Of a stretch of DNA of 64,000 bases, positions 1 through 64,000 are shown in pieces. The notes under the pieces were generated by a model. That model had not been told where the DNA came from, did not search any database, and was given only the letters and a program-made list of their open reading frames with translations. This DNA comes from Pontimonas salivibrio (GTDB lineage: Bacteria > Actinomycetota > Actinomycetes > Actinomycetales > Microbacteriaceae): NCBI RefSeq assembly GCF_002950575.1, contig NZ_CP026923.1, positions 930,001 through 994,000 of the forward strand, written 5' to 3'. Every line of letters begins with the position of its first letter. The stretch's first letter is position 1. The position numbers and the translations under genes are program-made.

Positions 1-69
1 GCGGGAATCGACACCATCGTCCACGGTGAAGAGGGCTACGCCCTTGAGGGCGAGAACCAGAACGCCTAA
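1..69 (+). CDS. C-terminal end of an unidentified protein (partial)
   Basis: An open frame enters from the left edge and ends with TAA at 67-69. Only 22 residues are visible, reading AGIDTIVHGEEGYALEGENQ plus two more, which is acidic and probably a flexible tail. I cannot assign a family from this. A strong hairpin follows directly, as expected at the end of a transcription unit. Confidence 0.6.
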   Translation, partial: AGIDTIVHGEEGYALEGENQNA

Positions 70-80
70 CCGTTTCGCAT

Positions 81-125
81 CACACACATATGAGGGGTCC
101 CCGTCGGGCCCCTCATATGTGTGTG
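81..125 (+). terminator. Perfect 17-bp hairpin after the first gene
   Basis: Bases 81-97 pair without mismatch with 109-125, and three further pairs (one G-T) can close the loop. No T-run follows, so this is a hairpin-only terminator of the sort common in high-GC actinobacteria. The perfect symmetry would let it work in both directions. Confidence 0.65.
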
Positions 126-214
126 TGAGGGGTGTCCTTCGATACTTGCCGGCCTAGTCGACCTTCCGGCAGTACGCTCGGGGCATACATCATTCTGTGT
201 GAGAAGGTTTCGAA

Positions 215-727
215 ATGCCGGCAATTGGACAGGCGCCACGTAAGAGTCGGCTTCGGTTGCTGATTGGTTTCGCCATTCTCTTGGCGTACAGCACACTCAT
301 TCTCTCCGTCACTCTCTCGCCCACCCAGATGGACGTGAATTATCAAAATGCGGTGTTGCGCCTCATCGAGGTCCTCCATCGCAATGGCGTCCCGACGTGG
401 TTTGGCTACGGGGAAGTCGAGTTTCTGGCGAACGTGGCGATGTTTGTGCCGTTTGGTTTCATTGTCGCGATTTTGCTCCCACAGCGGCTTTCCGCTTTGA
501 CGGTGTTAGTGGGTCCTGCTTTTTCTGCATTGATCGAAAATGTTCAGCGGGAGTTTCTGAGTGAACGGGTGGCCAGCCTGTATGACGTGTACGCCAATTC
601 CGCCGGTGCAATCATCGGGTTTTTTCTAGCTGCTACGCTCCGAGCCATTGTGCATTCCCGGGATCGAAAGATTGTGGCTCGAGCGATTTGGCAGTACGAG
701 CAGGGGCTTCGACCCACAGGGCGTTGA
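215..727 (+). CDS. VanZ family membrane protein
   Basis: A 170-residue membrane protein of the VanZ-like family, whose founder gives low-level teicoplanin resistance; the biochemical role of most members is unknown. It has about four membrane segments (near 17-35, 70-90, 93-112 and 128-150). The family signature FLANVAMFVPFG lies near residues 70-81, followed by the E-x2-Q-x4 and DVYANSAGA motifs near 110-133. GAGAAGG upstream of the ATG is a good ribosome site. The next gene is a glycosyltransferase and then a lipid-carrier transporter, so a cell-envelope role is plausible, but that is inference. Confidence 0.85.
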   Translation: MPAIGQAPRKSRLRLLIGFAILLAYSTLILSVTLSPTQMDVNYQNAVLRLIEVLHRNGVPTWFGYGEVEFLANVAMFVPFGFIVAILLPQRLSALTVLVGPAFSALIENVQREFLSERVASLYDVYANSAGAIIGFFLAATLRAIVHSRDRKIVARAIWQYEQGLRPTGR

Positions 728-798
728 GGCCAGCATCACCATCTGCCTTGGTCACCCCGGCCTACACTGAGGGCGTAGACGCCATAAGGAGAAGCACC

Positions 799-1743
799 AT
801 TTCCACACAATCACCCGTGCTGTTGCTGTCCTTCAACCGCCCAGATACAACCGCTGAAGTGTTAGCGACGCTCCAGCAGGCACAGCCACCTGAACTTTAT
901 GTGTTCAATGACGGTCCTCGCACGGGTGTTGAGGGCGAGGAACAGAAGGTTCAAGACACCCGGACGGTAATTGCCGAGATGGTGAATTGGAACCCCACAG
1001 TTCACTACCGTTACAACGACCAGAACCAGGGCCTTTTTGCGGGGGTCTCTGGAGCGCTGGATTGGTTTTTTTCCCACGTACCAGAGGGCATCATCTTGGA
1101 AGATGATTGTGTTCCACACCCAGACTTTTTTGGCTACTGCGATGAACTCCTCGAAAAGTATCGCGGCGACGAGCGAGTGTGGTGCATCTCTGGAGATAAC
1201 TCGGTCGATTTGCCCATCTCGCAGGGGGCAAGTTACGGCTTCATTCGCGATCCCTTGATTTGGGGTTGGGCTACGTGGGCCAGGGCCTGGAAATACTTCG
1301 ACCATGAGCTTTCGGGGTGGCCGGCCGTGAGGGGCAGCAAAACAGAGCGGAGTATGTACCCGGACCGTGTGGAGCGCCTCGTGCGCCGAAAAAGCTTTGA
1401 CCACTACTTCAACAGCGGTATCGATGCATGGGGCTATAAGTGGAAATTCACCGTGCACACCCACGGTGGGTTGGTCGCGGTTCCCAGGGTGAACTTGGTG
1501 AGCAACATTGGCTGGAACCGCCCAGACGCCACCCACACGTCGGGTAATTCCCTGCGGGCAGCCAAGGCAACTGCGGCAATTTTGCCGCTTGTGCACCCCA
1601 AAGACGTGGCGATCGACAAGGCGGCCGACCGCGAATGGGTTGAATCGCGGGGCCTCGGTGTCAAGAAGTACCGGTGGAGCTATCAGCTGAAAAAGCTGAT
1701 CGGAAAAATACGTCGAAGCATTGGTCGGATGTTGGGCCGATGA
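799..1743 (+). CDS. Glycosyltransferase, GT2/HlpA-like, probable AUU start
   Basis: About 314 residues, resembling the glycosyltransferases annotated as hemolytic protein HlpA-like. The N-terminus VLLLSFNRPDTT starts the nucleotide-sugar fold, E101-D102-D103 forms the metal-binding DXD-type motif, and WGWATWARAW is the acceptor-side signature. It probably transfers a sugar to a cell-surface glycan. The start is unusual. The frame is open from TTG 688 inside the vanZ gene, but the region before 799 has no homologous look. AAGGAG at 786-791 stands 7 nt before ATT at 799, making an AUU start the best fit; GTG 817 is the alternative and lacks a ribosome site. The stop overlaps the next start (ATGA), so the two are translationally coupled. 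Confidence 0.8.
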   Translation: MSTQSPVLLLSFNRPDTTAEVLATLQQAQPPELYVFNDGPRTGVEGEEQKVQDTRTVIAEMVNWNPTVHYRYNDQNQGLFAGVSGALDWFFSHVPEGIILEDDCVPHPDFFGYCDELLEKYRGDERVWCISGDNSVDLPISQGASYGFIRDPLIWGWATWARAWKYFDHELSGWPAVRGSKTERSMYPDRVERLVRRKSFDHYFNSGIDAWGYKWKFTVHTHGGLVAVPRVNLVSNIGWNRPDATHTSGNSLRAAKATAAILPLVHPKDVAIDKAADREWVESRGLGVKKYRWSYQLKKLIGKIRRSIGRMLGR

Positions 1744-2639
1744 GACTCATCCAGGCACGCCTACTCGACACCGTGCGGGGTGGGGCCATTGGTGTGGCAG
1801 AAATCATTCCGGGAGTGAGTGGTGGAACGGTTGCGCTGTTGGTGGGTATTTACGAGACCCTCATCTCCTCCGCCGCCGTCATTGTTCGGGCGTTTTTTTC
1901 TGTGTTTCAGCCCTCGAGCCGCCCGGAAAATTGGTTGGCGCTCCGCCAACTTCCATGGTGGCGACTCCTGGTAATCGCGGCGGGAATGCTGGTGGCCATT
2001 GTGGCAGCGGCGGCATTTATTGAGCCGTTGATTGAGCGTTTCCCCGAGCTCACCCGTGCATTCTTTGCGGGTCTGATTGTGGCATCCCTTGCCGTCCCGA
2101 TTCGAATGGTGGGGAGGCCCTTTGGGTTTAGTCGCCTTACAGTGGTGCTCACTGTGGGGGCCGCGGTGTTTCTCGTGTTGGGGCTCGCACCTCTGAACCA
2201 GGTCGACCCCCAGCCGTGGGTGGTTGTCGCTTCGGCTGCGTTAGCTGTCTGTGCGTTAGTTCTTCCGGGAGTGTCAGGGTCGTTCTTACTGCTGTCTTTA
2301 GGGCTGTACCAACCCACGCTCGCGGCAGTAAACGACCGCGATTTTGGCTACCTCGGCCTTTTTATTGCCGGGGCTATTGCCGGTTTGGCTTCTTTTGTTG
2401 TGGTGTTGCAGTGGCTGTTACGTCGAGCGCGGGCACTGACACTGACCGTGATGACCGGTCTGCTGCTGGGTTCGCTTCGCGCTTTGTGGCCGTGGCAGAC
2501 CGATGAGCGGGTCTTGTTGGCGCCCGCGACCGAACAGCTTCTGCCGGCGCTGCTGTGGGCAGGCCTCGGTGTCGCCATCGTCGTGGGCCTGATGGCGCTC
2601 CAGCGACTCCCGGCTAGTGCATCACAACCAACGGTTTAG
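1740..2639 (+). CDS. DUF368 family polyprenyl-phosphate transporter (PopT type)
   Basis: A 299-residue multi-pass membrane protein of the DUF368 family. Members have been shown to recycle undecaprenyl phosphate, the lipid carrier for peptidoglycan and surface glycans, across the membrane. The duplicated PGVSG motif is present: AEIIPGVSGGT near residues 20-30 and LPGVSGSF near 175-182, each next to hydrophobic re-entrant segments. An upstream in-frame start exists at 1674, but ATG 1740 overlaps the glycosyltransferase stop in the usual coupled manner and gives the standard N-terminus. Linkage to a glycosyltransferase fits the carrier-lipid role. Confidence 0.88.
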   Translation: MRLIQARLLDTVRGGAIGVAEIIPGVSGGTVALLVGIYETLISSAAVIVRAFFSVFQPSSRPENWLALRQLPWWRLLVIAAGMLVAIVAAAAFIEPLIERFPELTRAFFAGLIVASLAVPIRMVGRPFGFSRLTVVLTVGAAVFLVLGLAPLNQVDPQPWVVVASAALAVCALVLPGVSGSFLLLSLGLYQPTLAAVNDRDFGYLGLFIAGAIAGLASFVVVLQWLLRRARALTLTVMTGLLLGSLRALWPWQTDERVLLAPATEQLLPALLWAGLGVAIVVGLMALQRLPASASQPTV

Positions 2640-2827
2640 GCCCCGACGGGTTGTTCGGCCCAGTGGGACTCTTTCCAGGTCACTGGAGCGCCCACTTTCT
2701 CACGGCAGCCCTCAGGCATTAGTCCGGTGTGCCCGATCGTCCACACGTAAATCGCGGGGTAGAGGGGTGCTGGGTTTTGCCAGGCCTGTCGAGCCGCGGT
2801 GTTCCTGAGAAAGGCCTGCCGCCAGGC
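2636..2827 (-). pseudogene. Unrecognised small reading frame or 5'-truncated gene remnant
   Basis: The reverse strand is open for 63 codons between TAG at 2828-2830 and TAA at 2636-2638, and its stop overlaps the stop of the DUF368 gene. The translation has a protein-like composition, for instance PLYPAIYVWTIGHTGLMPEG, and codons with C or G in third position like its neighbours. There is no ATG near the upstream end. The first canonical start is GTG 2746, which would give 36 residues. It may be a short gene from 2746, a gene with an odd start, or a remnant. I do not recognise the family. Confidence 0.35.
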
Positions 2828-2829
2828 CT
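2812..2829 (+). repeat. Inverted repeat at the pgsA promoter
   Basis: AGGCCTG (2812-2818) and CAGGCCT (2823-2829) form a perfect 7-bp inverted repeat with a 4-nt loop. It abuts the -10 box of the following gene, so it could be an operator or a small transcript-end hairpin for the opposite strand. Confidence 0.4.
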
Positions 2830-2834
2830 AGACT
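2829..2834 (+). promoter_or_regulatory. -10 box (TAGACT) for a leaderless pgsA mRNA
   Basis: TAGACT ends 6 nt before GTG 2841, which puts the expected transcription start on the start codon. No usable Shine-Dalgarno sequence is present. Confidence 0.5.
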
Positions 2835-2840
2835 GAAGGT

Positions 2841-3464
2841 GTGCCAAATCGCGCTCGGGTGAGCAACCGGATTGTGACGATACCCAACCTCGTCAGCCTG
2901 GCTCGCCTCGCAGCGATTCCGGTCTTTTTGTCGCTTGTGTGGCGCGGTGATGACCTTATAGGGCTAATCGTGCTTGTTGTTGCCGTGTCGACCGATTTTG
3001 TCGACGGCGCACTCGCAAGGCGATTGGGCCAAGTGTCAGTGCTCGGGCAACTGCTGGACCCTTTAGCAGATCGGCTGTTCATTGCCGCCGTTGTGGTGGC
3101 GTTGACCATTCGCGACGTGGTGCCTCTGTGGGTTGTGCTGCTCGTGCTGGGACGTGATGTCCTTCTCGGGCTTGGCACGCTCTTCTTTAGACGCTTTGGG
3201 GTGGGTGTCTTACCGGTGAAGTGGATGGGTAAGTGGGCCACCTTCGCATTATTGTTCTCGCTGCCGCTGTTTCTCCTGGTAAATGTTTTTGAGGCACTCG
3301 CAATGTACGTCGCTCCCTTTGCGTGGGCTATAGCGTTTGCCGGCGTGGTCTTGTATTGGTGGGCAGGAATTTTGTATCTCCTGGACGCTGTGGGGATTGC
3401 CCGTACAGCGCGTGCAAGAGCCACCGGCGAGTCCGGTACGCTAGCACCCACGACGGAAGGCTAG
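2841..3464 (+). CDS. pgsA: CDP-alcohol phosphatidyltransferase (PgsA-like)
   Basis: A 207-residue integral membrane enzyme of the CDP-alcohol phosphatidyltransferase family, which replaces CMP on CDP-diacylglycerol with an alcohol such as glycerol-3-phosphate. The full metal-binding signature D-x2-DG-x2-AR-x8-G-x3-D-x3-D is present near residues 52-77 (DFVDGALARR to LLDPLAD), with hydrophobic segments on both sides. The next gene is garA, and mycobacterial pgsA2 also lies close to garA, which supports phosphatidylglycerophosphate synthase or a close relative. A cardiolipin-synthase-type role cannot be excluded. Start is GTG with a probable leaderless transcript. Confidence 0.82.
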   Translation: MPNRARVSNRIVTIPNLVSLARLAAIPVFLSLVWRGDDLIGLIVLVVAVSTDFVDGALARRLGQVSVLGQLLDPLADRLFIAAVVVALTIRDVVPLWVVLLVLGRDVLLGLGTLFFRRFGVGVLPVKWMGKWATFALLFSLPLFLLVNVFEALAMYVAPFAWAIAFAGVVLYWWAGILYLLDAVGIARTARARATGESGTLAPTTEG

Positions 3465-3467
3465 GCC

Positions 3468-3929
3468 ATGGTGGATCATTCTGAGGATGGGCAGGTTCCC
3501 TCCAATGACACCTCCAGCACTCAGCGTTTTGGGCCAGATTTTGAGTCGAAAATTCAGGCGTTAGAGAACGGCCTCAGTCTGGAAGAACAAGAAATTGTTC
3601 ACGCACTGCCGGCGGAATCTGCGCTGCTGATTGTGCGCCGGGGCCCTGGGGTGGGGGCGCGCTTCCTGCTGGACCAAGACCGAACAGTGGCCGGACGCCA
3701 CCCCGAAGCCGACATTTTCCTAGACGATGTCACCGTGTCGAGGCGCCACGCAGAATTTGTGCGTCACGGCAACTCATTTGAGGTGCGCGATATGGGTTCC
3801 CTCAACGGTACGTATTTTGATGGTGTCCTCATTGATCAAGCACTGTTGCATGAGGGTGCTGAAGTGCAGGTGGGGAAGTTTCGTATGACGTTTTATCCGT
3901 CTTCTCACAAGTCTGAGAGGGGCGCATAG
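3468..3929 (+). CDS. garA: FHA-domain regulator GarA/OdhI
   Basis: A 153-residue forkhead-associated protein. GarA/OdhI binds and inhibits 2-oxoglutarate dehydrogenase and binds glutamate dehydrogenase, and phosphorylation of an N-terminal threonine by a Pkn kinase releases the targets. The FHA core is textbook: AGRHPEADIFLDD, VSRRHAEF and GSLNGTYFDG between about residues 75 and 115. The N-terminal phospho-motif differs from the mycobacterial ETTSVFR: the aligned stretch reads TSSTQRF, leaving single separated threonines. It lies 3 bp after pgsA and directly before the FtsR-type gene, the conserved actinobacterial order. Confidence 0.92.
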   Translation: MVDHSEDGQVPSNDTSSTQRFGPDFESKIQALENGLSLEEQEIVHALPAESALLIVRRGPGVGARFLLDQDRTVAGRHPEADIFLDDVTVSRRHAEFVRHGNSFEVRDMGSLNGTYFDGVLIDQALLHEGAEVQVGKFRMTFYPSSHKSERGA

Positions 3930-4628
3930 GTGGCGGGGGCAACTTCGGCCACTCCAACGCCGTCGGGTCGTAATCTTTTATCAATTGGTCAAGTCTTACA
4001 GCGGCTCAACCCAGAATTTCCCGACCTTTCGCCGTCGAAGCTACGGTTTCTGGAAGATCGGGACCTCGTGAAGCCTGGGCGCACTCCTGCTGGCTATCGC
4101 ACTTACTCTCACGCCGATGTGGATCGTCTTCGGTTCATCTTGGGCCTTCAGCGAGATCATTACTTACCCTTGAAGGTCATCAAGTCATATTTGGATGAGT
4201 TGGATGCGGGTGGCTCTGCTGAGCTTCCCGGCGTCACGCGGGTCGTTCAACCGGTGGCGATAGGCCGCGTGAACGCTCTGGAGCGTGATGAGCTTATTTC
4301 CCGCAGCGGTGCCAGTAAGGATCTTGTTGACGAGGCAATTGCTCAGGGCCTGATTACGCCTGGCCCGCTTTTTGACCAGCACCAGTTGCGCGTCGTGGAG
4401 TCACTTGTTCAGGCTGAAAGCTTTGGTGTGACCCCCCGGCACTTGAGGGGCATGAGTCAGGCAGTCGCCCGTGAGGTCGACTTGGTATGCCACGCGGTAG
4501 ACGCAAAGAGCCAGAAGGACGCCCGAGCAAAACGTTCCAAACAGGAACTTCAACGGGAACTTGCCGACGTGGTCCAGCAGTTGCGCGTGGCCCTGGTGCG
4601 CCAAGCCTTGGAGGGGTTAGAGTCATAA
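3930..4628 (+). CDS. ftsR: MerR-family regulator FtsR (Rv1828 type)
   Basis: A 232-residue MerR regulator with an N-terminal winged-helix domain (about 16-92, including SKLRFLEDRDLVKPGRTPAG and a following DVDRL helix) and a C-terminal domain in place of a metal-binding one. It matches Rv1828 and the corynebacterial activator of ftsZ called FtsR in length, domain plan and position after garA. The GTG start follows the garA stop with no gap. A candidate FtsR site stands upstream of ftsZ in this window (33724-33740). In mycobacteria a DUF151 nuclease gene separates the two MerR genes; here it is missing. Confidence 0.85.
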   Translation: MAGATSATPTPSGRNLLSIGQVLQRLNPEFPDLSPSKLRFLEDRDLVKPGRTPAGYRTYSHADVDRLRFILGLQRDHYLPLKVIKSYLDELDAGGSAELPGVTRVVQPVAIGRVNALERDELISRSGASKDLVDEAIAQGLITPGPLFDQHQLRVVESLVQAESFGVTPRHLRGMSQAVAREVDLVCHAVDAKSQKDARAKRSKQELQRELADVVQQLRVALVRQALEGLES

Positions 4629-4639
4629 CAGGTGTAGCC

Positions 4640-4666
4640 GCCGACACGCCCGAGCGGGCTGTCGGC
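4640..4666 (+). terminator. Hairpin after ftsR
   Basis: GCCGACA (4640-4646) pairs perfectly with TGTCGGC (4660-4666), and an inner GCCC/GGGC stem (4648-4651 with 4656-4659) closes a GAGC loop. No T-run follows. It probably ends the pgsA-garA-ftsR unit. Confidence 0.5.
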
Positions 4667-4753
4667 TTCCAATCCCACTGTGGGTGGCATCGGTGGGTAC
4701 AGTGGGGGAGCTAGCCTAACTGTAAACTAGAAGATGAAGGTAGAGCGGTAGTG

Positions 4754-5302
4754 ATGGAATACACGCCTTCTGGCCATGGGACGCGTCCCGGAGATTTCCT
4801 CTTCACTGACGGTTTGCCAGAGCTCGACGCGGACCACGGTTATCGCGGTCAAGTAGCCGCCACAGCGGCGGGAATTAGCTATCGCCAGTTGGACTATTGG
4901 GCGCGAACAGGTCTCGTGGAGCCCACCATTAGAAACGCAGCAGGTTCGGGATCCCAACGTCTTTACGGATTCCGCGACATTTTGGTCTTGAAACTAGTCA
5001 AGCGCCTGCTGGATACCGGGATTTCTCTCCAACAAATCAGGGTTGCCATCGAACAGCTTCGAACCTCCGGTGTGGAAGATCTTGCACAAACCACGCTGAT
5101 GAGTGATGGAGCACGCGTCTACCTTTGTACCTCCAACGATGAAGTCATCGACCTGGTCTCACGCGGTCAAGGGGTCTTTGGAATCGCTGTCGGAAAAGTT
5201 CTTCGGGAAGTGGAATCCACTCTGGTCACAGCGGAGACCACTGACGCGACGCTTGACCCCCGAGATGAATTGGCCGCGAGGCGAAGCCGCCGAGCGAGCT
5301 AA
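4754..5302 (+). CDS. MerR-family regulator, McdR (Rv1830) type
   Basis: A 182-residue MerR regulator. The helix-turn-helix lies near residues 30-75, with the landmarks AAGISYRQLDYWARTGLV and RLYGFRDILVLKLVKRLLDTG, followed by a dimerisation helix and a short C-terminal domain. Position after garA-ftsR and overall length match mycobacterial Rv1830 (McdR), a regulator linked to cell division; McdR identity is inferred from family and synteny. GTG 4751 directly precedes ATG 4754, so the start could be either. TAAACT near 4721 could be its -10 box and GAAGG its ribosome site. Confidence 0.8.
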   Translation: MEYTPSGHGTRPGDFLFTDGLPELDADHGYRGQVAATAAGISYRQLDYWARTGLVEPTIRNAAGSGSQRLYGFRDILVLKLVKRLLDTGISLQQIRVAIEQLRTSGVEDLAQTTLMSDGARVYLCTSNDEVIDLVSRGQGVFGIAVGKVLREVESTLVTAETTDATLDPRDELAARRSRRAS

Positions 5303-5506
5303 CACGCTCTTTCACGGCAAGATAGTCAACCGATTGCGGCACTGACACTCATTTTTTTCTACCGGCTTGACTTCGAGCGCGAAAGTCAAACGGCCTGGTT
5401 CTCGGTTGGACCATGTGTCACCAGCGGTGCCCGCCGCTATAGATCCGCCACGGAGGTCAACTGGGCATCGGCGTGCCAGAAAGAGGGCGCCGCAGGAGCG
5501 GATTTC
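5303..5506. other. 204-bp intergenic gap between convergent genes
   Basis: This stretch separates the McdR-type gene from the reverse-strand ParA gene. It holds a run of seven T (5352-5358) after weak dyad symmetry, which may end the upstream unit, and an inverted repeat with TTGACTT (5367-5373) facing AAGTCAA (5383-5389). Open frames cross it on both strands but have no start codon or recognisable sequence, so no gene is called. Confidence 0.4.
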
Positions 5507-6304
5507 CTAGTTGCCCGGACCAATCGGAACGTCAGATTGAATACGCGCGAGAAGCGCGTCAAAAAGAGCTGCCGCTTCTTCAGCGGATTCCCCTGGCCAC
5601 AGGTGCACGGGCGTGGCCGAGCCTTGTGCTTGTTGCAACACGACGCGTTCTTGAAGTGGGGGTTCGATCACCCTGTTGCCAAACATTTCACGCATTTCAT
5701 CAATGCGGAACTGGTGCTCGATTGACTGCGGTCGAACGCGGTTAATCACGGCACCGAGAGCTTGCAATCGAGGCGACACCGCGCGCTGTAGCTCGTCAAC
5801 CGCTCGAAAAGCGCGTTGGGTGGCCGCAACAGAAAAAAGGCTCGGTTCGGTGACGACCAACACGCGGTCACTGGCAGTCCACGCCATCCGTGTGAGACCG
5901 TTGAGCGAAGGCGGGCAGTCCAGCAACACGAGGTCATAATCGGCTTCTAACTCAGCGAGAACCTCTTCCATTCGCCAAATTTCACGCTTTGTCAGCACTG
6001 GCGTATCGAACTGCATGTTCGCCGGCGAGCCCAACATCGCGTGAACGGTGCCACGGTGATTCTTGGTCCACCCGGACGGTGCAATCGCTTGACGGATGGT
6101 CTGCGGTTTTGGGTTCCCCAGGACGTGGGCAACAGTCAGATGATTGCCCATCACTACATCAAGGCCCGTGGACGCATCTGACTGTGGATCCATGTCGATG
6201 ACGAGTGTGCGCAGGCCCCGGGCAAAACCTGCAGATGCCACACCGAGGGTGACCGTAGTTTTACCGACGCCACCCTTAAGAGAACTCACACTGACCACGC
6301 GCAT
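5507..6304 (-). CDS. ParA/Soj family chromosome-partitioning ATPase
   Basis: A 265-residue ParA-type ATPase. The deviant Walker A motif KGGVGKTT occupies residues 10-17, with the switch motif DMDPQSDAS near 40 and Walker B LVLLDCPPS near 120. Such proteins form ATP-dependent dimers that position DNA or protein cargo. No ParB gene is adjacent, so it may be an orphan ParA that partners with something other than the origin region. Longer frames upstream exist, but ATG 6304 gives the canonical N-terminus MRVVSVSSLKGGVGKTT. TAAGCT on the reverse strand (6318-6313) lies 8 nt upstream, so the message may be leaderless. Divergent from pyc. Confidence 0.87.
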   Translation of the reverse strand: MRVVSVSSLKGGVGKTTVTLGVASAGFARGLRTLVIDMDPQSDASTGLDVVMGNHLTVAHVLGNPKPQTIRQAIAPSGWTKNHRGTVHAMLGSPANMQFDTPVLTKREIWRMEEVLAELEADYDLVLLDCPPSLNGLTRMAWTASDRVLVVTEPSLFSVAATQRAFRAVDELQRAVSPRLQALGAVINRVRPQSIEHQFRIDEMREMFGNRVIEPPLQERVVLQQAQGSATPVHLWPGESAEEAAALFDALLARIQSDVPIGPGN

Positions 6305-6325
6305 GTCACTACAGCTTAACCTCAG

Positions 6326-6331
6326 TAGGCT
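6326..6331 (+). promoter_or_regulatory. Candidate -10 box (TAGGCT) for pyc
   Basis: TAGGCT lies about 60 nt before the chosen GTG start of pyc and within 10 bp of the opposed ParA -10 candidate, making a compact divergent promoter region. Confidence 0.35.
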
Positions 6332-6392
6332 GGATACCGCGCCCTTCAGGGCGTGAGACCCGGTGTGTCGTATGCCAGAGGGGGCCCGAGGC

Positions 6393-9300
6393 GTGTTTGA
6401 CAAAATTTTGGTGGCAAACCGTGGCGAAATTGCCATTAGAGCTTTTCGTGCCGCCTTCGAACTAGGGGCCAAGACTGTTGCGGTCTACCCCTACGAAGAT
6501 CGCAACTCGCTGCACCGGATGAAAGCTGACGAGGCCTACCGCATCGGCGAAATCGGGCACCCGTTAAGGGCGTACCTGGACATTGACGAGATTATTCGAG
6601 TCGCCCTCGAATCAGGGGCCGACGCCATTTACCCCGGTTATGGCTTTCTGAGTGAAAACCCCGATCTTGCCCGGGCGGCCGCGGAACACGGTCTGACATT
6701 CATCGGCCCTCCAGAGCGCGCACTAAACCTTGCGGGAAACAAGGTTGAGGCAAAAAACACCGCCCGCCAAGCAGGAGTCCCCGTCCTCGAATCGAGTGAA
6801 GCCACCACAGATATCGACGCGTTAGTGGCCGCGGCAGCCGAGATTGGTTACCCCGTCTTTGCGAAAGCCGTCGCTGGTGGTGGTGGACGAGGAATGCGCC
6901 GGGTGGAAAGCCCCGAGCTGCTACGGCCGGCCCTAGAAGCCGCAATGCGAGAGGCAGCCTCCGCGTTTGGCGACGATCGAATGTTCATCGAACAGGCCGT
7001 CGTCCGGCCCCGCCATATCGAAGTACAAATCCTCGCTGACTCCACAGGGGAGACGTTGCACCTGTTTGAGCGAGACTGCTCGCTCCAACGGCGCCACCAG
7101 AAAGTTATCGAGATTGCGCCCGCCCAAAACCTGGACCCCGCCATTCGTGAAGCCATGCTCGCTGACGCGGTGTCCTTCGCCCGGCAGGTGGGTTACGTCA
7201 ATGCGGGAACCGTCGAATTCCTTCTGGATACCGCGGGCGACCGCGCTGGTCAGCACGTCTTCATCGAAATGAACCCCCGAATTCAAGTGGAACACACCGT
7301 GACCGAAGAAGTGACCGACGTGGATCTGGTGGGCGCGCAAATGCAGATTGCCGCTGGAGTCAGCCTCGCGCAGCTGGGCCTCAGTCAAGAGACCATCGAA
7401 GTGCGTGGGGCGGCACTGCAGTGTCGCATCACGACTGAGGACCCCAGCGCAGATTTCCGGCCCGACACCGGCAAAATCACCACCTACCGTTCCCCGGGGG
7501 GCGCCGGTATTCGCCTTGATGGGGGCACGGTCAACCAGGGTGCACAAATTTCCCCCTACTTCGATTCGATGTTGGCAAAAATGACCACTCGGGGAAGAGA
7601 TTTTGAGCAGGTTGTGCGGAGAGCCAGAAGGGGCCTCGCCGAATTCCGCATCAGGGGAGTACATACCAATATTGCTTTTCTCCAAGCGGTTCTGGCCGAT
7701 GAGTCATTCATCGCGGGTGACGTCTCGACATCATTTATCGATGAGCACCCTGAGCTGATTACGACGCGGGTGTCAAAAGATCGCGGCACAAAGTTACTCA
7801 CTTGGTTGGCTGATGTGACCGTCAATCAACCCCACGGAGAAGGTCTCGGTTTAGTAAGACCCAGCGAAAAGTTGCCCGAAGTGGACCTCAACGCGCAACC
7901 CACACCAGGCTCGAGGGAACGTCTTGCACAATTAGGTCCAGAGGGTTTTGCCCGGTCCTTGCGGGAACAAACCGCCTTAGCGATCACGGATACGAGCTTC
8001 CGCGATGCCCACCAATCTCTACTGGCCACCAGGGTGCGCACGAAGGATTTGGTCGATGTCCTCCCCGCTGTGTCGAGGCTCACACCAGAGTTGTTGTCAC
8101 TGGAAGCGTGGGGTGGGGCCACTTACGATGTCGCATTGCGCTTCATAGGAGAAGACCCCTGGGAGCGCCTTGGGCAGATGAGACAGGCGCTGCCGAACAT
8201 CACCATTCAGATGCTCCTTCGTGGACGCAACACGGTGGGCTACACGCCCTATCCAACGGAAGTGACCGACGCGTTCGTTGACGAAGCCAGTGCAGTCGGT
8301 GTCGATATTTTCCGCATTTTCGATGCCCTCAACAACGTCGACCAGATGCGCCCTGCTATTGACGCCGTGCGCCAAAACGGCCGTTCGGTTGCTGAAGTGG
8401 GGATGTGCTATTCGGGGAACTTACTCGATCCAGCGGAGAACCTGTACACCCTCGACTATTACCTTCGCTTAGCCGAGGAGGTTGTCGAGGCAGGGGCACA
8501 CATCATCGCGATCAAAGACATGGCTGGTTTGTTGCGCGCTGAGGCCGCTTACACTCTGGTCAGTGCGTTGCGGGAGCGCTTCGATCAGCCCGTCCACTTG
8601 CACACCCACGACACCGCAGGTGGACAACTGGCGACCCTGCTGGCAGCCTCCCGTGCAGGCGTGGATGCCGTTGACGCGGCTGCTGCGCCACTATCGGGAA
8701 CAACGAGCCAACCGTCGCTATCGGCGCTTGTCGCCGCACTGGAGCACACGCCTAGGGATTCAGGAATCACGCTCGATAACGTTTTTGCGCTCGAGCCCTA
8801 TTTCGAAGCAGTTCGCGCTCTCTATGGACCCTTCGAGTCGGGACTTCCAGCACCCACCGGCCGTGTCTACCACCACGAAATTCCAGGAGGTCAGTTGTCT
8901 AACCTCCGCCAACAAGCCATCGCCTTGGGATTAGCTGACCGTTTCGAAGCCATCGAGGATTGGTATGCCGCAGCGAACCGAATTCTGGGTCGCCCTACCA
9001 AGGTCACGCCTTCATCGAAAGTGGTGGGAGACCTGGCTCTTCAAATGGCTGCCGCGGATGTTGACCCCGACGACTTTGAACAACACCCCGAAAAATATGA
9101 CATTCCTGACTCGGTCATCGGTTTCATGGCCGGCGAGCTCGGCGATCCTCCTGGAGGGTGGCCCGAACCGTTCAGAACAAAAATTTTGGCTGGGCGCCAT
9201 CGGACGCTCACCCAGGAAGAACTTTCCGACACTCAACGTGACACGTTGAGCCAGCAGGGCCGAGACCGCCAGGTGCTTCTCAATCACCTACTCTTTCCCG

Positions 9301-9797
9301 GTCCGGCCAAAGAGTGTGAAGCTGTGCGGGAGCAGTTTGGCGATGTCTCGGTGCTTGATACCCGCGACTACCTTTATGGCCTGCGGGTGGGCGAGGAAAT
9401 TGTCGTGGACGTGGAGCCCGGGGTGAGCCTTTATGTCGAACTGGAGGCGATGAGTGACACGGATGAGAGGGGTATGCGCACCGTAATGGCCAGTTTGAAT
9501 GGCCAAATGCGCCCCGTCGTCGTTCCCGACCGGAGCGTCAGTGTCCAAATCCCGAGCGTCGAGAAAGCTGACCCGCTGCAATCCGGCCATGTTGCGGCCC
9601 CCTTTGCGGGTGTGACCACACTCAAGGTCGCAGTAGGTGACAACGTGGCAGTAGGCGATGTCCTGGCGACCATTGAAGCGATGAAGATGGAGGCGGCTAT
9701 CACTAGCCAAGTCAGCGGAGTCGTGTCACGACACGCAGTTGGCGCCACCCAAGCAGTTGAGGCTGGGGACCTATTACTCGTCATCGCAGACCAGTGA
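6393..9797 (+). CDS. pyc: Pyruvate carboxylase
   Basis: A biotin enzyme that carboxylates pyruvate to oxaloacetate to refill the TCA cycle. About 1134 residues, the normal length. Domains in order: biotin carboxylase (about 1-450, beginning KILVANRGEIAIRAF, with the glycine-rich GGGGRGMR loop and the EMNPRIQVEH catalytic segment), carboxyltransferase (about 530-810, with TSFRDAHQSLLATR and the metal site HLHTHDTAGG), and a C-terminal biotinyl domain with EAMKME, the biotinylated lysine being K1098. The frame is open further upstream, but AGAGGGGG at 6377-6384 stands 8 nt before GTG 6393, which gives the usual N-terminus VFDKILVANRGE. Confidence 0.96.
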   Translation: MFDKILVANRGEIAIRAFRAAFELGAKTVAVYPYEDRNSLHRMKADEAYRIGEIGHPLRAYLDIDEIIRVALESGADAIYPGYGFLSENPDLARAAAEHGLTFIGPPERALNLAGNKVEAKNTARQAGVPVLESSEATTDIDALVAAAAEIGYPVFAKAVAGGGGRGMRRVESPELLRPALEAAMREAASAFGDDRMFIEQAVVRPRHIEVQILADSTGETLHLFERDCSLQRRHQKVIEIAPAQNLDPAIREAMLADAVSFARQVGYVNAGTVEFLLDTAGDRAGQHVFIEMNPRIQVEHTVTEEVTDVDLVGAQMQIAAGVSLAQLGLSQETIEVRGAALQCRITTEDPSADFRPDTGKITTYRSPGGAGIRLDGGTVNQGAQISPYFDSMLAKMTTRGRDFEQVVRRARRGLAEFRIRGVHTNIAFLQAVLADESFIAGDVSTSFIDEHPELITTRVSKDRGTKLLTWLADVTVNQPHGEGLGLVRPSEKLPEVDLNAQPTPGSRERLAQLGPEGFARSLREQTALAITDTSFRDAHQSLLATRVRTKDLVDVLPAVSRLTPELLSLEAWGGATYDVALRFIGEDPWERLGQMRQALPNITIQMLLRGRNTVGYTPYPTEVTDAFVDEASAVGVDIFRIFDALNNVDQMRPAIDAVRQNGRSVAEVGMCYSGNLLDPAENLYTLDYYLRLAEEVVEAGAHIIAIKDMAGLLRAEAAYTLVSALRERFDQPVHLHTHDTAGGQLATLLAASRAGVDAVDAAAAPLSGTTSQPSLSALVAALEHTPRDSGITLDNVFALEPYFEAVRALYGPFESGLPAPTGRVYHHEIPGGQLSNLRQQAIALGLADRFEAIEDWYAAANRILGRPTKVTPSSKVVGDLALQMAAADVDPDDFEQHPEKYDIPDSVIGFMAGELGDPPGGWPEPFRTKILAGRHRTLTQEELSDTQRDTLSQQGRDRQVLLNHLLFPGPAKECEAVREQFGDVSVLDTRDYLYGLRVGEEIVVDVEPGVSLYVELEAMSDTDERGMRTVMASLNGQMRPVVVPDRSVSVQIPSVEKADPLQSGHVAAPFAGVTTLKVAVGDNVAVGDVLATIEAMKMEAAITSQVSGVVSRHAVGATQAVEAGDLLLVIADQ

Positions 9798-9880
9798 GGC
9801 ATCCCCACTTCTCATCCTGACTCATCATCTGGTCGCGCTAGAGTGAACAGGCCCGCTGTCGTGGGCATGAAGGAGCAAGT

Positions 9881-11092
9881 GTGGCTAAAGCTAATAACAA
9901 AGTGAGCGCTTCGAAGCATCCCGAAGCAGTACCCGCCGATTCGAAAAAAAATGACCCCGCCGGGGGTGCTCCTGAGGTGGGAGATTCGGCTTCGGTTGCG
10001 GCCCAAGAGCCCGCCGAACACGATTCGGTCCTTGATGAAAGCCAAGTGGACCCTTCGGCGCTCATCGGCGATGGCGTTGATAGTCACTCGGTCATTGTGA
10101 CTGCTTCGGTCGCGGCGCAGACCCAGCGGCAAGATAACACATCGGGCACCCCCGAAGCGAGCTCCATGCTCACCGAAGACCGTCTCCTTGACCAGAAGAA
10201 AACGGCCGAAGTGCCGGAGGGGTTCTTCCAAAGACTGCTTTACGAACTTTCGTTTCACCTCATTAACGTCGGCGATTCGAGAGCCGCCCGAGCGAGAAAA
10301 GACCTTTCCAGTCGCATTGCTCGTCCCTTTGATGGTGGCGCCATGTATGTTCCCGTTCTCACCAGAAAAGGCGGAGTGGGAAAAACAACCGTAACGACCC
10401 TTCTGGGTATGGCACTCGCCGAGGTCAGGGACGATCGAGTCATCGCGATAGATGCCAACCCGGACCGAGGAACGCTGTCAGAGCGAGTGCCGAGGTCTAC
10501 TGCCGCGACCGTTCGCGATGTGGTGAAACTCATCGCCGGAATTCGCGGTTTTACCGATTTCTCCGAGTTAGTCTCCAAAGACAAAACCAGACTGCATGTG
10601 CTCGCATCAGATACCGACCCACAACTTTCTGAAGCGTTTGATGAAGATGACTACAACGTGGTGGCGGACGCTGCCGCTCGCTTCTACTCGGTGATACTCA
10701 CCGACTGTGGCACCGGTGTGGTTCACTCCGTGATGAAACCCACGCTGGAGCGTGCAGACGGTCTGGTTGTCGTCTCCGGTGGGAGCATCGATGAAGCCCG
10801 TTTGGCTTCGGAGACATTGACCTGGTTGGAGGCCAACGGCTGGGGCGATTTGGTCCGGAACACCATTGTGGTGTTGAACACTGCGACTCAGGGCACCAAT
10901 GTAGTCAAGTTGGAAGAGATTGAAGATCACTTCCTCTCGCGGGTCCGCGACGTTGTGCGTATTCCTTACGACCCCATGTTGGCAGCTGGCTCGATCATTG
11001 AATGGGACAGGCTCAGTCCGTTCACCCGCCTCGCCGCCCGCGAATTGGCTGCCCTCGTTGTTGAGGGTGTGGCAGACCAATCTGGGCGATAG
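9881..11092 (+). CDS. MinD/ParA-like ATPase with long disordered N-terminus
   Basis: A 403-residue protein. Residues 1-110 are rich in Ala, Ser, Asp and Glu and look unstructured; the remainder is a MinD/ParA-type P-loop domain with RKGGVGKTTVTT near 162-173, AIDANPDRGTLS as the switch region, and ILTDCGTG as a Walker B-like segment. Related actinobacterial proteins occur near secretion or division genes, but their function is mostly unknown, so I give no specific role. AAGGAG precedes the GTG start by a normal distance, and TAGAGT near 9839 could be the -10 box. Its stop is 3 bp before the deformylase start, suggesting co-transcription. Confidence 0.78.
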   Translation: MAKANNKVSASKHPEAVPADSKKNDPAGGAPEVGDSASVAAQEPAEHDSVLDESQVDPSALIGDGVDSHSVIVTASVAAQTQRQDNTSGTPEASSMLTEDRLLDQKKTAEVPEGFFQRLLYELSFHLINVGDSRAARARKDLSSRIARPFDGGAMYVPVLTRKGGVGKTTVTTLLGMALAEVRDDRVIAIDANPDRGTLSERVPRSTAATVRDVVKLIAGIRGFTDFSELVSKDKTRLHVLASDTDPQLSEAFDEDDYNVVADAAARFYSVILTDCGTGVVHSVMKPTLERADGLVVVSGGSIDEARLASETLTWLEANGWGDLVRNTIVVLNTATQGTNVVKLEEIEDHFLSRVRDVVRIPYDPMLAAGSIIEWDRLSPFTRLAARELAALVVEGVADQSGR

Positions 11093-11095
11093 CTC

Positions 11096-11596
11096 GTGAC
11101 GTCCCGGCCAATTCGCCTCTTTGGTGACCCGATTCTTCGCAGTCCCACCGACCCGGTAGATCTAGGACATCCTTCCACAAGGGCTCTTGTGGAAGACCTC
11201 TTGGACACGGTGAGGGAACCCGGGAGAGCCGGTGTTGCGGCGAACCAAATTGGGGTGGGACTTCGCGCTTTCAGTTACAACGTGAACGGCGAGGTTGGCT
11301 ATGTGCTGAACCCTGTGCTGGTCTCGGTCGATGGAGAGCCGGAGACGATGGACGAAGGGTGCCTTTCCGTACCCGGCATGAGTTTTCCCAGGCTTCGCTA
11401 CCCGCAGGCAACCGTGCGGGGGGTCGATCTAGCCGGTGTAGAGGTAGTGCTTTCCGGAGAGGGACTGATGGCGCAAGCCCTACAGCACGAATGCGACCAC
11501 TTAGATGGCCACCTGTATATTGAGGGCCTCGAGCCGGAGATAAAGCGCGACGCGATGCGGGTGATTCGAGAGTCCGACTGGTTTCTGAATCGGTGA
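11096..11596 (+). CDS. def: Peptide deformylase
   Basis: Removes the N-formyl group from nascent proteins. The 166-residue sequence has all three signature motifs: GVAANQIGV (the G-h-G-h-A-A-x-Q motif), EGCLSVPG supplying the metal-binding cysteine, and QHECDHLDG with H131 and H135 as metal ligands and E132 as catalytic acid. GTG start three bases after the MinD-like gene. A strong hairpin follows. With lnt and def both in the window, standard protein N-terminal processing and lipoprotein maturation are expected. Confidence 0.95.
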   Translation: MTSRPIRLFGDPILRSPTDPVDLGHPSTRALVEDLLDTVREPGRAGVAANQIGVGLRAFSYNVNGEVGYVLNPVLVSVDGEPETMDEGCLSVPGMSFPRLRYPQATVRGVDLAGVEVVLSGEGLMAQALQHECDHLDGHLYIEGLEPEIKRDAMRVIRESDWFLNR

Positions 11597-11600
11597 GAGC

Positions 11601-11621
11601 TCGAGGGGTTTCACCCCTCGA
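11601..11621 (+). terminator. Hairpin after def
   Basis: TCGAGGGG (11601-11608) and CCCCTCGA (11614-11621) form a perfect 8-bp stem with a 5-nt loop. There is no T-run. Likely the end of the MinD-like/def unit. Confidence 0.55.
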
Positions 11622-11652
11622 CGGGGAAAATGAGTGCCCGGTGCTGAGGGCT

Positions 11653-11658
11653 TACACT
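11653..11658 (+). promoter_or_regulatory. -10 box (TACACT) for a leaderless glucokinase mRNA
   Basis: TACACT ends 7 nt before GTG 11666. ATG 11660 lies only one base after the box and would be upstream of the predicted transcription start. Confidence 0.5.
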
Positions 11659-11665
11659 AATGCCC

Positions 11666-12568
11666 GTGCAGAGCCTCGGAATCGATATTGGTGGGACCTC
11701 AATCAAAGCCGGCATCGTCGGTCCTCGGGGGCTTGAGGGCGAGATTCGGCAGGTGCCGACCCCTTCGCATCCGGACGCCATTATTGACACGACGCTCGCT
11801 TTGGCGAAGAGTTTTCCTGTTCAGCCGACGGTGGGGGTCGCTGTTGCTGCTTTTCTTGACCCTGCCCGCACACACGTTGAGTTTTCCCCCAATATCGCCT
11901 GGGATGGCCGGCCACTCCGCCACGAACTGGAGGAAGGCCTGCAGCTTCCTGTGGTGTTGGAAAACGATGCCAATGCAGCCGGTTATGGTGAATACGTCCT
12001 TGGAGCCGGTCAGCAGGCGTCGCCAATGGTGATGCTCACACTCGGGACAGGCGTGGGCGGGGCAGTCATTCTGGACGGGAAACTTTTGGCTGGCGCCAGA
12101 GGTGTCGCGGGCGAATTGGGCCACATTGTGGTGAACCCCGGGGGAGCGGTGTGCGGTTGTGGGCAGCGCGGCTGCGTCGAGACCGTGTCGTCGGGTACGG
12201 CGCTCATGACAATGGCGCGACAAGCCTTAGGAATCGAGATCAACTCGACCCACGCGCTTAAACAAGCTTTGGTTGATGCCCCGGAGTTGCGAAAAACTCT
12301 CCTCAACACGATGGCGGAAGGAATTATTGGGGCGCTCCTTCAAATCCAAGCGGTGGTCGATCCTGCGCTCAGTGTGATTGGCGGTGGGGTGACTGAGCGG
12401 CTCGGTGCGGAACTGTTCGACGCCTTGGATCGACTGAAAGATGACGCGTTAGACGGGCGGAGAAGCGTCGCATTTCCCCCAATTGTTCCCGCCGAATTGG
12501 GTAATTCAGCGGGAATTATTGGGGCGGGCTTACTCGCTCAAAGACACGACGTCCACTCTGCACACTAA
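11666..12568 (+). CDS. ROK-family glucokinase
   Basis: A 300-residue sugar kinase of the ROK family, most likely phosphorylating glucose with ATP or polyphosphate. It begins with the phosphate-binding motif GIDIGGTSIKAG, has LENDANAAGYGE for sugar binding, LGTGVGGAVI for ATP, and the ROK zinc site CGCGQRGCVE near 163-172, which marks glucokinases rather than repressors because there is no N-terminal helix-turn-helix. I start it at GTG 11666, which fits the -10 spacing; ATG 11660 would add two residues. Polyphosphate use (PpgK) is possible from neighbouring actinobacterial families but not shown. Confidence 0.88.
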   Translation: MQSLGIDIGGTSIKAGIVGPRGLEGEIRQVPTPSHPDAIIDTTLALAKSFPVQPTVGVAVAAFLDPARTHVEFSPNIAWDGRPLRHELEEGLQLPVVLENDANAAGYGEYVLGAGQQASPMVMLTLGTGVGGAVILDGKLLAGARGVAGELGHIVVNPGGAVCGCGQRGCVETVSSGTALMTMARQALGIEINSTHALKQALVDAPELRKTLLNTMAEGIIGALLQIQAVVDPALSVIGGGVTERLGAELFDALDRLKDDALDGRRSVAFPPIVPAELGNSAGIIGAGLLAQRHDVHSAH

Positions 12569-12594
12569 TCTGAATTATCTCGAGGGGGTCTAAC

Positions 12595-13278
12595 GTGTTT
12601 TACTGGTGGTTGAAAAATGGTCTCCTGGGCCCTCTGTTCGCCACCGTTTTTCGCCCCCAGATTGAAGGGGTAGAACACATACCTGCTGACGGGCCAGCAA
12701 TCATCGTTTGCAACCACCTCTCGTTCGTAGACAGCGTTTTTCTCCCGCTAGCCGTCCCCAGGAGGATGAGTTACCTCGCGAAGAGCGACTATTTCACGGG
12801 CAAGGGTGTTCGCGGGGCGCTCGTTCGATGGTTTTTCACCGCCTCCGGCCAGTTACCCATTGACCGAGCCGGCGGAAAGGCTTCAGAAGCTTCTCTGAAC
12901 ACCGGTCTGCAAGTGCTTGCCGAGGGGCGCATTCTCGGGCTTTACCCTGAGGGGACACGTTCACCCGATGGACGCCTTTATCGAGGCCGCACGGGTGTGG
13001 CGAGAATGGTACTTGAAGCACACGTCCCCGTCATCCCGGTTGCGGTGACCGGTACCGACGAAGTGATGCCTCTCGGCAAACGGCTTCCTCGGGTGAAAAA
13101 GGTGACCGTCCGCTTCGGAGAGCCTCTCAATTTTTCGCGGTTTGAGGGCATGGAGGGTGACCGTTTTGTATTGCGGTCCATCACTGACGAAATAATGTAT
13201 CGAATTAATCAACTCAGTGGCCAGGAATACGTCGACGTGTATGCCTCCACAGTGCGTCAGGGCTCCGCCGCCAGCTGA
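12595..13278 (+). CDS. plsC: 1-acyl-sn-glycerol-3-phosphate acyltransferase (PlsC family)
   Basis: Acylates lysophosphatidic acid to phosphatidic acid at the inner membrane face. The 227-residue protein has the HX4D catalytic motif as H41-x4-D46 (NHLSFVD) and the acceptor-binding motif YPEGTRS near 117-123. Mycobacterial Rv2182c is the likely counterpart, since the following aroG-pknL-Rv2175c-ids block keeps mycobacterial gene content. GAGGGGG stands about 7 nt before the GTG start. Confidence 0.9.
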   Translation: MFYWWLKNGLLGPLFATVFRPQIEGVEHIPADGPAIIVCNHLSFVDSVFLPLAVPRRMSYLAKSDYFTGKGVRGALVRWFFTASGQLPIDRAGGKASEASLNTGLQVLAEGRILGLYPEGTRSPDGRLYRGRTGVARMVLEAHVPVIPVAVTGTDEVMPLGKRLPRVKKVTVRFGEPLNFSRFEGMEGDRFVLRSITDEIMYRINQLSGQEYVDVYASTVRQGSAAS

Positions 13279-13344
13279 GAGTGTGGCGCCTTAGCCTGAA
13301 GTAGGCTTTAGAGCCTGTCCAACCTCGTGAGAAATACAGGAGCG

Positions 13345-14736
13345 ATGAACGTTTCGACGATGATTGACCCCACCGAAGCCGTGGTGGAACCCCGGCCTGA
13401 AACTATTGAGGGTTTGGACAATTGGCGCACCCGGCCCACGAAACAACAGCCTCCTTGGCCTGATCAGGCCGCAGCAGACGCGGTCTCTGAGCATTTGCTT
13501 CGTGTACCGCCGTTGGTTTTTGCGGGAGAAGTCGACCAGCTGAGAAATCAGCTGGCGACGGTTGCCAGGGGTGAGGCATTCGTGCTTCAAGGGGGCGACT
13601 GCGCAGAAACTTTCGCCGGCGCAACGGCGGACCAAATTCGAAACCGCGTGAAAACGATCCTCCAAATGGCTGTGGTCTTGACCTATGGCGCCTCGCTACC
13701 GGTCGTCAAAATGGGGCGCATGGCCGGGCAGTTTGCGAAGCCTCGCTCGAGCGACGAGGAAACTCGTGATGGTGTGACACTGCCCGCCTACCGCGGGGAC
13801 ATGGTCAATGGCTACGAATTCACTGAAGAATCTAGAACTCCCAACCCCGAGCGAATGCTCGAGGGGTACCACACCGCCGCGTCAACACTGAACCTTATCC
13901 GCGCCTTCACCCAGGGTGGTTTCGCTGATCTTCGCATGGTTCACAGTTGGAACCGTGGCTTTGCGGAAAACCCTGCCAACCGGCGGTATGAAGGATTGGC
14001 TCGTGAGATTGACCGAGCCGTGAAGTTTATGGAAGCCGCTGGAGCCAATTTTGATGAGCTCAAGCGGGTGGACTTTTTCGCGAGTCACGAAGGCTTGCTC
14101 ATGGAATACGAGCGGGCAATGACACGCATTGATTCCCGCACTGGCCTTCCCTACGATACCTCCGCGCACTTCCTGTGGATCGGTGAGCGCACCAGGGATC
14201 TTGACGGCGCGCATGTCGACTTTTTCTCCAGGGTGCAAAACCCGATCGGGGTGAAGCTTGGCCCCTCAACAACCGTCGATGATATGAACAGACTGATCGA
14301 CATACTCGACCCGGATAGGGTCCCTGGTCGGTTGACGTTCATTACTCGAATGGGCGCAGGCACGATTCGTGACGCTTTGCCGCCCTTGCTGGACGCGGCG
14401 CAGCGTAGCGAGGCCACGCCGATCTGGATCACTGACCCGATGCACGGTAATGGAATCACTACTCAAACGGGTTTCAAAACCCGACGGTTTGATGATGTGG
14501 TCGATGAGGTGAAAGGGTTCTTTGAAGCCCATCGTGAGGTCGGTTCACACCCGGGCGGTCTCCACGTCGAGTTGACCGGGGATGACGTCACAGAGTGCAT
14601 GGGAGGAACCCAACGAATTGATGAGTTGGGCCTGGAAACCCGCTACGAATCGTTGTGTGATCCGAGGCTCAATCACCAACAGTCGCTCGAGCTTTCCTTC
14701 CTGGTCGCTGAAGAACTGGCTGTGACGGCTTCCTAA
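13345..14736 (+). CDS. aroG: 3-deoxy-7-phosphoheptulonate (DAHP) synthase, class II
   Basis: First enzyme of the shikimate pathway, joining phosphoenolpyruvate and erythrose-4-phosphate. The 463-residue sequence is a class II enzyme: LDNWRTRPTKQQPPWPD near the start, the metal and substrate motif LQGGDCAETF, KMGRMAGQFAKPRS, and WITDPMHGNG near the end. I chose ATG 13345 because AGGAG lies just before it; GTG 13327 is an in-frame alternative. TAGGCT at 13302-13307 could be the -10 box. Its stop overlaps the stop of the opposed kinase gene. Mycobacterial aroG (Rv2178c) also neighbours pknL. Confidence 0.94.
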   Translation: MNVSTMIDPTEAVVEPRPETIEGLDNWRTRPTKQQPPWPDQAAADAVSEHLLRVPPLVFAGEVDQLRNQLATVARGEAFVLQGGDCAETFAGATADQIRNRVKTILQMAVVLTYGASLPVVKMGRMAGQFAKPRSSDEETRDGVTLPAYRGDMVNGYEFTEESRTPNPERMLEGYHTAASTLNLIRAFTQGGFADLRMVHSWNRGFAENPANRRYEGLAREIDRAVKFMEAAGANFDELKRVDFFASHEGLLMEYERAMTRIDSRTGLPYDTSAHFLWIGERTRDLDGAHVDFFSRVQNPIGVKLGPSTTVDDMNRLIDILDPDRVPGRLTFITRMGAGTIRDALPPLLDAAQRSEATPIWITDPMHGNGITTQTGFKTRRFDDVVDEVKGFFEAHREVGSHPGGLHVELTGDDVTECMGGTQRIDELGLETRYESLCDPRLNHQQSLELSFLVAEELAVTAS

Positions 14737-16727
14737 GCGAAGCTTCGAATGGTGACCGTGGTTCCAATCGGGACTTGCTGCCCTTCGCCAGGCTCCACGC
14801 TTGTCACTTCAGCGCGGGAATCTGACCACGAGTCCTCCGGGAGCACGGTACGCACTTGGACTTCCAAACCGAGGTTCTCGAGAGTGTCGACAGCGTCCCG
14901 GATGGTTCCACCCAGCACGTCGGGGATGGTCACCAGCGGCGGGCCACGAGAAATGGTTAAGGTCACCGTGTCGCCCGGATCGAGTGCACTGTTGGTTGAT
15001 GGCGTATAACGAATAACAAGCCCCTCGGCGATCGTTTCGGAGAACTCTCCGTCGCCACCGACAACTCCCTGCAATTCCAAGGCCTTCAGGGCTGCTTGGG
15101 CCTGTTCAACAGTGAGCCCTTCCACATCGGGTAGTGACCCCGCACTGGTGACAAGGTTGACAACTGCTTCAGCCTCTAGCTGTGTGCCAGGAGCGATAGA
15201 GACACCTGCCTCATTCGTGACGTCGGTGACGACTCCTGGTTGGGCGGTATCGGAGTACTTTCTGGTCACGGTCCCTAACGTGAGCCTGGCGTCATCCAAG
15301 CGAGCTTCGGACTGCTCGAGCTGCAGCCCCACAACGGCGGGAAGTGCGGTCGGCTCAACGCCCTGAGAAATGATCAGAGTTACCGATGTCTCCTCTTCTA
15401 CTTCCGCCCCTGCGGCCGGGTCGGTGCCAATGACAAACCCTGCAGGGATTGCATCGTCGAATTCTTGGTCAAGTTGATCAGACACCAGGAGCTCGGTGGC
15501 TTGAAGTAAATCACCAGCCTCCTGCACCGTGGTTCCACTGACGTCGGGCACGGAAACAATTGAGGGCCCGCGCGGGGCAAACAGCAAGATGGCTATCCCC
15601 ACGGCAACCAACGCAGTGAGAATAAACGCCCACCACACTCCTGCACTGGGTCGTTGGCGACGTGTCGCCTCGACCGCAACGTCCTCTTGCGCTAGCGAGG
15701 TCTCGGCGTAGTCGGGTACTTCTAAGTCGGCAAACACGTCGCCGGCGCGACCGAGTATTTCTGTCGGTTCGTCGTCTGCTGACGTGCGGGGCGCGACGTC
15801 TCCGGGGCGGAGGACTTTGGTGCGCTCATCGGGAGCCTCCGCGGCCGGCATCACCCTCGTGGGTTCGCCCGCTGACACTCGTTTCTTGATTTCTTGTTCG
15901 ACTCGAATAATGTGATCGAGCAGCGCCCGGGCGTGTGCCGGACGTTGGTCTGGCGACCTCTGGGTCGCCCAGCGGATGACGTCATCGAGCTCATCGGGGA
16001 TGTCTGGGTTGATTTCGCTGGGTACTGGAACGTCGGCATTCGCGTGCTGGTACGCGATGGTCACCGCTTGGTCACCGATGAAGGGTTGCTTCCCGGTGAG
16101 CATTTCAAACATCATGATGCCCAGGGCATAGAGGTCGCTACGAATATCAGCGGGACTGCCGGTCACCAGCTCGGGGGAGAGGTAGGCCACGGTCCCCAGC
16201 AGCGCTTGGCCCGTCTGGGTGTTGTGGGACGCTGCGCGGGCGAGGCCAAAGTCCGCAATTTTTATGCGACCATCATCTGCCATCAAAATGTTCTCTGGCT
16301 TCAGGTCGCGGTGGACGATTCCCGCCTGGTGGGCAAGGTCCAAGCCCTGGAGGATGGCCTTCACCACGTCAAGGGTTTGCTCCCAGGTCAACACGCCAAA
16401 GTCTGTGAGAAGCTCCCGAAGAGTGATGCCGGGGAGGTACTCCATCACGATGAATGTCAGTTCGCCGTCTTGGCCTTGGTCGAACACGTTGACGATGTTG
16501 GGGTGAGACAGTCTGGCTGCCTGTCGGGCCTCTTGAATAAATCTGGCGGTGAACTGGGCATCAGCAGCCAAATGTGGGTGCATGACTTTGACTGCCACCG
16601 GTCGCTCCAGGCGGTAGTCCAACCCGCGGTACACCGATGCCATCCCACCACGGGCAATGCGATCCTCGATGAGGTATCGCTTGTCGATTGTGGTGCCGAC
16701 CAGGGGGTCGGTCGCGGCATTATTCAT
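14733..16727 (-). CDS. pknL: Ser/Thr protein kinase with four PASTA domains (PknL type)
   Basis: A 664-residue transmembrane kinase. The cytoplasmic kinase domain (about 13-275) has the glycine loop RIARGGMASVYRG, the ATP lysine in AVKVMHPH, the catalytic HRDLKPEN and the metal-binding DFG. A basic, proline-poor linker leads to one membrane segment (WWAFILTALVAVGIAILLF), then four PASTA repeats of about 65-70 residues. PASTA domains bind muropeptides or lipid II in related kinases, so it likely reports cell-wall state. Position next to aroG and the Rv2175c-type gene supports PknL. Candidate substrates here are GarA, Wag31 and the Rv2175c-type protein. TACAAT lies 8 nt before the ATG, so the mRNA may be leaderless. 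Confidence 0.92.
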   Translation of the reverse strand: MNNAATDPLVGTTIDKRYLIEDRIARGGMASVYRGLDYRLERPVAVKVMHPHLAADAQFTARFIQEARQAARLSHPNIVNVFDQGQDGELTFIVMEYLPGITLRELLTDFGVLTWEQTLDVVKAILQGLDLAHQAGIVHRDLKPENILMADDGRIKIADFGLARAASHNTQTGQALLGTVAYLSPELVTGSPADIRSDLYALGIMMFEMLTGKQPFIGDQAVTIAYQHANADVPVPSEINPDIPDELDDVIRWATQRSPDQRPAHARALLDHIIRVEQEIKKRVSAGEPTRVMPAAEAPDERTKVLRPGDVAPRTSADDEPTEILGRAGDVFADLEVPDYAETSLAQEDVAVEATRRQRPSAGVWWAFILTALVAVGIAILLFAPRGPSIVSVPDVSGTTVQEAGDLLQATELLVSDQLDQEFDDAIPAGFVIGTDPAAGAEVEEETSVTLIISQGVEPTALPAVVGLQLEQSEARLDDARLTLGTVTRKYSDTAQPGVVTDVTNEAGVSIAPGTQLEAEAVVNLVTSAGSLPDVEGLTVEQAQAALKALELQGVVGGDGEFSETIAEGLVIRYTPSTNSALDPGDTVTLTISRGPPLVTIPDVLGGTIRDAVDTLENLGLEVQVRTVLPEDSWSDSRAEVTSVEPGEGQQVPIGTTVTIRSFA

Positions 16728-16784
16728 TGCTTTGGATTGTATTGGGCGCAACGCAGTACGTGCCCCAGGCGCACCCAGCGGAGG

Positions 16785-18344
16785 TTAGCTGAGCTCGTCA
16801 AGCCACGCCCAGGCACTTGCTTCCCACTTGGCGTAGGCGTCAGGGTAGGCGGAGCGTTGTACGCGCTGGGCAGCAACAGTGAGCTCTAAGGATTGCCAGC
16901 CGGAGTAATCCAACAGGCCTCGGGTTTTACCCGGATTCGGGTTACTGGGGCCACCGTAGAAGGCTTTGGAAGCGAACACTGGGTCCATAATCTGTTCCAC
17001 CGTGCCCCAACCGGAGCTGGGGCGTTGCTGGTAAAGCCCCACGGAGTCACGGTCACCCCAGTTGATGTTTCTGAGCGAGGATTCCTGCATCGCTGTGGCC
17101 AGAGCAATCACAATGCCGTAGTCGGGTACGCCAAGATCTCGACCGACTTGCACGATAATTGATGCATTTTCCCGTCTGACGTCGTTGAGTGGAGTGACCG
17201 CTCCAGATTTTGGTTGGCCCACGGATGATTCGGTGGCGGACTCGTCAGACGAAGACCTTTCATCGTCGGAGTCGTCGCGGTCTTTCTTTTCCGCCTGCGT
17301 GGGTTCTGCGGGAGCAACGGGGGCCGGGGTGGGAGCGGGTGGGGGAGTGGGGGCAGCTTTCTTCTCGGGGCGCAACTCCGGGGCGGGTAGGACATCGACA
17401 CCCAGTGGGTGGGGATTCACATGGTCGTCGCCGGAGGCTGCTTCCTGGTCGCTTTCACGACCAGGATCATCTGAATCCCTCTCAGTTGATGATTCATTCG
17501 TTTCGCGCTCTGGTGAATCGGTGAGGCTCGCAAGAACGATATTGGGTGCCTGGACGGAGGATTGGCTCGCAACGGTGCGCGGAGCCATTTCCGCTGTGCT
17601 GCCGGGTAGGGACAGCTTTGACCCGGGCGTAAGGGGTGTTCCCTGTTCCATGTCGTTGGCCTCGGCGAGTGCTCTCTCGGAGACGCCCAAACGTTGGGCG
17701 ACCTTAGCCAGGGTGTCACCCGGTTCAACGTGGTAGCCCGCTGAAGAGACCCGCGGGGGAGCCATTCCTCGCTGTTTACTCGGGGCCATGGTCAAGCGAA
17801 GAACCTGGCCTTCGTGAAGGATCGAATTCCAACTGAGCCCGTTCAGGCTGAGAAGCAAGGCGGTGGGTATCTGAAACTTTTCCGCCACAGCGGTCACGGT
17901 CTCACCTGAGCGAACCTTGTAGGTGTTGGGTACGTGGGGCGACACGGCGTTGACGACCCGCTGTGACAGGGGAACAAAGGCGTGAGCAATCAGCTCGGAG
18001 AGTGAGTTCTTGGTTCGATCCAGTTGACTGTGCCCTGGAATCTCTTCGGTTGCGGTGTCGGCCACCGCGGGCATCGCGTTGGTGACACCTACTCCCGCGG
18101 CGAGGCTCCCTGTCATCAGAAGGGGCAGGCCTCCGCGTATGGTCCGTTGGGTCCAATCAGAACCTGTGGTTGCCGCGGCTGCCGAGGTGGCGAGGTGGCG
18201 CGGCCGGAGACCGTGGAGTATCTCCGGTGCGTGCTGGGCTTCTTGAGGGTCGCCAAAGAAAAAGTGGTCGTCTCTCGGAGCACGACCCATTGCAGGGTCG
18301 TGCTCTGGGGATTCGCTCACGAGAACCTCACTCATCGACAGCAT
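16785..18344 (-). CDS. LysM-domain cell-wall protein with lysozyme-like C-terminus
   Basis: A 519-residue exported protein. A hydrophobic segment near 70-90 (LPLLMTGSLAAGVGV) acts as signal or anchor after a long N-terminal arm. Two LysM domains follow (about 141-185, YKVRSGETVTAVAEKF; and about 205-250, YHVEPGDTLAKVAQRL), then an acidic Pro/Ala-rich linker, and a C-terminal domain (about 385-519) with AMQESSLRN, GLYQQRPSSGWG and WQSLELT that resembles lytic-transglycosylase-like or peptidoglycan-binding modules of actinobacteria. It probably binds or remodels peptidoglycan. The ATG at 18344 or the one at 18335 may be used. It is divergent from the Rv2175c-type gene. Confidence 0.8.
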   Translation of the reverse strand: MLSMSEVLVSESPEHDPAMGRAPRDDHFFFGDPQEAQHAPEILHGLRPRHLATSAAAATTGSDWTQRTIRGGLPLLMTGSLAAGVGVTNAMPAVADTATEEIPGHSQLDRTKNSLSELIAHAFVPLSQRVVNAVSPHVPNTYKVRSGETVTAVAEKFQIPTALLLSLNGLSWNSILHEGQVLRLTMAPSKQRGMAPPRVSSAGYHVEPGDTLAKVAQRLGVSERALAEANDMEQGTPLTPGSKLSLPGSTAEMAPRTVASQSSVQAPNIVLASLTDSPERETNESSTERDSDDPGRESDQEAASGDDHVNPHPLGVDVLPAPELRPEKKAAPTPPPAPTPAPVAPAEPTQAEKKDRDDSDDERSSSDESATESSVGQPKSGAVTPLNDVRRENASIIVQVGRDLGVPDYGIVIALATAMQESSLRNINWGDRDSVGLYQQRPSSGWGTVEQIMDPVFASKAFYGGPSNPNPGKTRGLLDYSGWQSLELTVAAQRVQRSAYPDAYAKWEASAWAWLDELS

Positions 18345-18374
18345 TAATGGGAGTCACCTAGACCCTTGAGTAGG

Positions 18375-18393
18375 CTCCCACAGCCAGTGGGAG
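18375..18393. repeat. Inverted repeat in the LysM/Rv2175c-type divergent region
   Basis: CTCCCAC (18375-18381) and GTGGGAG (18387-18393) form a perfect 7-bp inverted repeat around 5 nt, about 30 bp upstream of the LysM start. It could be an operator or a leader hairpin for either gene. Confidence 0.4.
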
Positions 18394-18516
18394 AAGTCAA
18401 TCATTGTGGTCGGTGTGGCGCCAGTTAACATAACGGAAACATTTGAGGTTGTGTCCGGTGCGCGCCGGTTGTGTTCCGCTCTTTGTTGCGTGGCTCGGAC
18501 ATGACAGGCTAGAGGG

Positions 18517-18858
18517 GTGGAAAAAAGTCCAGCCGACGAGTGGCTCACCCTGCCTCAGGTTTCTGAGCAGCTTGATATCAGTCCCTCAAGGGTTCGCCGT
18601 CTCATCGAGGATCGCACCCTTCTCGCCAGGCGTCACGATGGCCAGTGGCTTATCCCTGCTGTGTTGGTTCACGAAGGCGAACCGCTTAACCATCTCGCAG
18701 GGACCGCCACTCTTTTGATTGACGGTGGCTTCAGCGAAGATGGCGCGCTCGAGTGGTTACTGGAAGATAACGACCTGTTGGGAGTGAGTCCCGCGATTGC
18801 ACTCAGCCAAGGTCGTAAAACTGAGGTTCGCCGAATCGCACAGGCCCTCGCCCTTTAG
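18517..18858 (+). CDS. Rv2175c-family DNA-binding protein
   Basis: A 113-residue protein of the Rv2175c family. The N-terminal half is a winged-helix of MerR/excisionase type (LTLPQVSEQLDISPSRVRRL), the C-terminal half the family's own domain with two DG/ED-rich helices. In mycobacteria this protein is a substrate of PknL and binds DNA; here the PASTA kinase gene lies about 1.8 kb away with the LysM gene between, so the pairing is conserved. The GTG start is chosen from alignment with the family. Confidence 0.85.
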   Translation: MEKSPADEWLTLPQVSEQLDISPSRVRRLIEDRTLLARRHDGQWLIPAVLVHEGEPLNHLAGTATLLIDGGFSEDGALEWLLEDNDLLGVSPAIALSQGRKTEVRRIAQALAL

Positions 18859-18885
18859 TGGCAGGGCCAGGGTCAACGACTGGCG

Positions 18886-19989
18886 TTAAGCCGAGCGGGA
18901 GACGACCGCATCAGCGAGATTGCGAAGTTCGGCGACCGCTTCACCATCGAGCAGGTCAGTCTCCAGTGCGGACAGGGCCCGCTGCGACGACTCGGTAATT
19001 ATTGTCTCCACGCGGTCGACCGCTCCGGTGTCTCGCAACGTGTGCTGCATGATGGCAATTTGTTCGTCGGTAACCTCAGGGTTACCCAACATGTCATTGA
19101 AAACCCCTTTGACACCGGGAGACATTTGCGCCTCAGCCAGGGCAATCAACACCGTTCGCTTTCCCTCTCGCAGATCGTCTCCGGCGGGTTTACCGGTCTC
19201 TTCCGGGTCGCCAAAAACGCCGAGAAGGTCATCCCGAAGTTGGAAAGCCACACCCAACGGCAAGCCGAAATGGGCGAGTTGGCGTAGCTGATTGTCACTG
19301 GCGTCAGCCATAGATGCGCCAAGCAGAAGGGGGGCTTCCATACTGTATTTCGCAGACTTAAAAGTCACCACCCGCATCGCGCGGTGGAAGCGCTCATCGT
19401 CGCTGACCGTCGGCCAGGCAGACTCTTCATGAATATCGAGGTACTGTCCGAGCGTGACTTCGTTCCACATCCGGTGAAATTCGCGGCGTGTGCCGGCGAT
19501 CACACTGGGCACTGTGACACCACTCAACGCTTGGGTGACCAGCTCTGAGCTCCACGCCAACATCAGGTCGCCGACAAGAAGAGCTGTCGATTCACCGTAA
19601 TGTCCGGCATCGAGCCCAAAGCCACTTCCTTTGTGATGCTCCTCAAAATGACGATGAGCCGAAAGCTCCCCACGTCGTGTGTCTGAGCGATCCATGATGT
19701 CGTCGTGGACCAGTGCCGCCGCGTGAAACATCTCCAGTGCGGTTGCGAGCTCAAAAGCCGGATGGTCCCCTGTCTGGGGGTGTGGTTGATTAGTCAGCCC
19801 GGCGATACTACGCCAACCCCAAAAGCAGAAGCGCGCGCGAAAGCGCTTGCCTCCGCGCAGGAGGGAACGCGAATAGTCGATCAGCGGCGCGAGGTCGGCA
19901 GAAATCTCCGCGACCTCGTCAGCCTTCTGATCGAAGAAGCGTTGAAGTTGAGAATCGATAATGTCAACGAACCGCAATGAGTTAGACAC
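18886..19989 (-). CDS. Polyprenyl diphosphate synthase (GGPP-type)
   Basis: A 367-residue trans-prenyltransferase that condenses isopentenyl diphosphate onto allylic diphosphates. The first aspartate-rich motif is D96-D-I-M-D100 followed by RSDTRRG; the second is R252-DDLLG, which coordinates magnesium with the first. The GGKRFRAR motif near 47-54 binds IPP. Mycobacterial idsA2 (Rv2173) occupies the same place near Rv2175c. Likely product is a C20 or longer precursor for quinones, carotenoids or carrier lipids; chain length cannot be read with confidence. GTG start with a leaderless-type promoter. Confidence 0.9.
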   Translation of the reverse strand: MSNSLRFVDIIDSQLQRFFDQKADEVAEISADLAPLIDYSRSLLRGGKRFRARFCFWGWRSIAGLTNQPHPQTGDHPAFELATALEMFHAAALVHDDIMDRSDTRRGELSAHRHFEEHHKGSGFGLDAGHYGESTALLVGDLMLAWSSELVTQALSGVTVPSVIAGTRREFHRMWNEVTLGQYLDIHEESAWPTVSDDERFHRAMRVVTFKSAKYSMEAPLLLGASMADASDNQLRQLAHFGLPLGVAFQLRDDLLGVFGDPEETGKPAGDDLREGKRTVLIALAEAQMSPGVKGVFNDMLGNPEVTDEQIAIMQHTLRDTGAVDRVETIITESSQRALSALETDLLDGEAVAELRNLADAVVSRSA

Positions 19990-19995
19990 ACCCCT

Positions 19996-20001
19996 AGCCT
20001 A
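19996..20001 (-). promoter_or_regulatory. -10 box (TAGGCT, reverse) for a leaderless polyprenyl synthase mRNA
   Basis: Read on the reverse strand, TAGGCT ends 6 nt before GTG 19989, and no ribosome-binding sequence lies between. Confidence 0.5.
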
Positions 20002-20052
20002 TATTCAGCCTTTCGACTTAGACTTCGTATAGACCTTTTGAGGAAGTGAGTT

Positions 20053-20424
20053 ATGGCGCTATCAGAGCACGAGCAGAAGTTGCTCGAAGAGATGGAACGC
20101 GGCCTGTATCAAAACGAGGCCGATGTTGTGTCGACCTCTCAGTTGGGTAGACGTGCACCCAACTACCGGGCAATCGGTATCGGAACAGTGGTTGGCGTGG
20201 TCGGGCTTATTGCGATGTTGTGGGCCGTGCAGGCGAGCTCCACCATTGTGGGAATCATCGGTTTTGTGGTGCTGTTCACGGGAGTGATGGTCGCTGTCAG
20301 CGTGCCAGGCAAACCGATCGACTCAGTACGCGCCGCCTCGTCCTCGAGCACTAAGCCCTCAGCCTCATTGATGGACCAGCTCAACGAGCGTTGGGAGAAA
20401 CGTCGCGGAGGCGACGCACTGTAA
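20053..20424 (+). CDS. DUF3040 membrane protein
   Basis: A 123-residue protein of the actinobacterial DUF3040 family. It opens with the family hallmark LSEHEQKLLEEMERGL, then has two adjacent membrane segments (about 45-64 and 68-85) and a charged tail. Function is unknown. It sits directly before the dcw cluster, as mycobacterial Rv2169c does, which hints at an envelope role. GAGGAAG precedes the ATG. Confidence 0.88.
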   Translation: MALSEHEQKLLEEMERGLYQNEADVVSTSQLGRRAPNYRAIGIGTVVGVVGLIAMLWAVQASSTIVGIIGFVVLFTGVMVAVSVPGKPIDSVRAASSSSTKPSASLMDQLNERWEKRRGGDAL

Positions 20425-20445
20425 CGGGACACTTCTTTCCCATCA

Positions 20446-20470
20446 CCGGCCCTACGGGGCCGGTTTTTTT
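20446..20470 (+). terminator. Rho-independent terminator before the dcw cluster
   Basis: CCGGCCC (20446-20452) pairs with GGGCCGG (20457-20463) around TACG, followed by seven T (20464-20470). It is the only hairpin in the window with a full T-tract and separates DUF3040 from mraZ. Confidence 0.9.
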
Positions 20471-20554
20471 ATGCCCGCGTGTTCCTCGGTATTCAAGGTA
20501 ATCAGCCCCTCGAGGAGCTTCCGGGTGGGTTTCCGGGAAAAAAGACCTCTCAAA

Positions 20555-20589
20555 TGGAGCAAAGTGGAGTGAAATGGAGTAAAGTGGGG
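20555..20589 (+). promoter_or_regulatory. MraZ box: four 10-bp-spaced TGGRG repeats
   Basis: TGGAG at 20555, 20565 and 20575 and TGGGG at 20585 recur with exact 10-bp spacing. MraZ family proteins bind such direct repeats upstream of their own operon, so this is the likely autoregulatory operator of the dcw cluster. Confidence 0.85.
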
Positions 20590-20622
20590 TAAGCACCAAT
20601 CGGGCCGGCGAAAGGGGGCGTG

Positions 20623-21054
20623 ATGTTACTTGGTACGTACGCGCCCAAGCTCGACGACAAAGGGCGGCTCATTTTGCCGGCCAAGTTCCGCGAAGAGCTC
20701 TCCCGCGGTGTTGTACTGACGCGAGGTCAAGAACGGTGTCTCTACGTATTCCCCGAAGAAGAATTCGCCCGCCAAGTGGAGCGAATCCGGGAAGCGCCTT
20801 TGACGAGCAAATCTGGTCGTGACTTCCTTCGACTGTTCCTCTCCGGGGCGTCGGATGAAATTCCCGACAAGCAGTCTCGAGTGACGATTCCTCCGGCTCT
20901 GCGCGAATACGCCGGCCTCAACCGGGAGCTCACCGTGATTGGCGCCGGAACCCGCGCGGAGATTTGGGATCACGGGGCTTGGGAGACCTATTACTCCGAA
21001 AAAGAACAGGGCTTCTCCGACACCGAGGAGGAGGTGATTCCAGGACTCTTCTGA
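20623..21054 (+). CDS. mraZ: Transcriptional regulator MraZ
   Basis: A 143-residue AbrB-like regulator that represses the dcw operon. Both swapped-hairpin motifs are intact: [22 protein letters not shown] at the start and [18 protein letters not shown] near 85-102. ATG 20623 is preferred over GTG 20620 because it gives the standard N-terminus. Four repeat operators lie 34-68 bp upstream. An unusually large inverted repeat separates it from rsmH. Confidence 0.95.
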
Positions 21055-21055
21055 T

Positions 21056-21134
21056 CTGTCGGTTTGACTCCCTCCCGTAGGCCCTGGAACACCTTCCCCG
21101 GTCCCAGGTTCACGGAGGGGAATCAAACCGACAG
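21056..21134 (+). repeat. 79-bp inverted repeat between mraZ and rsmH
   Basis: CTGTCGGTTTGA (21056-21067) is a perfect 12-bp match to the complement of 21123-21134. With one mismatch and bulges the stem extends through TCCC/GGGA pairs. Inside it sit a second stem (CCTGG 21083-21087 with CCAGG 21104-21108) and an inner ACC/GGT. It starts two bases after the mraZ stop. It could fold as an attenuator, an mRNA processing site or a partial terminator; no T-run follows. Confidence 0.8.
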
Positions 21135-21152
21135 GCCAGGCCCTTGACAATC

Positions 21153-22115
21153 ATGATGGCCATACCTATCCACACCCCGGTTGCACTGGATCGCACAGTG
21201 GAGCTTCTGGCACCCGCGCTCAACGGGCCGGAGCCGCTGATGGTTGATTTGACCCTCGGGCTAGCAGGCCACGCGGAAGCCATTTTGGACGCAGTCCCGG
21301 ATGTCCAACTGCTCGGCATGGACCGCGATACAGAGGCTCTGGCGATTGCCCGCGAGCGGCTGGCTCGCTTCGGATCCCGCGTGACCACCGTTCACGCCCG
21401 CTACGACGAGCTTCCCACAGCGTTGGAAAGCCATTACCCCGGTCGGTGTGTCGATGCGGTGCTTCTTGATGCTGGGGTGTCGTCTCTTCAGCTTGACCGC
21501 TCGGAGCGTGGGTTTAGTTACCTCACTGACGCTGCCTTGGACATGCGGATGAACCCGGACGATGAGACAACTGCGGCCGACCTGGTGAACACTCTCTCCC
21601 GCGGTGAGCTGCAGACCCTGTTTCAACGTTTTGGCGACGAGCCGCTGGCCGCCCGGTACGCAAAAGCAATTGTGACCGCCCGGGAAGAGAGCCCGCTCCG
21701 CACGACGCTGCAATTGGTCGACGTCATCGACCGCGCGACTCTCGGCGGTCACCCTCGCGGTGGTCACAACGCCAAGAGGGTGTTTCAGGCGCTGCGTATC
21801 GCGGTCAACCATGAACTTGAGAGTCTGGCCGCCGCCCTTCCCGCCGCGCTCGATGCGCTGTGTGTTGGTGGACGAATCGTGGTGTTGTCCTATCAATCGG
21901 GCGAAGACCGTGTGGTGAAACACGACATTGACGCGCGGACGCGCAGCCACGCGCCCCTTGACCTTCCGGTGATTCCTGAATCAGACCAGCCGACATTTCG
22001 TTGGTTGGTCAAATCCCCTGAAGGCCCCCTGCCAGAAGAAGCCGAAAGCAACCCGCGAAGCCGATCCCTTCGACTTCGTGCTGCCGAGAAAATCCGTAAA
22101 GGACATGTTCGATGA
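21153..22115 (+). CDS. rsmH: 16S rRNA (cytosine-1402-N4)-methyltransferase RsmH, diverged motifs
   Basis: Methylates C1402 of 16S rRNA in the ribosomal P-site region. About 320 residues. Family landmarks are clear: HTPVALDRTVELL, GMDRDTEAL, GVSSLQLDRSERGFSY, LDMRMNP and FQALRIAVNHELE. Several usually fixed positions differ: the SAM loop GMGGHS reads GLAGHA, DLGVSS reads DAGVSS, HPA before the FQALR motif reads HNA, and HSLEDR near the C-terminus reads QSGEDR. It may still be active, but this many changes in one copy is unusual. TTGACA at 21144-21149 resembles a -35 box. The start could be 21153 or 21156. Overlaps the next gene by 4 bp. Confidence 0.85.
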   Translation: MMAIPIHTPVALDRTVELLAPALNGPEPLMVDLTLGLAGHAEAILDAVPDVQLLGMDRDTEALAIARERLARFGSRVTTVHARYDELPTALESHYPGRCVDAVLLDAGVSSLQLDRSERGFSYLTDAALDMRMNPDDETTAADLVNTLSRGELQTLFQRFGDEPLAARYAKAIVTAREESPLRTTLQLVDVIDRATLGGHPRGGHNAKRVFQALRIAVNHELESLAAALPAALDALCVGGRIVVLSYQSGEDRVVKHDIDARTRSHAPLDLPVIPESDQPTFRWLVKSPEGPLPEEAESNPRSRSLRLRAAEKIRKGHVR

Positions 22116-22756
22116 GTGCTTTGACTGCCCCCGCTGCAGCACCACCGCGGTTAAAGAGCCGCCCTGGCCTGAAAGCTGTGAGCCGACCGGCGCCGGCAGC
22201 CCCACCGAAACTTCGATACGTCCTCGGCACCCTGCTGGGAATCTTTGCGGTATTGATGGGCCAACTCGGACTGTCAATCGCTTTAGGAAGCGGTGCCTAC
22301 GAGATTCGTGATCTTGAGCGGCAGCTTGCTGAGAGAAACCGCGATTTAAGTATTGTCAGCGAGGAGATCGGGACCATGCAAGATCCTCAGACACTCGCTC
22401 AACTAGCGGTCACCCTGGGTATGGTCGACAACGCTGACCCGGCATACCTGCGACTGTCTGACTCCCAAGTGATCGGCTCAGGAGATCCTGCACGTGTTGG
22501 GGGCACCTCGCTTGTGAGCGTGGTGCCTGGCGACTCCAACACCGCCGCTCTTGCCACGGCTCAGGTGGTGTCCCAACAAGCCCCCACTCAGGGTGAGTCA
22601 CTGCCAGGTTTTGCGGCCATGGATGGGGACACTGGAAAAGTTGACGTGCCCGGAGACAGTCTCACAGGAGTAGAAGCCTTGGTTCCCCACACACCCGCGG
22701 TCGCGGCAAACCAGCCACCTCTTGGTGGCGACTTGCCCGCTCCCGTCACTCGCTGA
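22112..22756 (+). CDS. FtsL-like septum protein
   Basis: A 214-residue single-pass protein in the usual ftsL position between rsmH and ftsI. It has a basic proline-rich cytoplasmic arm (1-35), one membrane helix (about 37-60), a short coiled-coil (about 66-85, IRDLERQLAERNRDLSIVSE) and a long low-complexity outer tail. FtsL-type proteins link FtsQ/FtsB to FtsW/FtsI. Sequence identity within the family is low, so the call rests on topology and position. The ATG overlaps the rsmH stop by 4 bp. Confidence 0.72.
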   Translation: MSALTAPAAAPPRLKSRPGLKAVSRPAPAAPPKLRYVLGTLLGIFAVLMGQLGLSIALGSGAYEIRDLERQLAERNRDLSIVSEEIGTMQDPQTLAQLAVTLGMVDNADPAYLRLSDSQVIGSGDPARVGGTSLVSVVPGDSNTAALATAQVVSQQAPTQGESLPGFAAMDGDTGKVDVPGDSLTGVEALVPHTPAVAANQPPLGGDLPAPVTR

Positions 22757-22764
22757 AGAACACG

Positions 22765-24510
22765 ATGAGACCGGCGGGCGCGACGACGGCACGGCGTATG
22801 GGAGCGGTGTCTCTCATCGTGGTAGTCACGGTCGGGGCGTTCTTCGTGCGTCTCGTCGACATTCAAGTTGTTCGAGCAGCGGAGCTCACGAGCGAGTCGA
22901 CTCAATTCCGGACACAGTCTGCGACTCTGTGGGCAGAGCGCGGGCAAATCGTTGACCGAGCAGGACAAGCGCTCGCCCACAATGCTGACCGCTATGACGT
23001 TACCGTGTCGCCCATGCACGTTGCCGATTTTCGACGGGACGGTCAGACCGTGACCGTCATGGCCGCACTCGGTGAAATCGAATCCATTACAGGAACCCCC
23101 GTCGCCCAAATGTGGGCGAGTGTGTCAGCGGATCCGGATTCGAACTTTGCCTACCTCAGTAAAGAGGCCACTACGACCCAATACCGCGCGCTCGTCGATT
23201 TAGATATCCCTTGGATGTATTTCGAGCGCAACCCCGAGCGGTTTTATCCCTTCGGTTCTGTTGCGGGCAATCTCACCGGGATGATGGGCACGGATGGCCC
23301 CCTCGAGGGCGTCGAGTTAAAATGGGACCAATGCTTGCGCGCTGAACACGGGTCGCTTCGCTATCAACGGGGTGCTGATTCGGTGAAGCTTCCCGGCACG
23401 ATGGAGGTCACGCAGGAAGCCTTCGATGGGGGAAACGCGGTTCTCACTGTCGATAGCGACCTACAGTGGTTCGTCCTCCAGCAGCTTGCCCGCTACGGAC
23501 AAAACCTTGGTGCTCAAAGCGGTTCGGCCATGGTTGTTGAGGTGAAGACGGGCGATGTTGTCGCAGCGGCCGATTGGCCCACCTACGACCCCAACAACTT
23601 TGAGGACGCGCCACAGTCGCACCTTCGTGCCGCTGGCTTCAGTTCCACTTTTGAGCCGGGCTCAACAATGAAGACGATGACCATGGCGGCGCTTCTCGAT
23701 CAAGGCCTAACGTTTTCCGAAGAGGCACACAATGTCCCCGCCACTTGGGAGCTCCCCGGCGGGCGCTACATTAGAAACTCCTCTGGGGCAGCGGCCGGCA
23801 ATCTCACGACTGCCGGCATACTGAGTCATTCCTCGAACACCGGAATCGTTGACTTAGCGCAGAGGATGGACCTCGAAACCCTTAATCGCTATTACCAACT
23901 CTTCGGTTTTGGCGAGATGACGAGCGTTGAGTTTTTGGGGGAGCAGCCGGGGTACCTTCCTGATCCCGATACGGTCGACTCGATTACTCGTCATACCCAA
24001 ACGTTCGGCCAAGGCCTGTCGACGACGACCGCCCAAATGGCCGGTGCGTATCAAGCTATTGCCAATAAAGGTGAGCGAATCCCGCTTCGGCTCGTGAGCG
24101 GCTGTGAACAGCCCGACGGCGAGTTTGTGCCGGCCCCCAGGCGCGAGAGTGTGCGGGTTGTCTCGGAGTCCACGGCACGAGAAACGCTGCGGATCTTAGA
24201 AACGGTTCCCGAGAGCGGAACTCTGCAGACTCGAGTGAATGTTCCCGGGTACCGCGTTGCGGCCAAGACGGGAACAGCCGAAATTGCCGAAAATGGCGAG
24301 TACGGTGACGAACGAATGATTTCCATCGCCGGAATGGTTCCCGCAGATGACCCGAAATACGTGGTGGTGGTCGCATTTGTCAAACCCCAGACCAACCGCT
24401 TTTCTTACGCGGCCGCCCCCGCCTTCGACGCGATTATCACCCAAGTCGTGAAGCACTTCCGGGTGCCACCGTCGACCCCTGCCGGTGGTCTTCCCCCACT
24501 AACCTGGTAG
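22765..24510 (+). CDS. ftsI: Septal transpeptidase FtsI (PBP3/PbpB)
   Basis: A class B penicillin-binding protein that cross-links septal peptidoglycan. 581 residues: membrane anchor near 12-30, dimerisation domain starting at ERGQIVDRAG, and the transpeptidase domain with all catalytic motifs, S300-x-x-K303 (STMK), S356-S-N358 and K501-T-G. So it should be an active, penicillin-sensitive enzyme. This contrasts with the decayed ligase genes downstream. Eight bases separate it from the ftsL-like gene and 31 bases from murE, where GAGGAGG provides a strong ribosome site. Confidence 0.95.
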   Translation: MRPAGATTARRMGAVSLIVVVTVGAFFVRLVDIQVVRAAELTSESTQFRTQSATLWAERGQIVDRAGQALAHNADRYDVTVSPMHVADFRRDGQTVTVMAALGEIESITGTPVAQMWASVSADPDSNFAYLSKEATTTQYRALVDLDIPWMYFERNPERFYPFGSVAGNLTGMMGTDGPLEGVELKWDQCLRAEHGSLRYQRGADSVKLPGTMEVTQEAFDGGNAVLTVDSDLQWFVLQQLARYGQNLGAQSGSAMVVEVKTGDVVAAADWPTYDPNNFEDAPQSHLRAAGFSSTFEPGSTMKTMTMAALLDQGLTFSEEAHNVPATWELPGGRYIRNSSGAAAGNLTTAGILSHSSNTGIVDLAQRMDLETLNRYYQLFGFGEMTSVEFLGEQPGYLPDPDTVDSITRHTQTFGQGLSTTTAQMAGAYQAIANKGERIPLRLVSGCEQPDGEFVPAPRRESVRVVSESTARETLRILETVPESGTLQTRVNVPGYRVAAKTGTAEIAENGEYGDERMISIAGMVPADDPKYVVVVAFVKPQTNRFSYAAAPAFDAIITQVVKHFRVPPSTPAGGLPPLTW

Positions 24511-24541
24511 GCACGCCCGCGTCATCGAGGAGGTCAACGCC

Positions 24542-26098
24542 GTGAGCCAAGCGAGCCCGCGACCGACCACCAGCACCCCGAAGGCTCTTGCCGATCTCGC
24601 GGACGTTTTCTCCTGGGAATGGCTTCACCAACCCGGCCTGACGCGCGTATCCGGTGTCGCTCTTGCCAGTGATGCGGTGTGTGAAGGAGACCTCTTCGTT
24701 GCACTGTCCGGCTCCACCCGGCACGGCGCGGAGTTTGCCGAGGGGGCCATCGCGGCCGGGGCGGTGGCCTTACTCACCGACCCTCAAGGCGCCGCGTTGC
24801 TGAGCGGTGTGTCAACTGATTTTCCGATCGCGGTTCACCCTGAACCCCGATCAGAACTAGGCCTGCTGTCCCAACGCATTTACGACCCGGGTGTGTCACT
24901 GCCCGATGTATTTTCAGTCACTGGAACAAACGGCAAAACCTCTGTGGTGTTTTTCCTGGATGCCATTGCCCGCGCACTACATGTGCCTTCGGCGTTTTCC
25001 AACACCCACGAACGTCGAATTGGTGACGAGAGCGTCAAGACCCCTCTCACGACCCCAGAAGCACCCGAGCTCCAGGCGTTACTTGCTCTTGCCGCCGAGC
25101 GAGGTGTGTCCGTAATGGCCATCGAGGCTAGCGCACAAGCGATCCAGCGCCAGCGGTTAACGGGAATCATCTCCCGGGTTGCAGGCTTCACGAATCTCAG
25201 CCACGACCATCTCGAAGATTACGGTGACATGGAGTCCTACTTCGAGACAAAGCGCCAGCTTTTCCAACCCAGGCTCAGCCAGCAGGCAGTGATCTCTTTG
25301 GAATCCGAATGGGGAAGAAAAATGCTGGAGGGCTGCGGGGTTCCCGCGGTAAGTGTTGGCCAGCCAGACCAAAATCCGACCTGGAGCGTGGAAGTTCACG
25401 GAGTCGACGGGGCCGAAACTGTATTCGCTCTCTCGGGACCCGAGGGCACCCTGTCGAGCAGTGTTCGGGCGGTCGGCGACTATATGGTGAGAAACGCAGC
25501 CCTCGCGTTAGTGATGTTCATCCAAGCCGGCTACACGGTGGATGCGCTGGAAAAGGCGGTGGGATTAGCGCGCGGCGGAATTGAACTGATTGTCCCGGGC
25601 CGGTTGGAAAAAGTATCCAGGACTTCCCCCATTGAGGTGTTTGTCGACGCGGGACGAAGTCCTGACGCCTACCAAAAGACTTTGGAAACCCTCGCGAACC
25701 AGTCCAAGGGAAAAATGATCGTGATATGTGGCACCTCTGGTAATCGCGATCGAACAAAGCGATCGGCTATGGGCAAGATTGCCGCTCGATTCGCTGACTA
25801 CCTCATCGTCGCCGACGATGATCCGCGCAAGGAAGACCCCGCACAAATTCGCGCAGACCTCCTGGAAGGCGTGAAAATGACCGACACCCCCTACGAAGAA
25901 ATCCCCTCCCAGGAAGAGGCCATCGCCCGGGCCGTAACGATCGCCAAGCCGGGCGATACCGTTGTGTGGATGGGGCCTGGCTCTCAGTCTTACCGCGACG
26001 TCGGCGGAGTCCGAGAGCCGTTCTCTGCTCGCACAGAGGCGCTGAGAGCTCTTGAACGATCGGGCTATCTGGAGAGCAATCAGGAGGAACCATCGTGA
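24542..26098 (+). CDS. MurE-like Mur ligase with altered substrate motifs
   Basis: 518 residues in the murE position. MurE adds the third stem amino acid to UDP-MurNAc-dipeptide. Kept: the P-loop G128-TNGKT, the TTPE motif, the carbamylated-lysine motif YFETK237RQLF, SHDHLEDYG, and PGRLEKV. Changed: the invariant VDYAHTPD reads VDAGRSPD (368-375), FGCGGDRD reads CGTSGNRD (396-403), DNPR reads DDPR (426-429), the SSHAL motif reads SAQAI, and the C-terminal GKGHE reads GPGSQ (478-482). The last three zones shape the amino-acid pocket, so it should not use meso-diaminopimelate in the standard way. It could be a ligase with another substrate, or a weakened or inactive one. GTG start with GAGGAGG upstream. 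Confidence 0.8.
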   Translation: MSQASPRPTTSTPKALADLADVFSWEWLHQPGLTRVSGVALASDAVCEGDLFVALSGSTRHGAEFAEGAIAAGAVALLTDPQGAALLSGVSTDFPIAVHPEPRSELGLLSQRIYDPGVSLPDVFSVTGTNGKTSVVFFLDAIARALHVPSAFSNTHERRIGDESVKTPLTTPEAPELQALLALAAERGVSVMAIEASAQAIQRQRLTGIISRVAGFTNLSHDHLEDYGDMESYFETKRQLFQPRLSQQAVISLESEWGRKMLEGCGVPAVSVGQPDQNPTWSVEVHGVDGAETVFALSGPEGTLSSSVRAVGDYMVRNAALALVMFIQAGYTVDALEKAVGLARGGIELIVPGRLEKVSRTSPIEVFVDAGRSPDAYQKTLETLANQSKGKMIVICGTSGNRDRTKRSAMGKIAARFADYLIVADDDPRKEDPAQIRADLLEGVKMTDTPYEEIPSQEEAIARAVTIAKPGDTVVWMGPGSQSYRDVGGVREPFSARTEALRALERSGYLESNQEEPS

Positions 26099-26727
26099 CC
26101 TGGAGAGTGGACGCCATTACCCGATGGGGATCGCAGTGTGTGGATGAGGAAGGTGAAGCCCTCACGTTAGGGTTAATTGACCCCAATGACCCTGCCGCGC
26201 TCATCAGCCGCCAACCCGTCATCGACTTATTGGCCCAGTCAGAGGGTGGCCTCGATCAGACTGCTGTGCGGGGTGTTGCGCAAAGTGCGCACCTGGTCGA
26301 AGTCTTCGAGTTTGATTCGGGGGCGACGTGTTGGATGGACTGGACTGAATCCCCACATGCTGATGATCTTGTCTCCGTCGTAAAAAAAGCGTCAGCTGCG
26401 GTGCGTGACTCTGGCCGCCTTCTGGTGGTCGCCGGTCTGGTGGCGGTAGGTGCCGAGGACGACTATGACTCGTTACCGGCTCTGGGCGCTGCCATGATTC
26501 GACTGCGAGTGGACCAGTGGCTTGGTGTGGGCGTTGAAGCCAAAGCCTTAGCGACCCAGGTGGGTCTAGAAGGTTCTTGGGATGGCGAGTCACTGTGGTT
26601 GGAGAATGCCGCCACAGCGTACGATTACCTGCGTGGTTGGCCCAATGAGAATGATCTCGTCCTCATTACCGGGCACCGTTTTGGCGAGTTGCCGGGCGTG
26701 TTAGAACTGATGGGGGTGACTCGGTGA
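26095..26727 (+). CDS. MurF C-terminal domain only, no ATPase domain (pseudoenzyme)
   Basis: 210 residues, less than half of a normal MurF (about 450-480), in the murF position. The segment [16 protein letters not shown], followed by [21 protein letters not shown] and [14 protein letters not shown], aligns with the end of MurF, and the region 55-130 with the MurF stretch around the DxYNANP motif, here [11 protein letters not shown]. There is no P-loop, no TTP motif and no carbamylated lysine, so it cannot ligate D-Ala-D-Ala alone. The reading frame is clean, GTG overlaps the murE stop by 4 bp and its own stop overlaps the mraY start, which argues for a maintained protein. Function is unknown; a scaffold or regulatory role is possible. 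Confidence 0.75.
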
Positions 26728-27821
26728 GAGTTCTTTTGCTCTCAGGAGCACTGTCTCTGCTTTTCACCCTCGTACTCACCCCGGTCTTTGTTCGTGGCTT
26801 CCAACGTCTTGGTTGGGGACAATTCATCCGTCAAGACGGACCCCAAACCCACTTTGTGAAAAGGGGAACGCCCACGATGGGCGGGATCATCATCCTGCTG
26901 GGAATCGTGTTTGGGTATTTCGTCGCGCACCTCATCGCCGGCGATGTTCCCAGCTATTCCAGTGTGCTCGTCATCGCGATCATGCTGGGATTGGGGGCGG
27001 TAGGTTTTCTGGACGATTTTTCCAAGATTCGTCAGCAGCAATCGTTGGGTCTTTCTCCGCGGGCAAAAGTGGTCGGACAAATCATCGTGGCCACGGCGTT
27101 CTCGGCCTTGGCCATTTCGTTTCCCGACCAGAATGGTGAGACCCCTGCCTCCCTGGCGGTCTCATTTATCCGAGATATCGACTGGCTCACCTTCGCCGCG
27201 TTTGGCACGATCGGAAGCTATATCGCCTTCGCCATTTGGACCAGTTTGATTGTGGTGAGCACTTCTAATGCGGTGAACCTCACAGATGGCCTGGACGGAT
27301 TGGCGGCAGGTTCATCCATTTTGGTCTTTGGCGCTTACGTCTTGATCAGCTTTTGGCAATTCAACCAGTCGTGTTTCTCTGCAAGTCTTGACTCCGAAGT
27401 GGCTTACAAGTGTTACGAAGTGCGCGACCCCTTAGACCTTGCCGCCGTGGCGACGGCCATCTTGGCAAGCCTCATTGGGTTCCTGTGGTGGAACACCTCG
27501 CCGGCCAAAGTGTTCATGGGTGACACCGGTTCACTTGCGCTCGGTGGTGGGGTTGCGGCAATGGCGATCTTTACCCGCACCGAATTGCTACTACCCCTCA
27601 TTGCCGGTCTGTTTCTGATTCTCACGGCGTCAGTAGTCCTGCAGCGCACCTACTTCAAACTGACAAAAGGTCGGCGCATTTTCTATTCCAGTCCTCTCCA
27701 TCACCACTATGAAATCAAAGGCTGGGCGGAAGTGACCATTGTGGTGCGCTTTTGGCTCATCGCCGGTTTCCTTGCTTTTGCCGGTGCGGGAATCTTCTAC
27801 CTGGAGTGGCTTGGTCGTTAA
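26724..27821 (+). CDS. mraY: Phospho-N-acetylmuramoyl-pentapeptide transferase MraY
   Basis: Transfers phospho-MurNAc-pentapeptide to undecaprenyl phosphate, making lipid I. 365 residues with about ten membrane helices and all family motifs: KRGTPTMGG, the catalytic [34 protein letters not shown], and the muraymycin-site loop [13 protein letters not shown]. So the membrane step appears fully functional and needs a UDP-MurNAc-peptide substrate, although the neighbouring ligases look unable to complete one. GTG start overlaps the murF-like stop; its stop overlaps the murD-like start. Confidence 0.95.
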
Positions 27822-28858
27822 TGTTCGCTGTGCTTGATTCTGGTTTTGCGCCTGAGACTCTTACCAGTTGGTCAGCACCTTGGGCGGGCTTAAAAGTCTT
27901 GGTGGTGGGCCTGGGTGAGGGTGGTTTCGCCCTAGCGGACACTGTGGCCGAGCTCGGGGCGCACACCCATGTTGTCCAGCTGGGCGACGATGCTGACCGG
28001 CTCACCATCCTGGGTGTGTTGGGCGTGAGTGTTCATACGGTCGGATCAGATGCTGAGATTGCCGATTTGGCCAAAGAGCTTGCACCTGACCTGGTGCTTC
28101 TGTCCCCGGATTGGGTCCCCGACCGGGAAATCGAATCTGCGCTCTGGGAAAGCGATCTCATCGTCTGGTCTGACGTGGAATTCTCCTGGAGGGTGGCCGA
28201 TAAAACGGGCACACGCCCCGACATTGTCTTGTGTGCTGGTGAGCAGAAAGGGTCCTGGGTGGCCGATGTGGCGCAACGATTTTTGCTCCACGCTTCACAG
28301 CGCGCGGCCCGAGGAGGCCATGGCGCCCCGTCAGTGCTTGATGCCCTTCGACACCCAGACGGCGTTGACGTTGTTCTCTGGTCGCTTTCGGATCGACAGT
28401 TGTGGCGGATGGGCGCTGATGAGTCGAGCCTGCGCAGGCCACGAGTCAGTGTCTATTTCGCGCCAGGCGAGGACACGGATGTCAGCACAATCGAGGCGGT
28501 CTACACCCACACGGTTGAGTCCTGCATCTATAAGCCCGGCACCCAGAGCGAGACCGCCCTTCACGCGGCGTCGGTGGTGGAGGGGGCCCGAGCGATTGGC
28601 ATTGTGGGGGACACCCCGGGAATGAGCGATCTGGGCCGCGTCGGTGAAGTGATTTGTGATCGTGCTTTTTTGCCCGATCGAAAAGACCGAGCATTGGAGT
28701 TGTGCACGGTCGACGAGCTGGTGGGCGCGGGTTTTTCCACGCCCGAGTCGGTTGAGGTTGCGATAGCTGCGCTGGGCATTGCGCGCGCGTTAGACGTGCC
28801 ACCGGAATTACTCGGCGGGGCTCTTAAAGACGGTGGTGAGTGGCCGGAACATAAATAG
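27821..28858 (+). CDS. MurD-like protein without P-loop and C-terminal domain (pseudoenzyme)
   Basis: 345 residues in the murD position; true MurD is about 450-500. The N-terminal UDP-binding domain is recognisable (LTSWSAPWAGLKVLVVGLG, ADTVAELGA, WSDVEFSWRVADKTGTRPD). In the central domain the MurD framework remains (SVLDALRHPDGVDVV, VVEGARAIG, DRAFLPDRKDRALEL, TVDEL), but GTNGKTT is replaced by CAGEQKGS (138-145), the ELSSFQL segment reads SLSDRQL, and NxxxDHLDWH is gone. The C-terminal ligase domain is absent; the protein ends just after the LGGAL helix. It cannot bind ATP in the family manner or add D-glutamate. The frame is intact and coupled to mraY, so it is probably expressed. Confidence 0.8.
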   Translation: MFAVLDSGFAPETLTSWSAPWAGLKVLVVGLGEGGFALADTVAELGAHTHVVQLGDDADRLTILGVLGVSVHTVGSDAEIADLAKELAPDLVLLSPDWVPDREIESALWESDLIVWSDVEFSWRVADKTGTRPDIVLCAGEQKGSWVADVAQRFLLHASQRAARGGHGAPSVLDALRHPDGVDVVLWSLSDRQLWRMGADESSLRRPRVSVYFAPGEDTDVSTIEAVYTHTVESCIYKPGTQSETALHAASVVEGARAIGIVGDTPGMSDLGRVGEVICDRAFLPDRKDRALELCTVDELVGAGFSTPESVEVAIAALGIARALDVPPELLGGALKDGGEWPEHK

Positions 28859-28954
28859 CGGACACACCCGCTACCCTCACCCGTCGACTGCCCTCTTCGC
28901 CCGAGACTAGGGGTGGTCTATCTGGCTGGGTTCTCATCGATGGAGGTGTAGTCA

Positions 28955-30184
28955 ATGGCCTCTGCTGCGGACACAGTCACTGGCACTCGCTCCCCTTCGG
29001 CAAGCCCCCGCGCTCTGGTATCCGTGCGGCGCCTATTTCGTGCAGAAACCCCCCAATTTGTCGTGATGGTTGCGATGGTCCTTTTTCTTGTCCTTTTCGG
29101 GCTGGTCATGGTGCTTTCCTCTTCGTTTGTCACGGCACAAACTGGGGGTCAAGGATTCCTTGGGGTGTTCACCCGGCAAGTAATTTGGGCGATGCTCGGC
29201 CTCCCGCTGATGTTCATTCTCTCCACCTGGCGCCCCCAAGCTCTTCGAGCACTGGCGCCCACCTTGCTACTCATTGGTTTGATTCTGCAGGGCCTCGTGG
29301 TGTTCACCCCCTTGGGTATCACCTCAGGAGGAAACACCAACTGGCTATCGATTGGCGGACTCCAGGGTCAGCCCTCTGAGTTTTTAAAACTTGCCCTAAT
29401 CGTCTGGATGGCACACATTTTGGCCGACCGGGTTGACTACATTCGTAGCCCTCAGGCGCTGAGGCGCCCGTTGATTCAGGGTGTGGTCTTGGCACTCAGT
29501 TTCGTCCTTTTCGGTCAGGACTTGGGGACGATGGGGGTGATGGCCCTGATTGTCCTCGGTGTGTTCTTCGTGGCCGGGGTTCGGTTGTCGCTGTTGGGTG
29601 CTGTCGTGGGCGCCACGGCTGGTGTGGCGGGCGTGATGGCTTTGTTTGCCCCCTACCGCCTGGAGCGTGTCACGGTGTGGCTCTCCGGTTGTACTGAAGA
29701 CGAATTCCTCTACCAGTGCTGGCAGCCCATGCAGGGGACGATGGCCCTGGGCTCTGGGGGAGTATTGGGGGTGGGTTTGGGTAACTCACGCGCGAAATGG
29801 TCGTGGTTACCCGAGGCAGATACCGACTATATTTTCGCGGTGATCGGCGAAGAGTTGGGGCTCGTGGGAGCAAGCCTGGTGATTATCAGTTTCACGGTGT
29901 TAGCCATTGCCATGGTCCGCTTAGTTCAACGAAGCCCTGACCCTTTTGCCCGACTGGTCACTGCGGGCGTGATGATTTGGATTGTGGGTCAGGCTCTTGT
30001 CAACATTGCCGTGGTCTTGGAGTATCTTCCGGTGCTCGGGGTTCCACTACCATTCATCTCTGTCGGAGGTTCAGCCCTGCTCTCGACGCTGTTGGGCATC
30101 GGCGTGGTGATGGCGGTGAATCGCAACAGTCGTGTCACTCCGGTGTGGCAACCCGGTGGTTCTATGGAAGCACCGGCACGGTGA
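28955..30184 (+). CDS. ftsW: Septal peptidoglycan glycosyltransferase FtsW
   Basis: SEDS-family polymerase that extends glycan strands at the septum with FtsI. 409 residues, about ten membrane helices. Key motifs are kept: GGNTNWLSIGGLQGQPSEFLK, the loop with the catalytic aspartate GQDLGT, GVGLGNSRAKWSWLPEADTDYIFAVIGEELG, and LPVLGVPLPFISVGGSAL. GGAGGTG stands before the ATG. A 96-bp gap separates it from the murD-like gene, where a normal MurD C-terminal domain would otherwise be encoded; I see no remnant of that domain in the gap. Confidence 0.94.
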   Translation: MASAADTVTGTRSPSASPRALVSVRRLFRAETPQFVVMVAMVLFLVLFGLVMVLSSSFVTAQTGGQGFLGVFTRQVIWAMLGLPLMFILSTWRPQALRALAPTLLLIGLILQGLVVFTPLGITSGGNTNWLSIGGLQGQPSEFLKLALIVWMAHILADRVDYIRSPQALRRPLIQGVVLALSFVLFGQDLGTMGVMALIVLGVFFVAGVRLSLLGAVVGATAGVAGVMALFAPYRLERVTVWLSGCTEDEFLYQCWQPMQGTMALGSGGVLGVGLGNSRAKWSWLPEADTDYIFAVIGEELGLVGASLVIISFTVLAIAMVRLVQRSPDPFARLVTAGVMIWIVGQALVNIAVVLEYLPVLGVPLPFISVGGSALLSTLLGIGVVMAVNRNSRVTPVWQPGGSMEAPAR

Positions 30185-31260
30185 TTACTATTGCCCTGAC
30201 CGGTGGTGGGACTGCCGGGCATATTTCTCCTCTTCTTGCAGTCGCTGAGCAGCTCGGCGGCAGTGCGCGGTGCGTGGTGATAGGCACTCTCGGGGGTCGT
30301 GAAGATGAGCTGGTGCCTCAAAGTGTTCCCATCATTTACCGCATTCCGAAGCTGCCCTTCCCGAGGAAAATCAATGGGGCGGCACTGGCGTTTCCGCTTC
30401 GTTGGGTAAAGGCCTTCTTGGCCGTCAGGCGGGCACTCAAACAGGCAGCGGTCGATGTTGTGGTGGGGTTTGGTGGGTATACGGCAGCCCCGGCCTACCT
30501 GGCTGCCTGGTCGCTTCGTATCCCTTTGGTCATTCACGAAGCGAACGCGATTCCGGGGCTTGCCAACCGCCTCGGAGCCAGACTTACCCACTGGGTAGGA
30601 GTGTGTTTTCCCGGCACACCGCTGCCCCACGCAGAGGTGGTGGGGATGCCTCTTCGCCGGCAGGTGCTCACCCTGGATCGTCTGGCGCTGGGCACTCAGG
30701 CGCGGAAACATTTTGGTTTGCGCCCCGGTACTCCTGTTCTATTAGTGACCGGGGGGTCTTCAGGTGCCCGAACCATCAACGAGACGCTCGATAGGGTCAC
30801 CGGAGACATTGTGGCGAAGGGCTGGCAGGTCCTGCACCTGCGCGGTCCTGGCCACGATGCACCAGACGCACCACCTACCGGGGTAGTGCAGGTTGCGTAT
30901 ACCAACCGGATGGACCTCGCGCTTGCTGCGGCCGACCTGGTAATTTCTCGAGCGGGTGCCAACACTGTGGCGGAGTTGGGCGTTGTGGGTCTTCCCGCCA
31001 TTTTTGTGCCGTACCACGTGGGAAACGGTGAACAGGAACACAACGCCGCCTTTGCGGTGTCAGCGGGTGCTGCCCTTCAGGTCAGTACGCCTGAGTTCAC
31101 CGCGGAATGGGTGCGCTCGGTGTTGTTACCACTGTTGGATGACCGTGAACGAATCGCGTCGATGGCGGCCGCGATGGAGCAGACCGCCAATCGAGACGGA
31201 GCGGAAATTGTTGCGCGCTGGGCCTTACAGGCTGGCGCTCGGAGAAAGGACGACAGCTGA
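30181..31260 (+). CDS. murG: UDP-GlcNAc transferase MurG
   Basis: Adds GlcNAc to lipid I, making lipid II at the inner membrane face. 359 residues. N-domain GGGTAGHISPLLAVAE binds lipid I; VVGFGGYTAAPAYLAAW, HEANAIPGLANRLG and GGSSGARTINE follow; the UDP-GlcNAc site ISRAGANTVAELGVVGLPAIFVPY and GNGEQEHNA completes the GT-B fold. All expected catalytic elements are present. GTG overlaps the ftsW stop by 4 bp, and the stop overlaps the murC start. Confidence 0.95.
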   Translation: MITIALTGGGTAGHISPLLAVAEQLGGSARCVVIGTLGGREDELVPQSVPIIYRIPKLPFPRKINGAALAFPLRWVKAFLAVRRALKQAAVDVVVGFGGYTAAPAYLAAWSLRIPLVIHEANAIPGLANRLGARLTHWVGVCFPGTPLPHAEVVGMPLRRQVLTLDRLALGTQARKHFGLRPGTPVLLVTGGSSGARTINETLDRVTGDIVAKGWQVLHLRGPGHDAPDAPPTGVVQVAYTNRMDLALAAADLVISRAGANTVAELGVVGLPAIFVPYHVGNGEQEHNAAFAVSAGAALQVSTPEFTAEWVRSVLLPLLDDRERIASMAAAMEQTANRDGAEIVARWALQAGARRKDDS

Positions 31261-32720
31261 TGTTGCGCCCGCGTGCTGATGGTTGGCTGCCCGACGAATT
31301 GGGTCGCGTTCACATGGTCGGAATTGGTGGCTCCGGAATGAGCGGTATTGCTCGGGTGTTGCACGAGCGCGGCCATATGGTCAGCGGCACCGACCGGGCC
31401 GCGTCAGAAGTTACCGAGTCGCTTGCCGCGAGTGGGATCACCGTGTTCATTGGTGAGGATTCGGGTTTTGTGGACCAGGCGGACACGGTGATATCTACCT
31501 ATGCGGTGCGTGACAATCATCCGGAAATGGTTCGAGCCCGCGAACGGGGCATCACTGTCCTGCACCGGGCAGACGCTCTACGCTTTATTGCCCGCGGTTT
31601 AGACACCATTGCGGTGGGAGGCTCGCACGGTAAAACCACCTCCACTGCGATTCTCGCGACCGCGATGGAACGCCTCGGCGAGGACATTACGGCGGTCAAC
31701 GGCGGAGTGATCAGCCAGTGGGGGGTGTCTGCCAGGGCGGGGAGTTCGTCGTGGTGTGTGCTGGAGGCTGATGAGTCGGATGCATCCTTCTTGATCTATC
31801 ACCCGCGCATCGCGCTGGTGACGAACGTTGCGGCAGACCATTTAGATTTTTACGGCTCTAGGGAAGCGGTCTTTGCTGCCTTTGATGAGTTTGTCCTAAG
31901 CGCCACCGACGCGGTGGTCTGTTTGGATGATGACGGCGCGAGGGCGTTGGTGGGACGCCTTGCCCCTCGGGAGGTCCTCACCTACGGGACCCACCCGGAC
32001 GCAGCACTCCGACTCAGTGACGTCACGGTGGCACCGTATGCCCGGGCAGTGGTGACTTTTGGCACCCAGAGTGCGTCTTTTGAGTTGGCTGTGCCCGGTG
32101 AGCTAAACGCCCTCAACGCCACCGGAGTAATCGGGGTTCTCCTCCTGGCAGGTTGGTCTCTTGACGACGCGGCGCGGGGTGTGTCTGGCTTTACCGGTGC
32201 CGATCGCCGTTTCCAATTCCACGGTGAGATCGGCGGAATCAGGGTATTCGACGATCACGCCCACCACCCCACTGAAGTGGCAACAGCGTTGGATATTGCT
32301 CAAACCGTTGCCGGTCAGGGTGAGGTGATTACGATGTTTCAGCCCCACCTGTTTAGTCGCACCCAGTTGATGTCTGCCGAGCTGGCAGAGGCCTTTCGAC
32401 ACGGAAGCGACCACACGATTTTTCTGGACATTTTTGGTTCCCGAGAGGACCCCATCGAGGGCGTCACGACTCAGATGATTCTGGATCGGTTGGGACCCGC
32501 GGTGTCTTACGACTTTGAGCCAGATTGGGATCGGGCAGTTGATCTGGCCGTTTCTCGAGCGCAGCCGGGAGACGTCATTGTGACGATGAGCACCGGCGAC
32601 CTGTATCAAATTGTGCCTCGGTTGCTCAAGCAGCTTCGGAAAGTACACGAACGGGCCGTTGACGTATTCGAAGACAACTCCGGCGACGAGGAAACCGGCC
32701 CGTCGGTGGTGGGCCAGTAG
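31260..32720 (+). CDS. murC: UDP-N-acetylmuramate ligase MurC, slightly diverged
   Basis: Attaches the first stem residue to UDP-MurNAc. 486 residues. The nucleotide motif HMVGIGGSGMSGIA, P-loop GSHGKTTS (121-128), EADESDASF (169-177), ADHLDFYG, and FQPHLFSRT are present, so activity is likely. Two motifs differ: DDYAHHP reads D331-DHAHHP, and the normal GAGD near the C-terminus reads STGD. Microbacteriaceae with group B peptidoglycan carry Gly in place of L-Ala at position 1, so altered amino-acid recognition is a possible reason; that is inference. Of the four ligase positions this is the best preserved. Confidence 0.88.
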   Translation: MLRPRADGWLPDELGRVHMVGIGGSGMSGIARVLHERGHMVSGTDRAASEVTESLAASGITVFIGEDSGFVDQADTVISTYAVRDNHPEMVRARERGITVLHRADALRFIARGLDTIAVGGSHGKTTSTAILATAMERLGEDITAVNGGVISQWGVSARAGSSSWCVLEADESDASFLIYHPRIALVTNVAADHLDFYGSREAVFAAFDEFVLSATDAVVCLDDDGARALVGRLAPREVLTYGTHPDAALRLSDVTVAPYARAVVTFGTQSASFELAVPGELNALNATGVIGVLLLAGWSLDDAARGVSGFTGADRRFQFHGEIGGIRVFDDHAHHPTEVATALDIAQTVAGQGEVITMFQPHLFSRTQLMSAELAEAFRHGSDHTIFLDIFGSREDPIEGVTTQMILDRLGPAVSYDFEPDWDRAVDLAVSRAQPGDVIVTMSTGDLYQIVPRLLKQLRKVHERAVDVFEDNSGDEETGPSVVGQ

Positions 32721-33628
32721 TGGCAGGTGGGGCCCCCAGGGGCACAGCTGTGAGGAAGGGTTCTGCATCAACATCCTCGGGCACGCGCGCCGAGCGTCAG
32801 GCCGCCCGGGAGCGAAAGAGAGCGGAACGCCGGGAATACCGGCGGTTCACCACGGCCACCCGTCAGCGACGCTTAGCCTTCACTGCGGGAATTGGTGGTG
32901 TGCTCCTTATTGCAGTACTTACCGTGATTGTGACGTCGTCGCCTCTGCTTGCCCTCAACACGGTGAGGGTCTTAGGTACTGAACGGCTCGCTACCGACAC
33001 CGTCGTGTCCGCTCTGGAGCCTCTGGGCGGTCAACAGTTGGCCCGGGTGAGCCCGGCGGATGTGGCAGGTTTACTCTCAGATCTTCCGCTTGTGCAATCG
33101 GTGGACACCCGTATTGAGCTTCCGAGCACTCTTGTGGTGAGCGTCGTGGAGCGTACACCCATCGGGGTGGTTCGAAGCCCTGGCGGGTTTGCCGTAGTGG
33201 ACCGTGCCGCAGTGGTGCTCTTTGAGTCTGAAGTGTTGCCTGTAGAGTTCCCCCTTATTTGTGTTCCTGCACGGCCCGAATCTCGTGGGTTTCAGGCCAT
33301 TGGTGAGGCGCTGGCGGTCATTCCTTCGGACGTGCTGTCGCGGATCGATCGAGTGAGTGCCTCGAGTGCGGATACGGTGGCGTTCACCTTGCGTGATTCG
33401 CCACATCGGGTGTTGTGGGGCAGTAGTGAACTTTCGAGGGAAAAAGCTCGTGTGTTACCCGCGGCCCTTCGGGCGGCGGGGGAGTTTGGTCCCCAGCTAA
33501 TTGACCTATCAACGCCTGACACTGTCGTGATTCGCGACATCGAATCGCCGTTTCCCACACCGACGCCGTTAGAGGAGCCGGTAGAAGGCAGCGACACTGT
33601 CACTCCCGGTGAGGTTCCTGCGGGGTAA
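32720..33628 (+). CDS. ftsQ: Cell-division protein FtsQ
   Basis: A bitopic divisome protein of 302 residues. A highly basic cytoplasmic arm (1-50, rich in RAERQAARERKRAERREYRR) precedes one membrane helix (about 52-73), then the POTRA domain (LALNTVRVLGTERLATDTVV to LPSTLVVSVVERTPIGVV) and the FtsQ beta domain. It recruits the FtsL/FtsB/FtsW/FtsI complex. The last residues are Thr/Pro/Glu-rich. GTG overlaps the murC stop by one base. Confidence 0.9.
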   Translation: MAGGAPRGTAVRKGSASTSSGTRAERQAARERKRAERREYRRFTTATRQRRLAFTAGIGGVLLIAVLTVIVTSSPLLALNTVRVLGTERLATDTVVSALEPLGGQQLARVSPADVAGLLSDLPLVQSVDTRIELPSTLVVSVVERTPIGVVRSPGGFAVVDRAAVVLFESEVLPVEFPLICVPARPESRGFQAIGEALAVIPSDVLSRIDRVSASSADTVAFTLRDSPHRVLWGSSELSREKARVLPAALRAAGEFGPQLIDLSTPDTVVIRDIESPFPTPTPLEEPVEGSDTVTPGEVPAG

Positions 33629-33723
33629 TAGTTCCGCTGGCACGACACGCCCTGCACCTCTCGGGCCGATACGCCCTGAGGCTCTAGCGTGGGAGACGTC
33701 CGAAAGTGAATAAAACTCTCATC

Positions 33724-33740
33724 TTAAAGTATAGGTTGAA
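33724..33740 (+). promoter_or_regulatory. Candidate FtsR operator upstream of ftsZ
   Basis: TTAAAGT (33724-33730), a 3-bp spacer, and GGTTGAA (33734-33740). The left arm matches exactly, and the right arm 4 of 7, the TTAAAGT-N3-ACTTTAA motif that I recall for corynebacterial FtsR on the ftsZ promoter. It lies 24 bp before the ftsZ start, overlapping probable promoter elements. Confidence 0.45.
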
Positions 33741-33763
33741 GGTTTTGTCGAGGGGGGTGCCGG

Positions 33764-34903
33764 GTGACCGGTCAACACAACTATCTCGCAGTAATCAAAG
33801 TCGTTGGAGTGGGCGGCGGTGGTGTCAATGCCGTGAACCGCATGATCGAGCGAGGCCTTCGAGGTGTCGAGTTCATCGCCATCAACACTGACGCCCAAGC
33901 GCTCTTGATGTCCGATGCTGACGTGAAGCTCGACATCGGGCGCGAACTGACCAGGGGCCTCGGCGCGGGCGCTGACCCAGAAATCGGTCGCCGGGCTGCC
34001 GAAGACCACGCGGAAGAAATTGAACAAGCTGTCACCGGAGCCAACATGGTCTTTGTCACCGCCGGCGAAGGCGGCGGAACCGGAACCGGTGGAGCACCGG
34101 TAGTCGCTCGCATCGCGAAAGCCACGGGCGCTCTCACCGTCGGGGTGGTCACCAAGCCCTTTAGTTTTGAAGGAAAACGCCGCCAAGCCCAAGCGGAAGT
34201 GGGTGTTGAAGCCCTTCGCGACGAAGTAGACACCCTGATCGTGGTTCCCAACGACCGACTTCTCGAATTGGGTGATCCCACCATCAGCATGATTCAAGCG
34301 TTTGAGACAGCTGACCACATTTTGTTGGCCGGTGTGCAGGGAATTACGGACCTGATCACCACCCCTGGTTTGTGGAATCTCGACTTTGCTGACGTCAAGT
34401 CGGTCATGCAAGATGCCGGCACCGCACTGATGGGAATCGGTGCATCCCGCGGCGCGGACCGAGCAATCAAAGCCGCCGAACTGGCAATCGCCTCGCCCCT
34501 CCTCGAGACAAGTATCGAAGGAGCTCAAGGTGTGCTGATTTCCATTCAGGGTGGGTCAAATCTTGGTCTCTACGAAATCAACGACGCCGCGAAGCTGGTC
34601 GAAGAAGCCGTGCACCCCGATGCCAACATTATTTTCGGTGCGGTAATCGATGACTCGCTAGGCGACGAAGTGCGCGTGACGGTGATTGCTGCAGGATTCG
34701 CCGAAAGTCAAAAACAAGTTCCTGTAGCGACACAGACCGTCCCGGCCGACAACAGTGTCGAATCGGACCCTCAATGGCTCATCGAATCCCATGCCGCCCC
34801 ACAGGTACCCGACGCGGATCGTCCTGAAAGGGAGCACACTCCCGTATTTGCGTCAGAAAACAGTGACGATCAAGACCTCGACGTCCCAGACTTTTTGCGC
34901 TAA
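33764..34903 (+). CDS. ftsZ: Cell-division GTPase FtsZ
   Basis: Tubulin-like protein that forms the Z-ring. 379 residues: [15 protein letters not shown] near the N-terminus, the tubulin signature [15 protein letters not shown] near 103-117, the T7 loop [10 protein letters not shown], a linker and the C-terminal peptide DLDVPDFLR that binds SepF. The GTG start follows a G-rich ribosome site. A 135-bp intergenic region upstream gives it its own promoter. There is no ftsA, as usual in actinobacteria. Confidence 0.96.
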
Positions 34904-34908
34904 CCCCG

Positions 34909-35586
34909 GTGGCCACAGAGAGCGTCACCGATCGCTGGCGGCGCGTTTCCGACGAAATCGCGGAAGCGTCACAGGCGGTCGGTCGAGACCCCGACGACAT
35001 CACGACAGTCGTGGTGACAAAGTTTCACCCGGCGCCTCTCGTGCGTGAACTTGAGGCTGCGGGTGTTCGGCACGTGGGTGAGTCGCGGCATCAAGAAGCT
35101 TCAGCGAAGTACGCCGAGCTGACTGACCTTGATCTCACCTGGCATTTTGTGGGCCAGCTGCAATCCAATAAAGCACGGGCCGTGGCCGACTACTGCTCAG
35201 TGATACATTCCCTCGACCGATCGAGTGTCGTGGCCAAACTGGCCACACTGGAGCATTCCATTGACGGATTCATCGAAATTAACCTGACTGGCGATCCTGG
35301 GCGCGGGGGAGTGTCCCCGGATGACCTCGGGGCGCTCACTGAGCAGATACTGTCCACCCCGACCATCACCCTGCGGGGAGTGATGGCTGTGGCCCCCCAA
35401 GGCGAGCCGCCCGTGGACGCTTTTGCGCGGGTTCGACAGCTACACAACACGGTCTTGGCCTTAGCTCCCTCCGCCACCGGTTTATCGATTGGAATGTCTG
35501 GTGACTATCGGGAAGCAATTGCCGCTGGTGCGACACACCTTCGAATCGGTACGGCAATCACCGGAAAACGCCCAGCCGCGACGTAA
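34909..35586 (+). CDS. YggS/PLPBP family pyridoxal-phosphate homeostasis protein
   Basis: A 225-residue single-domain TIM-barrel PLP-binding protein. VVTKFHPAPLVRELEAAGV carries the PLP lysine, followed by GESRHQEASAKY, WHFVGQLQSNKA, EINLTGDPGRGGVS, and GLSIGMSGDYREAIAAGATHLRIGTAITG, the phosphate-binding end. It balances B6 vitamers and amino-acid pools. The place between ftsZ and sepF is conserved across actinobacteria and firmicutes. GTG start 5 bases after ftsZ. Confidence 0.93.
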   Translation: MATESVTDRWRRVSDEIAEASQAVGRDPDDITTVVVTKFHPAPLVRELEAAGVRHVGESRHQEASAKYAELTDLDLTWHFVGQLQSNKARAVADYCSVIHSLDRSSVVAKLATLEHSIDGFIEINLTGDPGRGGVSPDDLGALTEQILSTPTITLRGVMAVAPQGEPPVDAFARVRQLHNTVLALAPSATGLSIGMSGDYREAIAAGATHLRIGTAITGKRPAAT

Positions 35587-35622
35587 CCTGGGCTTACCCG
35601 ACACAGAGAGAGAGGGTGCCTC

Positions 35623-36066
35623 ATGGCGAATCCATTGCGCAAAACCTTGGAGTTTCTCGGTTTAGCTGAGGAGTCCACCTCCGAGGAGTGGTCAGAGCGT
35701 CCTGCCGCCGTCCACCCCACTCAGCAGCAGCAGCCCGCGCAGCGCGCCACCGTCACGCCCCTGCGCCGTGCACGCGGATCCCAGGCGCCCGATGTGAACG
35801 AAATTTTGACCGTCCACCCCAAGAAGTATGAGGACGCAAAACTCATTGCCGAAACGTTCCGCGACGGGATTCCCGTCGTGATGAACGTCACACAAATGAG
35901 TGAATCGGAAGCCAGACGCATGGTGGACTTTGCCAGTGGGCTCACCCAGGGCCTCTACGGCCACATCGAACGGGTCACACCCAAAGTCTTCTTGCTCTCT
36001 CCCTCTCACGTGCAGGTCTCGGGCGAGGCTAGCGATGACTCTGCAGACGACGCTCTTCTCGACTAA
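35623..36066 (+). CDS. sepF: Cell-division protein SepF
   Basis: Membrane anchor of FtsZ in bacteria without FtsA. 147 residues: an N-terminal amphipathic helix ([15 protein letters not shown]), a variable Gln/Pro-rich linker and the SepF core (about 62-135, with [38 protein letters not shown] and VFLLSP). GAGAGGG precedes the ATG by a normal distance. Confidence 0.95.
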
Positions 36067-36094
36067 ATCTCGGTAGATTCTCGAGCGTAACGGC

Positions 36095-36100
36095 CATAAT
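36095..36100 (+). promoter_or_regulatory. -10 box (CATAAT) for a leaderless yggT mRNA
   Basis: CATAAT ends 7 nt before ATG 36108. The earlier in-frame ATG at 36099 overlaps the box itself and is unlikely to be the start. Confidence 0.45.
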
Positions 36101-36107
36101 GGAGGCC

Positions 36108-36398
36108 ATGGTGTCTGCAATTGCGTGGCTGGTTTATGTCGCCCTTTACCTCTTTTTTATTGCGATGTGGGTTCGATTCATCATGGACTGGGTTCAAGTC
36201 TTTTCGAGAAGTTGGCGGCCTCGGGGGCCGGTCCTCTTTCTCGCCGAAGCCAGCTATTCGTTGACCGATCGGCCTCTTCGAAGTGTCCGAAAAGTTATTC
36301 CACCCCTTCGAATTGGGGGAGCAGCGATCGATCTCGGGTGGTCGCTACTCATGATTGGAACGCTGATAGCGATGTCGATTGTGGGGGGTTTCCGCTAG
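36108..36398 (+). CDS. YggT family membrane protein
   Basis: A 96-residue protein with two hydrophobic segments (about 3-25 and 74-94) around a basic loop, WVRFIMDWVQVF and RPLRSVRKVIPPLRIGGAAIDL being family landmarks. Its function is not settled; its conserved place between sepF and wag31 suggests a division or growth role. Confidence 0.88.
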   Translation: MVSAIAWLVYVALYLFFIAMWVRFIMDWVQVFSRSWRPRGPVLFLAEASYSLTDRPLRSVRKVIPPLRIGGAAIDLGWSLLMIGTLIAMSIVGGFR

Positions 36399-36508
36399 TC
36401 GGGCGCGCTAAAAATCACGGCAGAGATAGGATGGCGGCGGTGGCGTTCAATATGCTACCCACACGCTACTAGGCCTCCGGGTCCACGCAGAGGGTAAGGA
36501 ACGAAAAG

Positions 36509-37114
36509 ATGGCACTCACTCCTGAAGACATTGTGAACAAACGCTTTCAGGCGACAAAATTTCGTGAGGGGTACGACCCTGACGAAGTTGATGACTTTCT
36601 GGATGAAGTCGTTGTAGAAATGCGTAGGTTGACTGAAGAAAACGAGGGCCTAAAGAAGGAGCTTGAGGAGGCGAAACAGCGCGCCGCGAGCGTCCAAAGT
36701 GCTCCCGCACCAGTACCCGCCGCTTCCGTTGAAGCTCCCACCATCTCTGCGGATGACCCCATCGACGCTGAAGGGACAACCAACCTCCTTCAACTGGCGA
36801 GACGTCTCCACGAAGAACACGTGCGCGAAGGTATCCATAAGCGAGATGAACTCATTGCGGAAGGTCACGCTCAAGCCGCCCGTATCGTTGCCGAAGCCGA
36901 AGAAGAGCAAAAACGTCGGATGGCGGTCTTCCAACAAGAGCGCGATGCATTGGGAGCCAAAGTGGATAGCCTTCGTGAGTTTGAGCGTCAATATCGCCAG
37001 GGACTGCGAGGCTTCATTGAAAGCCAACTGTCCACCCTGGAACATTCAGGTGTTGAATCATCCATGACTCAGTCCGCAGTTGCTGCGCCGCCGCCCAACA
37101 CCCCCAGCCAATAA
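36509..37114 (+). CDS. wag31: Polar growth protein DivIVA/Wag31
   Basis: A 201-residue coiled-coil protein that marks curved membrane and directs polar wall growth in actinobacteria. The N-terminal lipid-binding domain ALTPEDIVNKRFQATKFREGYDPDEVDDFLDEV is typical, followed by coiled-coil segments (about 30-62 and 95-165) separated by a Pro/Ala-rich linker. AAGGAAC precedes the ATG. TATGCT near 36451 could be its -10 box. It is also a possible PknL substrate. Confidence 0.94.
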   Translation: MALTPEDIVNKRFQATKFREGYDPDEVDDFLDEVVVEMRRLTEENEGLKKELEEAKQRAASVQSAPAPVPAASVEAPTISADDPIDAEGTTNLLQLARRLHEEHVREGIHKRDELIAEGHAQAARIVAEAEEEQKRRMAVFQQERDALGAKVDSLREFERQYRQGLRGFIESQLSTLEHSGVESSMTQSAVAAPPPNTPSQ

Positions 37115-38053
37115 GTGGATGTCACCCGAGGTGGTGAGAAGCCTGCCCGGGTCGTCATCCCTGATGACTATGCAGGAGCTCGTCTTGACGGTGCCCTGGC
37201 GGAGCTCACCGGCCTAAGCCGCTCGCGCCTTCACGAGCTCATCGCCGAGGGGGCAGTCACCCGCGCAGGTCGTCCTGTGAAGAAGTCTTTAGCGGCCCAC
37301 GCGGGCTGGGTGATCGATATTTCCTACCCGTTACCACCTGTGCCCCTTCAGCCATCGGAAAGTCCAGATCCCACCGTCCTCCACATCGATGACGATGTGG
37401 TGGTCATTGATAAGCCGCCAGAACTGGCGGTTCACCCCGCACCAGGATGGGATGGCCCCACCGTTTTGTCGTCGCTGCACAAAGCGGGCATTACGCTCTC
37501 CGATTTGGGGCCTGAGGACCGCAGAGGCGTCGTCCACCGCCTCGATGTAGGGACTTCGGGCGTGATGGTGCTCGCCCGAAGTGATCGGGCCTATCAGGCC
37601 CTCAAGGCCGCATTTCACGACCGCGAAGTCGAGAAGATTTATCATGCACTCGTTCAGGGTTACCCGTCACCGAGTTCGGGGACGATTGACGCGCCCGTCG
37701 GTAGACACCCGACCTCATCGTGGCGGTTTGCGGTAGTGCGGGACGGCAAGAACGCCGTCACCCACTACGACACGTTAGAAGTCTTCCCCGGCGCCACCCT
37801 GGTCGAAGTGCATCTTGAAACGGGCCGGACCCACCAAATTCGCGTCCATTTCCAAGCCGAACGGCATCCGTTAGTCGGTGATTCCCTCTATGGGGCCGAC
37901 CCGCGCTTTGCTGCCAGCCTCGGTCTCACCAGACAGTGGTTGCACGCAAAAGTGCTGTCCTTTGTTCACCCGGGCACCCTTCAGCGGCTTCGGGTTGAAT
38001 CGGAATACCCCGAGGACCTCGCGCATGCCCTTCAGGTGCTTGACCCCGACTGA
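37115..38053 (+). CDS. RluA/RluD-family pseudouridine synthase
   Basis: A 312-residue rRNA pseudouridine synthase. An N-terminal S4-like RNA-binding domain (ARLDGALAELTGLSRSRLHELIAEGAV) is followed by the catalytic domain, with VVHRLDVGTSGVMVLARS holding the catalytic aspartate, EKIYHALVQG, and LETGRTHQIRVH. In most actinobacteria the lipoprotein signal peptidase gene lspA precedes this gene; here it follows wag31 with zero spacing, so lspA must be elsewhere. GTG start. Confidence 0.93.
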   Translation: MDVTRGGEKPARVVIPDDYAGARLDGALAELTGLSRSRLHELIAEGAVTRAGRPVKKSLAAHAGWVIDISYPLPPVPLQPSESPDPTVLHIDDDVVVIDKPPELAVHPAPGWDGPTVLSSLHKAGITLSDLGPEDRRGVVHRLDVGTSGVMVLARSDRAYQALKAAFHDREVEKIYHALVQGYPSPSSGTIDAPVGRHPTSSWRFAVVRDGKNAVTHYDTLEVFPGATLVEVHLETGRTHQIRVHFQAERHPLVGDSLYGADPRFAASLGLTRQWLHAKVLSFVHPGTLQRLRVESEYPEDLAHALQVLDPD

Positions 38054-38126
38054 TTTCGGAGTGTGCTGAGTAATCGGGGCCCGCAGAGCAATACTCTAAA
38101 GGTCGAAATAGTGAGCCGGAGATTAC

Positions 38127-41100
38127 GTGACTGATTCGTTCGCCCACCTACACGTCCATACCGAGTATTCGATGCTCGATGGAGCCGCGCGCATTGGCGA
38201 ACTGATGGACGAGGTGGCCAGGCAGGGCATGCCGGCTGTGGCAATGACCGATCACGGCTACATGTTCGGTGCTTACGAGTTTTGGCGTGCCGCGAGAGAC
38301 CGCGGCATTAACCCCATCATTGGCCTCGAGGGTTATCTGACTCCCGGAACACACCGCAGTGACAAAACGAGGGTGTCGTTTGGCGACGGCGGAGGAAATG
38401 ACGTCTCAGGAGCGGGTGCATACACCCACCTCACCCTGTTGGCGGAGAACACCACCGGAATGCATAACCTCTTCAAGTTGGCCTCTAAGGCGTCGTTGGA
38501 GGGCTACTACTTCAAACCCCGGATGGACCTCGAACTGTTGTCAACCCTCCACCAAGGCATCATCGCGACGACGGGTTGTCCCAGTGGTGAGGTGCAAACC
38601 AGGCTGCGTTTAGGACAGTATGACGAGGCCAAGCGGGTTGCCGGTGAAATGCGGGAACTCTTCGGGAAAGAAAACTATTTCGTCGAAGTCATGGACCACG
38701 GCTTAGGGATTGAAAAGCAGGTCATGACTGACCTGGTGCGTCTGGCGAAGGAACTGGGGATACCGCTGGTCGCGACCAACGATTCTCACTACACCCACGC
38801 CGCAGACGCCACCGCCCATGAAGCTCTGCTGTGTGTCCAATCGGGCTCAACACTGGATGACCCCAAACGGTTCAAATTTGATTCCCAAGACTTCTACATC
38901 AAGTCGGCAGCCGAAATGCGTGAGCTGTTTTCTGACATCCCAGAAGCGTGTGACAACACTCTGCTCATTGCCGAGCGTGTGTCGGTGGACTTTGATGAAT
39001 CGGCCAACTACATGCCCAAATGGGCTGTCGAGGCGGGCGATAACGAAGCAGACGCATTCCGGCGTGCTGTGCTCACCGGCCTCGACGAGCGATACCCCGA
39101 CGGGGTCCCCGAAGAGTCAATGCGTCGCGCGGAATACGAAATGGATGTCATCATCCAGATGGGATTCCCCAGCTACTTCCTCGTCGTTGCGGACTTCATC
39201 ACGTGGGCAAAAGACCACGGGATTCGTGTGGGGCCGGGCCGCGGATCTGGTGCAGGCTCAATGGCGGCTTACGCGATGCGCATCACCGAGCTCGACCCGA
39301 TCGAACACGGCTTGATTTTTGAGCGGTTTCTGAACCCCGATCGTGTGTCCATGCCCGACTTTGATGTGGATTTCGATGAGCGCCGTCGCGGTGAAGTCAT
39401 TCGCTACGTGACGGACAAATACGGTGAAGATCGCGTCGCACAGATTGTGACCTTCGGCACGATTAAAGCCAAGCAGGCATTGAAAGACGCCTCCCGTGTG
39501 TTGGGTTACCCGTTTGGGATGGGGGAGAAGCTCACCAAGGCGATGCCCCCGTCTGTGATGGGTAAAGACATCACACTTTCGGGAATTAACGACCCGGAAC
39601 ATGAGCGGTACAAAGAAGCAGCCGACTTTCGGGCGTTACTCGAACAAGACCGCGATGCGGCCAGTGTCTTTGCCGTCGCGAAAGGTTTAGAAAACCTGAA
39701 GCGCCAATGGGGGGTGCATGCGGCGGGGGTGATCATGTCGCGTTCCCCGTTAGAAGACATCATCCCGATTATGCGCCGGGAACAAGACGGCCAAATTGTC
39801 ACCCAGTTTGATTTCCCCACCAGTGAAGCCCTCGGTCTGGTGAAAATGGACTTTCTGGCGCTTCGAAACCTCACGATTATCGACGACGCCCTGGACAACA
39901 TCGAAAAAAGCCACGGTCAGCGCCCCGTCTTAGAAGTACTGAGCTTGGATGATCGGCCCACCTATGAACTGCTCTCAAGAGGGGACACGTTGGGAGTGTT
40001 TCAGCTTGATGGTGGGCCCATGCGTAGCCTGCTGCGGCTGCTGCGCCCCGAACGCTTCGCCGATATTTCGGCTGTTCTCGCACTGTATCGACCAGGACCA
40101 ATGGGTGCTGATTCCCACACCAACTACGCCCTTCGAAAAAATGGGGTTCAAGACATCACCCCGCTGCATCCGGAACTCGCTGAAGCCCTCGATGGCATTT
40201 TGGGTGAAACCTACGGCCTGATTGTGTACCAGGAGCAGGTGATGGAAATCGCCCAAAAGCTCGCCGGTTACACATTGGCTCAAGCCGACTTGCTCAGGCG
40301 CGCAATGGGTAAGAAGAAAAAAGAAGAACTGGATATTCAGTTTGAGGCGTTTCAGGGCGGCATGCGCGACAACGGCTATTCCGATGACGCGATTGACACA
40401 CTCTGGGACATCTTGCTGCCGTTTTCGGACTACGCGTTTAATAAGGCGCACTCCGCGGCCTACGGGGTTGTGTCCTACTGGACGGGCTACCTCAAAGCCC
40501 ACTACCCGGCGGAATATATGGCGGCGTTGTTGACCAGTGTGAGCGATGACAAAGATAAGTCTGCGATTTACCTGAACGAGTGTCGCCGCATGAAAATCGC
40601 GGTCTTACCTCCCGATGTCAACGAGTCAGAAGTGAACTTCTCCGCTGTCGATGGTTCCATCCGGTTCGGACTGGGCGCTGTGCGAAACGTCGGTGCATCT
40701 GTAGTGGCGCATATTAAGCAGGCCAGAGACGACAAGGGGAGCTTTTCTGACTTCCACGACTTTGTGCACAAAGTGTCGCTTCAAGCACTCAACCGCCGCA
40801 CCGTCGATTCACTGATTAAGGCGGGAGCCTTTGATCAGCTGGGAAACACCAGACGATCACTCTCGGAAATCCACGAAAGCGTCGTGGACCAGGCGGTGCG
40901 CACCAAAAAGGCTGCGGAACACGGCGACGTAGGGTTCGACTTTGACGCGCTCTTAGACAGTTCAGACGGCGCTCCGAGCCCAAAAATCATTAATTTGCCG
41001 GAGTGGCCAAAGCGCGAGCTTCTCTCCTTGGAGCGGGACATGCTGGGCCTTTACGTGTCAGACCACCCGCTGGCTGGCCTCGAATTGGGTCTGGCGGAGC

Positions 41101-41702
41101 ACGCCGAAATGACGGTTGCGCAATTATTGGAAAGCGACATTGAGGACGGCACGGTGGTGACCATTGCCGGCCTGCTCACCCAAGCGAACCATAAAGTGGC
41201 CAGGGCCAGTGGTAATCCCTACGCCCAGGTGTCCCTTGAAGATTTCAGCGGCGAAATCCAGGTGATGTTCCTCGGCAAGAGCTACCAAGAACACCAAGGC
41301 CTGTTGCAACCAGACAACATTGTGGGACTGCGGGGGAGGGTGCAGCGTCGAGACGACCAAGTGACACTCCATGCCCAACAGGCCAAAGCGTTAGATATTC
41401 AATCCCGCGCTGAAGCGCGTTGGAGTGGGCCGCTCACGTTGGCTGTTCCCGAATACTTTGCGACGGCAGAAGTGCTCACCCAGTTGGATCGCATTTTGGA
41501 GTCACACCCGGGAAACTATGACGTGAGAATTCGGCTCGTGACCTCGCACGCTGCCCGCATGTTTGCCCTCCCCAAGCGGGTGGACGTCACCGCCAACCTC
41601 ATTGCTGAGCTGAAGGGTGTCCTTGGAAAGGACTGTATTTACCAGCCGGACAAGACTGGTTCACCAGAGGACGCTAATCAGAGGTCGGCCGCGACCCGGT
41701 AG
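38127..41702 (+). CDS. dnaE: DNA polymerase III alpha subunit
   Basis: Replicative polymerase, 1191 residues. The PHP domain opens with HLHVHTEYSMLDGAARI and continues through VAMTDHGYMFG. The palm domain has the catalytic aspartates in PDFD413VD415FDERRR; GPGRGSGAGSMAAYAM and KRQWGVHAAGVIMSR bind nucleotide and primer. C-terminal beta-binding and OB-fold regions are complete, so it is a normal-length DnaE1. GGAG stands about 5 nt before the GTG start. The end overlaps the flavin reductase gene by 25 bp on the other strand. Confidence 0.97.
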   Translation: MTDSFAHLHVHTEYSMLDGAARIGELMDEVARQGMPAVAMTDHGYMFGAYEFWRAARDRGINPIIGLEGYLTPGTHRSDKTRVSFGDGGGNDVSGAGAYTHLTLLAENTTGMHNLFKLASKASLEGYYFKPRMDLELLSTLHQGIIATTGCPSGEVQTRLRLGQYDEAKRVAGEMRELFGKENYFVEVMDHGLGIEKQVMTDLVRLAKELGIPLVATNDSHYTHAADATAHEALLCVQSGSTLDDPKRFKFDSQDFYIKSAAEMRELFSDIPEACDNTLLIAERVSVDFDESANYMPKWAVEAGDNEADAFRRAVLTGLDERYPDGVPEESMRRAEYEMDVIIQMGFPSYFLVVADFITWAKDHGIRVGPGRGSGAGSMAAYAMRITELDPIEHGLIFERFLNPDRVSMPDFDVDFDERRRGEVIRYVTDKYGEDRVAQIVTFGTIKAKQALKDASRVLGYPFGMGEKLTKAMPPSVMGKDITLSGINDPEHERYKEAADFRALLEQDRDAASVFAVAKGLENLKRQWGVHAAGVIMSRSPLEDIIPIMRREQDGQIVTQFDFPTSEALGLVKMDFLALRNLTIIDDALDNIEKSHGQRPVLEVLSLDDRPTYELLSRGDTLGVFQLDGGPMRSLLRLLRPERFADISAVLALYRPGPMGADSHTNYALRKNGVQDITPLHPELAEALDGILGETYGLIVYQEQVMEIAQKLAGYTLAQADLLRRAMGKKKKEELDIQFEAFQGGMRDNGYSDDAIDTLWDILLPFSDYAFNKAHSAAYGVVSYWTGYLKAHYPAEYMAALLTSVSDDKDKSAIYLNECRRMKIAVLPPDVNESEVNFSAVDGSIRFGLGAVRNVGASVVAHIKQARDDKGSFSDFHDFVHKVSLQALNRRTVDSLIKAGAFDQLGNTRRSLSEIHESVVDQAVRTKKAAEHGDVGFDFDALLDSSDGAPSPKIINLPEWPKRELLSLERDMLGLYVSDHPLAGLELGLAEHAEMTVAQLLESDIEDGTVVTIAGLLTQANHKVARASGNPYAQVSLEDFSGEIQVMFLGKSYQEHQGLLQPDNIVGLRGRVQRRDDQVTLHAQQAKALDIQSRAEARWSGPLTLAVPEYFATAEVLTQLDRILESHPGNYDVRIRLVTSHAARMFALPKRVDVTANLIAELKGVLGKDCIYQPDKTGSPEDANQRSAATR

Positions 41703-42187
41703 TCCTGATGTTGGTAGACCAGGGCACCACCGTCGACCCCCAGTCCACCACCAAGAATTTCGACCGCGACCATGGCGGCGTCACCCACCGTGTGGCGATC
41801 AACAATCTTGGCGTGAAGATACCCCGAGGCGCCAGGAACAAGCGGAAGCCCTTCAGGGCCCTCGAGCAGTTCGATTCCCTCAAAGCGGCTGGATGCGTCG
41901 CCGCTGAATTGTGTGGCCAGACTGTGGCCTTCATGAGAGAGGGTGTGAATAAGCAGCGAGTCGCTTGCAGAAATTGCGGACCAGCTACTGGCCATGATGG
42001 ACATGTTGAAGCTGGCACGAGGAGGTAGTAATGACAGCGAGGACAAAGATGTGGCGGTAAAACCGGTGGGTTCGCCGGAGGGTTTGAGCAGAGTAATGAT
42101 GGATACGCCGGCACCGTGTCGGCGAAACACTTCCAAGAAACTCTCTCGGGCGGACGGGCTGGTCTGGTAATCAAGTGGAGAAGTCAT
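41678..42187 (-). CDS. Flavin reductase-like FMN-binding protein
   Basis: A 169-residue protein of the flavin reductase domain family, which uses NAD(P)H to reduce FMN or serves as the small subunit of monooxygenases. Landmarks: FRRHGAGVSIITLL, GFTATSLSSLSLLPPRASFNMS, and SHEGHSLATQFSG near the flavin site. No partner oxygenase is adjacent, so the physiological substrate is unknown. Start ATG 42187 is 7 nt after a reverse-strand TAAGCT; GTG 42190 is a near alternative. Confidence 0.85.
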   Translation of the reverse strand: MTSPLDYQTSPSARESFLEVFRRHGAGVSIITLLKPSGEPTGFTATSLSSLSLLPPRASFNMSIMASSWSAISASDSLLIHTLSHEGHSLATQFSGDASSRFEGIELLEGPEGLPLVPGASGYLHAKIVDRHTVGDAAMVAVEILGGGLGVDGGALVYQHQDYRVAADL

Positions 42188-42194
42188 CACCGTT

Positions 42195-42200
42195 AGCTTA
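42195..42200 (-). promoter_or_regulatory. -10 box (TAAGCT, reverse) for a leaderless flavin reductase mRNA
   Basis: Ends 7 nt before ATG 42187, back to back with the hisD promoter 39 bp away. Confidence 0.5.
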
Positions 42201-42238
42201 CGCCCGAGCCCTGGGCGCTCCTTTCACACCATGGCGCC

Positions 42239-42244
42239 TAACAT
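42239..42244 (+). promoter_or_regulatory. -10 box (TAACAT) for a leaderless hisD mRNA
   Basis: TAACAT ends 6 nt before ATG 42251. The intervening bases are GGGGGC, with no room for a ribosome-binding site. Confidence 0.55.
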
Positions 42245-42250
42245 GGGGGC

Positions 42251-43567
42251 ATGATCAGGATGCTTGATTGGCGAGGCCGTGCACTCGACGACAGATCGTT
42301 TGAGACGGATCTCCCACGGCTGAATGCCTCAGACTTGGATGTCTCTGAGGCCGCCACGGAGCTTATTAATAAGGTGCGCGAGCGCGGTAGCGAAGCGCTG
42401 TTGGAACAATCTGCCCGTTTTGACGGTGTAGCGCCCAGTAGCGTTCGCCTCGATCCCGGAACGGCTAAGACGGCGCTCAACACTCTGGATCCGCAACTGC
42501 GCCACGCGATTGAGATTGGTATTGATCGTGTTCGCCTGGCCAGCGCGTTGCAGGTGCCGGAGTCTAAGAGTGTGGAAGTGGCTCCGGGAGCAGTGATTAC
42601 TCAGCGTTTTGTGCCCGTCAGTCGGGCGGGGGTATACGTGCCTGGAGGGAAGGCTGTGTATCCCTCCAGCGTGGTCATGAATGTGGTGGCAGCCCAAGCG
42701 GCTGGGGTGTCATCGATTGCTCTCGCATCCCCACCACAACCCGATTTCGAGGCACAGATTCACCCCACGATTCTTGCCACAGCGGCCTTACTGGACATTG
42801 ATGAGTTGTACCAGATGGGTGGGGCCGGTGCCGTAGGCGCTCTCGCCTACGGTGTTGTGGACATTGGTCTCGACCCGGTGTCCGTGATTACGGGACCCGG
42901 TAACCGATATGTTGCCTCAGCCAAACGGCTGGTCAAAGGTCAGGTCGGAATTGATTCTGAAGCGGGCCCCACTGAGATTGTGGTGATTGCCGATTCTGGG
43001 GCCTCAGCCGACATTGTTGCTGCGGATTTAGTGAGCCAGGCCGAACACGATGAGCTCGCCCAAGCGGTGTTGATCACCACCGATTGGGACCTAGCCCAGC
43101 GGGTGCTGGGCGATGTTGAGCGCCGAGCGAAGGCCACGCTCCACAGTGAGAGGGCCCAGATGGCTCTTGCCGGACAACAGTCCGCCATCATCGTCGTCGA
43201 CACGGTGGCCCAGGCAGTAGTGGTGAGTGATGCGCTGGCGCCAGAGCACCTCGAAATTCTCACCGAGAAGGCCCTGGATGTTGCTTCGCGTATTCGACAC
43301 GCGGGAGCCATTTTCGTTGGTTCGGACACTCCCGTGAGTGCGGGGGACTACCTCGCAGGGTCAAACCACGTACTACCCACTGGTGGTCGAGCCACATTCC
43401 AGTCGGGCCTTTCGGCTCTCACGTTTTTGCGACCGCAGCAAATCGTTCACTACAGCCACGATGCGCTGAAAGAGATTTCCGAACCCTTGGGAATATTTGC
43501 TCGCGCCGAAAACCTTCCCGCTCACGCCGAAGCGGTAGAAGCGCGCTTTCTCACTGAGGAGGACTAG
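42251..43567 (+). CDS. hisD: Histidinol dehydrogenase
   Basis: Catalyses the last two oxidation steps of histidine synthesis with NAD and zinc. 438 residues with RAGVYVPGGKAVYPSSVVMN, GGAGAVGALAYG, ITGPGNRYVASAKRLVKG, IDSEAGPTEIVVIAD, the catalytic DLVSQAEHDELAQ, and PVSAGDYLAGSNHVLPTGG. Other his genes are not adjacent. Likely leaderless. It precedes nrdR and pyrD in one direction with gaps of 3 and 0 bp. Confidence 0.96.
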   Translation: MIRMLDWRGRALDDRSFETDLPRLNASDLDVSEAATELINKVRERGSEALLEQSARFDGVAPSSVRLDPGTAKTALNTLDPQLRHAIEIGIDRVRLASALQVPESKSVEVAPGAVITQRFVPVSRAGVYVPGGKAVYPSSVVMNVVAAQAAGVSSIALASPPQPDFEAQIHPTILATAALLDIDELYQMGGAGAVGALAYGVVDIGLDPVSVITGPGNRYVASAKRLVKGQVGIDSEAGPTEIVVIADSGASADIVAADLVSQAEHDELAQAVLITTDWDLAQRVLGDVERRAKATLHSERAQMALAGQQSAIIVVDTVAQAVVVSDALAPEHLEILTEKALDVASRIRHAGAIFVGSDTPVSAGDYLAGSNHVLPTGGRATFQSGLSALTFLRPQQIVHYSHDALKEISEPLGIFARAENLPAHAEAVEARFLTEED

Positions 43568-43570
43568 GAG

Positions 43571-44089
43571 ATGTTTTGCCCCTTTTGTCGCCACCCCGAC
43601 TCACGTGTGATCGATTCGCGCACCAGCGATGATGGTGTGTCCATCCGGCGACGTCGGGAATGCCCGGAATGTGGGCGCCGATTTAGCACGATAGAAACCG
43701 CCAGCCTCACCGTGGTGAAGCGAAGTGGAGTGAGCGAACCCTTCTCGCGGGAAAAAATCGCCGCCGGAGTGAAAAAAGCGTGCCAGGGTCGGCCAGTGAC
43801 CGACGGTGACCTGGCGCAGCTTGCCCAGCGGGTGGAAGAGGCAATTCGGCAAACCGGCGTGAGCCAAATTGACGCCAACGACATCGGTTTGAGCATCCTC
43901 GAACCCCTTCGCGAGCTTGATGAGGTCGCCTATCTGCGTTTTGCCTCGGTGTACCAGGCCTTTGACAGTTTGGACGACTTCGACGGCGCGATTGCTGCAC
44001 TACGGGCAGCATCCGACGCGGACCGCGAACACAACAGTGCTTCTCACAAATCTCAGAAGGATGCCGGGTCAGCGGAAGGAGCCTCCTAG
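43571..44089 (+). CDS. nrdR: Transcriptional repressor NrdR
   Basis: Represses ribonucleotide reductase genes in response to ATP/dATP. 172 residues: zinc ribbon with CPFC and [10 protein letters not shown] near 3-38, then the ATP-cone (about 46-135, [22 protein letters not shown] to [15 protein letters not shown]). An acidic tail follows. It lies 3 bp after hisD. Confidence 0.96.
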
Positions 44090-45115
44090 GTGTATCCCGC
44101 GTTGTTTCGCCTTCTTCGACGGTTAGACCCAGAATTTACTCACCATGCTGGGGTTGCAGTACTCAAAGCGTGTGGCCTCCCCGGTATTCGGCAGCTTCTT
44201 GAGAGTCGAAATATCGAGGACCCCCGATTACCTCGGCGCGTCATGGGCCTTGATTTTGCCCACCCTTTTGGGCTCGCCGCCGGTTTCGATAAGGACGCAG
44301 AAGTTATTGCGGGATTGGGCGCAGTCGGTTTTGGCCACGTCGAAGTCGGAACGGTCACACCCCGGCCGCAACCTGGAAACCCCAGCCCGCGACTATTTCG
44401 CCTACCAGCTGATCAGGCACTCGTGAACCGGATGGGTTTCAATAACCACGGTGTCGCGGCAATGCGGGAAAACCTCCAGCGGGCCCGAGCACATAACCGC
44501 CGCCCTGTCATTGGGGTGAACATCGGGAAAAACCGCGACACTCCGCTGGAGCACGCCGAGGACGACTACGGCATATTGGCCGAAAAACTGGCGCCCGTCG
44601 CTGACTACCTTGTGGTAAACGTCAGTTCCCCCAACACACCTGGTCTGCGGGCGTTGCAAGACCCAGCAGTGCTCGACAACCTCCTAGGAGTGGTTCAGCA
44701 AGAAGCCGGTGATACGCCAGTGTTGGTGAAAGTATCGCCGGACTCACCTGATGAAGAAATTGCCGATATCGCTGGGTTGGTCACGCAGAGGGGGTTGGCG
44801 GGTCTTGTCGCGACCAACACCACGGTGACTCGGGAGGGATTGTCCACGTCAGCCGCCCGAATTAATGCCATGGGTGACGGCGGATTATCCGGCGCACCTC
44901 TGGCGGCTCGCTCCGAGCAGGTGTTGACGGTGGCAAGAAAAGCCCTCGGTGAGGGGCCCTGCTTAATCTCGGTGGGCGGTGTCAGTACGGGTGCCCAGAT
45001 GTTCTCCCGGTTGAATGCAGGGGCGGATCTCGTGCAGGCCTATACGTCTTTTGTCTACCGGGGGCCGTTTGTTGCCCGGCACATTATCCGTGAACTGTTG
45101 GAGCAGATGGGCTAG
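44090..45115 (+). CDS. pyrD: Dihydroorotate dehydrogenase (quinone), class 2
   Basis: Membrane-associated pyrimidine enzyme that passes electrons to quinone. 341 residues. The N-terminal extension typical of class 2 is present (FRLLRRLDPEFTHHAGVAVLK), then LAAGFDKDAEVIAGLGAVGFG, VEVGTVTPRPQPGNPSPRLFRLP, NRMGFNNHG, and VNVSSPNTPGLRALQ with the catalytic serine. GTG start with no gap after nrdR. The stop shares the CTAG tetramer with the opposed DUF3043 stop. Confidence 0.95.
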   Translation: MYPALFRLLRRLDPEFTHHAGVAVLKACGLPGIRQLLESRNIEDPRLPRRVMGLDFAHPFGLAAGFDKDAEVIAGLGAVGFGHVEVGTVTPRPQPGNPSPRLFRLPADQALVNRMGFNNHGVAAMRENLQRARAHNRRPVIGVNIGKNRDTPLEHAEDDYGILAEKLAPVADYLVVNVSSPNTPGLRALQDPAVLDNLLGVVQQEAGDTPVLVKVSPDSPDEEIADIAGLVTQRGLAGLVATNTTVTREGLSTSAARINAMGDGGLSGAPLAARSEQVLTVARKALGEGPCLISVGGVSTGAQMFSRLNAGADLVQAYTSFVYRGPFVARHIIRELLEQMG

Positions 45116-45684
45116 CTGGGTCGCTCGCCGCGAGCCACTTGGGCCTTAGGCAGACGCAGTCCACGCATTTGCAACGCTCGCATCGCCGCGTACCAGCGGA
45201 CACCCTTTTCCACATTCTCGGGGCCGTATTTGGCGCCTAAACCTCGTCTCACCTGGCGGCCCAACCAAAATGCGTCAATAATCGCGAGCGCAAAAAAGCC
45301 CCACAGCACGATGATGGAAATCACCTGAGCCTCGAGAGAGGGAAGGAAGGTGGCGATAATGACGGCAAACATCATCGGGATCAAAAACTCACCAAAGTTC
45401 CACCGAGCGTCGACGAAATCTCGAACCCATTTCTTCTGGGGTCCCTTATCGCGAACGGGCAGGTAACGCTCGTCACCACGAGCCATGCCGTCTCTGGCGC
45501 GGTCTCGCTGCTCGCGTTGCCGCGCCTTGCGCTCCTTGCGGTTGTTTGAGACCAGGGGTCGCCTCGATTCCGCCTCGCGGTCTTTGCGTCTGGGGGTGGG
45601 GCGCCCTTTGCCGACGGTCTCGCCGTCTGCGTGTGTGTTGTCGGTCTCGCTCACGTCTGCCACTCTCCTGTTATCTCTGGCCAT
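45112..45684 (-). CDS. DUF3043 membrane protein
   Basis: A protein of 180-190 residues from the actinobacterial DUF3043 family: a very basic, charged N-terminal half (many Arg/Lys/Glu), the motif RYLPVRDKGPQKKWVRDFVDARWN, two adjacent membrane helices (about 100-118 and 121-140) and GAKYGPENVEKGVRWYAAMRALQMR. Function unknown. ATG 45684 is the longest start, but it lies one base after the reverse TAATCT box; GTG 45654, behind AGGAG, is a credible shorter start. Confidence 0.85.
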   Translation of the reverse strand: MARDNRRVADVSETDNTHADGETVGKGRPTPRRKDREAESRRPLVSNNRKERKARQREQRDRARDGMARGDERYLPVRDKGPQKKWVRDFVDARWNFGEFLIPMMFAVIIATFLPSLEAQVISIIVLWGFFALAIIDAFWLGRQVRRGLGAKYGPENVEKGVRWYAAMRALQMRGLRLPKAQVARGERPS

Positions 45685-45691
45685 TAGATTA
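45685..45691. promoter_or_regulatory. Back-to-back -10 boxes for the M20 peptidase and DUF3043 genes
   Basis: On the plus strand TAGATT (45685-45690) ends 6 nt before ATG 45697, a leaderless arrangement. On the minus strand the same bases (45691-45686) read TAATCT, a good -10 box for DUF3043. The two RNA polymerase sites cannot be occupied together. Confidence 0.5.
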
Positions 45692-45696
45692 CCGGC

Positions 45697-47109
45697 ATGA
45701 GCGTGAACAGTAACCGGCAGGAACTTCTCACACAGCTAAGAGATGTTGTCTCTGATGCTCAACCCGACAGTCAGGCGGTGTTGGCACAGCTGATTTCTAT
45801 TCCTTCCCTGTCGAAGCCGGGCAGTGACCCTAAGGTGCTGAGCCAATCGGCAGAAACTGTTAAGGAACTTTTTGCCCCGCTGCTTGCGTGGAACAGGATT
45901 GAGATCGTCAGTGCACCTGACGGCGCGCCCGCCTTGTTGGCGAGAAAAGAGCCGGCGCCCGGCTTTCCCACCGTGTTGCTCTACGCACACCACGACGTCC
46001 AACCCACGGGGGGTGAACACTCATGGACAAGTCCGCCGTTCGTGGCGACTACACGAGAAGGTCGCCTTTACGGACGCGGTAGTGCCGATGACGGAGCGGG
46101 CATCGTCACCCACTACAGCGCCCTTAAGGCACTGACATCACACTGTGGTGAGACGCCGGGTCTCGGCGTTGTGGTGTTTATCGAGGGTGAGGAAGAAAGT
46201 GGCTCACCCACGTTTGCCACGTTGTTGGAGATGTATGCGGACACGTTGGCTTCTGACGTCATCGTGGTGGCTGATTCGGATAACCCTGCTCCCGATAGGC
46301 CTGCACTGACCACAAGCCTTCGAGGGGTGTTGGGTGTGACGGTTCGGCTGAAAACTCTGACCGGTGCGCGGCACTCAGGGCTCTTTGGCGGTCCGACACC
46401 TGATGCCTTAGGTGTGTTGGTGCGGCTACTGGGCACCTGTTACGACGACACCGGGGCTGTCGCGATTGAGGGGCTCTCTGGCGTGTCGAGCGGTGCGTTA
46501 ACGAAACTGTCTGAGGACACTTTCCGGGAAGAAGCAGGACTTCTGCCTGGGATTGAGTTGTGGGGGAGTGGTGAGCTTTCTGGCAGGCTCTGGCGGGAAC
46601 CAGCCCTCACCATCACCGGCATGGATGTCCCTGCGGTTCGTGACGCATCGAACACTTTGTTGCCTGAGGCTTCTGCTCGACTCAGTCTGCGCATTCCTCC
46701 CAATGTCGATGCCATCAAGGCCCGAGAGGCGTTGGAAACCCATCTGCAGGATCATCTGCCCACCGGTGTCGTGATGGAGTTTTTGGATGGAGAAGCAGGG
46801 GAAGGTTTTGACCAAACACCAGACCACCCGCTGTTGAGTGAATTAGCTGGCTGTCTGGGTGAGGCTTTTGGCAACCCGGTTGAGTACCAGGGTGTAGGCG
46901 GGACGATTCCCTTTGTGGCCCATCTTGCCCAGCGTTTTCCGGGGGTTCCCATTGCGGTCACTGGAGTGGAGGATCGGCAATCGGCGGCCCATGGCATTGA
47001 CGAATCAGTTGATCTGGCCATGTTGGAGCGGGCGGCGCTCGGTGAAGCACTGTTTTTGGCTCGTATGGAGGAGAGTCGCGTCCAGGATGCCACCACGAAC
47101 CCGCGCTAA
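45697..47109 (+). CDS. M20 family metallo-dipeptidase
   Basis: A 470-residue zinc peptidase of the M20/ArgE/DapE/CPG2 group. Metal-site motifs: YAHHDVQP (His, Asp), GRGSADDGAGI, and EGEEESGS (catalytic and metal Glu), with a dimerisation domain in the middle and a final AAHGIDESVDLAML histidine motif. It probably hydrolyses dipeptides or small amides in the cytoplasm; DapE function is less likely because the sequence resembles CNDP-type dipeptidases. Leaderless-type start. Confidence 0.88.
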   Translation: MSVNSNRQELLTQLRDVVSDAQPDSQAVLAQLISIPSLSKPGSDPKVLSQSAETVKELFAPLLAWNRIEIVSAPDGAPALLARKEPAPGFPTVLLYAHHDVQPTGGEHSWTSPPFVATTREGRLYGRGSADDGAGIVTHYSALKALTSHCGETPGLGVVVFIEGEEESGSPTFATLLEMYADTLASDVIVVADSDNPAPDRPALTTSLRGVLGVTVRLKTLTGARHSGLFGGPTPDALGVLVRLLGTCYDDTGAVAIEGLSGVSSGALTKLSEDTFREEAGLLPGIELWGSGELSGRLWREPALTITGMDVPAVRDASNTLLPEASARLSLRIPPNVDAIKAREALETHLQDHLPTGVVMEFLDGEAGEGFDQTPDHPLLSELAGCLGEAFGNPVEYQGVGGTIPFVAHLAQRFPGVPIAVTGVEDRQSAAHGIDESVDLAMLERAALGEALFLARMEESRVQDATTNPR

Positions 47110-47137
47110 ACTGAGGCACAGACGAAAGGTGTGAACG

Positions 47138-47494
47138 ATGACTCAGTCAATTGACGAAAAGACCCAAACGCACGGTGTCACGCTGACCGATACCGCGGCG
47201 AACAAAGTTCGCTCGCTGATTGACCAGGAGGGACGCGATGATTTGCGCCTTCGTGTCGCCGTTCAACCCGGTGGCTGCTCTGGTTTGATTTACCAGCTGT
47301 TTTTCGATGAGCGTCTCATGGAAGACGACGTTGTCGCCGATTTTGACGGCGTGGAAGTTATTGTCGACAAAATGTCGACCGCCTACCTGGATGGTGCGGT
47401 CGTCGACTTTGAAGACACCATTCAAAAGCAGGGGTTCACGATTGATAACCCCAATGCGGGTGGCAGCTGCGCTTGCGGAGATAGTTTCAGCTAA
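47138..47494 (+). CDS. Iron-sulfur cluster insertion protein, ErpA/IscA type
   Basis: A 118-residue A-type carrier that hands Fe-S clusters to target proteins. The three cluster cysteines are present in GGCSG and the C-terminal CAC motif (GGSCACGDSFS). GAAAGG precedes the ATG and TAAACT near 47106 could be the -10 box. Mycobacterial Rv2204c lies near ctaC as here. Confidence 0.92.
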   Translation: MTQSIDEKTQTHGVTLTDTAANKVRSLIDQEGRDDLRLRVAVQPGGCSGLIYQLFFDERLMEDDVVADFDGVEVIVDKMSTAYLDGAVVDFEDTIQKQGFTIDNPNAGGSCACGDSFS

Positions 47495-47581
47495 GTTCCA
47501 GGAAAAACCCGCTCTGGTGGCACCGGAGTAGTAGTGGGCGTGTCGTAAACTAGGGGCAGTTGACAGATATTGAGGAGAGCC

Positions 47582-48442
47582 GTGAGCAAGCTTCGCTCGA
47601 GGTCCACCAGGGCCGCAGCTATTTTGGTGGGTCTGGCGCTTGTCCTTACAGGGTGTACATCGCAGGCCGCGTTGGGTTGGTTGCCCACTGAGCGTGGTTT
47701 GACCAACCAGACAGACCGTGTGATCGACCTGTGGGTTGTGTCATGGATTGTTCTGCTCGTGGTGGGAGTAATCACCTGGATCCTCATTATCTGGGCGGCC
47801 GTGGTGTATCGCCGTCGAAAGGGTCAGACCGGTACTCCCGCCCAGCTGCGCTACAACATGCCCATTGAAACGTTCTACACGGTTGTCCCGCTGATTCTGG
47901 TTCTCGGATTCTTCGCGTTTACGGCCCGCGACCAGGCAATCATCGAAGAACCGCTGCCAGACCCGGATGTGCGCGTTGAGGTGTTTGGAAAGCGTTGGGC
48001 CTGGGACTTTAACTATCTCAACGAAGAGGTTTATTACTCCGGCATTCAGGCCCAGGAGCTCCCTGAAGGGCCCATTGACGCCGAAAGCCTGCCGAAGCTG
48101 TACCTGCCGGTCGATCAAAAGGTAGAAATCACCATTGAGTCGCGGGATGTCATCCACTCCTTCTGGATTGTCGACTTCCTCTACAAAAAAGACATGATTC
48201 CGGCTCGTACGAACTACTGGTACTTCATTCCCCAGCAGGAGGGTGTCTACCGCGGTAAATGTGCCGAGCTCTGTGGCGAATACCACTCCTTAATGCTCTT
48301 CGAGGTTCACGTGGTGAGCCAAGAAGAATATGACCGGCAGATTCAAGCGCTACGTCAGCAGGGGAACACCGGTCGCCTTGGACCCGAGTACAACGTGTTA
48401 CAGAACCTTCCCGGTACCACCGCCACCGCAGAGGAGCGCTAA
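47582..48442 (+). CDS. ctaC: Cytochrome c oxidase subunit II
   Basis: Subunit II of the aa3 oxidase with the CuA site. 286 residues starting with a lipoprotein signal (VGLALVLTGCTS, lipobox LTGC), two membrane hairpin helices (about 45-70 and 95-115), and the cupredoxin domain with VIHSFW and GKCAELCGEYHSLM as CuA ligands. I use GTG 47582 because GAGGAG stands just before it; TTG 47570 is in frame but overlaps that site. The lipobox makes it a client of Lgt/LspA/Lnt. Confidence 0.94.
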   Translation: MSKLRSRSTRAAAILVGLALVLTGCTSQAALGWLPTERGLTNQTDRVIDLWVVSWIVLLVVGVITWILIIWAAVVYRRRKGQTGTPAQLRYNMPIETFYTVVPLILVLGFFAFTARDQAIIEEPLPDPDVRVEVFGKRWAWDFNYLNEEVYYSGIQAQELPEGPIDAESLPKLYLPVDQKVEITIESRDVIHSFWIVDFLYKKDMIPARTNYWYFIPQQEGVYRGKCAELCGEYHSLMLFEVHVVSQEEYDRQIQALRQQGNTGRLGPEYNVLQNLPGTTATAEER

Positions 48443-48445
48443 GCC

Positions 48446-50161
48446 ATGACCCAGACGGCCCCACGTCCAGACGTCACGGACATTCCCGAAGGACTGAGCA
48501 ACGCTCGCGTCGCCAAACGCGGAAACCTCTTTGTGGAGTGGCTCACCACCACCGACCACAAGAAGGTGGGCTACCTGTACCTCATTACCTCGTTCATCTA
48601 CTTCCTCCTCGGTGGTGTGATGGCCCTGGTGATTCGTGCACAGCTTTTCGCTCCAGGTCTCGAGATCGTGGCGACCAAAGAGCAGTACAACCAGCTGTTC
48701 ACCATGCACGGCACCATCATGCTGCTGATGTTTGCCACGCCACTGTTCGCCGGTTTTGCGAACGTCTTGATGCCTCTGCAAATTGGTTCGCCCGATGTGG
48801 CCTTCCCCCGTTTGAACGCTTTTGCCTACTGGCTCTTTAGCTTCGGCTCTTTGATCGCGGTAGCGGGATTCTTAACCCCGCAGGGTGCCGCGTCATTTGG
48901 TTGGTTTGCCTACACGCCGCTGTCTAGTCAAACGTTCACACCGGGTCTAGGGGGGAATCTCTGGGTATTTGGTCTGGGGCTCAGTGGTTTCGGAACGATT
49001 TTGGGTGCGGTGAACTTCATCACCACCATCATCACAATGCGTGTACCCGGCATGACCATGTGGCGCATGCCAATCTTCACCTGGAACACACTGGTCACCT
49101 CGATTCTGGTGTTGCTTGCCTTCCCCGTGTTGGCCGCGGCGATGCTGGCTCTCGGAAGCGACCGCGTGTTCGGTTCCCATGTTTATGATGCGGCGAACGG
49201 TGGGGCGATCTTGTGGCAGCACCTCTTCTGGTTCTTCGGCCACCCCGAGGTTTACATCATCGCTCTGCCATTTTTCGGAATCGTGTCAGAGATTTTCCCC
49301 GTCTTCAGCCGGAAACCCATCTTCGGCTATAAGACACTGGTGTACGCGACAATTGCCATTGCCGCTTTGTCAATGACGGTCTGGGCCCACCACATGTATG
49401 TGACGGGTTCCGTGTTGTTGCCGTTCTTCGCCCTAATGACAATGCTCATTGCGGTACCAACGGGAGTGAAGATATTCAACTGGATCGGGACTATGTGGCG
49501 GGGATCTGTCACATTTGAAACTCCCATTGTGTACGCCTTGGGCTTCTTGGTGTCCTTCGTCTTTGGTGGACTGACTGGTGTGATTCTCGCCTCCCCGCCG
49601 CTCACCTTCCACACCTCAGACTCCTACTTTGTGGTCGCCCACTTCCACTACGTGGTGTTCGGCACCGTGGTGTTCGCCATGTTCGCCGGCTTCTTCTTCT
49701 GGTGGCCAAAGTTCACCGGGAAGATGCTGAACGAGTCCCTCGGCCACATTCAGTTCTGGCTACTCTTTATCGGCTTCCACATGACCTTCCTTATCCAGCA
49801 CTGGTTGGGTGTGATGGGAATGCCCCGTCGCTACGCCACCTACATGGAAGAAGACGGCTTCACCTGGATGAACCAGCTTTCCACCATCGGCTCCGTGGTC
49901 CTTGCGCTGTCCATGATTCCGTTCTTCTTGAACGTGTATCTCACTGCGCGTAAGGGTCAGAAGGTGACCGTGAATGATCCGTGGGGTTATGGCCGTTCAC
50001 TGGAGTGGGCAACTAGTTGCCCGCCACCTCGACACAACTTCACCTCTATTCCCCGGATTCGCTCCGAGTCGCCGGCATTTGATTTGAACCACCCCGAATT
50101 GGATTTGCCCTTGGCGGTGGGGAGTTCCAGAAAAGCTGACAACGTGAAGTCGGAGAGCTAG
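48446..50161 (+). CDS. ctaD: Cytochrome c oxidase subunit I
   Basis: Catalytic subunit of the aa3 oxidase, 571 residues, about twelve membrane helices. The binuclear-centre motifs are intact: [12 protein letters not shown] with a heme a ligand, [16 protein letters not shown] with CuB ligand and the cross-linked Tyr, WAHHMYVTG with the other CuB histidines, and HFHYVVFG for heme a3 and a. The second helix [13 protein letters not shown] is typical. Starts 3 bp after ctaC and ends 3 bp before ctaF. Confidence 0.97.
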
Positions 50162-50164
50162 TTC

Positions 50165-50581
50165 GTGAAGACCAACATTGTTCTGCTGTGGATTCTCACC
50201 GCCTACTTCGCCGTCCTCGCTGCGGTCTACACGGTGTGGGCTGTCATTGACACGGGCGAAGTGGAGTGGGTGGGCACCCTCGCTATTGCGTTGAGTGGTG
50301 CGCTGACAGTGTTCATCGCCTTCTTCCTCCAAGTTGCAAAGAAAAACCAGGGTGGCGAGCTACCAGAAGACCGCCTCGACGCAGAAATTGACGACGGCGA
50401 GGCTGAACTGGGCTTTTTCAGCCCCTGGAGTTGGTGGCCCATCTTCCTAGCGGCTGGCGCGGGGATGGCGATTATTGGCTTGGCGGTAGGTGTCTGGGTC
50501 GCTCTTTACGCTGTGCCACTGGTGCTGATTGGACTCGTCGGTTGGACCTTCGAGTATTACCGGGGATATTTTGCCCGCTGA
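50165..50581 (+). CDS. ctaF: Cytochrome c oxidase subunit IV, actinobacterial type
   Basis: A 138-residue subunit of the actinobacterial bc1-aa3 supercomplex. Four membrane helices (about 7-28, 36-55, 82-100 and 104-126) flank an acidic loop; the end WTFEYYRGYF is family-typical. GTG start directly after ctaD. Confidence 0.92.
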   Translation: MKTNIVLLWILTAYFAVLAAVYTVWAVIDTGEVEWVGTLAIALSGALTVFIAFFLQVAKKNQGGELPEDRLDAEIDDGEAELGFFSPWSWWPIFLAAGAGMAIIGLAVGVWVALYAVPLVLIGLVGWTFEYYRGYFAR

Positions 50582-51005
50582 GGCGATAAACATTCGCAGG
50601 GCAGCCCTGTCTGATCACGATCGGGTCTTAGAACTCGTGCGGAAATTGGACCACGTCTTTGAGGTTCAGCCGGCCAGGTTTACCGAGACGTTCAACGTTG
50701 TGCTCGCTGACGAAGACCGCACCCTTGTGCACGTGGCGGAGGCGGGGGGAGTTGTCGTCGGATACTGTTTGACCACCATTTCACCGCTGCTTTACTCCAA
50801 CGGCCCGTCGGCGCAGTTGCAGGAAATTGTGGTCGATGAGGAGTCCAGAGTTTCTGGTGTCGGAACTGCCCTGGTGAGGGCAGTCGAGGCAGAGTGTGAA
50901 GCGCGCGGTGTGACCCAGCTGACTGTTGCGGCCAGGCGTGCTGGTGGTTTCTATGACCGGCTGGGCTATAGCCAGCAGGCCGAATATATGCGCCGGTTGT
51001 TCTAG
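50571..51005 (+). CDS. GNAT family N-acetyltransferase
   Basis: A 144-residue acetyl-CoA-dependent transferase. INIRRAALSDHDRVLELV opens the fold, VVGYCLTT forms beta-4, LQEIVVDEESRVSGVGTALVRAVEAEC holds the acetyl-CoA motif with a V-S-G-V-G-T-A loop, and FYDRLGYSQQ closes it. The substrate is unknown. The best start is TTG 50571 within the end of ctaF, an 11-bp overlap, so it may depend on coupled translation. Confidence 0.8.
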   Translation: MPAEAINIRRAALSDHDRVLELVRKLDHVFEVQPARFTETFNVVLADEDRTLVHVAEAGGVVVGYCLTTISPLLYSNGPSAQLQEIVVDEESRVSGVGTALVRAVEAECEARGVTQLTVAARRAGGFYDRLGYSQQAEYMRRLF

Positions 51006-51013
51006 GGCCTCCT

Positions 51014-52411
51014 ATGAGCACTCCGGCCCCAACGAGCATTCGGTTTTTGGGCGCAGCGGGTACGGTGACCGGAAGTCGCTTCTTAGTAGAGTACGGTTCC
51101 CATCAGTTGCTGCTTGAGGCGGGCCTGTTCCAAGGGCCGAGGGAGTGGCGCAGACGCAACTGGGATGACCTCCCTCTTCCGGCAAAGGAATTGGACTCAG
51201 TCGTTATTTCTCACGCCCACCTGGATCATTGCGGCTATCTTCCAAGGTTGTGGCGGCAGGGCTACCGGGGCCCCATTTACCTCACCCCAGATACGGCCAA
51301 CCTGGCATCGATTGTGTTGCGCGATTCTGCACGAATCCAAGAGGAGGATGCCCGGTACGCGAAAAAGGAAGGTTATTCCCGCCACGACGACCCGCAGCCG
51401 CTCTACGAGTCGCGGGATGCCGAGGGCGCAATCTCCCTCTTTCAACCCTTAAGTTACGGCCAATGGCAAGAGTTACCCGGCGGAGCAAAGGTCAGATTGC
51501 TTCCGGCCGGCCATATTCTTGGCTCAGCCATCGTCGATCTCGACGTTGGGGGAGTGGCCATCTTGCATTCCGGGGATCTAGGTCAAGGTAATCACCCCTT
51601 ACTTGTGGGCCCACACATTATTCCGGAGGTCTCATACGACGCAGTTCTTGTTGAGTCGACTTATGGAGCAAGGCTTCATCCGGAGGCCGAGAGTGGCCTC
51701 GATGAGATTATTCGGACAACAATCGCCAGAGACGGTACGGTCCTGATCCCCGCGTTCGCCGTCGATCGCACCGAGATTATCCTTGCTGAAATCAACGATT
51801 TGATGGACAGCGATCAGATTCCCCGCGTTCCCATCTACGTGGATTCGCCGATGGCGATTAGAGCCCTCCAGGTCTATCGTCACGCCATCGATAGCGACCA
51901 CCAAGAAATTCGCCCTGAAATTCGTGAACACCTCAGTGCATCCGACGTGTTCAACCCGGGGACTCTAGAGACCCTGCCCACCCCGGAGGATTCGAAGTCG
52001 ATAAATGGGGCACCGCCGTGCATCATCATTTCGGCTTCCGGAATGGCTACCGGCGGTCGGGTGCTTCACCATTTGAAGAGGCTGTTACCCGACCCAAGAA
52101 ACGCTGTAGTACTCACCGGGTACCAAGCGGCGGGTACTCGGGGTGCATCACTGCGAGATGGTGCGGATAGTGTGCGCATCCATGGTCAGGACATTGCCGT
52201 CGAGGCTGAGGTTGTTCAACTTGAACACTTCTCCGTCCACGCAGACCGGGACGACGTGAGGGCATGGCTCTCGTCCGCCGCTGTGCTGCCTAAGCGGGTG
52301 GTCCTTATCCACGGCGAGGATGAGGCCAGGGATGAACTCGCCCCGGTGCTCGAAAAAGAGTTTGGCGTAAAGGTGTTTGCTCCGAAATACGAAGAAACCC
52401 TGCCACTTTAG
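51014..52411 (+). CDS. Metallo-beta-lactamase/beta-CASP family ribonuclease
   Basis: A 465-residue enzyme with the MBL fold (metal motif ISHAHLDHCGYLP near 60-72, LPAGHILGSA, ILHSGDLG), the beta-CASP insert (LIPAFAVDRTEIIL, YVDSPMAI, IIISASGMATGGR) and the RMMBL tail with LEHFSVHADR. It resembles the YsiA/CPSF-type mRNA processing nucleases rather than RNase J. ATG start 9 bp after the GNAT stop. Its stop codon is followed by three copies of a 7-bp direct repeat. Confidence 0.9.
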   Translation: MSTPAPTSIRFLGAAGTVTGSRFLVEYGSHQLLLEAGLFQGPREWRRRNWDDLPLPAKELDSVVISHAHLDHCGYLPRLWRQGYRGPIYLTPDTANLASIVLRDSARIQEEDARYAKKEGYSRHDDPQPLYESRDAEGAISLFQPLSYGQWQELPGGAKVRLLPAGHILGSAIVDLDVGGVAILHSGDLGQGNHPLLVGPHIIPEVSYDAVLVESTYGARLHPEAESGLDEIIRTTIARDGTVLIPAFAVDRTEIILAEINDLMDSDQIPRVPIYVDSPMAIRALQVYRHAIDSDHQEIRPEIREHLSASDVFNPGTLETLPTPEDSKSINGAPPCIIISASGMATGGRVLHHLKRLLPDPRNAVVLTGYQAAGTRGASLRDGADSVRIHGQDIAVEAEVVQLEHFSVHADRDDVRAWLSSAAVLPKRVVLIHGEDEARDELAPVLEKEFGVKVFAPKYEETLPL

Positions 52412-52437
52412 GTACGAGGTACGAGGTACGAGGTACC
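52411..52437 (+). repeat. 7-bp tandem repeat GGTACGA
   Basis: Three exact copies of GGTACGA (52411-52431) and a partial GGTACC (52432-52437) follow the beta-CASP stop codon, whose last base is the first repeat base. The repeat lies between convergent genes and has no clear function. Confidence 0.85.
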
Positions 52438-52473
52438 GACAGCGACAGGGCTTCTTCGTCGAACGTGAGCTCC

Positions 52474-54087
52474 CTAGTGGGGCTGGTTTTCCAGTTCCTT
52501 TTGAGTGACAGGGATGACGCGGTCCTCAAAGAACCAGTTTGACGCGGCGGAGCGCAGCCGCCGGCCGACCGTGATCTTGCCTTTTTCGTTGGGTCGGACA
52601 GGAAGCGGTGTGTACTCTTCGTAGTCCAGAAGCTTCCAACGCTCGTGGTCATCCAATTGTTCGTGTACTTCGATGTATTCCCCACCTGGCAGGCGGACAA
52701 TTCGACCACTTTCGAAACCGTGCAAAGCAATCTCACGGTCTTTCCGCTGCAGTGCGAGACAGGTGCGCTTTGCGATGATGTGCGCCAGCACAGGGCCGAC
52801 AAACAGAAGCACCTGAAGGAAAGTAATGACTCCCTCAATACTCATCCTGAAGTGTGTGGCGATCAGGTCTGAGCTTGCCGCTGCCCACAGCACGCCGTAG
52901 AAGGTGACGCCAGCTGCGCCGATTCCGGTGCGCGTGGGGGCGTTACGCGGACGCTGGGCGATGTGGTGCTCACGCTTGTCTCCCGTGACCCACGCTTCGA
53001 AGAACGGGTAGAGGAAGACGGCAGCGAGGAACACGATGAGCAAAATGGTGGGCACCAGCACACCCCAAGCCCAGGTGTAGCCAAACCAGACAGTCTCCCA
53101 GCCCGGCGGAATGAGCCTGAGCGCACCATCGGCAAAGCCGATGTACCAGTCTGGCTGGGTTCCTGCCCCAACAGGGGAGGGGTCATAGGGCCCGTAGTTC
53201 CAAATGGGGTTAATCGTAAACGTCGATGCCATTAACATGATCACACCGAAGACGATGAAGAAAAATCCTCCCGCTTTCGCCGCGAATGTCGGCATCACAG
53301 GTGAACCCACGACATTGTCGTTGGTGCGACCCGGGCCAGCAAACTGCGTGTGCTTGTTGACCACCAACAGCACCATGTGCAGCGCCAAGGTGGCGATCAA
53401 GATGGCCGGTAACAGCATGATGTGCAGGATGTAGAGGCGCGGAATGACCTGGTCTCCTGGGAACTCATCTCCGAAGAGCAGGTAAGAAATCCACACACCA
53501 ATGACGGGGAAGGCTTTCACCATTCCATCAATGATTCGTAGTCCGTTTCCGGAGAGCAGGTCGTCGGGCAGGGAGTATCCGGTGAAGCCTTCGGCCATGG
53601 CCAAAACGAAGAGTACGAAACCAATTACCCAGTTCAGCTCACGGGGCTTCCGGAAAGCTCCAGTGAAGAACACCCGAAGCATGTGAAGACCAATTGACGC
53701 GATAAAGAGTAGCGCCGCCCAGTGGTGCGCTTGGCGCATCAACAATCCACCTCTGATGTCAAAAGACAAATCAAGGGATGTGTGGTACGCGACAGCCATT
53801 TCCACACCCTTGAGGGGCAGATACGAGCCGTCGTATTCGACCTTTGTCATGGAAGGGTCGTAGAAGAAGGTGAGGAATGTGCCGGTGATCAGGATGACGA
53901 CAAAGCTGTAGAGCGCCACCTCACCCAGCATGAACGACCAGTGGTCGGGAAAGATTTTCCGCCCGAGGGTTTTCACCGCAACAGAAGCGCTGGTCCGCTC
54001 GTCGATGTAGCTTGCGGCCGCACCCGTGAATTTCATGCCCTTGCCGGGCTCTTGTTTCTGCTGTTCAGTGTTCGTTGCGACGCTCAC
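52474..54087 (-). CDS. qcrB: Cytochrome bc1 complex subunit b (QcrB)
   Basis: Diheme cytochrome b of the actinobacterial bc1-aa3 supercomplex, 537 residues. Heme ligand histidines lie in RQAHHWAALLF and LHIMLLP/LALHMVLL; FTGYSLPDDLLSGNGLRI and the quinone-site PDWY motif mark the Qo site. A C-terminal extension (about 400-537) is typical for the phylum. The GTG start overlaps the qcrA stop. This subunit is the target of bc1 inhibitors such as telacebec in mycobacteria. Confidence 0.96.
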   Translation of the reverse strand: MSVATNTEQQKQEPGKGMKFTGAAASYIDERTSASVAVKTLGRKIFPDHWSFMLGEVALYSFVVILITGTFLTFFYDPSMTKVEYDGSYLPLKGVEMAVAYHTSLDLSFDIRGGLLMRQAHHWAALLFIASIGLHMLRVFFTGAFRKPRELNWVIGFVLFVLAMAEGFTGYSLPDDLLSGNGLRIIDGMVKAFPVIGVWISYLLFGDEFPGDQVIPRLYILHIMLLPAILIATLALHMVLLVVNKHTQFAGPGRTNDNVVGSPVMPTFAAKAGGFFFIVFGVIMLMASTFTINPIWNYGPYDPSPVGAGTQPDWYIGFADGALRLIPPGWETVWFGYTWAWGVLVPTILLIVFLAAVFLYPFFEAWVTGDKREHHIAQRPRNAPTRTGIGAAGVTFYGVLWAAASSDLIATHFRMSIEGVITFLQVLLFVGPVLAHIIAKRTCLALQRKDREIALHGFESGRIVRLPGGEYIEVHEQLDDHERWKLLDYEEYTPLPVRPNEKGKITVGRRLRSAASNWFFEDRVIPVTQKELENQPH

Positions 54088-55136
54088 AGTTCACGCTCCC
54101 AGAAGCTAGGTCCAACAGGCTCAGTGAAATCACCTTGTGCTACTAGATATCCTTCCGCATCAACGGTGATAGGAAGCTGAGGAAGGGGTCTGGCGGCGGG
54201 TCCGAAGATCACTTCGCACTCGTTTGATACATCGAATTGTGACTGGTGGCAGGGGCACAGCAGGTGGTGGGTGTGCTGCTCGTAAAGCGCCACTGGGCAT
54301 CCGACGTGGGTACAAATCTTTGAGTACGCGACAATTCCTTGGTATGACCAGCCCTTGCGCGCTTCGGATTCGTTGAGATCCTCGATCGGCAAGCGCATCA
54401 GCAAAACCGCTGCCTTAGCTTTTTCCTCGAGTTTTCCTGACTTGATTTCTTTCAGTCCCTCAGGAATGACGTGGAACGCGGAGCCGATAGTGACATCCGC
54501 TGCGCGGATGGGCTCGCCCGAAGGGTCCCTCGCGAGGCGCACACCTTGGTCCCACATGGTCTGCTTCATCAGCTTTGAAGGGTTTTCCGGTGGGGCAAGA
54601 TCCCTAAAGAGCACTACCGCGGGGATAGGGGTCGCGAGAAGAGCACCAATCAGGGAGTTTCGCACCAGTGAGCGGCGCGTGAAACCACTTTCTTTGTTGG
54701 CGTCCGTGAAAATCTGAGAGGCCTTTTCGCGGGTCTCATCGTCACCGCGGGTGGGGTGGCGCTCTTCGACCATTTCTTCGTCGGACATGAGGTTCTTGGC
54801 CCAGTACACCGCGCCAAAACCGATTCCCAATAGTCCCAGCGTGATTCCAAGCCCCATCAAGCCGTTGTTGAGGCGCACTGAGGTCATATCGCCCGGAATG
54901 ATGGGGAACACGACGTAGGCGACGGTAGCAAAGATGCTTCCCACAACAGACAACCCGAAGAACATCGCGATGCGACGCTCCGCGGTACGCGCTGCTTTGG
55001 GGTCCTTATCGGTAATTCGGTGCTCTTCTTCAGGCAAACCCGGATTTTGGGGTGCATTGGAGCGTTCAACGGCCGAACCCGGATCAGGCTGGTAGTCGTC
55101 GTATGAGTCGCTGTGTTCAGCAGGCTCTTTCGCCAT
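54084..55136 (-). CDS. qcrA: Cytochrome bc1 complex Rieske iron-sulfur subunit (QcrA)
   Basis: 350 residues. Three membrane helices (about 57-78, 88-110 and 158-178), as in actinobacterial QcrA, precede the Rieske domain with CTHVGCPV and CPCHQSQFD, which bind the 2Fe-2S cluster. The N-terminal arm is acidic. AAGGAG lies just before the ATG. Middle gene of the qcrCAB operon. Confidence 0.95.
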   Translation of the reverse strand: MAKEPAEHSDSYDDYQPDPGSAVERSNAPQNPGLPEEEHRITDKDPKAARTAERRIAMFFGLSVVGSIFATVAYVVFPIIPGDMTSVRLNNGLMGLGITLGLLGIGFGAVYWAKNLMSDEEMVEERHPTRGDDETREKASQIFTDANKESGFTRRSLVRNSLIGALLATPIPAVVLFRDLAPPENPSKLMKQTMWDQGVRLARDPSGEPIRAADVTIGSAFHVIPEGLKEIKSGKLEEKAKAAVLLMRLPIEDLNESEARKGWSYQGIVAYSKICTHVGCPVALYEQHTHHLLCPCHQSQFDVSNECEVIFGPAARPLPQLPITVDAEGYLVAQGDFTEPVGPSFWEREL

Positions 55137-55166
55137 CCGAATGTCTCCTTAGTCGAATCGAGAGGT

Positions 55167-55964
55167 TTAGTGGGCTTTGGCCGTGAGCCAGATCGTGATC
55201 GCAATCAGAACGCCGAGGCCAATAATCCAGACAAACAAGCCCTCCGCTACCGGGCCAATACTGCCGAGACTAAAACCACCCACCGACGGGTTATTTTCCA
55301 CGTATTGCAGGTAGGTGATGATGTCGTTCTTATCTTCGGGGGAGAGGTTCATGTCACTAAAGACCGGCATGTTCTGCGGACCAGTCACCATCGCGCCATA
55401 GACGTGGATGGGGTCGACATCGACAACCGCGGGAGCCCACTTGCCTTCGGTGAGTGCGCCTCCTGCGCCGGCCACGTTGTGACACATCGCACAGTTAATC
55501 CTGAAGAGCTCAGCGCCGACAGCGGCATCTCCGTCACCGGCGTAGTAGCGCGGGTCGGGGAGGGTGGGCCCAGGTCCAAGAGTTTGAACCCATGCGCCCA
55601 TCGCATCAATCTGCGGCTGGGTGAACTGCACTGGCTTTTTCTCCGCTTGGGGCCCAGAAGCGGCCATGGGCATGCGTCCGGTTCCCACCTGGAATTCGAC
55701 CGAGAGTGCACCGACACCAATCAGACTGGGACCAGCTTCGGTTCCTTCCGCGTTGGTCCCGTGACAGCTCGCGCAGTTCGCGAGGAACAGGCGTTCGCCA
55801 TCTTCCACCAGGTTCGCGCTGGCAACCGGCGCCTCCTGCGCGCTAGCGATTCCCGCAGTGGTGGCTGAGTAGGCGCCGCCTGTCACAAACAACCCGAGGA
55901 CCAAAAGAGCGAACCCCGCGAGTGGGTGTCGGCGGCCTCGGCGCTGGTGCTTCATGGAAGTCAT
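55167..55964 (-). CDS. qcrC: Diheme cytochrome c subunit (QcrC)
   Basis: 265 residues. A membrane signal-anchor (about 14-42), two cytochrome c domains with heme motifs C64-ASCH and C158-AMCH, and a C-terminal membrane anchor (IGPVAEGLFVWIIGLGVLIA). It passes electrons from bc1 directly to the CuA of CtaC, replacing soluble cytochrome c. Start ATG 55964 follows AAGGA; ATG 55952 is an alternative. Confidence 0.95.
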   Translation of the reverse strand: MTSMKHQRRGRRHPLAGFALLVLGLFVTGGAYSATTAGIASAQEAPVASANLVEDGERLFLANCASCHGTNAEGTEAGPSLIGVGALSVEFQVGTGRMPMAASGPQAEKKPVQFTQPQIDAMGAWVQTLGPGPTLPDPRYYAGDGDAAVGAELFRINCAMCHNVAGAGGALTEGKWAPAVVDVDPIHVYGAMVTGPQNMPVFSDMNLSPEDKNDIITYLQYVENNPSVGGFSLGSIGPVAEGLFVWIIGLGVLIAITIWLTAKAH

Positions 55965-55990
55965 CGTGTCCTTTTGCTTCTTGGTGTGGG

Positions 55991-56614
55991 TTATTGCAGT
56001 ACGTAAATGACGAGGAACAGACCGATCCAGACCACGTCGACGAAGTGCCAGTAATAGGACACCACAATCGCACTAGTGGCTTCTCGGTGGGTAAACACTT
56101 TCACGGCATATGCCCGGCCAATTACCAGGAGGAACGCAATGAGACCGCCGGTGACGTGCAAGCCGTGGAAACCGGTGGTCAAGTAGAAAGCGGAACCGTA
56201 GGCATCGGAGTTCAGCGCCAAGCCTTCACTGACTAATACGGCATATTCGTAGACTTGCCCCGCGATGAAGATTGCGCCCATCAGGTAGGTGAGGAAGAAC
56301 CATTCGATCATTCCCCACTTGGTGGGGGACGCCCCTGTTGCACGTGGTTGAAGGCGCTCGGCAGCGAACACGCCAAATTGGGCAGTCACACTGGATAGCA
56401 CCAAAATTGTGGTGTTGATGGCCGCGTACGGCACGTCCAGAAGTTCGATTCGTGACTCCCACAGCTCTGGGGAGGTGCTCCGCAGAGTGAAGTAAATGGC
56501 GAAGAGGCCGGCGAAGAACATCACTTCGCTGCCTAGCCAGACGATGGTCCCCACTGCGACAGTGTTGGGCCGATTGATGGTGGGCTGAATATTCGCAGTG
56601 GTCGCTGTAGTCAC
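55991..56614 (-). CDS. ctaE: Cytochrome c oxidase subunit III
   Basis: 207 residues, five membrane helices: [34 protein letters not shown], and [17 protein letters not shown] are family motifs. Longer frames extend to 56713, but the reverse-strand CATAAT (56626-56621) ends 6 nt before GTG 56614, which favours that start; ATG 56620 directly abuts the box. First gene of the ctaE-qcrCAB unit. Confidence 0.94.
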
Positions 56615-56620
56615 CCCCAT

Positions 56621-56626
56621 ATTATG
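56621..56626 (-). promoter_or_regulatory. -10 box (CATAAT, reverse) for a leaderless ctaE-qcrCAB mRNA
   Basis: Ends 6 nt before GTG 56614. It would start transcription of the four-gene respiratory operon. Confidence 0.5.
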
Positions 56627-56679
56627 CCCGATGTCTCTGGGAATCGTGGACCACGAAACCCCGGGGGAGGAGCACAAAG

Positions 56680-56685
56680 TAGGCT
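56680..56685 (+). promoter_or_regulatory. -10 box (TAGGCT) for a leaderless trpD mRNA
   Basis: TAGGCT ends 6 nt before ATG 56692. The trpD and ctaE promoters are divergent, 53 bp apart. Confidence 0.55.
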
Positions 56686-56691
56686 GGGAAT

Positions 56692-57759
56692 ATGTCGAAT
56701 GCTTCCCGAACATGGCCGGAATTGCTCCAGCACATCCTCGCCAACGGTGACCTCTCGGTGTCAGAAGCCAGCGAGGCGATGGGTCAGGTCATGGCCGGTG
56801 ATGTGTCTGACGCCCAACTGGCGGCCTTTTTGGTTGCCCTCCGAGCTAAAGGCGAAACGGTTGACGAGGTGGTGGGCTTTCGCTCGGCCATCCTGGACAA
56901 CGCCGTACCTCTTGACGTGCCGGCGATGGTGTTGGACATTGTGGGCACTGGGGGAGACCCTTACGGTGCGGTCATCAATGTGTCATCGATTGCCTCGATT
57001 GTGGCTGCAGCCGCTGGAGCCCCTGTCGTGAAACATGGCAACAGGGCAGCGAGTTCAGCGTCGGGAGCCAGCGATGTTCTTGCCCAACTGGGTGTGAATC
57101 TAGATCTCACACCCGACGACGTCGCAAGGGTGTTCCACGAAGTCGGTCTGACATTTGTGTTCGCGGCAAAATTTCACCCTGGTTTTCGCCACGCAGCAAA
57201 CGCCCGCAAGGAAATCGGGATTCCTACGGTATTCAACATCTTGGGTCCGTTGTGTAATCCGGCGAGGCCCGAGGCCAGTGCCGTCGGGGTGGCAAACCTT
57301 GAACGGGTCCCGCAGATGGCTGGCGTCTTTCGTACGCGAGGAGCAACTGCGCTGCTCTACCGCGGCGATGACGGTATCGACAAAATGACGACGACCGGAC
57401 ACACTCGGGTGTGGGAAGTGACTCGCGGTCAAGTTATTGAGCACGTTATTGATCTGGAGGAACTTGGCTTACCGAAAGCCCGCATTGAGGACTTGCTGGG
57501 GGAGAGCCCACAACACAACGCCACTCTGGCACGTTCAGTGCTCGCCGGGGATGCCAGCCCAGCCAGGGACATTGTCGTCCTCAACGCCGCTGCCGGATTG
57601 ACATCCTTCGCCCTTGCTCAGAATCCCGCTGAGCAGGACCGACCGCTCCGAGAACGCCTTGTGGAGAACATCACTCTGGCCCAGGCGACTATTGATCAGG
57701 GAAGCGCTCAGGCCAAGTTTGACGCCTGGGTCGAGGCAACCCACGCCTCAGCCGCATAG
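56692..57759 (+). CDS. trpD: Anthranilate phosphoribosyltransferase
   Basis: Second step of tryptophan synthesis. 355 residues with the phosphoribosyl motif [67 protein letters not shown], and [10 protein letters not shown]. Location next to ctaE-qcrCAB is the same as in mycobacteria (Rv2192c-Rv2196). No other trp genes lie nearby. Confidence 0.96.
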
Positions 57760-57770
57760 TCCATTTGGGT

Positions 57771-58214
57771 CTAAGCCGTACTGGTCGTGTCGTGTGGGTG
57801 CGCTACGGGTTCTGGCTTCCAGCGCAGTGCGATCCGCACAATCGCAAGCAGTAGAACAACTTCGATCGCGCTGGCCAGGACGTAGTAGCTCCATTCGCCC
57901 ACTGCGCCACCGATGACGGTGATGAGAAAAAGGCTGCCCACGATGATGTTGGTCACGCGATTTGCCCGCCGGGGGAGTACGAGGGCCAACGGAATCATCA
58001 GGGTGGGAATCAGGACGTAGATGATGACACCGAGGAGAAAGCCAGGGCCGATGTCGAAGACATATATCGACCCGCTGTCAATCTGTGCCCGCACATCCGC
58101 TCGGTAGAGCGAGAAGAGGTCAACAAAGGCGACGGCAATCATGGTCGCCATCCATAGCGAGGAGACGATTACTCGGTCATCAATCCGCTGACTGAAGGGG
58201 GATGCGGTGGTCAT
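57771..58214 (-). CDS. DUF6326 family membrane protein
   Basis: A 147-residue protein with four membrane helices (about 18-38, 55-78, 85-105 and 110-130), matching DUF6326 in topology, including the PTLMIPLALVLPRRANRVTNIIVG stretch. Function unknown. AAGGAG precedes ATG 58214. It is divergent from a TetR gene, and the shared 62-bp gap holds two palindromes, so it is the likely target of that regulator. Confidence 0.78.
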   Translation of the reverse strand: MTTASPFSQRIDDRVIVSSLWMATMIAVAFVDLFSLYRADVRAQIDSGSIYVFDIGPGFLLGVIIYVLIPTLMIPLALVLPRRANRVTNIIVGSLFLITVIGGAVGEWSYYVLASAIEVVLLLAIVRIALRWKPEPVAHPHDTTSTA

Positions 58215-58225
58215 AACACTCCTTT

Positions 58226-58237
58226 TTACACTCGTAA
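58226..58237. promoter_or_regulatory. TetR-type operator 1, TTAC-N4-GTAA
   Basis: TTAC (58226-58229) and GTAA (58234-58237) form a palindrome around ACTC, between the DUF6326 ribosome site and its probable promoter. It shares arms and spacing with operator 2, centre to centre 29 bp. Confidence 0.5.
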
Positions 58238-58253
58238 GAATATAGACACTAGC

Positions 58254-58267
58254 CTTACAGCAGTAAG
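58254..58267. promoter_or_regulatory. TetR-type operator 2, CTTAC-N4-GTAAG
   Basis: CTTAC (58254-58258) and GTAAG (58263-58267) around AGCA. It overlaps the -10 box of the TetR gene, so binding would block that gene's own transcription. Confidence 0.6.
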
Positions 58268-58269
58268 AT
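58264..58269 (+). promoter_or_regulatory. -10 box (TAAGAT) for a leaderless tetR mRNA
   Basis: TAAGAT ends 7 nt before ATG 58277 and lies inside operator 2. Confidence 0.5.
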
Positions 58270-58276
58270 TGCAAGA

Positions 58277-58933
58277 ATGGTGGCCATGCCGGGAAAAGAG
58301 CGACTCTCGAAGGAGCGGATCATTGACGCCGCAGCCCGCGTCGCGGACCGCGGGGGAATAAACGCGGTCACCATGCGCCAGGTGGGCTCGGAACTAGGGG
58401 TAGAGGCGATGTCGCTCTATCACCACGTATCCAACAAGGACGCGCTATTGAATGAGCTTTCTGAATGGCTTTTTCGCAAAATCCAAATACCTAACGTGGA
58501 TGCAAGATGGCGAGATGCGCTTTCGGAGCGCGCACACTCCGCGAGTGAGGTGCTTCGCGCGCACCCCTGGGGGCTCGGAATGCTGGAATCACGCCCTCAA
58601 CCAGGACAATCGCAGCTTCGACACTACGACTCGATGATGGGTCGACTCTCAGAAGCAGGATTTTCCGCGACGCTCGCCACCACAGCTTTTGCCACAGTAG
58701 ACGCCTTTGTGTTCGGATTCGTCCTCACTGAGAGCACCCTGCCTTTCGACCCAGCGACAGGAGCGGAGCAAGAGTACGCAGATGAGGTGGGTCTAGACGA
58801 GTCGGAATTTCCCCATCTGGCGCGCACGCTGGGAGATCTCTTTAGCTCGGGTCACTATTCATTCGGCGATGAGTTCTCGGCTGGGCTCACCATATTGCTC
58901 GACGGCATCGAACGGCGGCTGCTCGGGGAGTGA
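58277..58933 (+). CDS. TetR/AcrR family repressor
   Basis: A 218-residue regulator. The helix-turn-helix (about 12-58) reads RIIDAAARVADRGGINAVTM, then RQVGSELGVEAMSLYHHVSNKDALLNEL, the class TetR pattern, and the C-terminal domain resembles the TetR_C_1 ligand-binding type. The ligand is unknown. It likely represses itself and the divergent DUF6326 gene through the two palindromes between them. GTG 58280 and ATG 58286 are other possible starts. Confidence 0.88.
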   Translation: MVAMPGKERLSKERIIDAAARVADRGGINAVTMRQVGSELGVEAMSLYHHVSNKDALLNELSEWLFRKIQIPNVDARWRDALSERAHSASEVLRAHPWGLGMLESRPQPGQSQLRHYDSMMGRLSEAGFSATLATTAFATVDAFVFGFVLTESTLPFDPATGAEQEYADEVGLDESEFPHLARTLGDLFSSGHYSFGDEFSAGLTILLDGIERRLLGE

Positions 58934-58976
58934 GTGGTTCAGTGCTTAACAGGCGGGCTGATTTCGCTAAACTGAC

Positions 58977-58990
58977 ATAATAAGTATTAT
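58977..58990. repeat. AT-rich palindrome between convergent genes
   Basis: ATAATA (58977-58982) and TATTAT (58985-58990) are perfect inverted repeats in a GC-rich setting. CTTAAC (58945-58950) and GTTAAG (58993-58998) flank it as a wider pair. It may act as a weak two-way terminator for the tetR and pfkB genes. Confidence 0.4.
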
Positions 58991-59026
58991 CGGTTAAGTC
59001 GAGTGGGTTGGATTGAGCCTGTTTCC

Positions 59027-61250
<2,224 letters not shown>

Positions 61251-61257
61251 GCCAAGA

Positions 61258-61263
61258 ACCTTA
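61258..61263 (-). promoter_or_regulatory. -10 box (TAAGGT, reverse) for a leaderless SDR-Nudix-PfkB mRNA
   Basis: Ends 7 nt before ATG 61250. Confidence 0.5.
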
Positions 61264-61330
61264 GCAACCCTCGGAGAGTACGCTGAGCTTAGGCATGCCC
61301 ATTGGCGATAAAAGAGGACAGGTGTGAGCG

Positions 61331-62080
61331 TTGTCTTTCTTTTCTGAACAACCACACCTGGTGGTCGCACACCGTGGCTTGGCGCTTCATTTCCCGGAGA
61401 ACACCCTTCCGGCATTTAGCGCGGCAGTGGAGGTCGGTGCCGATATTTTGGAAACAGACGTCCACGCATCCGCCGACGGTGTGGCCATGATTTCCCACGA
61501 CCCGAATCTGCTTCGCTTGGCCGGCCGGCCTGAGCGGATTTCTCAGCTTCGTCAGCGTGAGCTGTCAGCGATTGATTTGGGTGGTGGAGTCACCATGCCT
61601 TCGCTGGCGGAGTTGTTGGAAGAGTTTCCTCGGGCGCGGTTCAGCGTCGATATCAAACACCCCGCTGCGTTAGAACCCGTGGTGACTACTCTGAAGAAAA
61701 TGGGGGCCACCTCGAGGGTGATGATTGCCTCGTTCTCTTCGAAAACGAGGGCTCGCGCCCTCAAAGCCCTCTCCCCCATTGTGAACTGCGCAACCAGTCA
61801 GCAACTCTTTCCCGCCTACCTCGCCTCCCAGCTAGGGTTGCCGCGTATTGCCCACCGTGCTCTCGCGGGAGCACAGGCAGTGTTTATCCCCCCCAATTGG
61901 CGAGGGATAAACCTCCTCACCCCGCGCTTTGTGTCACAGCTCACTGAGCGAAAAGTGACCTTGGGTGTGTGGACCATCAACGATCCGGAACTGATGACCC
62001 GCTATTGGCAGCTGGGAGTGCGAGCGATGGTCACCGACCGGGCGGATTTAGCAATCCAGCGTCGCGAACTGATGCCCTGA
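61331..62080 (+). CDS. Glycerophosphodiester phosphodiesterase
   Basis: A 249-residue GDPD-family enzyme that splits glycerophosphodiesters into alcohol and glycerol-3-phosphate. AHRGLALHFPENTLPAF holds the catalytic His-Arg and the ENT motif; LETDVHASADGVAMISHD holds metal-binding E and D and the second catalytic His; DIKHPAAL follows. No signal peptide, so cytoplasmic. The only possible start is TTG 61331, since an in-frame stop lies two codons upstream. It overlaps lnt by 50 bp on the opposite strand. Confidence 0.92.
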   Translation: MSFFSEQPHLVVAHRGLALHFPENTLPAFSAAVEVGADILETDVHASADGVAMISHDPNLLRLAGRPERISQLRQRELSAIDLGGGVTMPSLAELLEEFPRARFSVDIKHPAALEPVVTTLKKMGATSRVMIASFSSKTRARALKALSPIVNCATSQQLFPAYLASQLGLPRIAHRALAGAQAVFIPPNWRGINLLTPRFVSQLTERKVTLGVWTINDPELMTRYWQLGVRAMVTDRADLAIQRRELMP

Positions 62081-63641
62081 CCGGGCTATGACGCCTGGAG
62101 CCCGCAATCGCCAAGGCGCTCAAGCCCAAGGCGATGAGCCACCACTCCCACTGCTTCCCCCACCGGGCTGCAGGTGTTGTGTGGGTGGCGGTGGGAACCC
62201 TCTCGATCATGTAACCCTCGGTATAGGTGGGGAGGCGATCCAGGTCTTTTCCCTCCGGGGTGATGATCGCACTGGTTCCGACTGTAGAAATATTCACCAC
62301 GCTTCGACCCAGTTCAACCGCTCGAAGCCGGGCGATAGCTAACTGTTGAAGACTTTGGTCGGTGCGCCCAAAATCAGCGTTATTGGTGGGGGCAAAAATG
62401 ATGTCCGCACCCTCATCCATCATCTGGGCGAAAATGGCGTCGTCGACGATGTCGTAGCAGATCGCAATCCCGGCGGTGTGGGAGTCGATCGAAAACACCG
62501 TATCGCGGGTGCCAAAGCTGTAATCCCTGGGGACGAGGTCGAAAAGTTCTGGCGCCAGCGGGTAAATCAGCTCCCTGGCGGGAAGGTATTCGGCGAACGG
62601 AACGGGGTGAATTTTGTCGTATTGATCGGAGGCCCCGGAGCCCCCTTGTCCATCTTCCTCCCATAGCAACACGCTGTTAAACGTCTCGTCACCGTCTCTA
62701 GTGATGGTCCCCACCACCAGCGGGGCATCCATTTCTCGCACCACTTCATTGGCGATGGCGGCCGCCATTTCGTCACGCAGTGGATCAATATCGGATGCGT
62801 TTTCCGGCCACACCACAACGTCGACTTGTTCGCCGTAAATCCGTTGGGTGACGAGGTGATGGTCACGCAGATTGTCACCGCGTTCATACTGTGCAAAGAG
62901 TCCGGCATCGGCGTTGCCTTGAATGGCGGCAACGCTCATGTGGCCACTAATCGTTGTGGGGAAAGCCGGCCAGACAACAAGAGCTGTCACCACAGCCAAC
63001 GCCAGCGCTGCGCGAGATTGCCTGCTCACTCGATGCTCCAGCCACAGCACAACCCCGAAGGCGGAAAGCCAGGCGAGGATAAAGCTGAACACGCCAGGAC
63101 CCACCCACGCCACGAGAGGCGTCAGCGGTGTCTCCGATTGGCTGTGGGCAAGCCGGGCCCAGTTGAAACCCCCCGAGGGCCACACCCCCGAAACCGATTC
63201 GCGCAACAACCAGATACTGGCCAACACGGTCGGAAGCATGCCAAGTGTTCCCACCGGTCCCGACCACAGCTGGGGTATCCAGCGCCAGGCCAGGGTGAGG
63301 AGTGCGAACCCCAACGCAAAAAAGGCGGTTTGGGCAATCGTGAGCCCAAACCACGGCACAGGGCCGAGATACACGGTGAGCCACCAGATGTGAATGCCGT
63401 AGTAGGAAAACCCACCCACAGCGCCCACCAACAGCGACGAACGAACGCTCAGGCCTCGGGCAGCGAAAATCATCAAAGCGGCACCCACAAGAGTGAGTGG
63501 CCACAGGTTTGTATCGGGGTGCCCCAAATCCATCACCCAGCCAGAAACTACGGCCAGTGTGAGGGCGACAAGCAGTGGTAGCCCCAGTGGACCGCGACCA
63601 TTCCATGCAGTCACTGCGTGGGTTCGGGCTACAACACTCAC
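62031..63641 (-). CDS. lnt: Apolipoprotein N-acyltransferase
   Basis: Adds the third acyl chain to lipoproteins. 536 residues: about six N-terminal membrane helices (to about 215), a nitrilase domain with the catalytic triad E (VVVWPENASD), K (YDKIHPVPFAEYLP) and C (GIAICYDIV), and a final membrane helix (WWLIALGLSALAIAG). All catalytic residues are intact. GTG 63641 is 7 nt after a reverse TAGGCT box whose first three bases are the stop of the preceding gene; the longer frame to 63659 overlaps that box. Confidence 0.93.
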   Translation of the reverse strand: MSVVARTHAVTAWNGRGPLGLPLLVALTLAVVSGWVMDLGHPDTNLWPLTLVGAALMIFAARGLSVRSSLLVGAVGGFSYYGIHIWWLTVYLGPVPWFGLTIAQTAFFALGFALLTLAWRWIPQLWSGPVGTLGMLPTVLASIWLLRESVSGVWPSGGFNWARLAHSQSETPLTPLVAWVGPGVFSFILAWLSAFGVVLWLEHRVSRQSRAALALAVVTALVVWPAFPTTISGHMSVAAIQGNADAGLFAQYERGDNLRDHHLVTQRIYGEQVDVVVWPENASDIDPLRDEMAAAIANEVVREMDAPLVVGTITRDGDETFNSVLLWEEDGQGGSGASDQYDKIHPVPFAEYLPARELIYPLAPELFDLVPRDYSFGTRDTVFSIDSHTAGIAICYDIVDDAIFAQMMDEGADIIFAPTNNADFGRTDQSLQQLAIARLRAVELGRSVVNISTVGTSAIITPEGKDLDRLPTYTEGYMIERVPTATHTTPAARWGKQWEWWLIALGLSALAIAGSRRHSPVRASVRDAGLLNPPGR

Positions 63642-63648
63642 ACCGGAA

Positions 63649-63654
63649 AGCCTA
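63649..63654 (-). promoter_or_regulatory. -10 box (TAGGCT, reverse) for a leaderless lnt mRNA, embedded in a stop codon
   Basis: TAGGCT (63654-63649) begins with the TAG stop of the helicase gene and ends 7 nt before GTG 63641. Confidence 0.5.
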
Positions 63655-64000
63655 GACAAGGCTGCTGAGGGCCACGATCCCCCGGAACACTTGCGCTTTG
63701 GCTTCTCGCGCCCGCTTACCTACAGGACCGTCATCGACCTGTTCGATGTGGTCCAGCACATCGACCACTTGTTTACACAGTCGAACAAAGTCGCCGACTG
63801 CGACATCGTCGTCACCGATTACTGCCGCGAGGTCCGCTCCCGATGCCCACTCCCACATGGCCCAGGCTCGGTGGGCTGAAAGCGGATAAGGCCCGCTTAG
63901 GTGGTGCCTGCGCTCCACAATGTCTAAGCGCTCCCACAACTCTTCAGTGTCCTTCAGGGCCGCCCGAAAAGGCCCCGGGGGTAACTCTGAGGGTTTGGGG
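63652..64000 (-). CDS. C-terminal part of a HelY/Ski2-like DEAD/H helicase (partial)
   Basis: The frame is open from the right edge to TAG at 63652-63654, 115 residues. PFRAALKDTEELWERLDIVE, SAHRAWAMWEWASGADLA and VGDFVRLCKQVVDVLDHIEQ match the extreme C-terminal domain of actinobacterial HelY-type superfamily 2 RNA helicases, with the GDFVR-KQ-DLL signature. The helicase core lies beyond the window. Confidence 0.82.
   Translation of the reverse strand, partial: PKPSELPPGPFRAALKDTEELWERLDIVERRHHLSGPYPLSAHRAWAMWEWASGADLAAVIGDDDVAVGDFVRLCKQVVDVLDHIEQVDDGPVGKRAREAKAQVFRGIVALSSLV

Follow-up and report, generated by a model that had tools for sequence, protein, structure and literature searches.

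In the dcw cluster of Pontimonas salivibrio, the genes at the MurF and MurD positions encode proteins that have lost catalysis; the enzymes have been replaced from elsewhere in the genome, yet the dcw copies persist under purifying selection, and of this much we are highly confident. Joined to a non-catalytic job for the retained domains, this explanation as a whole has, in our estimate, a probability of roughly 55%. P. salivibrio CL-TW6T is a marine bacterium of the Microbacteriaceae and has a small genome, and its peptidoglycan genes were described as mostly typical in its genome paper (PMC6106888). The genome is one contig of 1,760,810 bp, of which the window analysed here, a stretch of 64,000 nucleotides, covers bases 930,001-994,000. 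The dcw cluster lies at window positions 20620-34903 in the order mraZ, rsmH, ftsL, ftsI, murE, pF, mraY, pD, ftsW, murG, murC, ftsQ and ftsZ, where pF and pD denote the MurF and MurD remnants at the dcw MurF and MurD positions (Table 1). As the original prediction had it, the membrane and periplasmic steps of this cluster are intact: MraY, MurG, FtsW and FtsI, and likewise MurC and MurE, gave normal family scores in profile matches.

Table 1. Positions of dcw genes in the window, from ftsI to ftsQ.
Gene	Window positions	Strand	State
ftsI	22765..24510	+	intact
murE	24542..26098	+	sole MurE of the genome; P-loop and carbamate Lys retained; VDYAHTP -> VDAGRSP, DDDPR
pF, pseudo-MurF, 210 aa	26095..26727	+	MurF domain 3 and domain 2 scrap; without domain 1 and P-loop
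mraY	26724..27821	+	intact
pD, pseudo-MurD, 350 aa	27806..28858	+	MurD domains 1 and 2; without P-loop GTNGKT and domain 3
ftsW	28955..30184	+	intact
murG	30184..31260	+	intact
murC	31260..32720	+	intact ligase
ftsQ	32720..33628	+	

Profile searches and alignments agree with the earlier claim that the dcw MurF and MurD cannot be enzymes: neither can be an ATP-dependent ligase, as both gave only partial domain matches and both lack the P-loop. Against the Mur ligase C-terminal domain, pF gave only a sub-threshold match (E=0.017); pD had no Mur_ligase_M match and matched TIGR01087 only in its N-terminal part (E=7.5e-8). In alignments, pF consists of MurF domain 3 with a variable scrap of domain 2, domain 1 and the P-loop being missing, and pD is colinear with MurD of related genera across domains 1 and 2, except that its P-loop has given way to other residues, the DHxDWHGS...K segment has dropped out and nothing of domain 3 follows the hinge. 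Thus, although pF and pD share their position and domain homology with the canonical dcw MurF and MurD of Microbacteriaceae, pF is without domain 1, most of domain 2 and the P-loop that a catalytic MurF carries there, and pD is without the P-loop (GxxGKT), carbamate lysine and domain 3 of a catalytic MurD. AlphaFold2 modelled pD with a pLDDT of 87.5, its closest PDB entry being the MurD structure 3lk7 (E=3.6e-14); the pF model reached a pLDDT of 70 with a weak N-terminus and matched Mur ligases. The three properties expected of a pseudoenzyme, a kept fold, lost catalysis and purifying selection, are therefore all found in pD, and also in pF with a weaker fold. Across 16 species 48 columns are invariant in pD and 21 in pF.

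MurE had also been predicted to be altered and decayed. The alteration is real, in that Pontimonas MurE, and it alone, has VDAGRS in place of VDYAHTP/VDFGHSP and DDDPR in place of DHHPR; decay was not borne out, since the P-loop (GTNGKTS) and the carbamate-lysine segment are intact and the genome has no other MurE. On these grounds we count MurE as working; by their sequences MurE and MurC probably are functional ligases, and a MurE that is altered yet dead is improbable. A general link between the MurE motif change and pF was considered and rejected, since the change is confined to Pontimonas. One possible meaning of the altered motifs is that another amino acid occupies position three of the stem peptide; homoserine has been reported missing from the peptidoglycan of P. 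salivibrio (PMC4156110).

A whole-genome search for Mur ligases located the complete enzymes that had been suspected elsewhere. Seven proteins with a Mur_ligase_M domain were found, namely MurE, MurC, FolC, MurT, a PgsB-like protein, a MurD-like protein beside MurL (MurD2) and a MurF-like protein beside Ddl (MurF2). All seven being accounted for, a second dcw set of ligases is rejected: the replacements are two small unlinked cassettes, not the duplicate dcw-like set first proposed, and nothing suggested that they serve a specific cell-cycle stage. The first cassette, murL-murD2, is on the minus strand at C1:1,480,262-1,483,070, and the second, hydrolase-murF2-ddl, runs from C1:538,430 onward (genome coordinates).

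The MurL homologue matched NF041275 with E=4.2e-100 and 334 bits, short of the 700 bits at which this Xanthomonadales model sets its cut-off. As in other MurL-positive Microbacteriaceae loci, murD2 adjoins murL. Glutamate racemase, MurI, was not found in the P. salivibrio genome (PF01177, best E=0.08; TIGR00067, no match). MurD2 has no lysine in its counterpart of the DDSKATN motif, and in alignment it has equivalents of E197, R358, P433 and F435, all four residues that PMC8788868 gives as those for the L-Glu preference of MurD2. Because MurI is missing, MurL is present and MurD2 carries these residues, D-Glu is most likely produced by MurD2 and MurL on the nucleotide peptide instead of by MurD and MurI. 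The suggestion that the stem peptide is built in a new way is thus partly borne out, through the D-Glu step, where this route is predicted and MurI is missing.

In MurF2 the place of domain 1 is taken by hydrophobic membrane segments, some 160 residues long in all, after which come normal MurF domains 2 and 3. Its P-loop reads GSYGKT, a PDB MurF profile matches with E=3e-28, and the middle and C-terminal Mur ligase domains are present; of the features of a MurF, only the N-terminal UDP-binding domain 1 is lacking, membrane segments occupying about residues 1-160. We found no report of a MurF2 of this kind in bacteria in the open-access literature. In MurF2-positive Microbacteriaceae, the alpha/beta hydrolase, the membrane MurF2 and ddl form a conserved trio.

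The remnants are conserved throughout Pontimonas. We found pF in 18/18 further genomes of the genus, and pD in every further genome whose locus spans the site; in two (G006 and G010) the contig ends before the pD site, and these stand outside the pD count. In one genome (G001) the N-terminal part of pD is out of frame, probably through an assembly break. MurL and MurF2 were each present in 17/18 other Pontimonas genomes; MurL occurred in 0/41 other genomes, and MurI scored above its family cut-off in no Pontimonas and in 39/41 other genomes. The remnants are retained at about 28-65% amino-acid identity across the genus. By the Nei-Gojobori method, whose estimates of synonymous distance cannot be relied on in genomes of high GC content, dN/dS in the closest pair (G004/G018) was 0.11 for pF and 0.09 for pD, compared with 0.11 for murE, 0.08 for murC and 0.06 for mraY. 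The strongest constraint in pD fell on the C-terminal half of domain 2 (0.03-0.10), domain 1 being looser. Similarly, domain 3 of pF, at about 0.10-0.23 in most pairs, was tighter than its N-terminal scrap; the pF core reached 0.49-0.60 in two high-GC pairs, and pF belongs with the dcw proteins that evolve faster. Where pairs were taken from several genera, the remnants gave about 0.1-0.2. Chance and sequencing or assembly error are excluded by the lack of frameshifts, the same short genes genus-wide and the purifying selection.

These values bear on a slow decay, in which murF and murD would be pseudogenes on their way to loss and too little time has elapsed. Catalytic residues are indeed missing from both remnants, and a gradation from intact to cut genes exists in other genomes (G223, G082, G285 and others), but the marks of a pseudogene, stops, frameshifts and a dN/dS near 1, are absent. 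The remnants examined had neither stop nor frameshift, apart from two cases: G001, where the assembly is probably broken, and a Microbacterium metagenome-assembled genome (MAG) with one TGA; they are retained throughout Pontimonas, and MurD cuts fall at one domain boundary. The dN/dS of about 0.1-0.2 in several genera largely refutes decay, and we regard it as very unlikely. Another possibility is that the reading frames are kept solely for translational coupling to mraY and ftsW, the proteins themselves being dispensable. In P. salivibrio, pF shares 4 nt with murE and 4 nt with mraY, and the 4-nt overlap with mraY is found in nearly all Pontimonas, as coupling would lead one to expect. However, the constraint acts at the amino-acid level while synonymous change is free, and specific folded domains are retained, not just any reading frame. 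Furthermore, dcw murD is wholly deleted in other clades that have MurL: in MurL-positive Mycolicibacterium, Gordonia and Xanthomonadales no MurD lies between mraY and ftsW, the gaps being mostly about 100-400 bp. Retention of the remnant is therefore not forced by gene order, and coupling as the sole cause is improbable, though a little less so than decay. The same deletions show that the role of the remnants is not universal.

The association of MurL with a degenerate dcw MurD recurs in the family. MurL was detected in 20 of 300 Microbacteriaceae genomes, spread over 8 of 85 genera. Outside Pontimonas, MurL-positive genomes were without MurI in 13/13 cases, and the MurL-negative genomes tested had it in 19/19. 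The dcw MurD was degenerate in 12 of these 13 genomes, 11 being cut after domain 2; in G082 it was full-length but motif-mutated, and in G223 apparently intact. All 42 MurL-negative genomes checked, of which 20 had been selected for an intact MurF and not for MurD, had an intact dcw MurD. In nearly all cases the cut ends at residues 340-345 of a 493-residue MurD, at the hinge between domains 2 and 3, and the same cut MurD was present in named MurL-positive Microbacterium species and in one Propionibacteriaceae MAG. MurL seems to have been acquired from at least three sources, judging by its clades: one with Pontimonas and most others, a second with Microbacterium, Canibacter and a Bifidobacteriaceae MAG, and a third near Mycobacteriales. 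Two species of one genus (code g6; G241 and G285) have MurL of different sources and separately cut dcw MurD genes at different stages of loss, that of G285 being truncated with its P-loop still there.

Reduced MurF genes recur as well. A scan for pF across the 300 Microbacteriaceae genomes revealed short frames in further genera, and we read 33 dcw loci for the state of MurF and MurD. MurF was cut to domain 3, with or without part of domain 2, in g95, g88, g58, g101 and g51, and also in G258/G153 (g63) and G186 (g105); it was intact in the remaining loci read, with a P-loop for example in G072 and G237, and in G169 the dcw MurF locus is at a contig end. MurF2 (E<1e-159) was found in all reduced-MurF genomes but one and in no intact-MurF genome (37 genomes). 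Conversely, 8/8 genomes chosen by MurF2 alone had a reduced dcw MurF, and domain 3 was retained in the reduced gene of every MurF2-positive genome examined. The exception, the Galbitalea-like G070, has domain 3 only at the dcw position and a soluble full-length MurF, not MurF2, on another contig; by its gene content it is a case in which the dcw MurF would have been lost to a different full-length MurF, domain 3 still being kept. One small genome stands apart: in G033 (0.9 Mb, Microbacteriaceae) the MurI, MurL and MurF domain 3 profiles were without a match, and a Mur-ligase-like frame is present. Our search of the open-access literature found no report of truncated MurF or MurD in Microbacteriaceae.

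Since pF (domain 3) and pD (domains 1 and 2) are complementary in their domains, we considered whether they might form one three-domain ligase. This was rejected, as each remnant occurs without the other: pF accompanies an intact MurD in g95, g88, g58 and g63, and pD an intact MurF in g53 and g73. With the P-loop and carbamate lysine missing from pD as well, the chance of a split enzyme is close to negligible.

To count independent events we used a tree of 71 genomes built from seven dcw proteins and from dcw proteins only. The minimum numbers of changes were 8 for dead MurD, 9 for MurL, 5 for reduced MurF and 5 for MurF2, counts that are blind to gain versus loss and into which MAG gaps may bring noise. 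Among pairs lying on separate, supported branches, six of seven had MurL and dead MurD together and none showed the reverse (p=0.031); for MurF2 with reduced MurF the figure was 4-5/5, too few pairs for significance. These data strongly indicate several origins of both reductions within Microbacteriaceae, each reduction going with its own replacement.

Based on these results we propose the following model. On the evidence of gene content, UDP-MurNAc-pentapeptide would be built by the dcw-encoded MurC and MurE together with MurD2, MurL and MurF2, where MurD2 would add L-Glu, MurL would epimerise it to D-Glu, and MurF2 would act as a membrane-anchored D-Ala-D-Ala adding enzyme. After replacement, the dcw MurF shrank to domain 3 and the dcw MurD to domains 1 and 2, catalysis being lost and the genes kept. 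The remnants would then tie MurE (through pF) and the MraY/MurG/FtsW membrane machinery (through pD) into one complex. MurE is the likeliest partner of pF because pF always follows murE, mostly overlapping it, and because Gordonia alkaliphila has a fusion of MurE with MurF domain 3 (L333, reverse orientation, 2544-4730, a 728-aa frame); in this species MurD is missing between mraY and ftsW. For pD, the division and membrane machinery is the likeliest partner, because pD lies between mraY and ftsW and because contacts of MurD and other Mur proteins have been published: MurG binds MurD, MurE and MurF (PMC6420597), and M. tuberculosis Mur ligases contact FtsW, FtsQ, FtsZ, SepF and Wag31 and did not bind one another (PMC3605390; Fig. 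5 images corrected in PMC10965061). A non-catalytic role of the dcw remnants, as the original prediction had proposed, is what we infer as the best remaining explanation, the strongest evidence coming from outside the window, where both reductions recur with the same replacements in other Microbacteriaceae. That the retained domains carry on some non-catalytic task which the original Mur proteins already had, as docking or scaffold surfaces, is a tentative reading, held at slightly less than even odds.

The main rival is a precursor sensor, in which pD, through its Rossmann-like domain 1, and pF would bind a precursor such as a UDP-MurNAc-peptide and exert feedback on MurE, MraY or MurC. In its favour, the MurD domain 1 fold and the GLGxxGF loop are largely retained in pD; the SPG loop, however, is not conserved (SPDW and APEW within the P. 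salivibrio group), and selection is looser on domain 1 than on the end of domain 2, which leaves a sensor unlikely, at perhaps half the odds of docking surfaces or somewhat less. A further, doubtful reading, less probable still than the sensor, follows from the domain plan of MurF2: as it has membrane segments where the UDP-binding domain 1 would be, its substrate might be a lipid-linked tripeptide, with D-Ala-D-Ala attached only once MraY has acted. MurF and MraY would thereby swap their usual places in the pathway, and the retained MurF domain 3 and MurD body would organise a tripeptide-based MurE-MraY-MurG complex.

The MurD2/MurL pathway is already known from Xanthomonas oryzae and Micromonospora (PMC8788868), and P. 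salivibrio resembles those systems in having murL beside murD2, no MurI and the equivalent residues. The list of actinobacterial genera published there names no Microbacteriaceae, and we found in that review no account of what became of the dcw MurD after its replacement. The recurrent, domain-precise retention of replaced enzymes appears to be unreported in the open-access literature. Mur ligases have been proposed to form a multi-enzyme complex or to gather on a MurG scaffold, with contacts of a non-catalytic kind between MurE, MurF, MurD and MurG (Bordetella MurE-MurF fusion, Thermotoga; PMC6420597), and the Gordonia fusion resembles this; the partners there are active enzymes, whereas here only catalytically dead parts remain. 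So far the case for a structural role of cytoplasmic Mur ligases has been built largely on fusion proteins, co-localisation and binding assays. Repeated relocation of catalysis, with specific Mur domains selected in place, sets the structural role apart from the catalytic one and singles out MurF domain 3 and the end of MurD domain 2. The MurD2/MurL route, a proposed narrow-spectrum drug target, also reaches one more Actinomycetota family. Another Mur-ligase relative with an altered domain plan, MurT of the lipid II isoglutaminyl synthase MurT/GatD, is also present in P. salivibrio and differs from pF and pD in having kept its P-loop and in being catalytic. The MurT/GatD pair, at C1 ~904,851-906,700, is likely to amidate the D-Glu residue. 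The PgsB-like protein, of the poly-gamma-glutamate synthase family, is encoded at C1 ~52,883-56,335 beside a membrane protein resembling PgsC.

Follow-up and report, generated by a model that had tools for sequence, protein, structure and literature searches.

The only murE gene of Pontimonas salivibrio CL-TW6T, a streamlined marine bacterium in the family Microbacteriaceae (PMC6106888), probably encodes an active ligase for a diamino acid with one carboxyl group, most likely L-2,4-diaminobutyrate; we infer both the substrate and the exclusion of meso-diaminopimelate (DAP). The open reading frame is the organism's sole MurE and its catalytic set is intact, with ligation chemistry predicted from the sequence.

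Gene identity and locus

The gene occupies 24542..26098 on the forward strand of the window, the 64,000-nucleotide stretch of DNA analysed here, which covers positions 930001-994000 of the complete, 1,760,810-bp genome. It begins with GTG, encodes a UDP-MurNAc-tripeptide synthetase of 518 aa, and stands in a dcw cluster with the order mraZ-rsmH-ftsL-ftsI-murE-[murF remnant]-mraY-[murD remnant]-ftsW-murG-murC-ftsQ-ftsZ. The product belongs to the MurE family by its match to TIGR01085 (336.1 bits, cut-off 257.3, E 3.7e-100), and it contains all three Mur-ligase Pfam domains (PF01225, Mur_ligase; PF08245, Mur_ligase_M; PF02875, Mur_ligase_C). A Mur_ligase_M search of the complete genome returned seven proteins, namely MurE, MurF, MurC, MurD, FolC, MurT, and a PgsB-like protein, with no second MurE among them. 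The MurT-like protein (genome positions 904851-905273) scored below its curated cut-off, as did the relative of PgsB poly-gamma-glutamate synthase (54383-54835; 131 bits, cut-off 222.7).

Scores against substrate-specific models fell below their cut-offs. The three main equivalogs for meso-DAP-adding enzymes (EC 6.3.2.13; NF001124, NF001126, and NF001123) gave 394.6, 294.1, and 259.8 bits against cut-offs of 476, 373, and 586, and the L-lysine equivalog (EC 6.3.2.7; NF010628) gave 215.1 bits against 536. The motifs that mark membership of the DAP-adding group, DNPR and GKGHE, read DDPR and GPGSQ in this protein. An AlphaFold2 model, for which 30 related sequences were supplied (pLDDT 92.3, pTM 0.91), was nearest to mycobacterial MurE among solved structures (8g6p; TM 0.89/0.91).

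Catalytic residues and altered motifs

We compared the protein with a genus set of 18 MurEs, consisting of that of P. salivibrio and those of 17 same-genus genomes (46-57% identical to P. salivibrio MurE), and with 52 MurEs from bacteria beyond the Microbacteriaceae. The Pontimonas sequences form a single clade in the gene tree (support 100/100). A first-pass annotation had held that the P-loop and the carbamyl-lysine motif are kept, which the alignment confirms: all features lying on the forward strand, the P-loop TGTNGKTS (residues 127-134; 24920..24943) is invariant in 18/18 genus members, and K237 (25250..25252, within YFETKRQLF), the carbamylation site of Mur ligases, is present in 17/17 readable genus rows and in all 52 outside sequences. 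TTPE (170-173; 25049..25060), which contacts UDP-MurNAc-dipeptide, is likewise intact in 18/18. The remainder of the catalytic set (E195, R205, D222-H223, R354, D369, R402-D403, and K406-R407, in addition to T170-E173) is also complete, and these residues are retained across the 18 genus-level MurEs.

The amino-acid pocket, by comparison, has been rewritten (Y370A, H372R, C398T/G399S, N427D, K479P, H481S, and E482Q), and every motif string that the first-pass annotation quoted is present. VDAGRSPD (368-375; 25643..25666) replaces VDYAHTPD, with A370 and R372 found in 18/18 genus members and nowhere else; GTSGNRD (397-403; 25730..25750) replaces GCGGDRD while retaining R402 and D403; DDPR (426-429; 25817..25828) replaces DNPR; and GPGSQ (478-482; 25973..25987) replaces GKGHE, so that Glu becomes Gln and His becomes Ser. 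Because DNPR retains its Arg and its first Asp, the genuine change in that motif is Asn to Asp at D427. A further alteration, beyond those listed earlier, converts EVSSHAL to EASAQAI; the SAQA segment (197-200; 25130..25141), in place of SSHA or SSHG, is typical of the Microbacteriaceae, with A198 in 18/18 Pontimonas sequences and in the 16 and 17 rows of the two family classes FE and HQ defined below, and S198 in 51/52 other MurEs.

Each of A370, R372, T398, S399, D426, D427, P479, S481, and Q482 occurs in 18/18 members of the clade. Outside the family, H372, D426, K479, and E482 are each found in 52/52 sequences, and position 427 is Asn in 48/52 and Asp in 4/52. The four DDPR sequences come from Lysinibacillus, Sporosarcina, Rummeliibacillus, and Kurthia, which are L-lysine-type Firmicutes.

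Ligase activity and the MurF and MurD neighbours

Two neighbours of murE in the dcw cluster have, judging by sequence, lost ligase function. The gene at the MurF position (26095..26727, forward strand) encodes a 210-aa remnant with no ligase P-loop domain and no NCBIfam or Pfam match, conserved in the genus, and the protein at the MurD position (27752..28858, forward strand) aligns with MurD without its P-loop GTNGKTT and scored only 31.9 bits against TIGR01087 (cut-off 211.95). Farther along, murC (31260..32720, forward strand) is intact (TIGR01082, 386.8 bits, cut-off 335.1). Elsewhere in the genome lie an unlinked, intact MurF-like ligase (positions 538430-539980), which adjoins a D-Ala-D-Ala ligase gene and has a hydrophobic N-terminal part where domain 1 normally lies, and an unlinked, intact MurD (1480265-1481782) that scores above its cut-off. 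The MurF-like ligase reaches 191 bits, below the MurF-model cut-off of 288.6, because its domain 1 goes unmatched. Unlinked MurF-like genes were found in 18/19 genus genomes and unlinked MurD genes in 19/19.

The genes at the MurF and MurD positions stay open and are conserved across the genus (loci L038-L046, L154, and L155), with dN/dS of about 0.06-0.10. From their sequences, the encoded proteins look like retained non-catalytic proteins rather than decaying pseudogenes, and they are perhaps scaffolds of a Mur/divisome complex. A Salinibacterium sp. MAG, N14CT, has a dcw MurD without a P-loop (TAGGAEAGRAA) and a MurF whose best match is the Pontimonas remnant, and the same MurF/MurD replacement may have occurred there.

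The proximity of these ligase-dead remnants in the same operon had led the first-pass annotation to suggest that MurE might be losing activity in parallel. MurE has in fact evolved faster in Pontimonas than FtsI and MraY: its distance ratio to FtsI is 1.27 (versus 0.64 in other Microbacteriaceae), to MraY 2.68 (versus 1.26), and to MurC 1.45 (versus 1.24). However, a pseudogene or dying MurE is rejected on the grounds of the single copy, the intact catalytic set, and dN/dS of about 0.1 (0.11 and 0.095 in two close pairs). A degenerate remnant would lack its P-loop or catalytic residues and be backed up by an intact gene at another locus, and MurE shows neither: the catalytic set is complete in all 18 genomes, and whereas MurF and MurD have genus-wide unlinked substitutes, MurE has none. 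The suggested loss is therefore not supported, and the probability that activity is lost or being lost appears very small. That MurE evolves about twice as fast in the genus as in other Microbacteriaceae, when measured against FtsI and MraY, is consistent with an altered pocket or somewhat relaxed constraint rather than with loss.

Comparison with characterised pockets

In a ternary complex of Staphylococcus aureus MurE, compared with the enzymes of Escherichia coli and Mycobacterium tuberculosis, the second carboxyl of meso-DAP is hydrogen-bonded by the Asn and Arg of DNPR, and the side-chain amine is held by the first Asp of DNPR and by Glu-468 (Glu-460 in S. aureus); the S. aureus mutant E460A is nearly dead and N407A is inactive (PMC3829189). 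Where a substrate is assigned, the bacterial MurE structures that we found are those of DAP or lysine enzymes. Mycobacterial MurE, a meso-DAP ligase (8g6p, 2wtz, 2xja), is the best match to the P. salivibrio protein in both sequence and fold, sharing the three domains, P-loop, and carbamyl-lysine, but its DDNPR, GKGHE, DYAHKP, and SSHAL correspond to DDDPR, GPGSQ, DAGRSP, and SAQAI. The L/D-lysine ligase of Thermotoga maritima (4bub; E 5.2e-55), from another phylum, shares DDPR while keeping GRGHE and DFAHSPD, unlike P. salivibrio. The L-lysine ligase of S. aureus (4c12; fold TM 0.87) has the first motif Asp in common, but combines DNPA with the amine-binding Glu-460 where P. salivibrio has DDPR and Gln. 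In terms of the lysine-type amine-binding Asp/Glu pair, P. salivibrio retains the Asp, replaces the Glu with Gln, and has a second Asp adjoining the first.

We propose that the enzyme would follow the usual Mur-ligase chemistry, employing ATP, the carbamyl-lysine, and an acyl-phosphate to join the third stem residue of a DAP-free group-B peptidoglycan to UDP-MurNAc-dipeptide. Judging from the alignment, Asp in place of Asn in DNPR would put a negative charge at the site of the second DAP carboxyl and repel it; Gln in place of Glu in GKGHE would remove one of the two amine-holding acids; and the pair D426/D427 could be an acidic partner of the side-chain amine. DapF and LysA are both encoded in the genome and make DAP for lysine, so DAP in the cell must be discriminated against.

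The presence of these two enzymes could also be taken to favour an ordinary meso-DAP ligase whose motifs have drifted neutrally, as could the retained motif Arg. In addition, the T. maritima enzyme, with its DDPR, accepts DAP in vitro (PMC9434261), and DDPR alone therefore does not amount to exclusion of DAP. We nevertheless consider an ordinary DAP ligase highly improbable. The changes are fixed in 18/18 members of a clade in which MurE shares only 46-57% identity with the P. salivibrio protein, which argues against chance or drift, and the group-B walls of Microbacteriaceae contain diaminobutyrate, ornithine, lysine, or homoserine, not DAP (PMC4156110, PMC7033078, PMC10978784). An amino acid other than meso-DAP, as the first-pass annotation suggested, is thus supported by the DAP-free walls of the family, the Asn-to-Asp change, and scores below the DAP-ligase cut-offs.

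Pocket classes in the Microbacteriaceae

Pontimonas MurE falls within a group-B-wall class of Microbacteriaceae MurEs that we define by SAxA in the central domain, GPG or GLA for GKG, and an altered DNPR. Within this family, class FE has (F/Y)(H/N)PR, GPGHE, and DYGH (Agromyces, Cryobacterium, Subtercola, Herbiconiux, Leifsonia, Amnibacterium, and Leucobacter), and class HQ has HHPR, GPGHQ, and DFGH (Curtobacterium, Microbacterium, Rhodoluna, Galbitalea, and Salinibacterium). FE enzymes resemble that of P. salivibrio in their group-B wall, SAQAL (SAQAI in P. salivibrio), GPG for GKG, and dcw position, but have (F/Y)(H/N)PR, GPGHE, and DYGH(S/T) where P. salivibrio has DDPR, GPGSQ, and DAGRS. 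HQ enzymes share the same SAQAL-type segment and GPG, as well as Gln482 followed by YRD, but differ in HHPR, GPGHQ, and DFGHS. In the family comparison, DDPR combined with GPGSQ was found in Pontimonas only. The first-pass annotation treated the pocket as unique; it is, however, one of at least three types in the family, and DDPR itself is known from lysine-using MurEs.

Other variants were also observed. Agrococcus has DFNPR and GPGDA, and in a further Microbacteriaceae pocket class (L034, L035, and L037) DH(H/Q)(P/S)R is paired with GLAGK, GLAEK, or GLASQ at the GKGHE site. Rathayibacter Leaf185 (L140, L150, and L153) and Curtobacterium (L146/L151 and L147/L152) have additional MurE genes away from the dcw cluster, which carry GPGHQ, GPGDT, or GPGLT and accompany an FE or HQ copy inside the cluster. 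Rathayibacter is a diaminobutyrate-type genus, and Leaf185 was considered as an exception to the classes and rejected: its dcw MurE is of class FE, and its HQ gene is an extra copy. Five Microbacterium MurEs lie outside the dcw cluster; in the two of these genomes that were searched, MurE is present as a single copy. In Rhodoluna, MurE clusters with HQ, even after removal of the motif columns, and the remaining dcw genes with FE genera; placement of its MurE with FE was weakly rejected (AU p 0.035, for a group chosen after the tree was seen), and because the rejection is weak we do not lean on a history of gene transfer.

The classes can be set beside wall chemistry. Most FE genera other than Cryobacterium, Subtercola, and Leucobacter are diaminobutyrate types, and ornithine B2-beta types have L-homoserine at position 3. 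Previous studies reported diaminobutyrate in the walls of Subtercola (B2-gamma; PMC5945732), Cryobacterium (B2-gamma; PMC7033078), and, by a title cited in PMC4511665, Leucobacter, diaminobutyrate with homoserine in Rhodoluna (B2-beta; PMC4156110), D-ornithine or L-lysine and rarely diaminobutyrate in Microbacterium (PMC10757982), and lysine with ornithine in Salinibacterium (PMC7033078). The FE pocket, with an acid kept at 482, accompanies an amine side chain, and the HQ pocket, with no acid at 426, 427, or 482, accompanies homoserine as far as is known, Salinibacterium and Galbitalea aside. At least three MurE pocket types in the Microbacteriaceae thus seem to correspond to different wall chemistries, although the chemotypes are genus-level and class is largely confounded with phylogeny.

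Substrate of the Pontimonas enzyme

The wall of P. salivibrio was reported to be without homoserine, and a tabulated comparison with Rhodoluna lists homoserine, and no diamino acid, as a difference between the two (PMC4156110, Table 4); the 2018 genome paper on P. salivibrio gives no wall amino-acid composition. Diaminobutyrate is therefore favoured, because homoserine is absent and the diamino acid is not listed as differing from that of Rhodoluna, a diaminobutyrate organism. On this basis, L-2,4-diaminobutyric acid would rank first, and L-ornithine or L-lysine would be less likely. No diaminobutyrate transaminase above the TIGR00709 cut-off was found in the P. salivibrio genome, where the matches to this model are a GABA transaminase, an ornithine transaminase, and HemL. 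Matches above the cut-off were also absent in Cryobacterium, Subtercola, Leucobacter, Herbiconiux, and a presumed Rhodoluna (G028), and since most diaminobutyrate genera tested share this absence, we regard it as uninformative.

Alternatively, the same active ligase may take L-ornithine or L-lysine as the third residue. DDPR is common to lysine-using MurEs, the genome encodes an ornithine--oxo-acid transaminase (474.9 bits, cut-off 378.4) as well as LysA, which performs the last step of lysine synthesis, and both amino acids occur in the walls of other Microbacteriaceae (PMC7033078). However, the diamino acid that the Rhodoluna comparison implies to be shared would be diaminobutyrate, and the lysine pocket of S. 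aureus requires the Glu that is Gln here. This alternative is therefore unlikely, though the strongest of those considered.

A second possibility is that L-homoserine is added, in which case the change from Glu to Gln would signal a side chain with an uncharged hydroxyl, by analogy with the HQ pockets of Rhodoluna and Curtobacterium. Q482 is shared with all HQ sequences (17/17), including that of the homoserine organism Rhodoluna, and the dcw-gene tree places Pontimonas with HQ genera. Both the reported lack of homoserine in the wall and the Asp-Asp pair at 426/427, where HQ enzymes have His-His, speak against this, and we judge it improbable.

With L-2,4-diaminobutyrate retained as the preferred substrate, a more general code for group-B pockets can be sketched tentatively, although we hold it to be less probable than the substrate assignment and somewhat doubtful as a whole. 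E482 together with an aromatic residue and His would specify L-diaminobutyrate, and His-His-Gln would specify L-homoserine; in Pontimonas, the acid would have moved to the Asp-Asp of DDPR, with Gln replacing Glu, so that a diamino acid is selected by a route new among characterised MurEs.

Implications

Microbacteriaceae group-B walls have been described chemically for decades. We found no account, in the literature searched, of the mechanism by which the MurEs of Microbacteriaceae with such walls choose their residue. The DAP-free wall chemistry is long known, but the pocket classes and the DDPR/GPGSQ solution of Pontimonas appear to be undescribed in that literature. Automatic annotation that labels these Microbacteriaceae genes DAP ligases is probably in error, and the name should not be applied to P. 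salivibrio murE. The pocket classes yield a small, assayable set of residues (370, 372, 426, 427, 481, and 482), and they could allow the wall chemotype of Microbacteriaceae to be read from genomes, including those of uncultured members.
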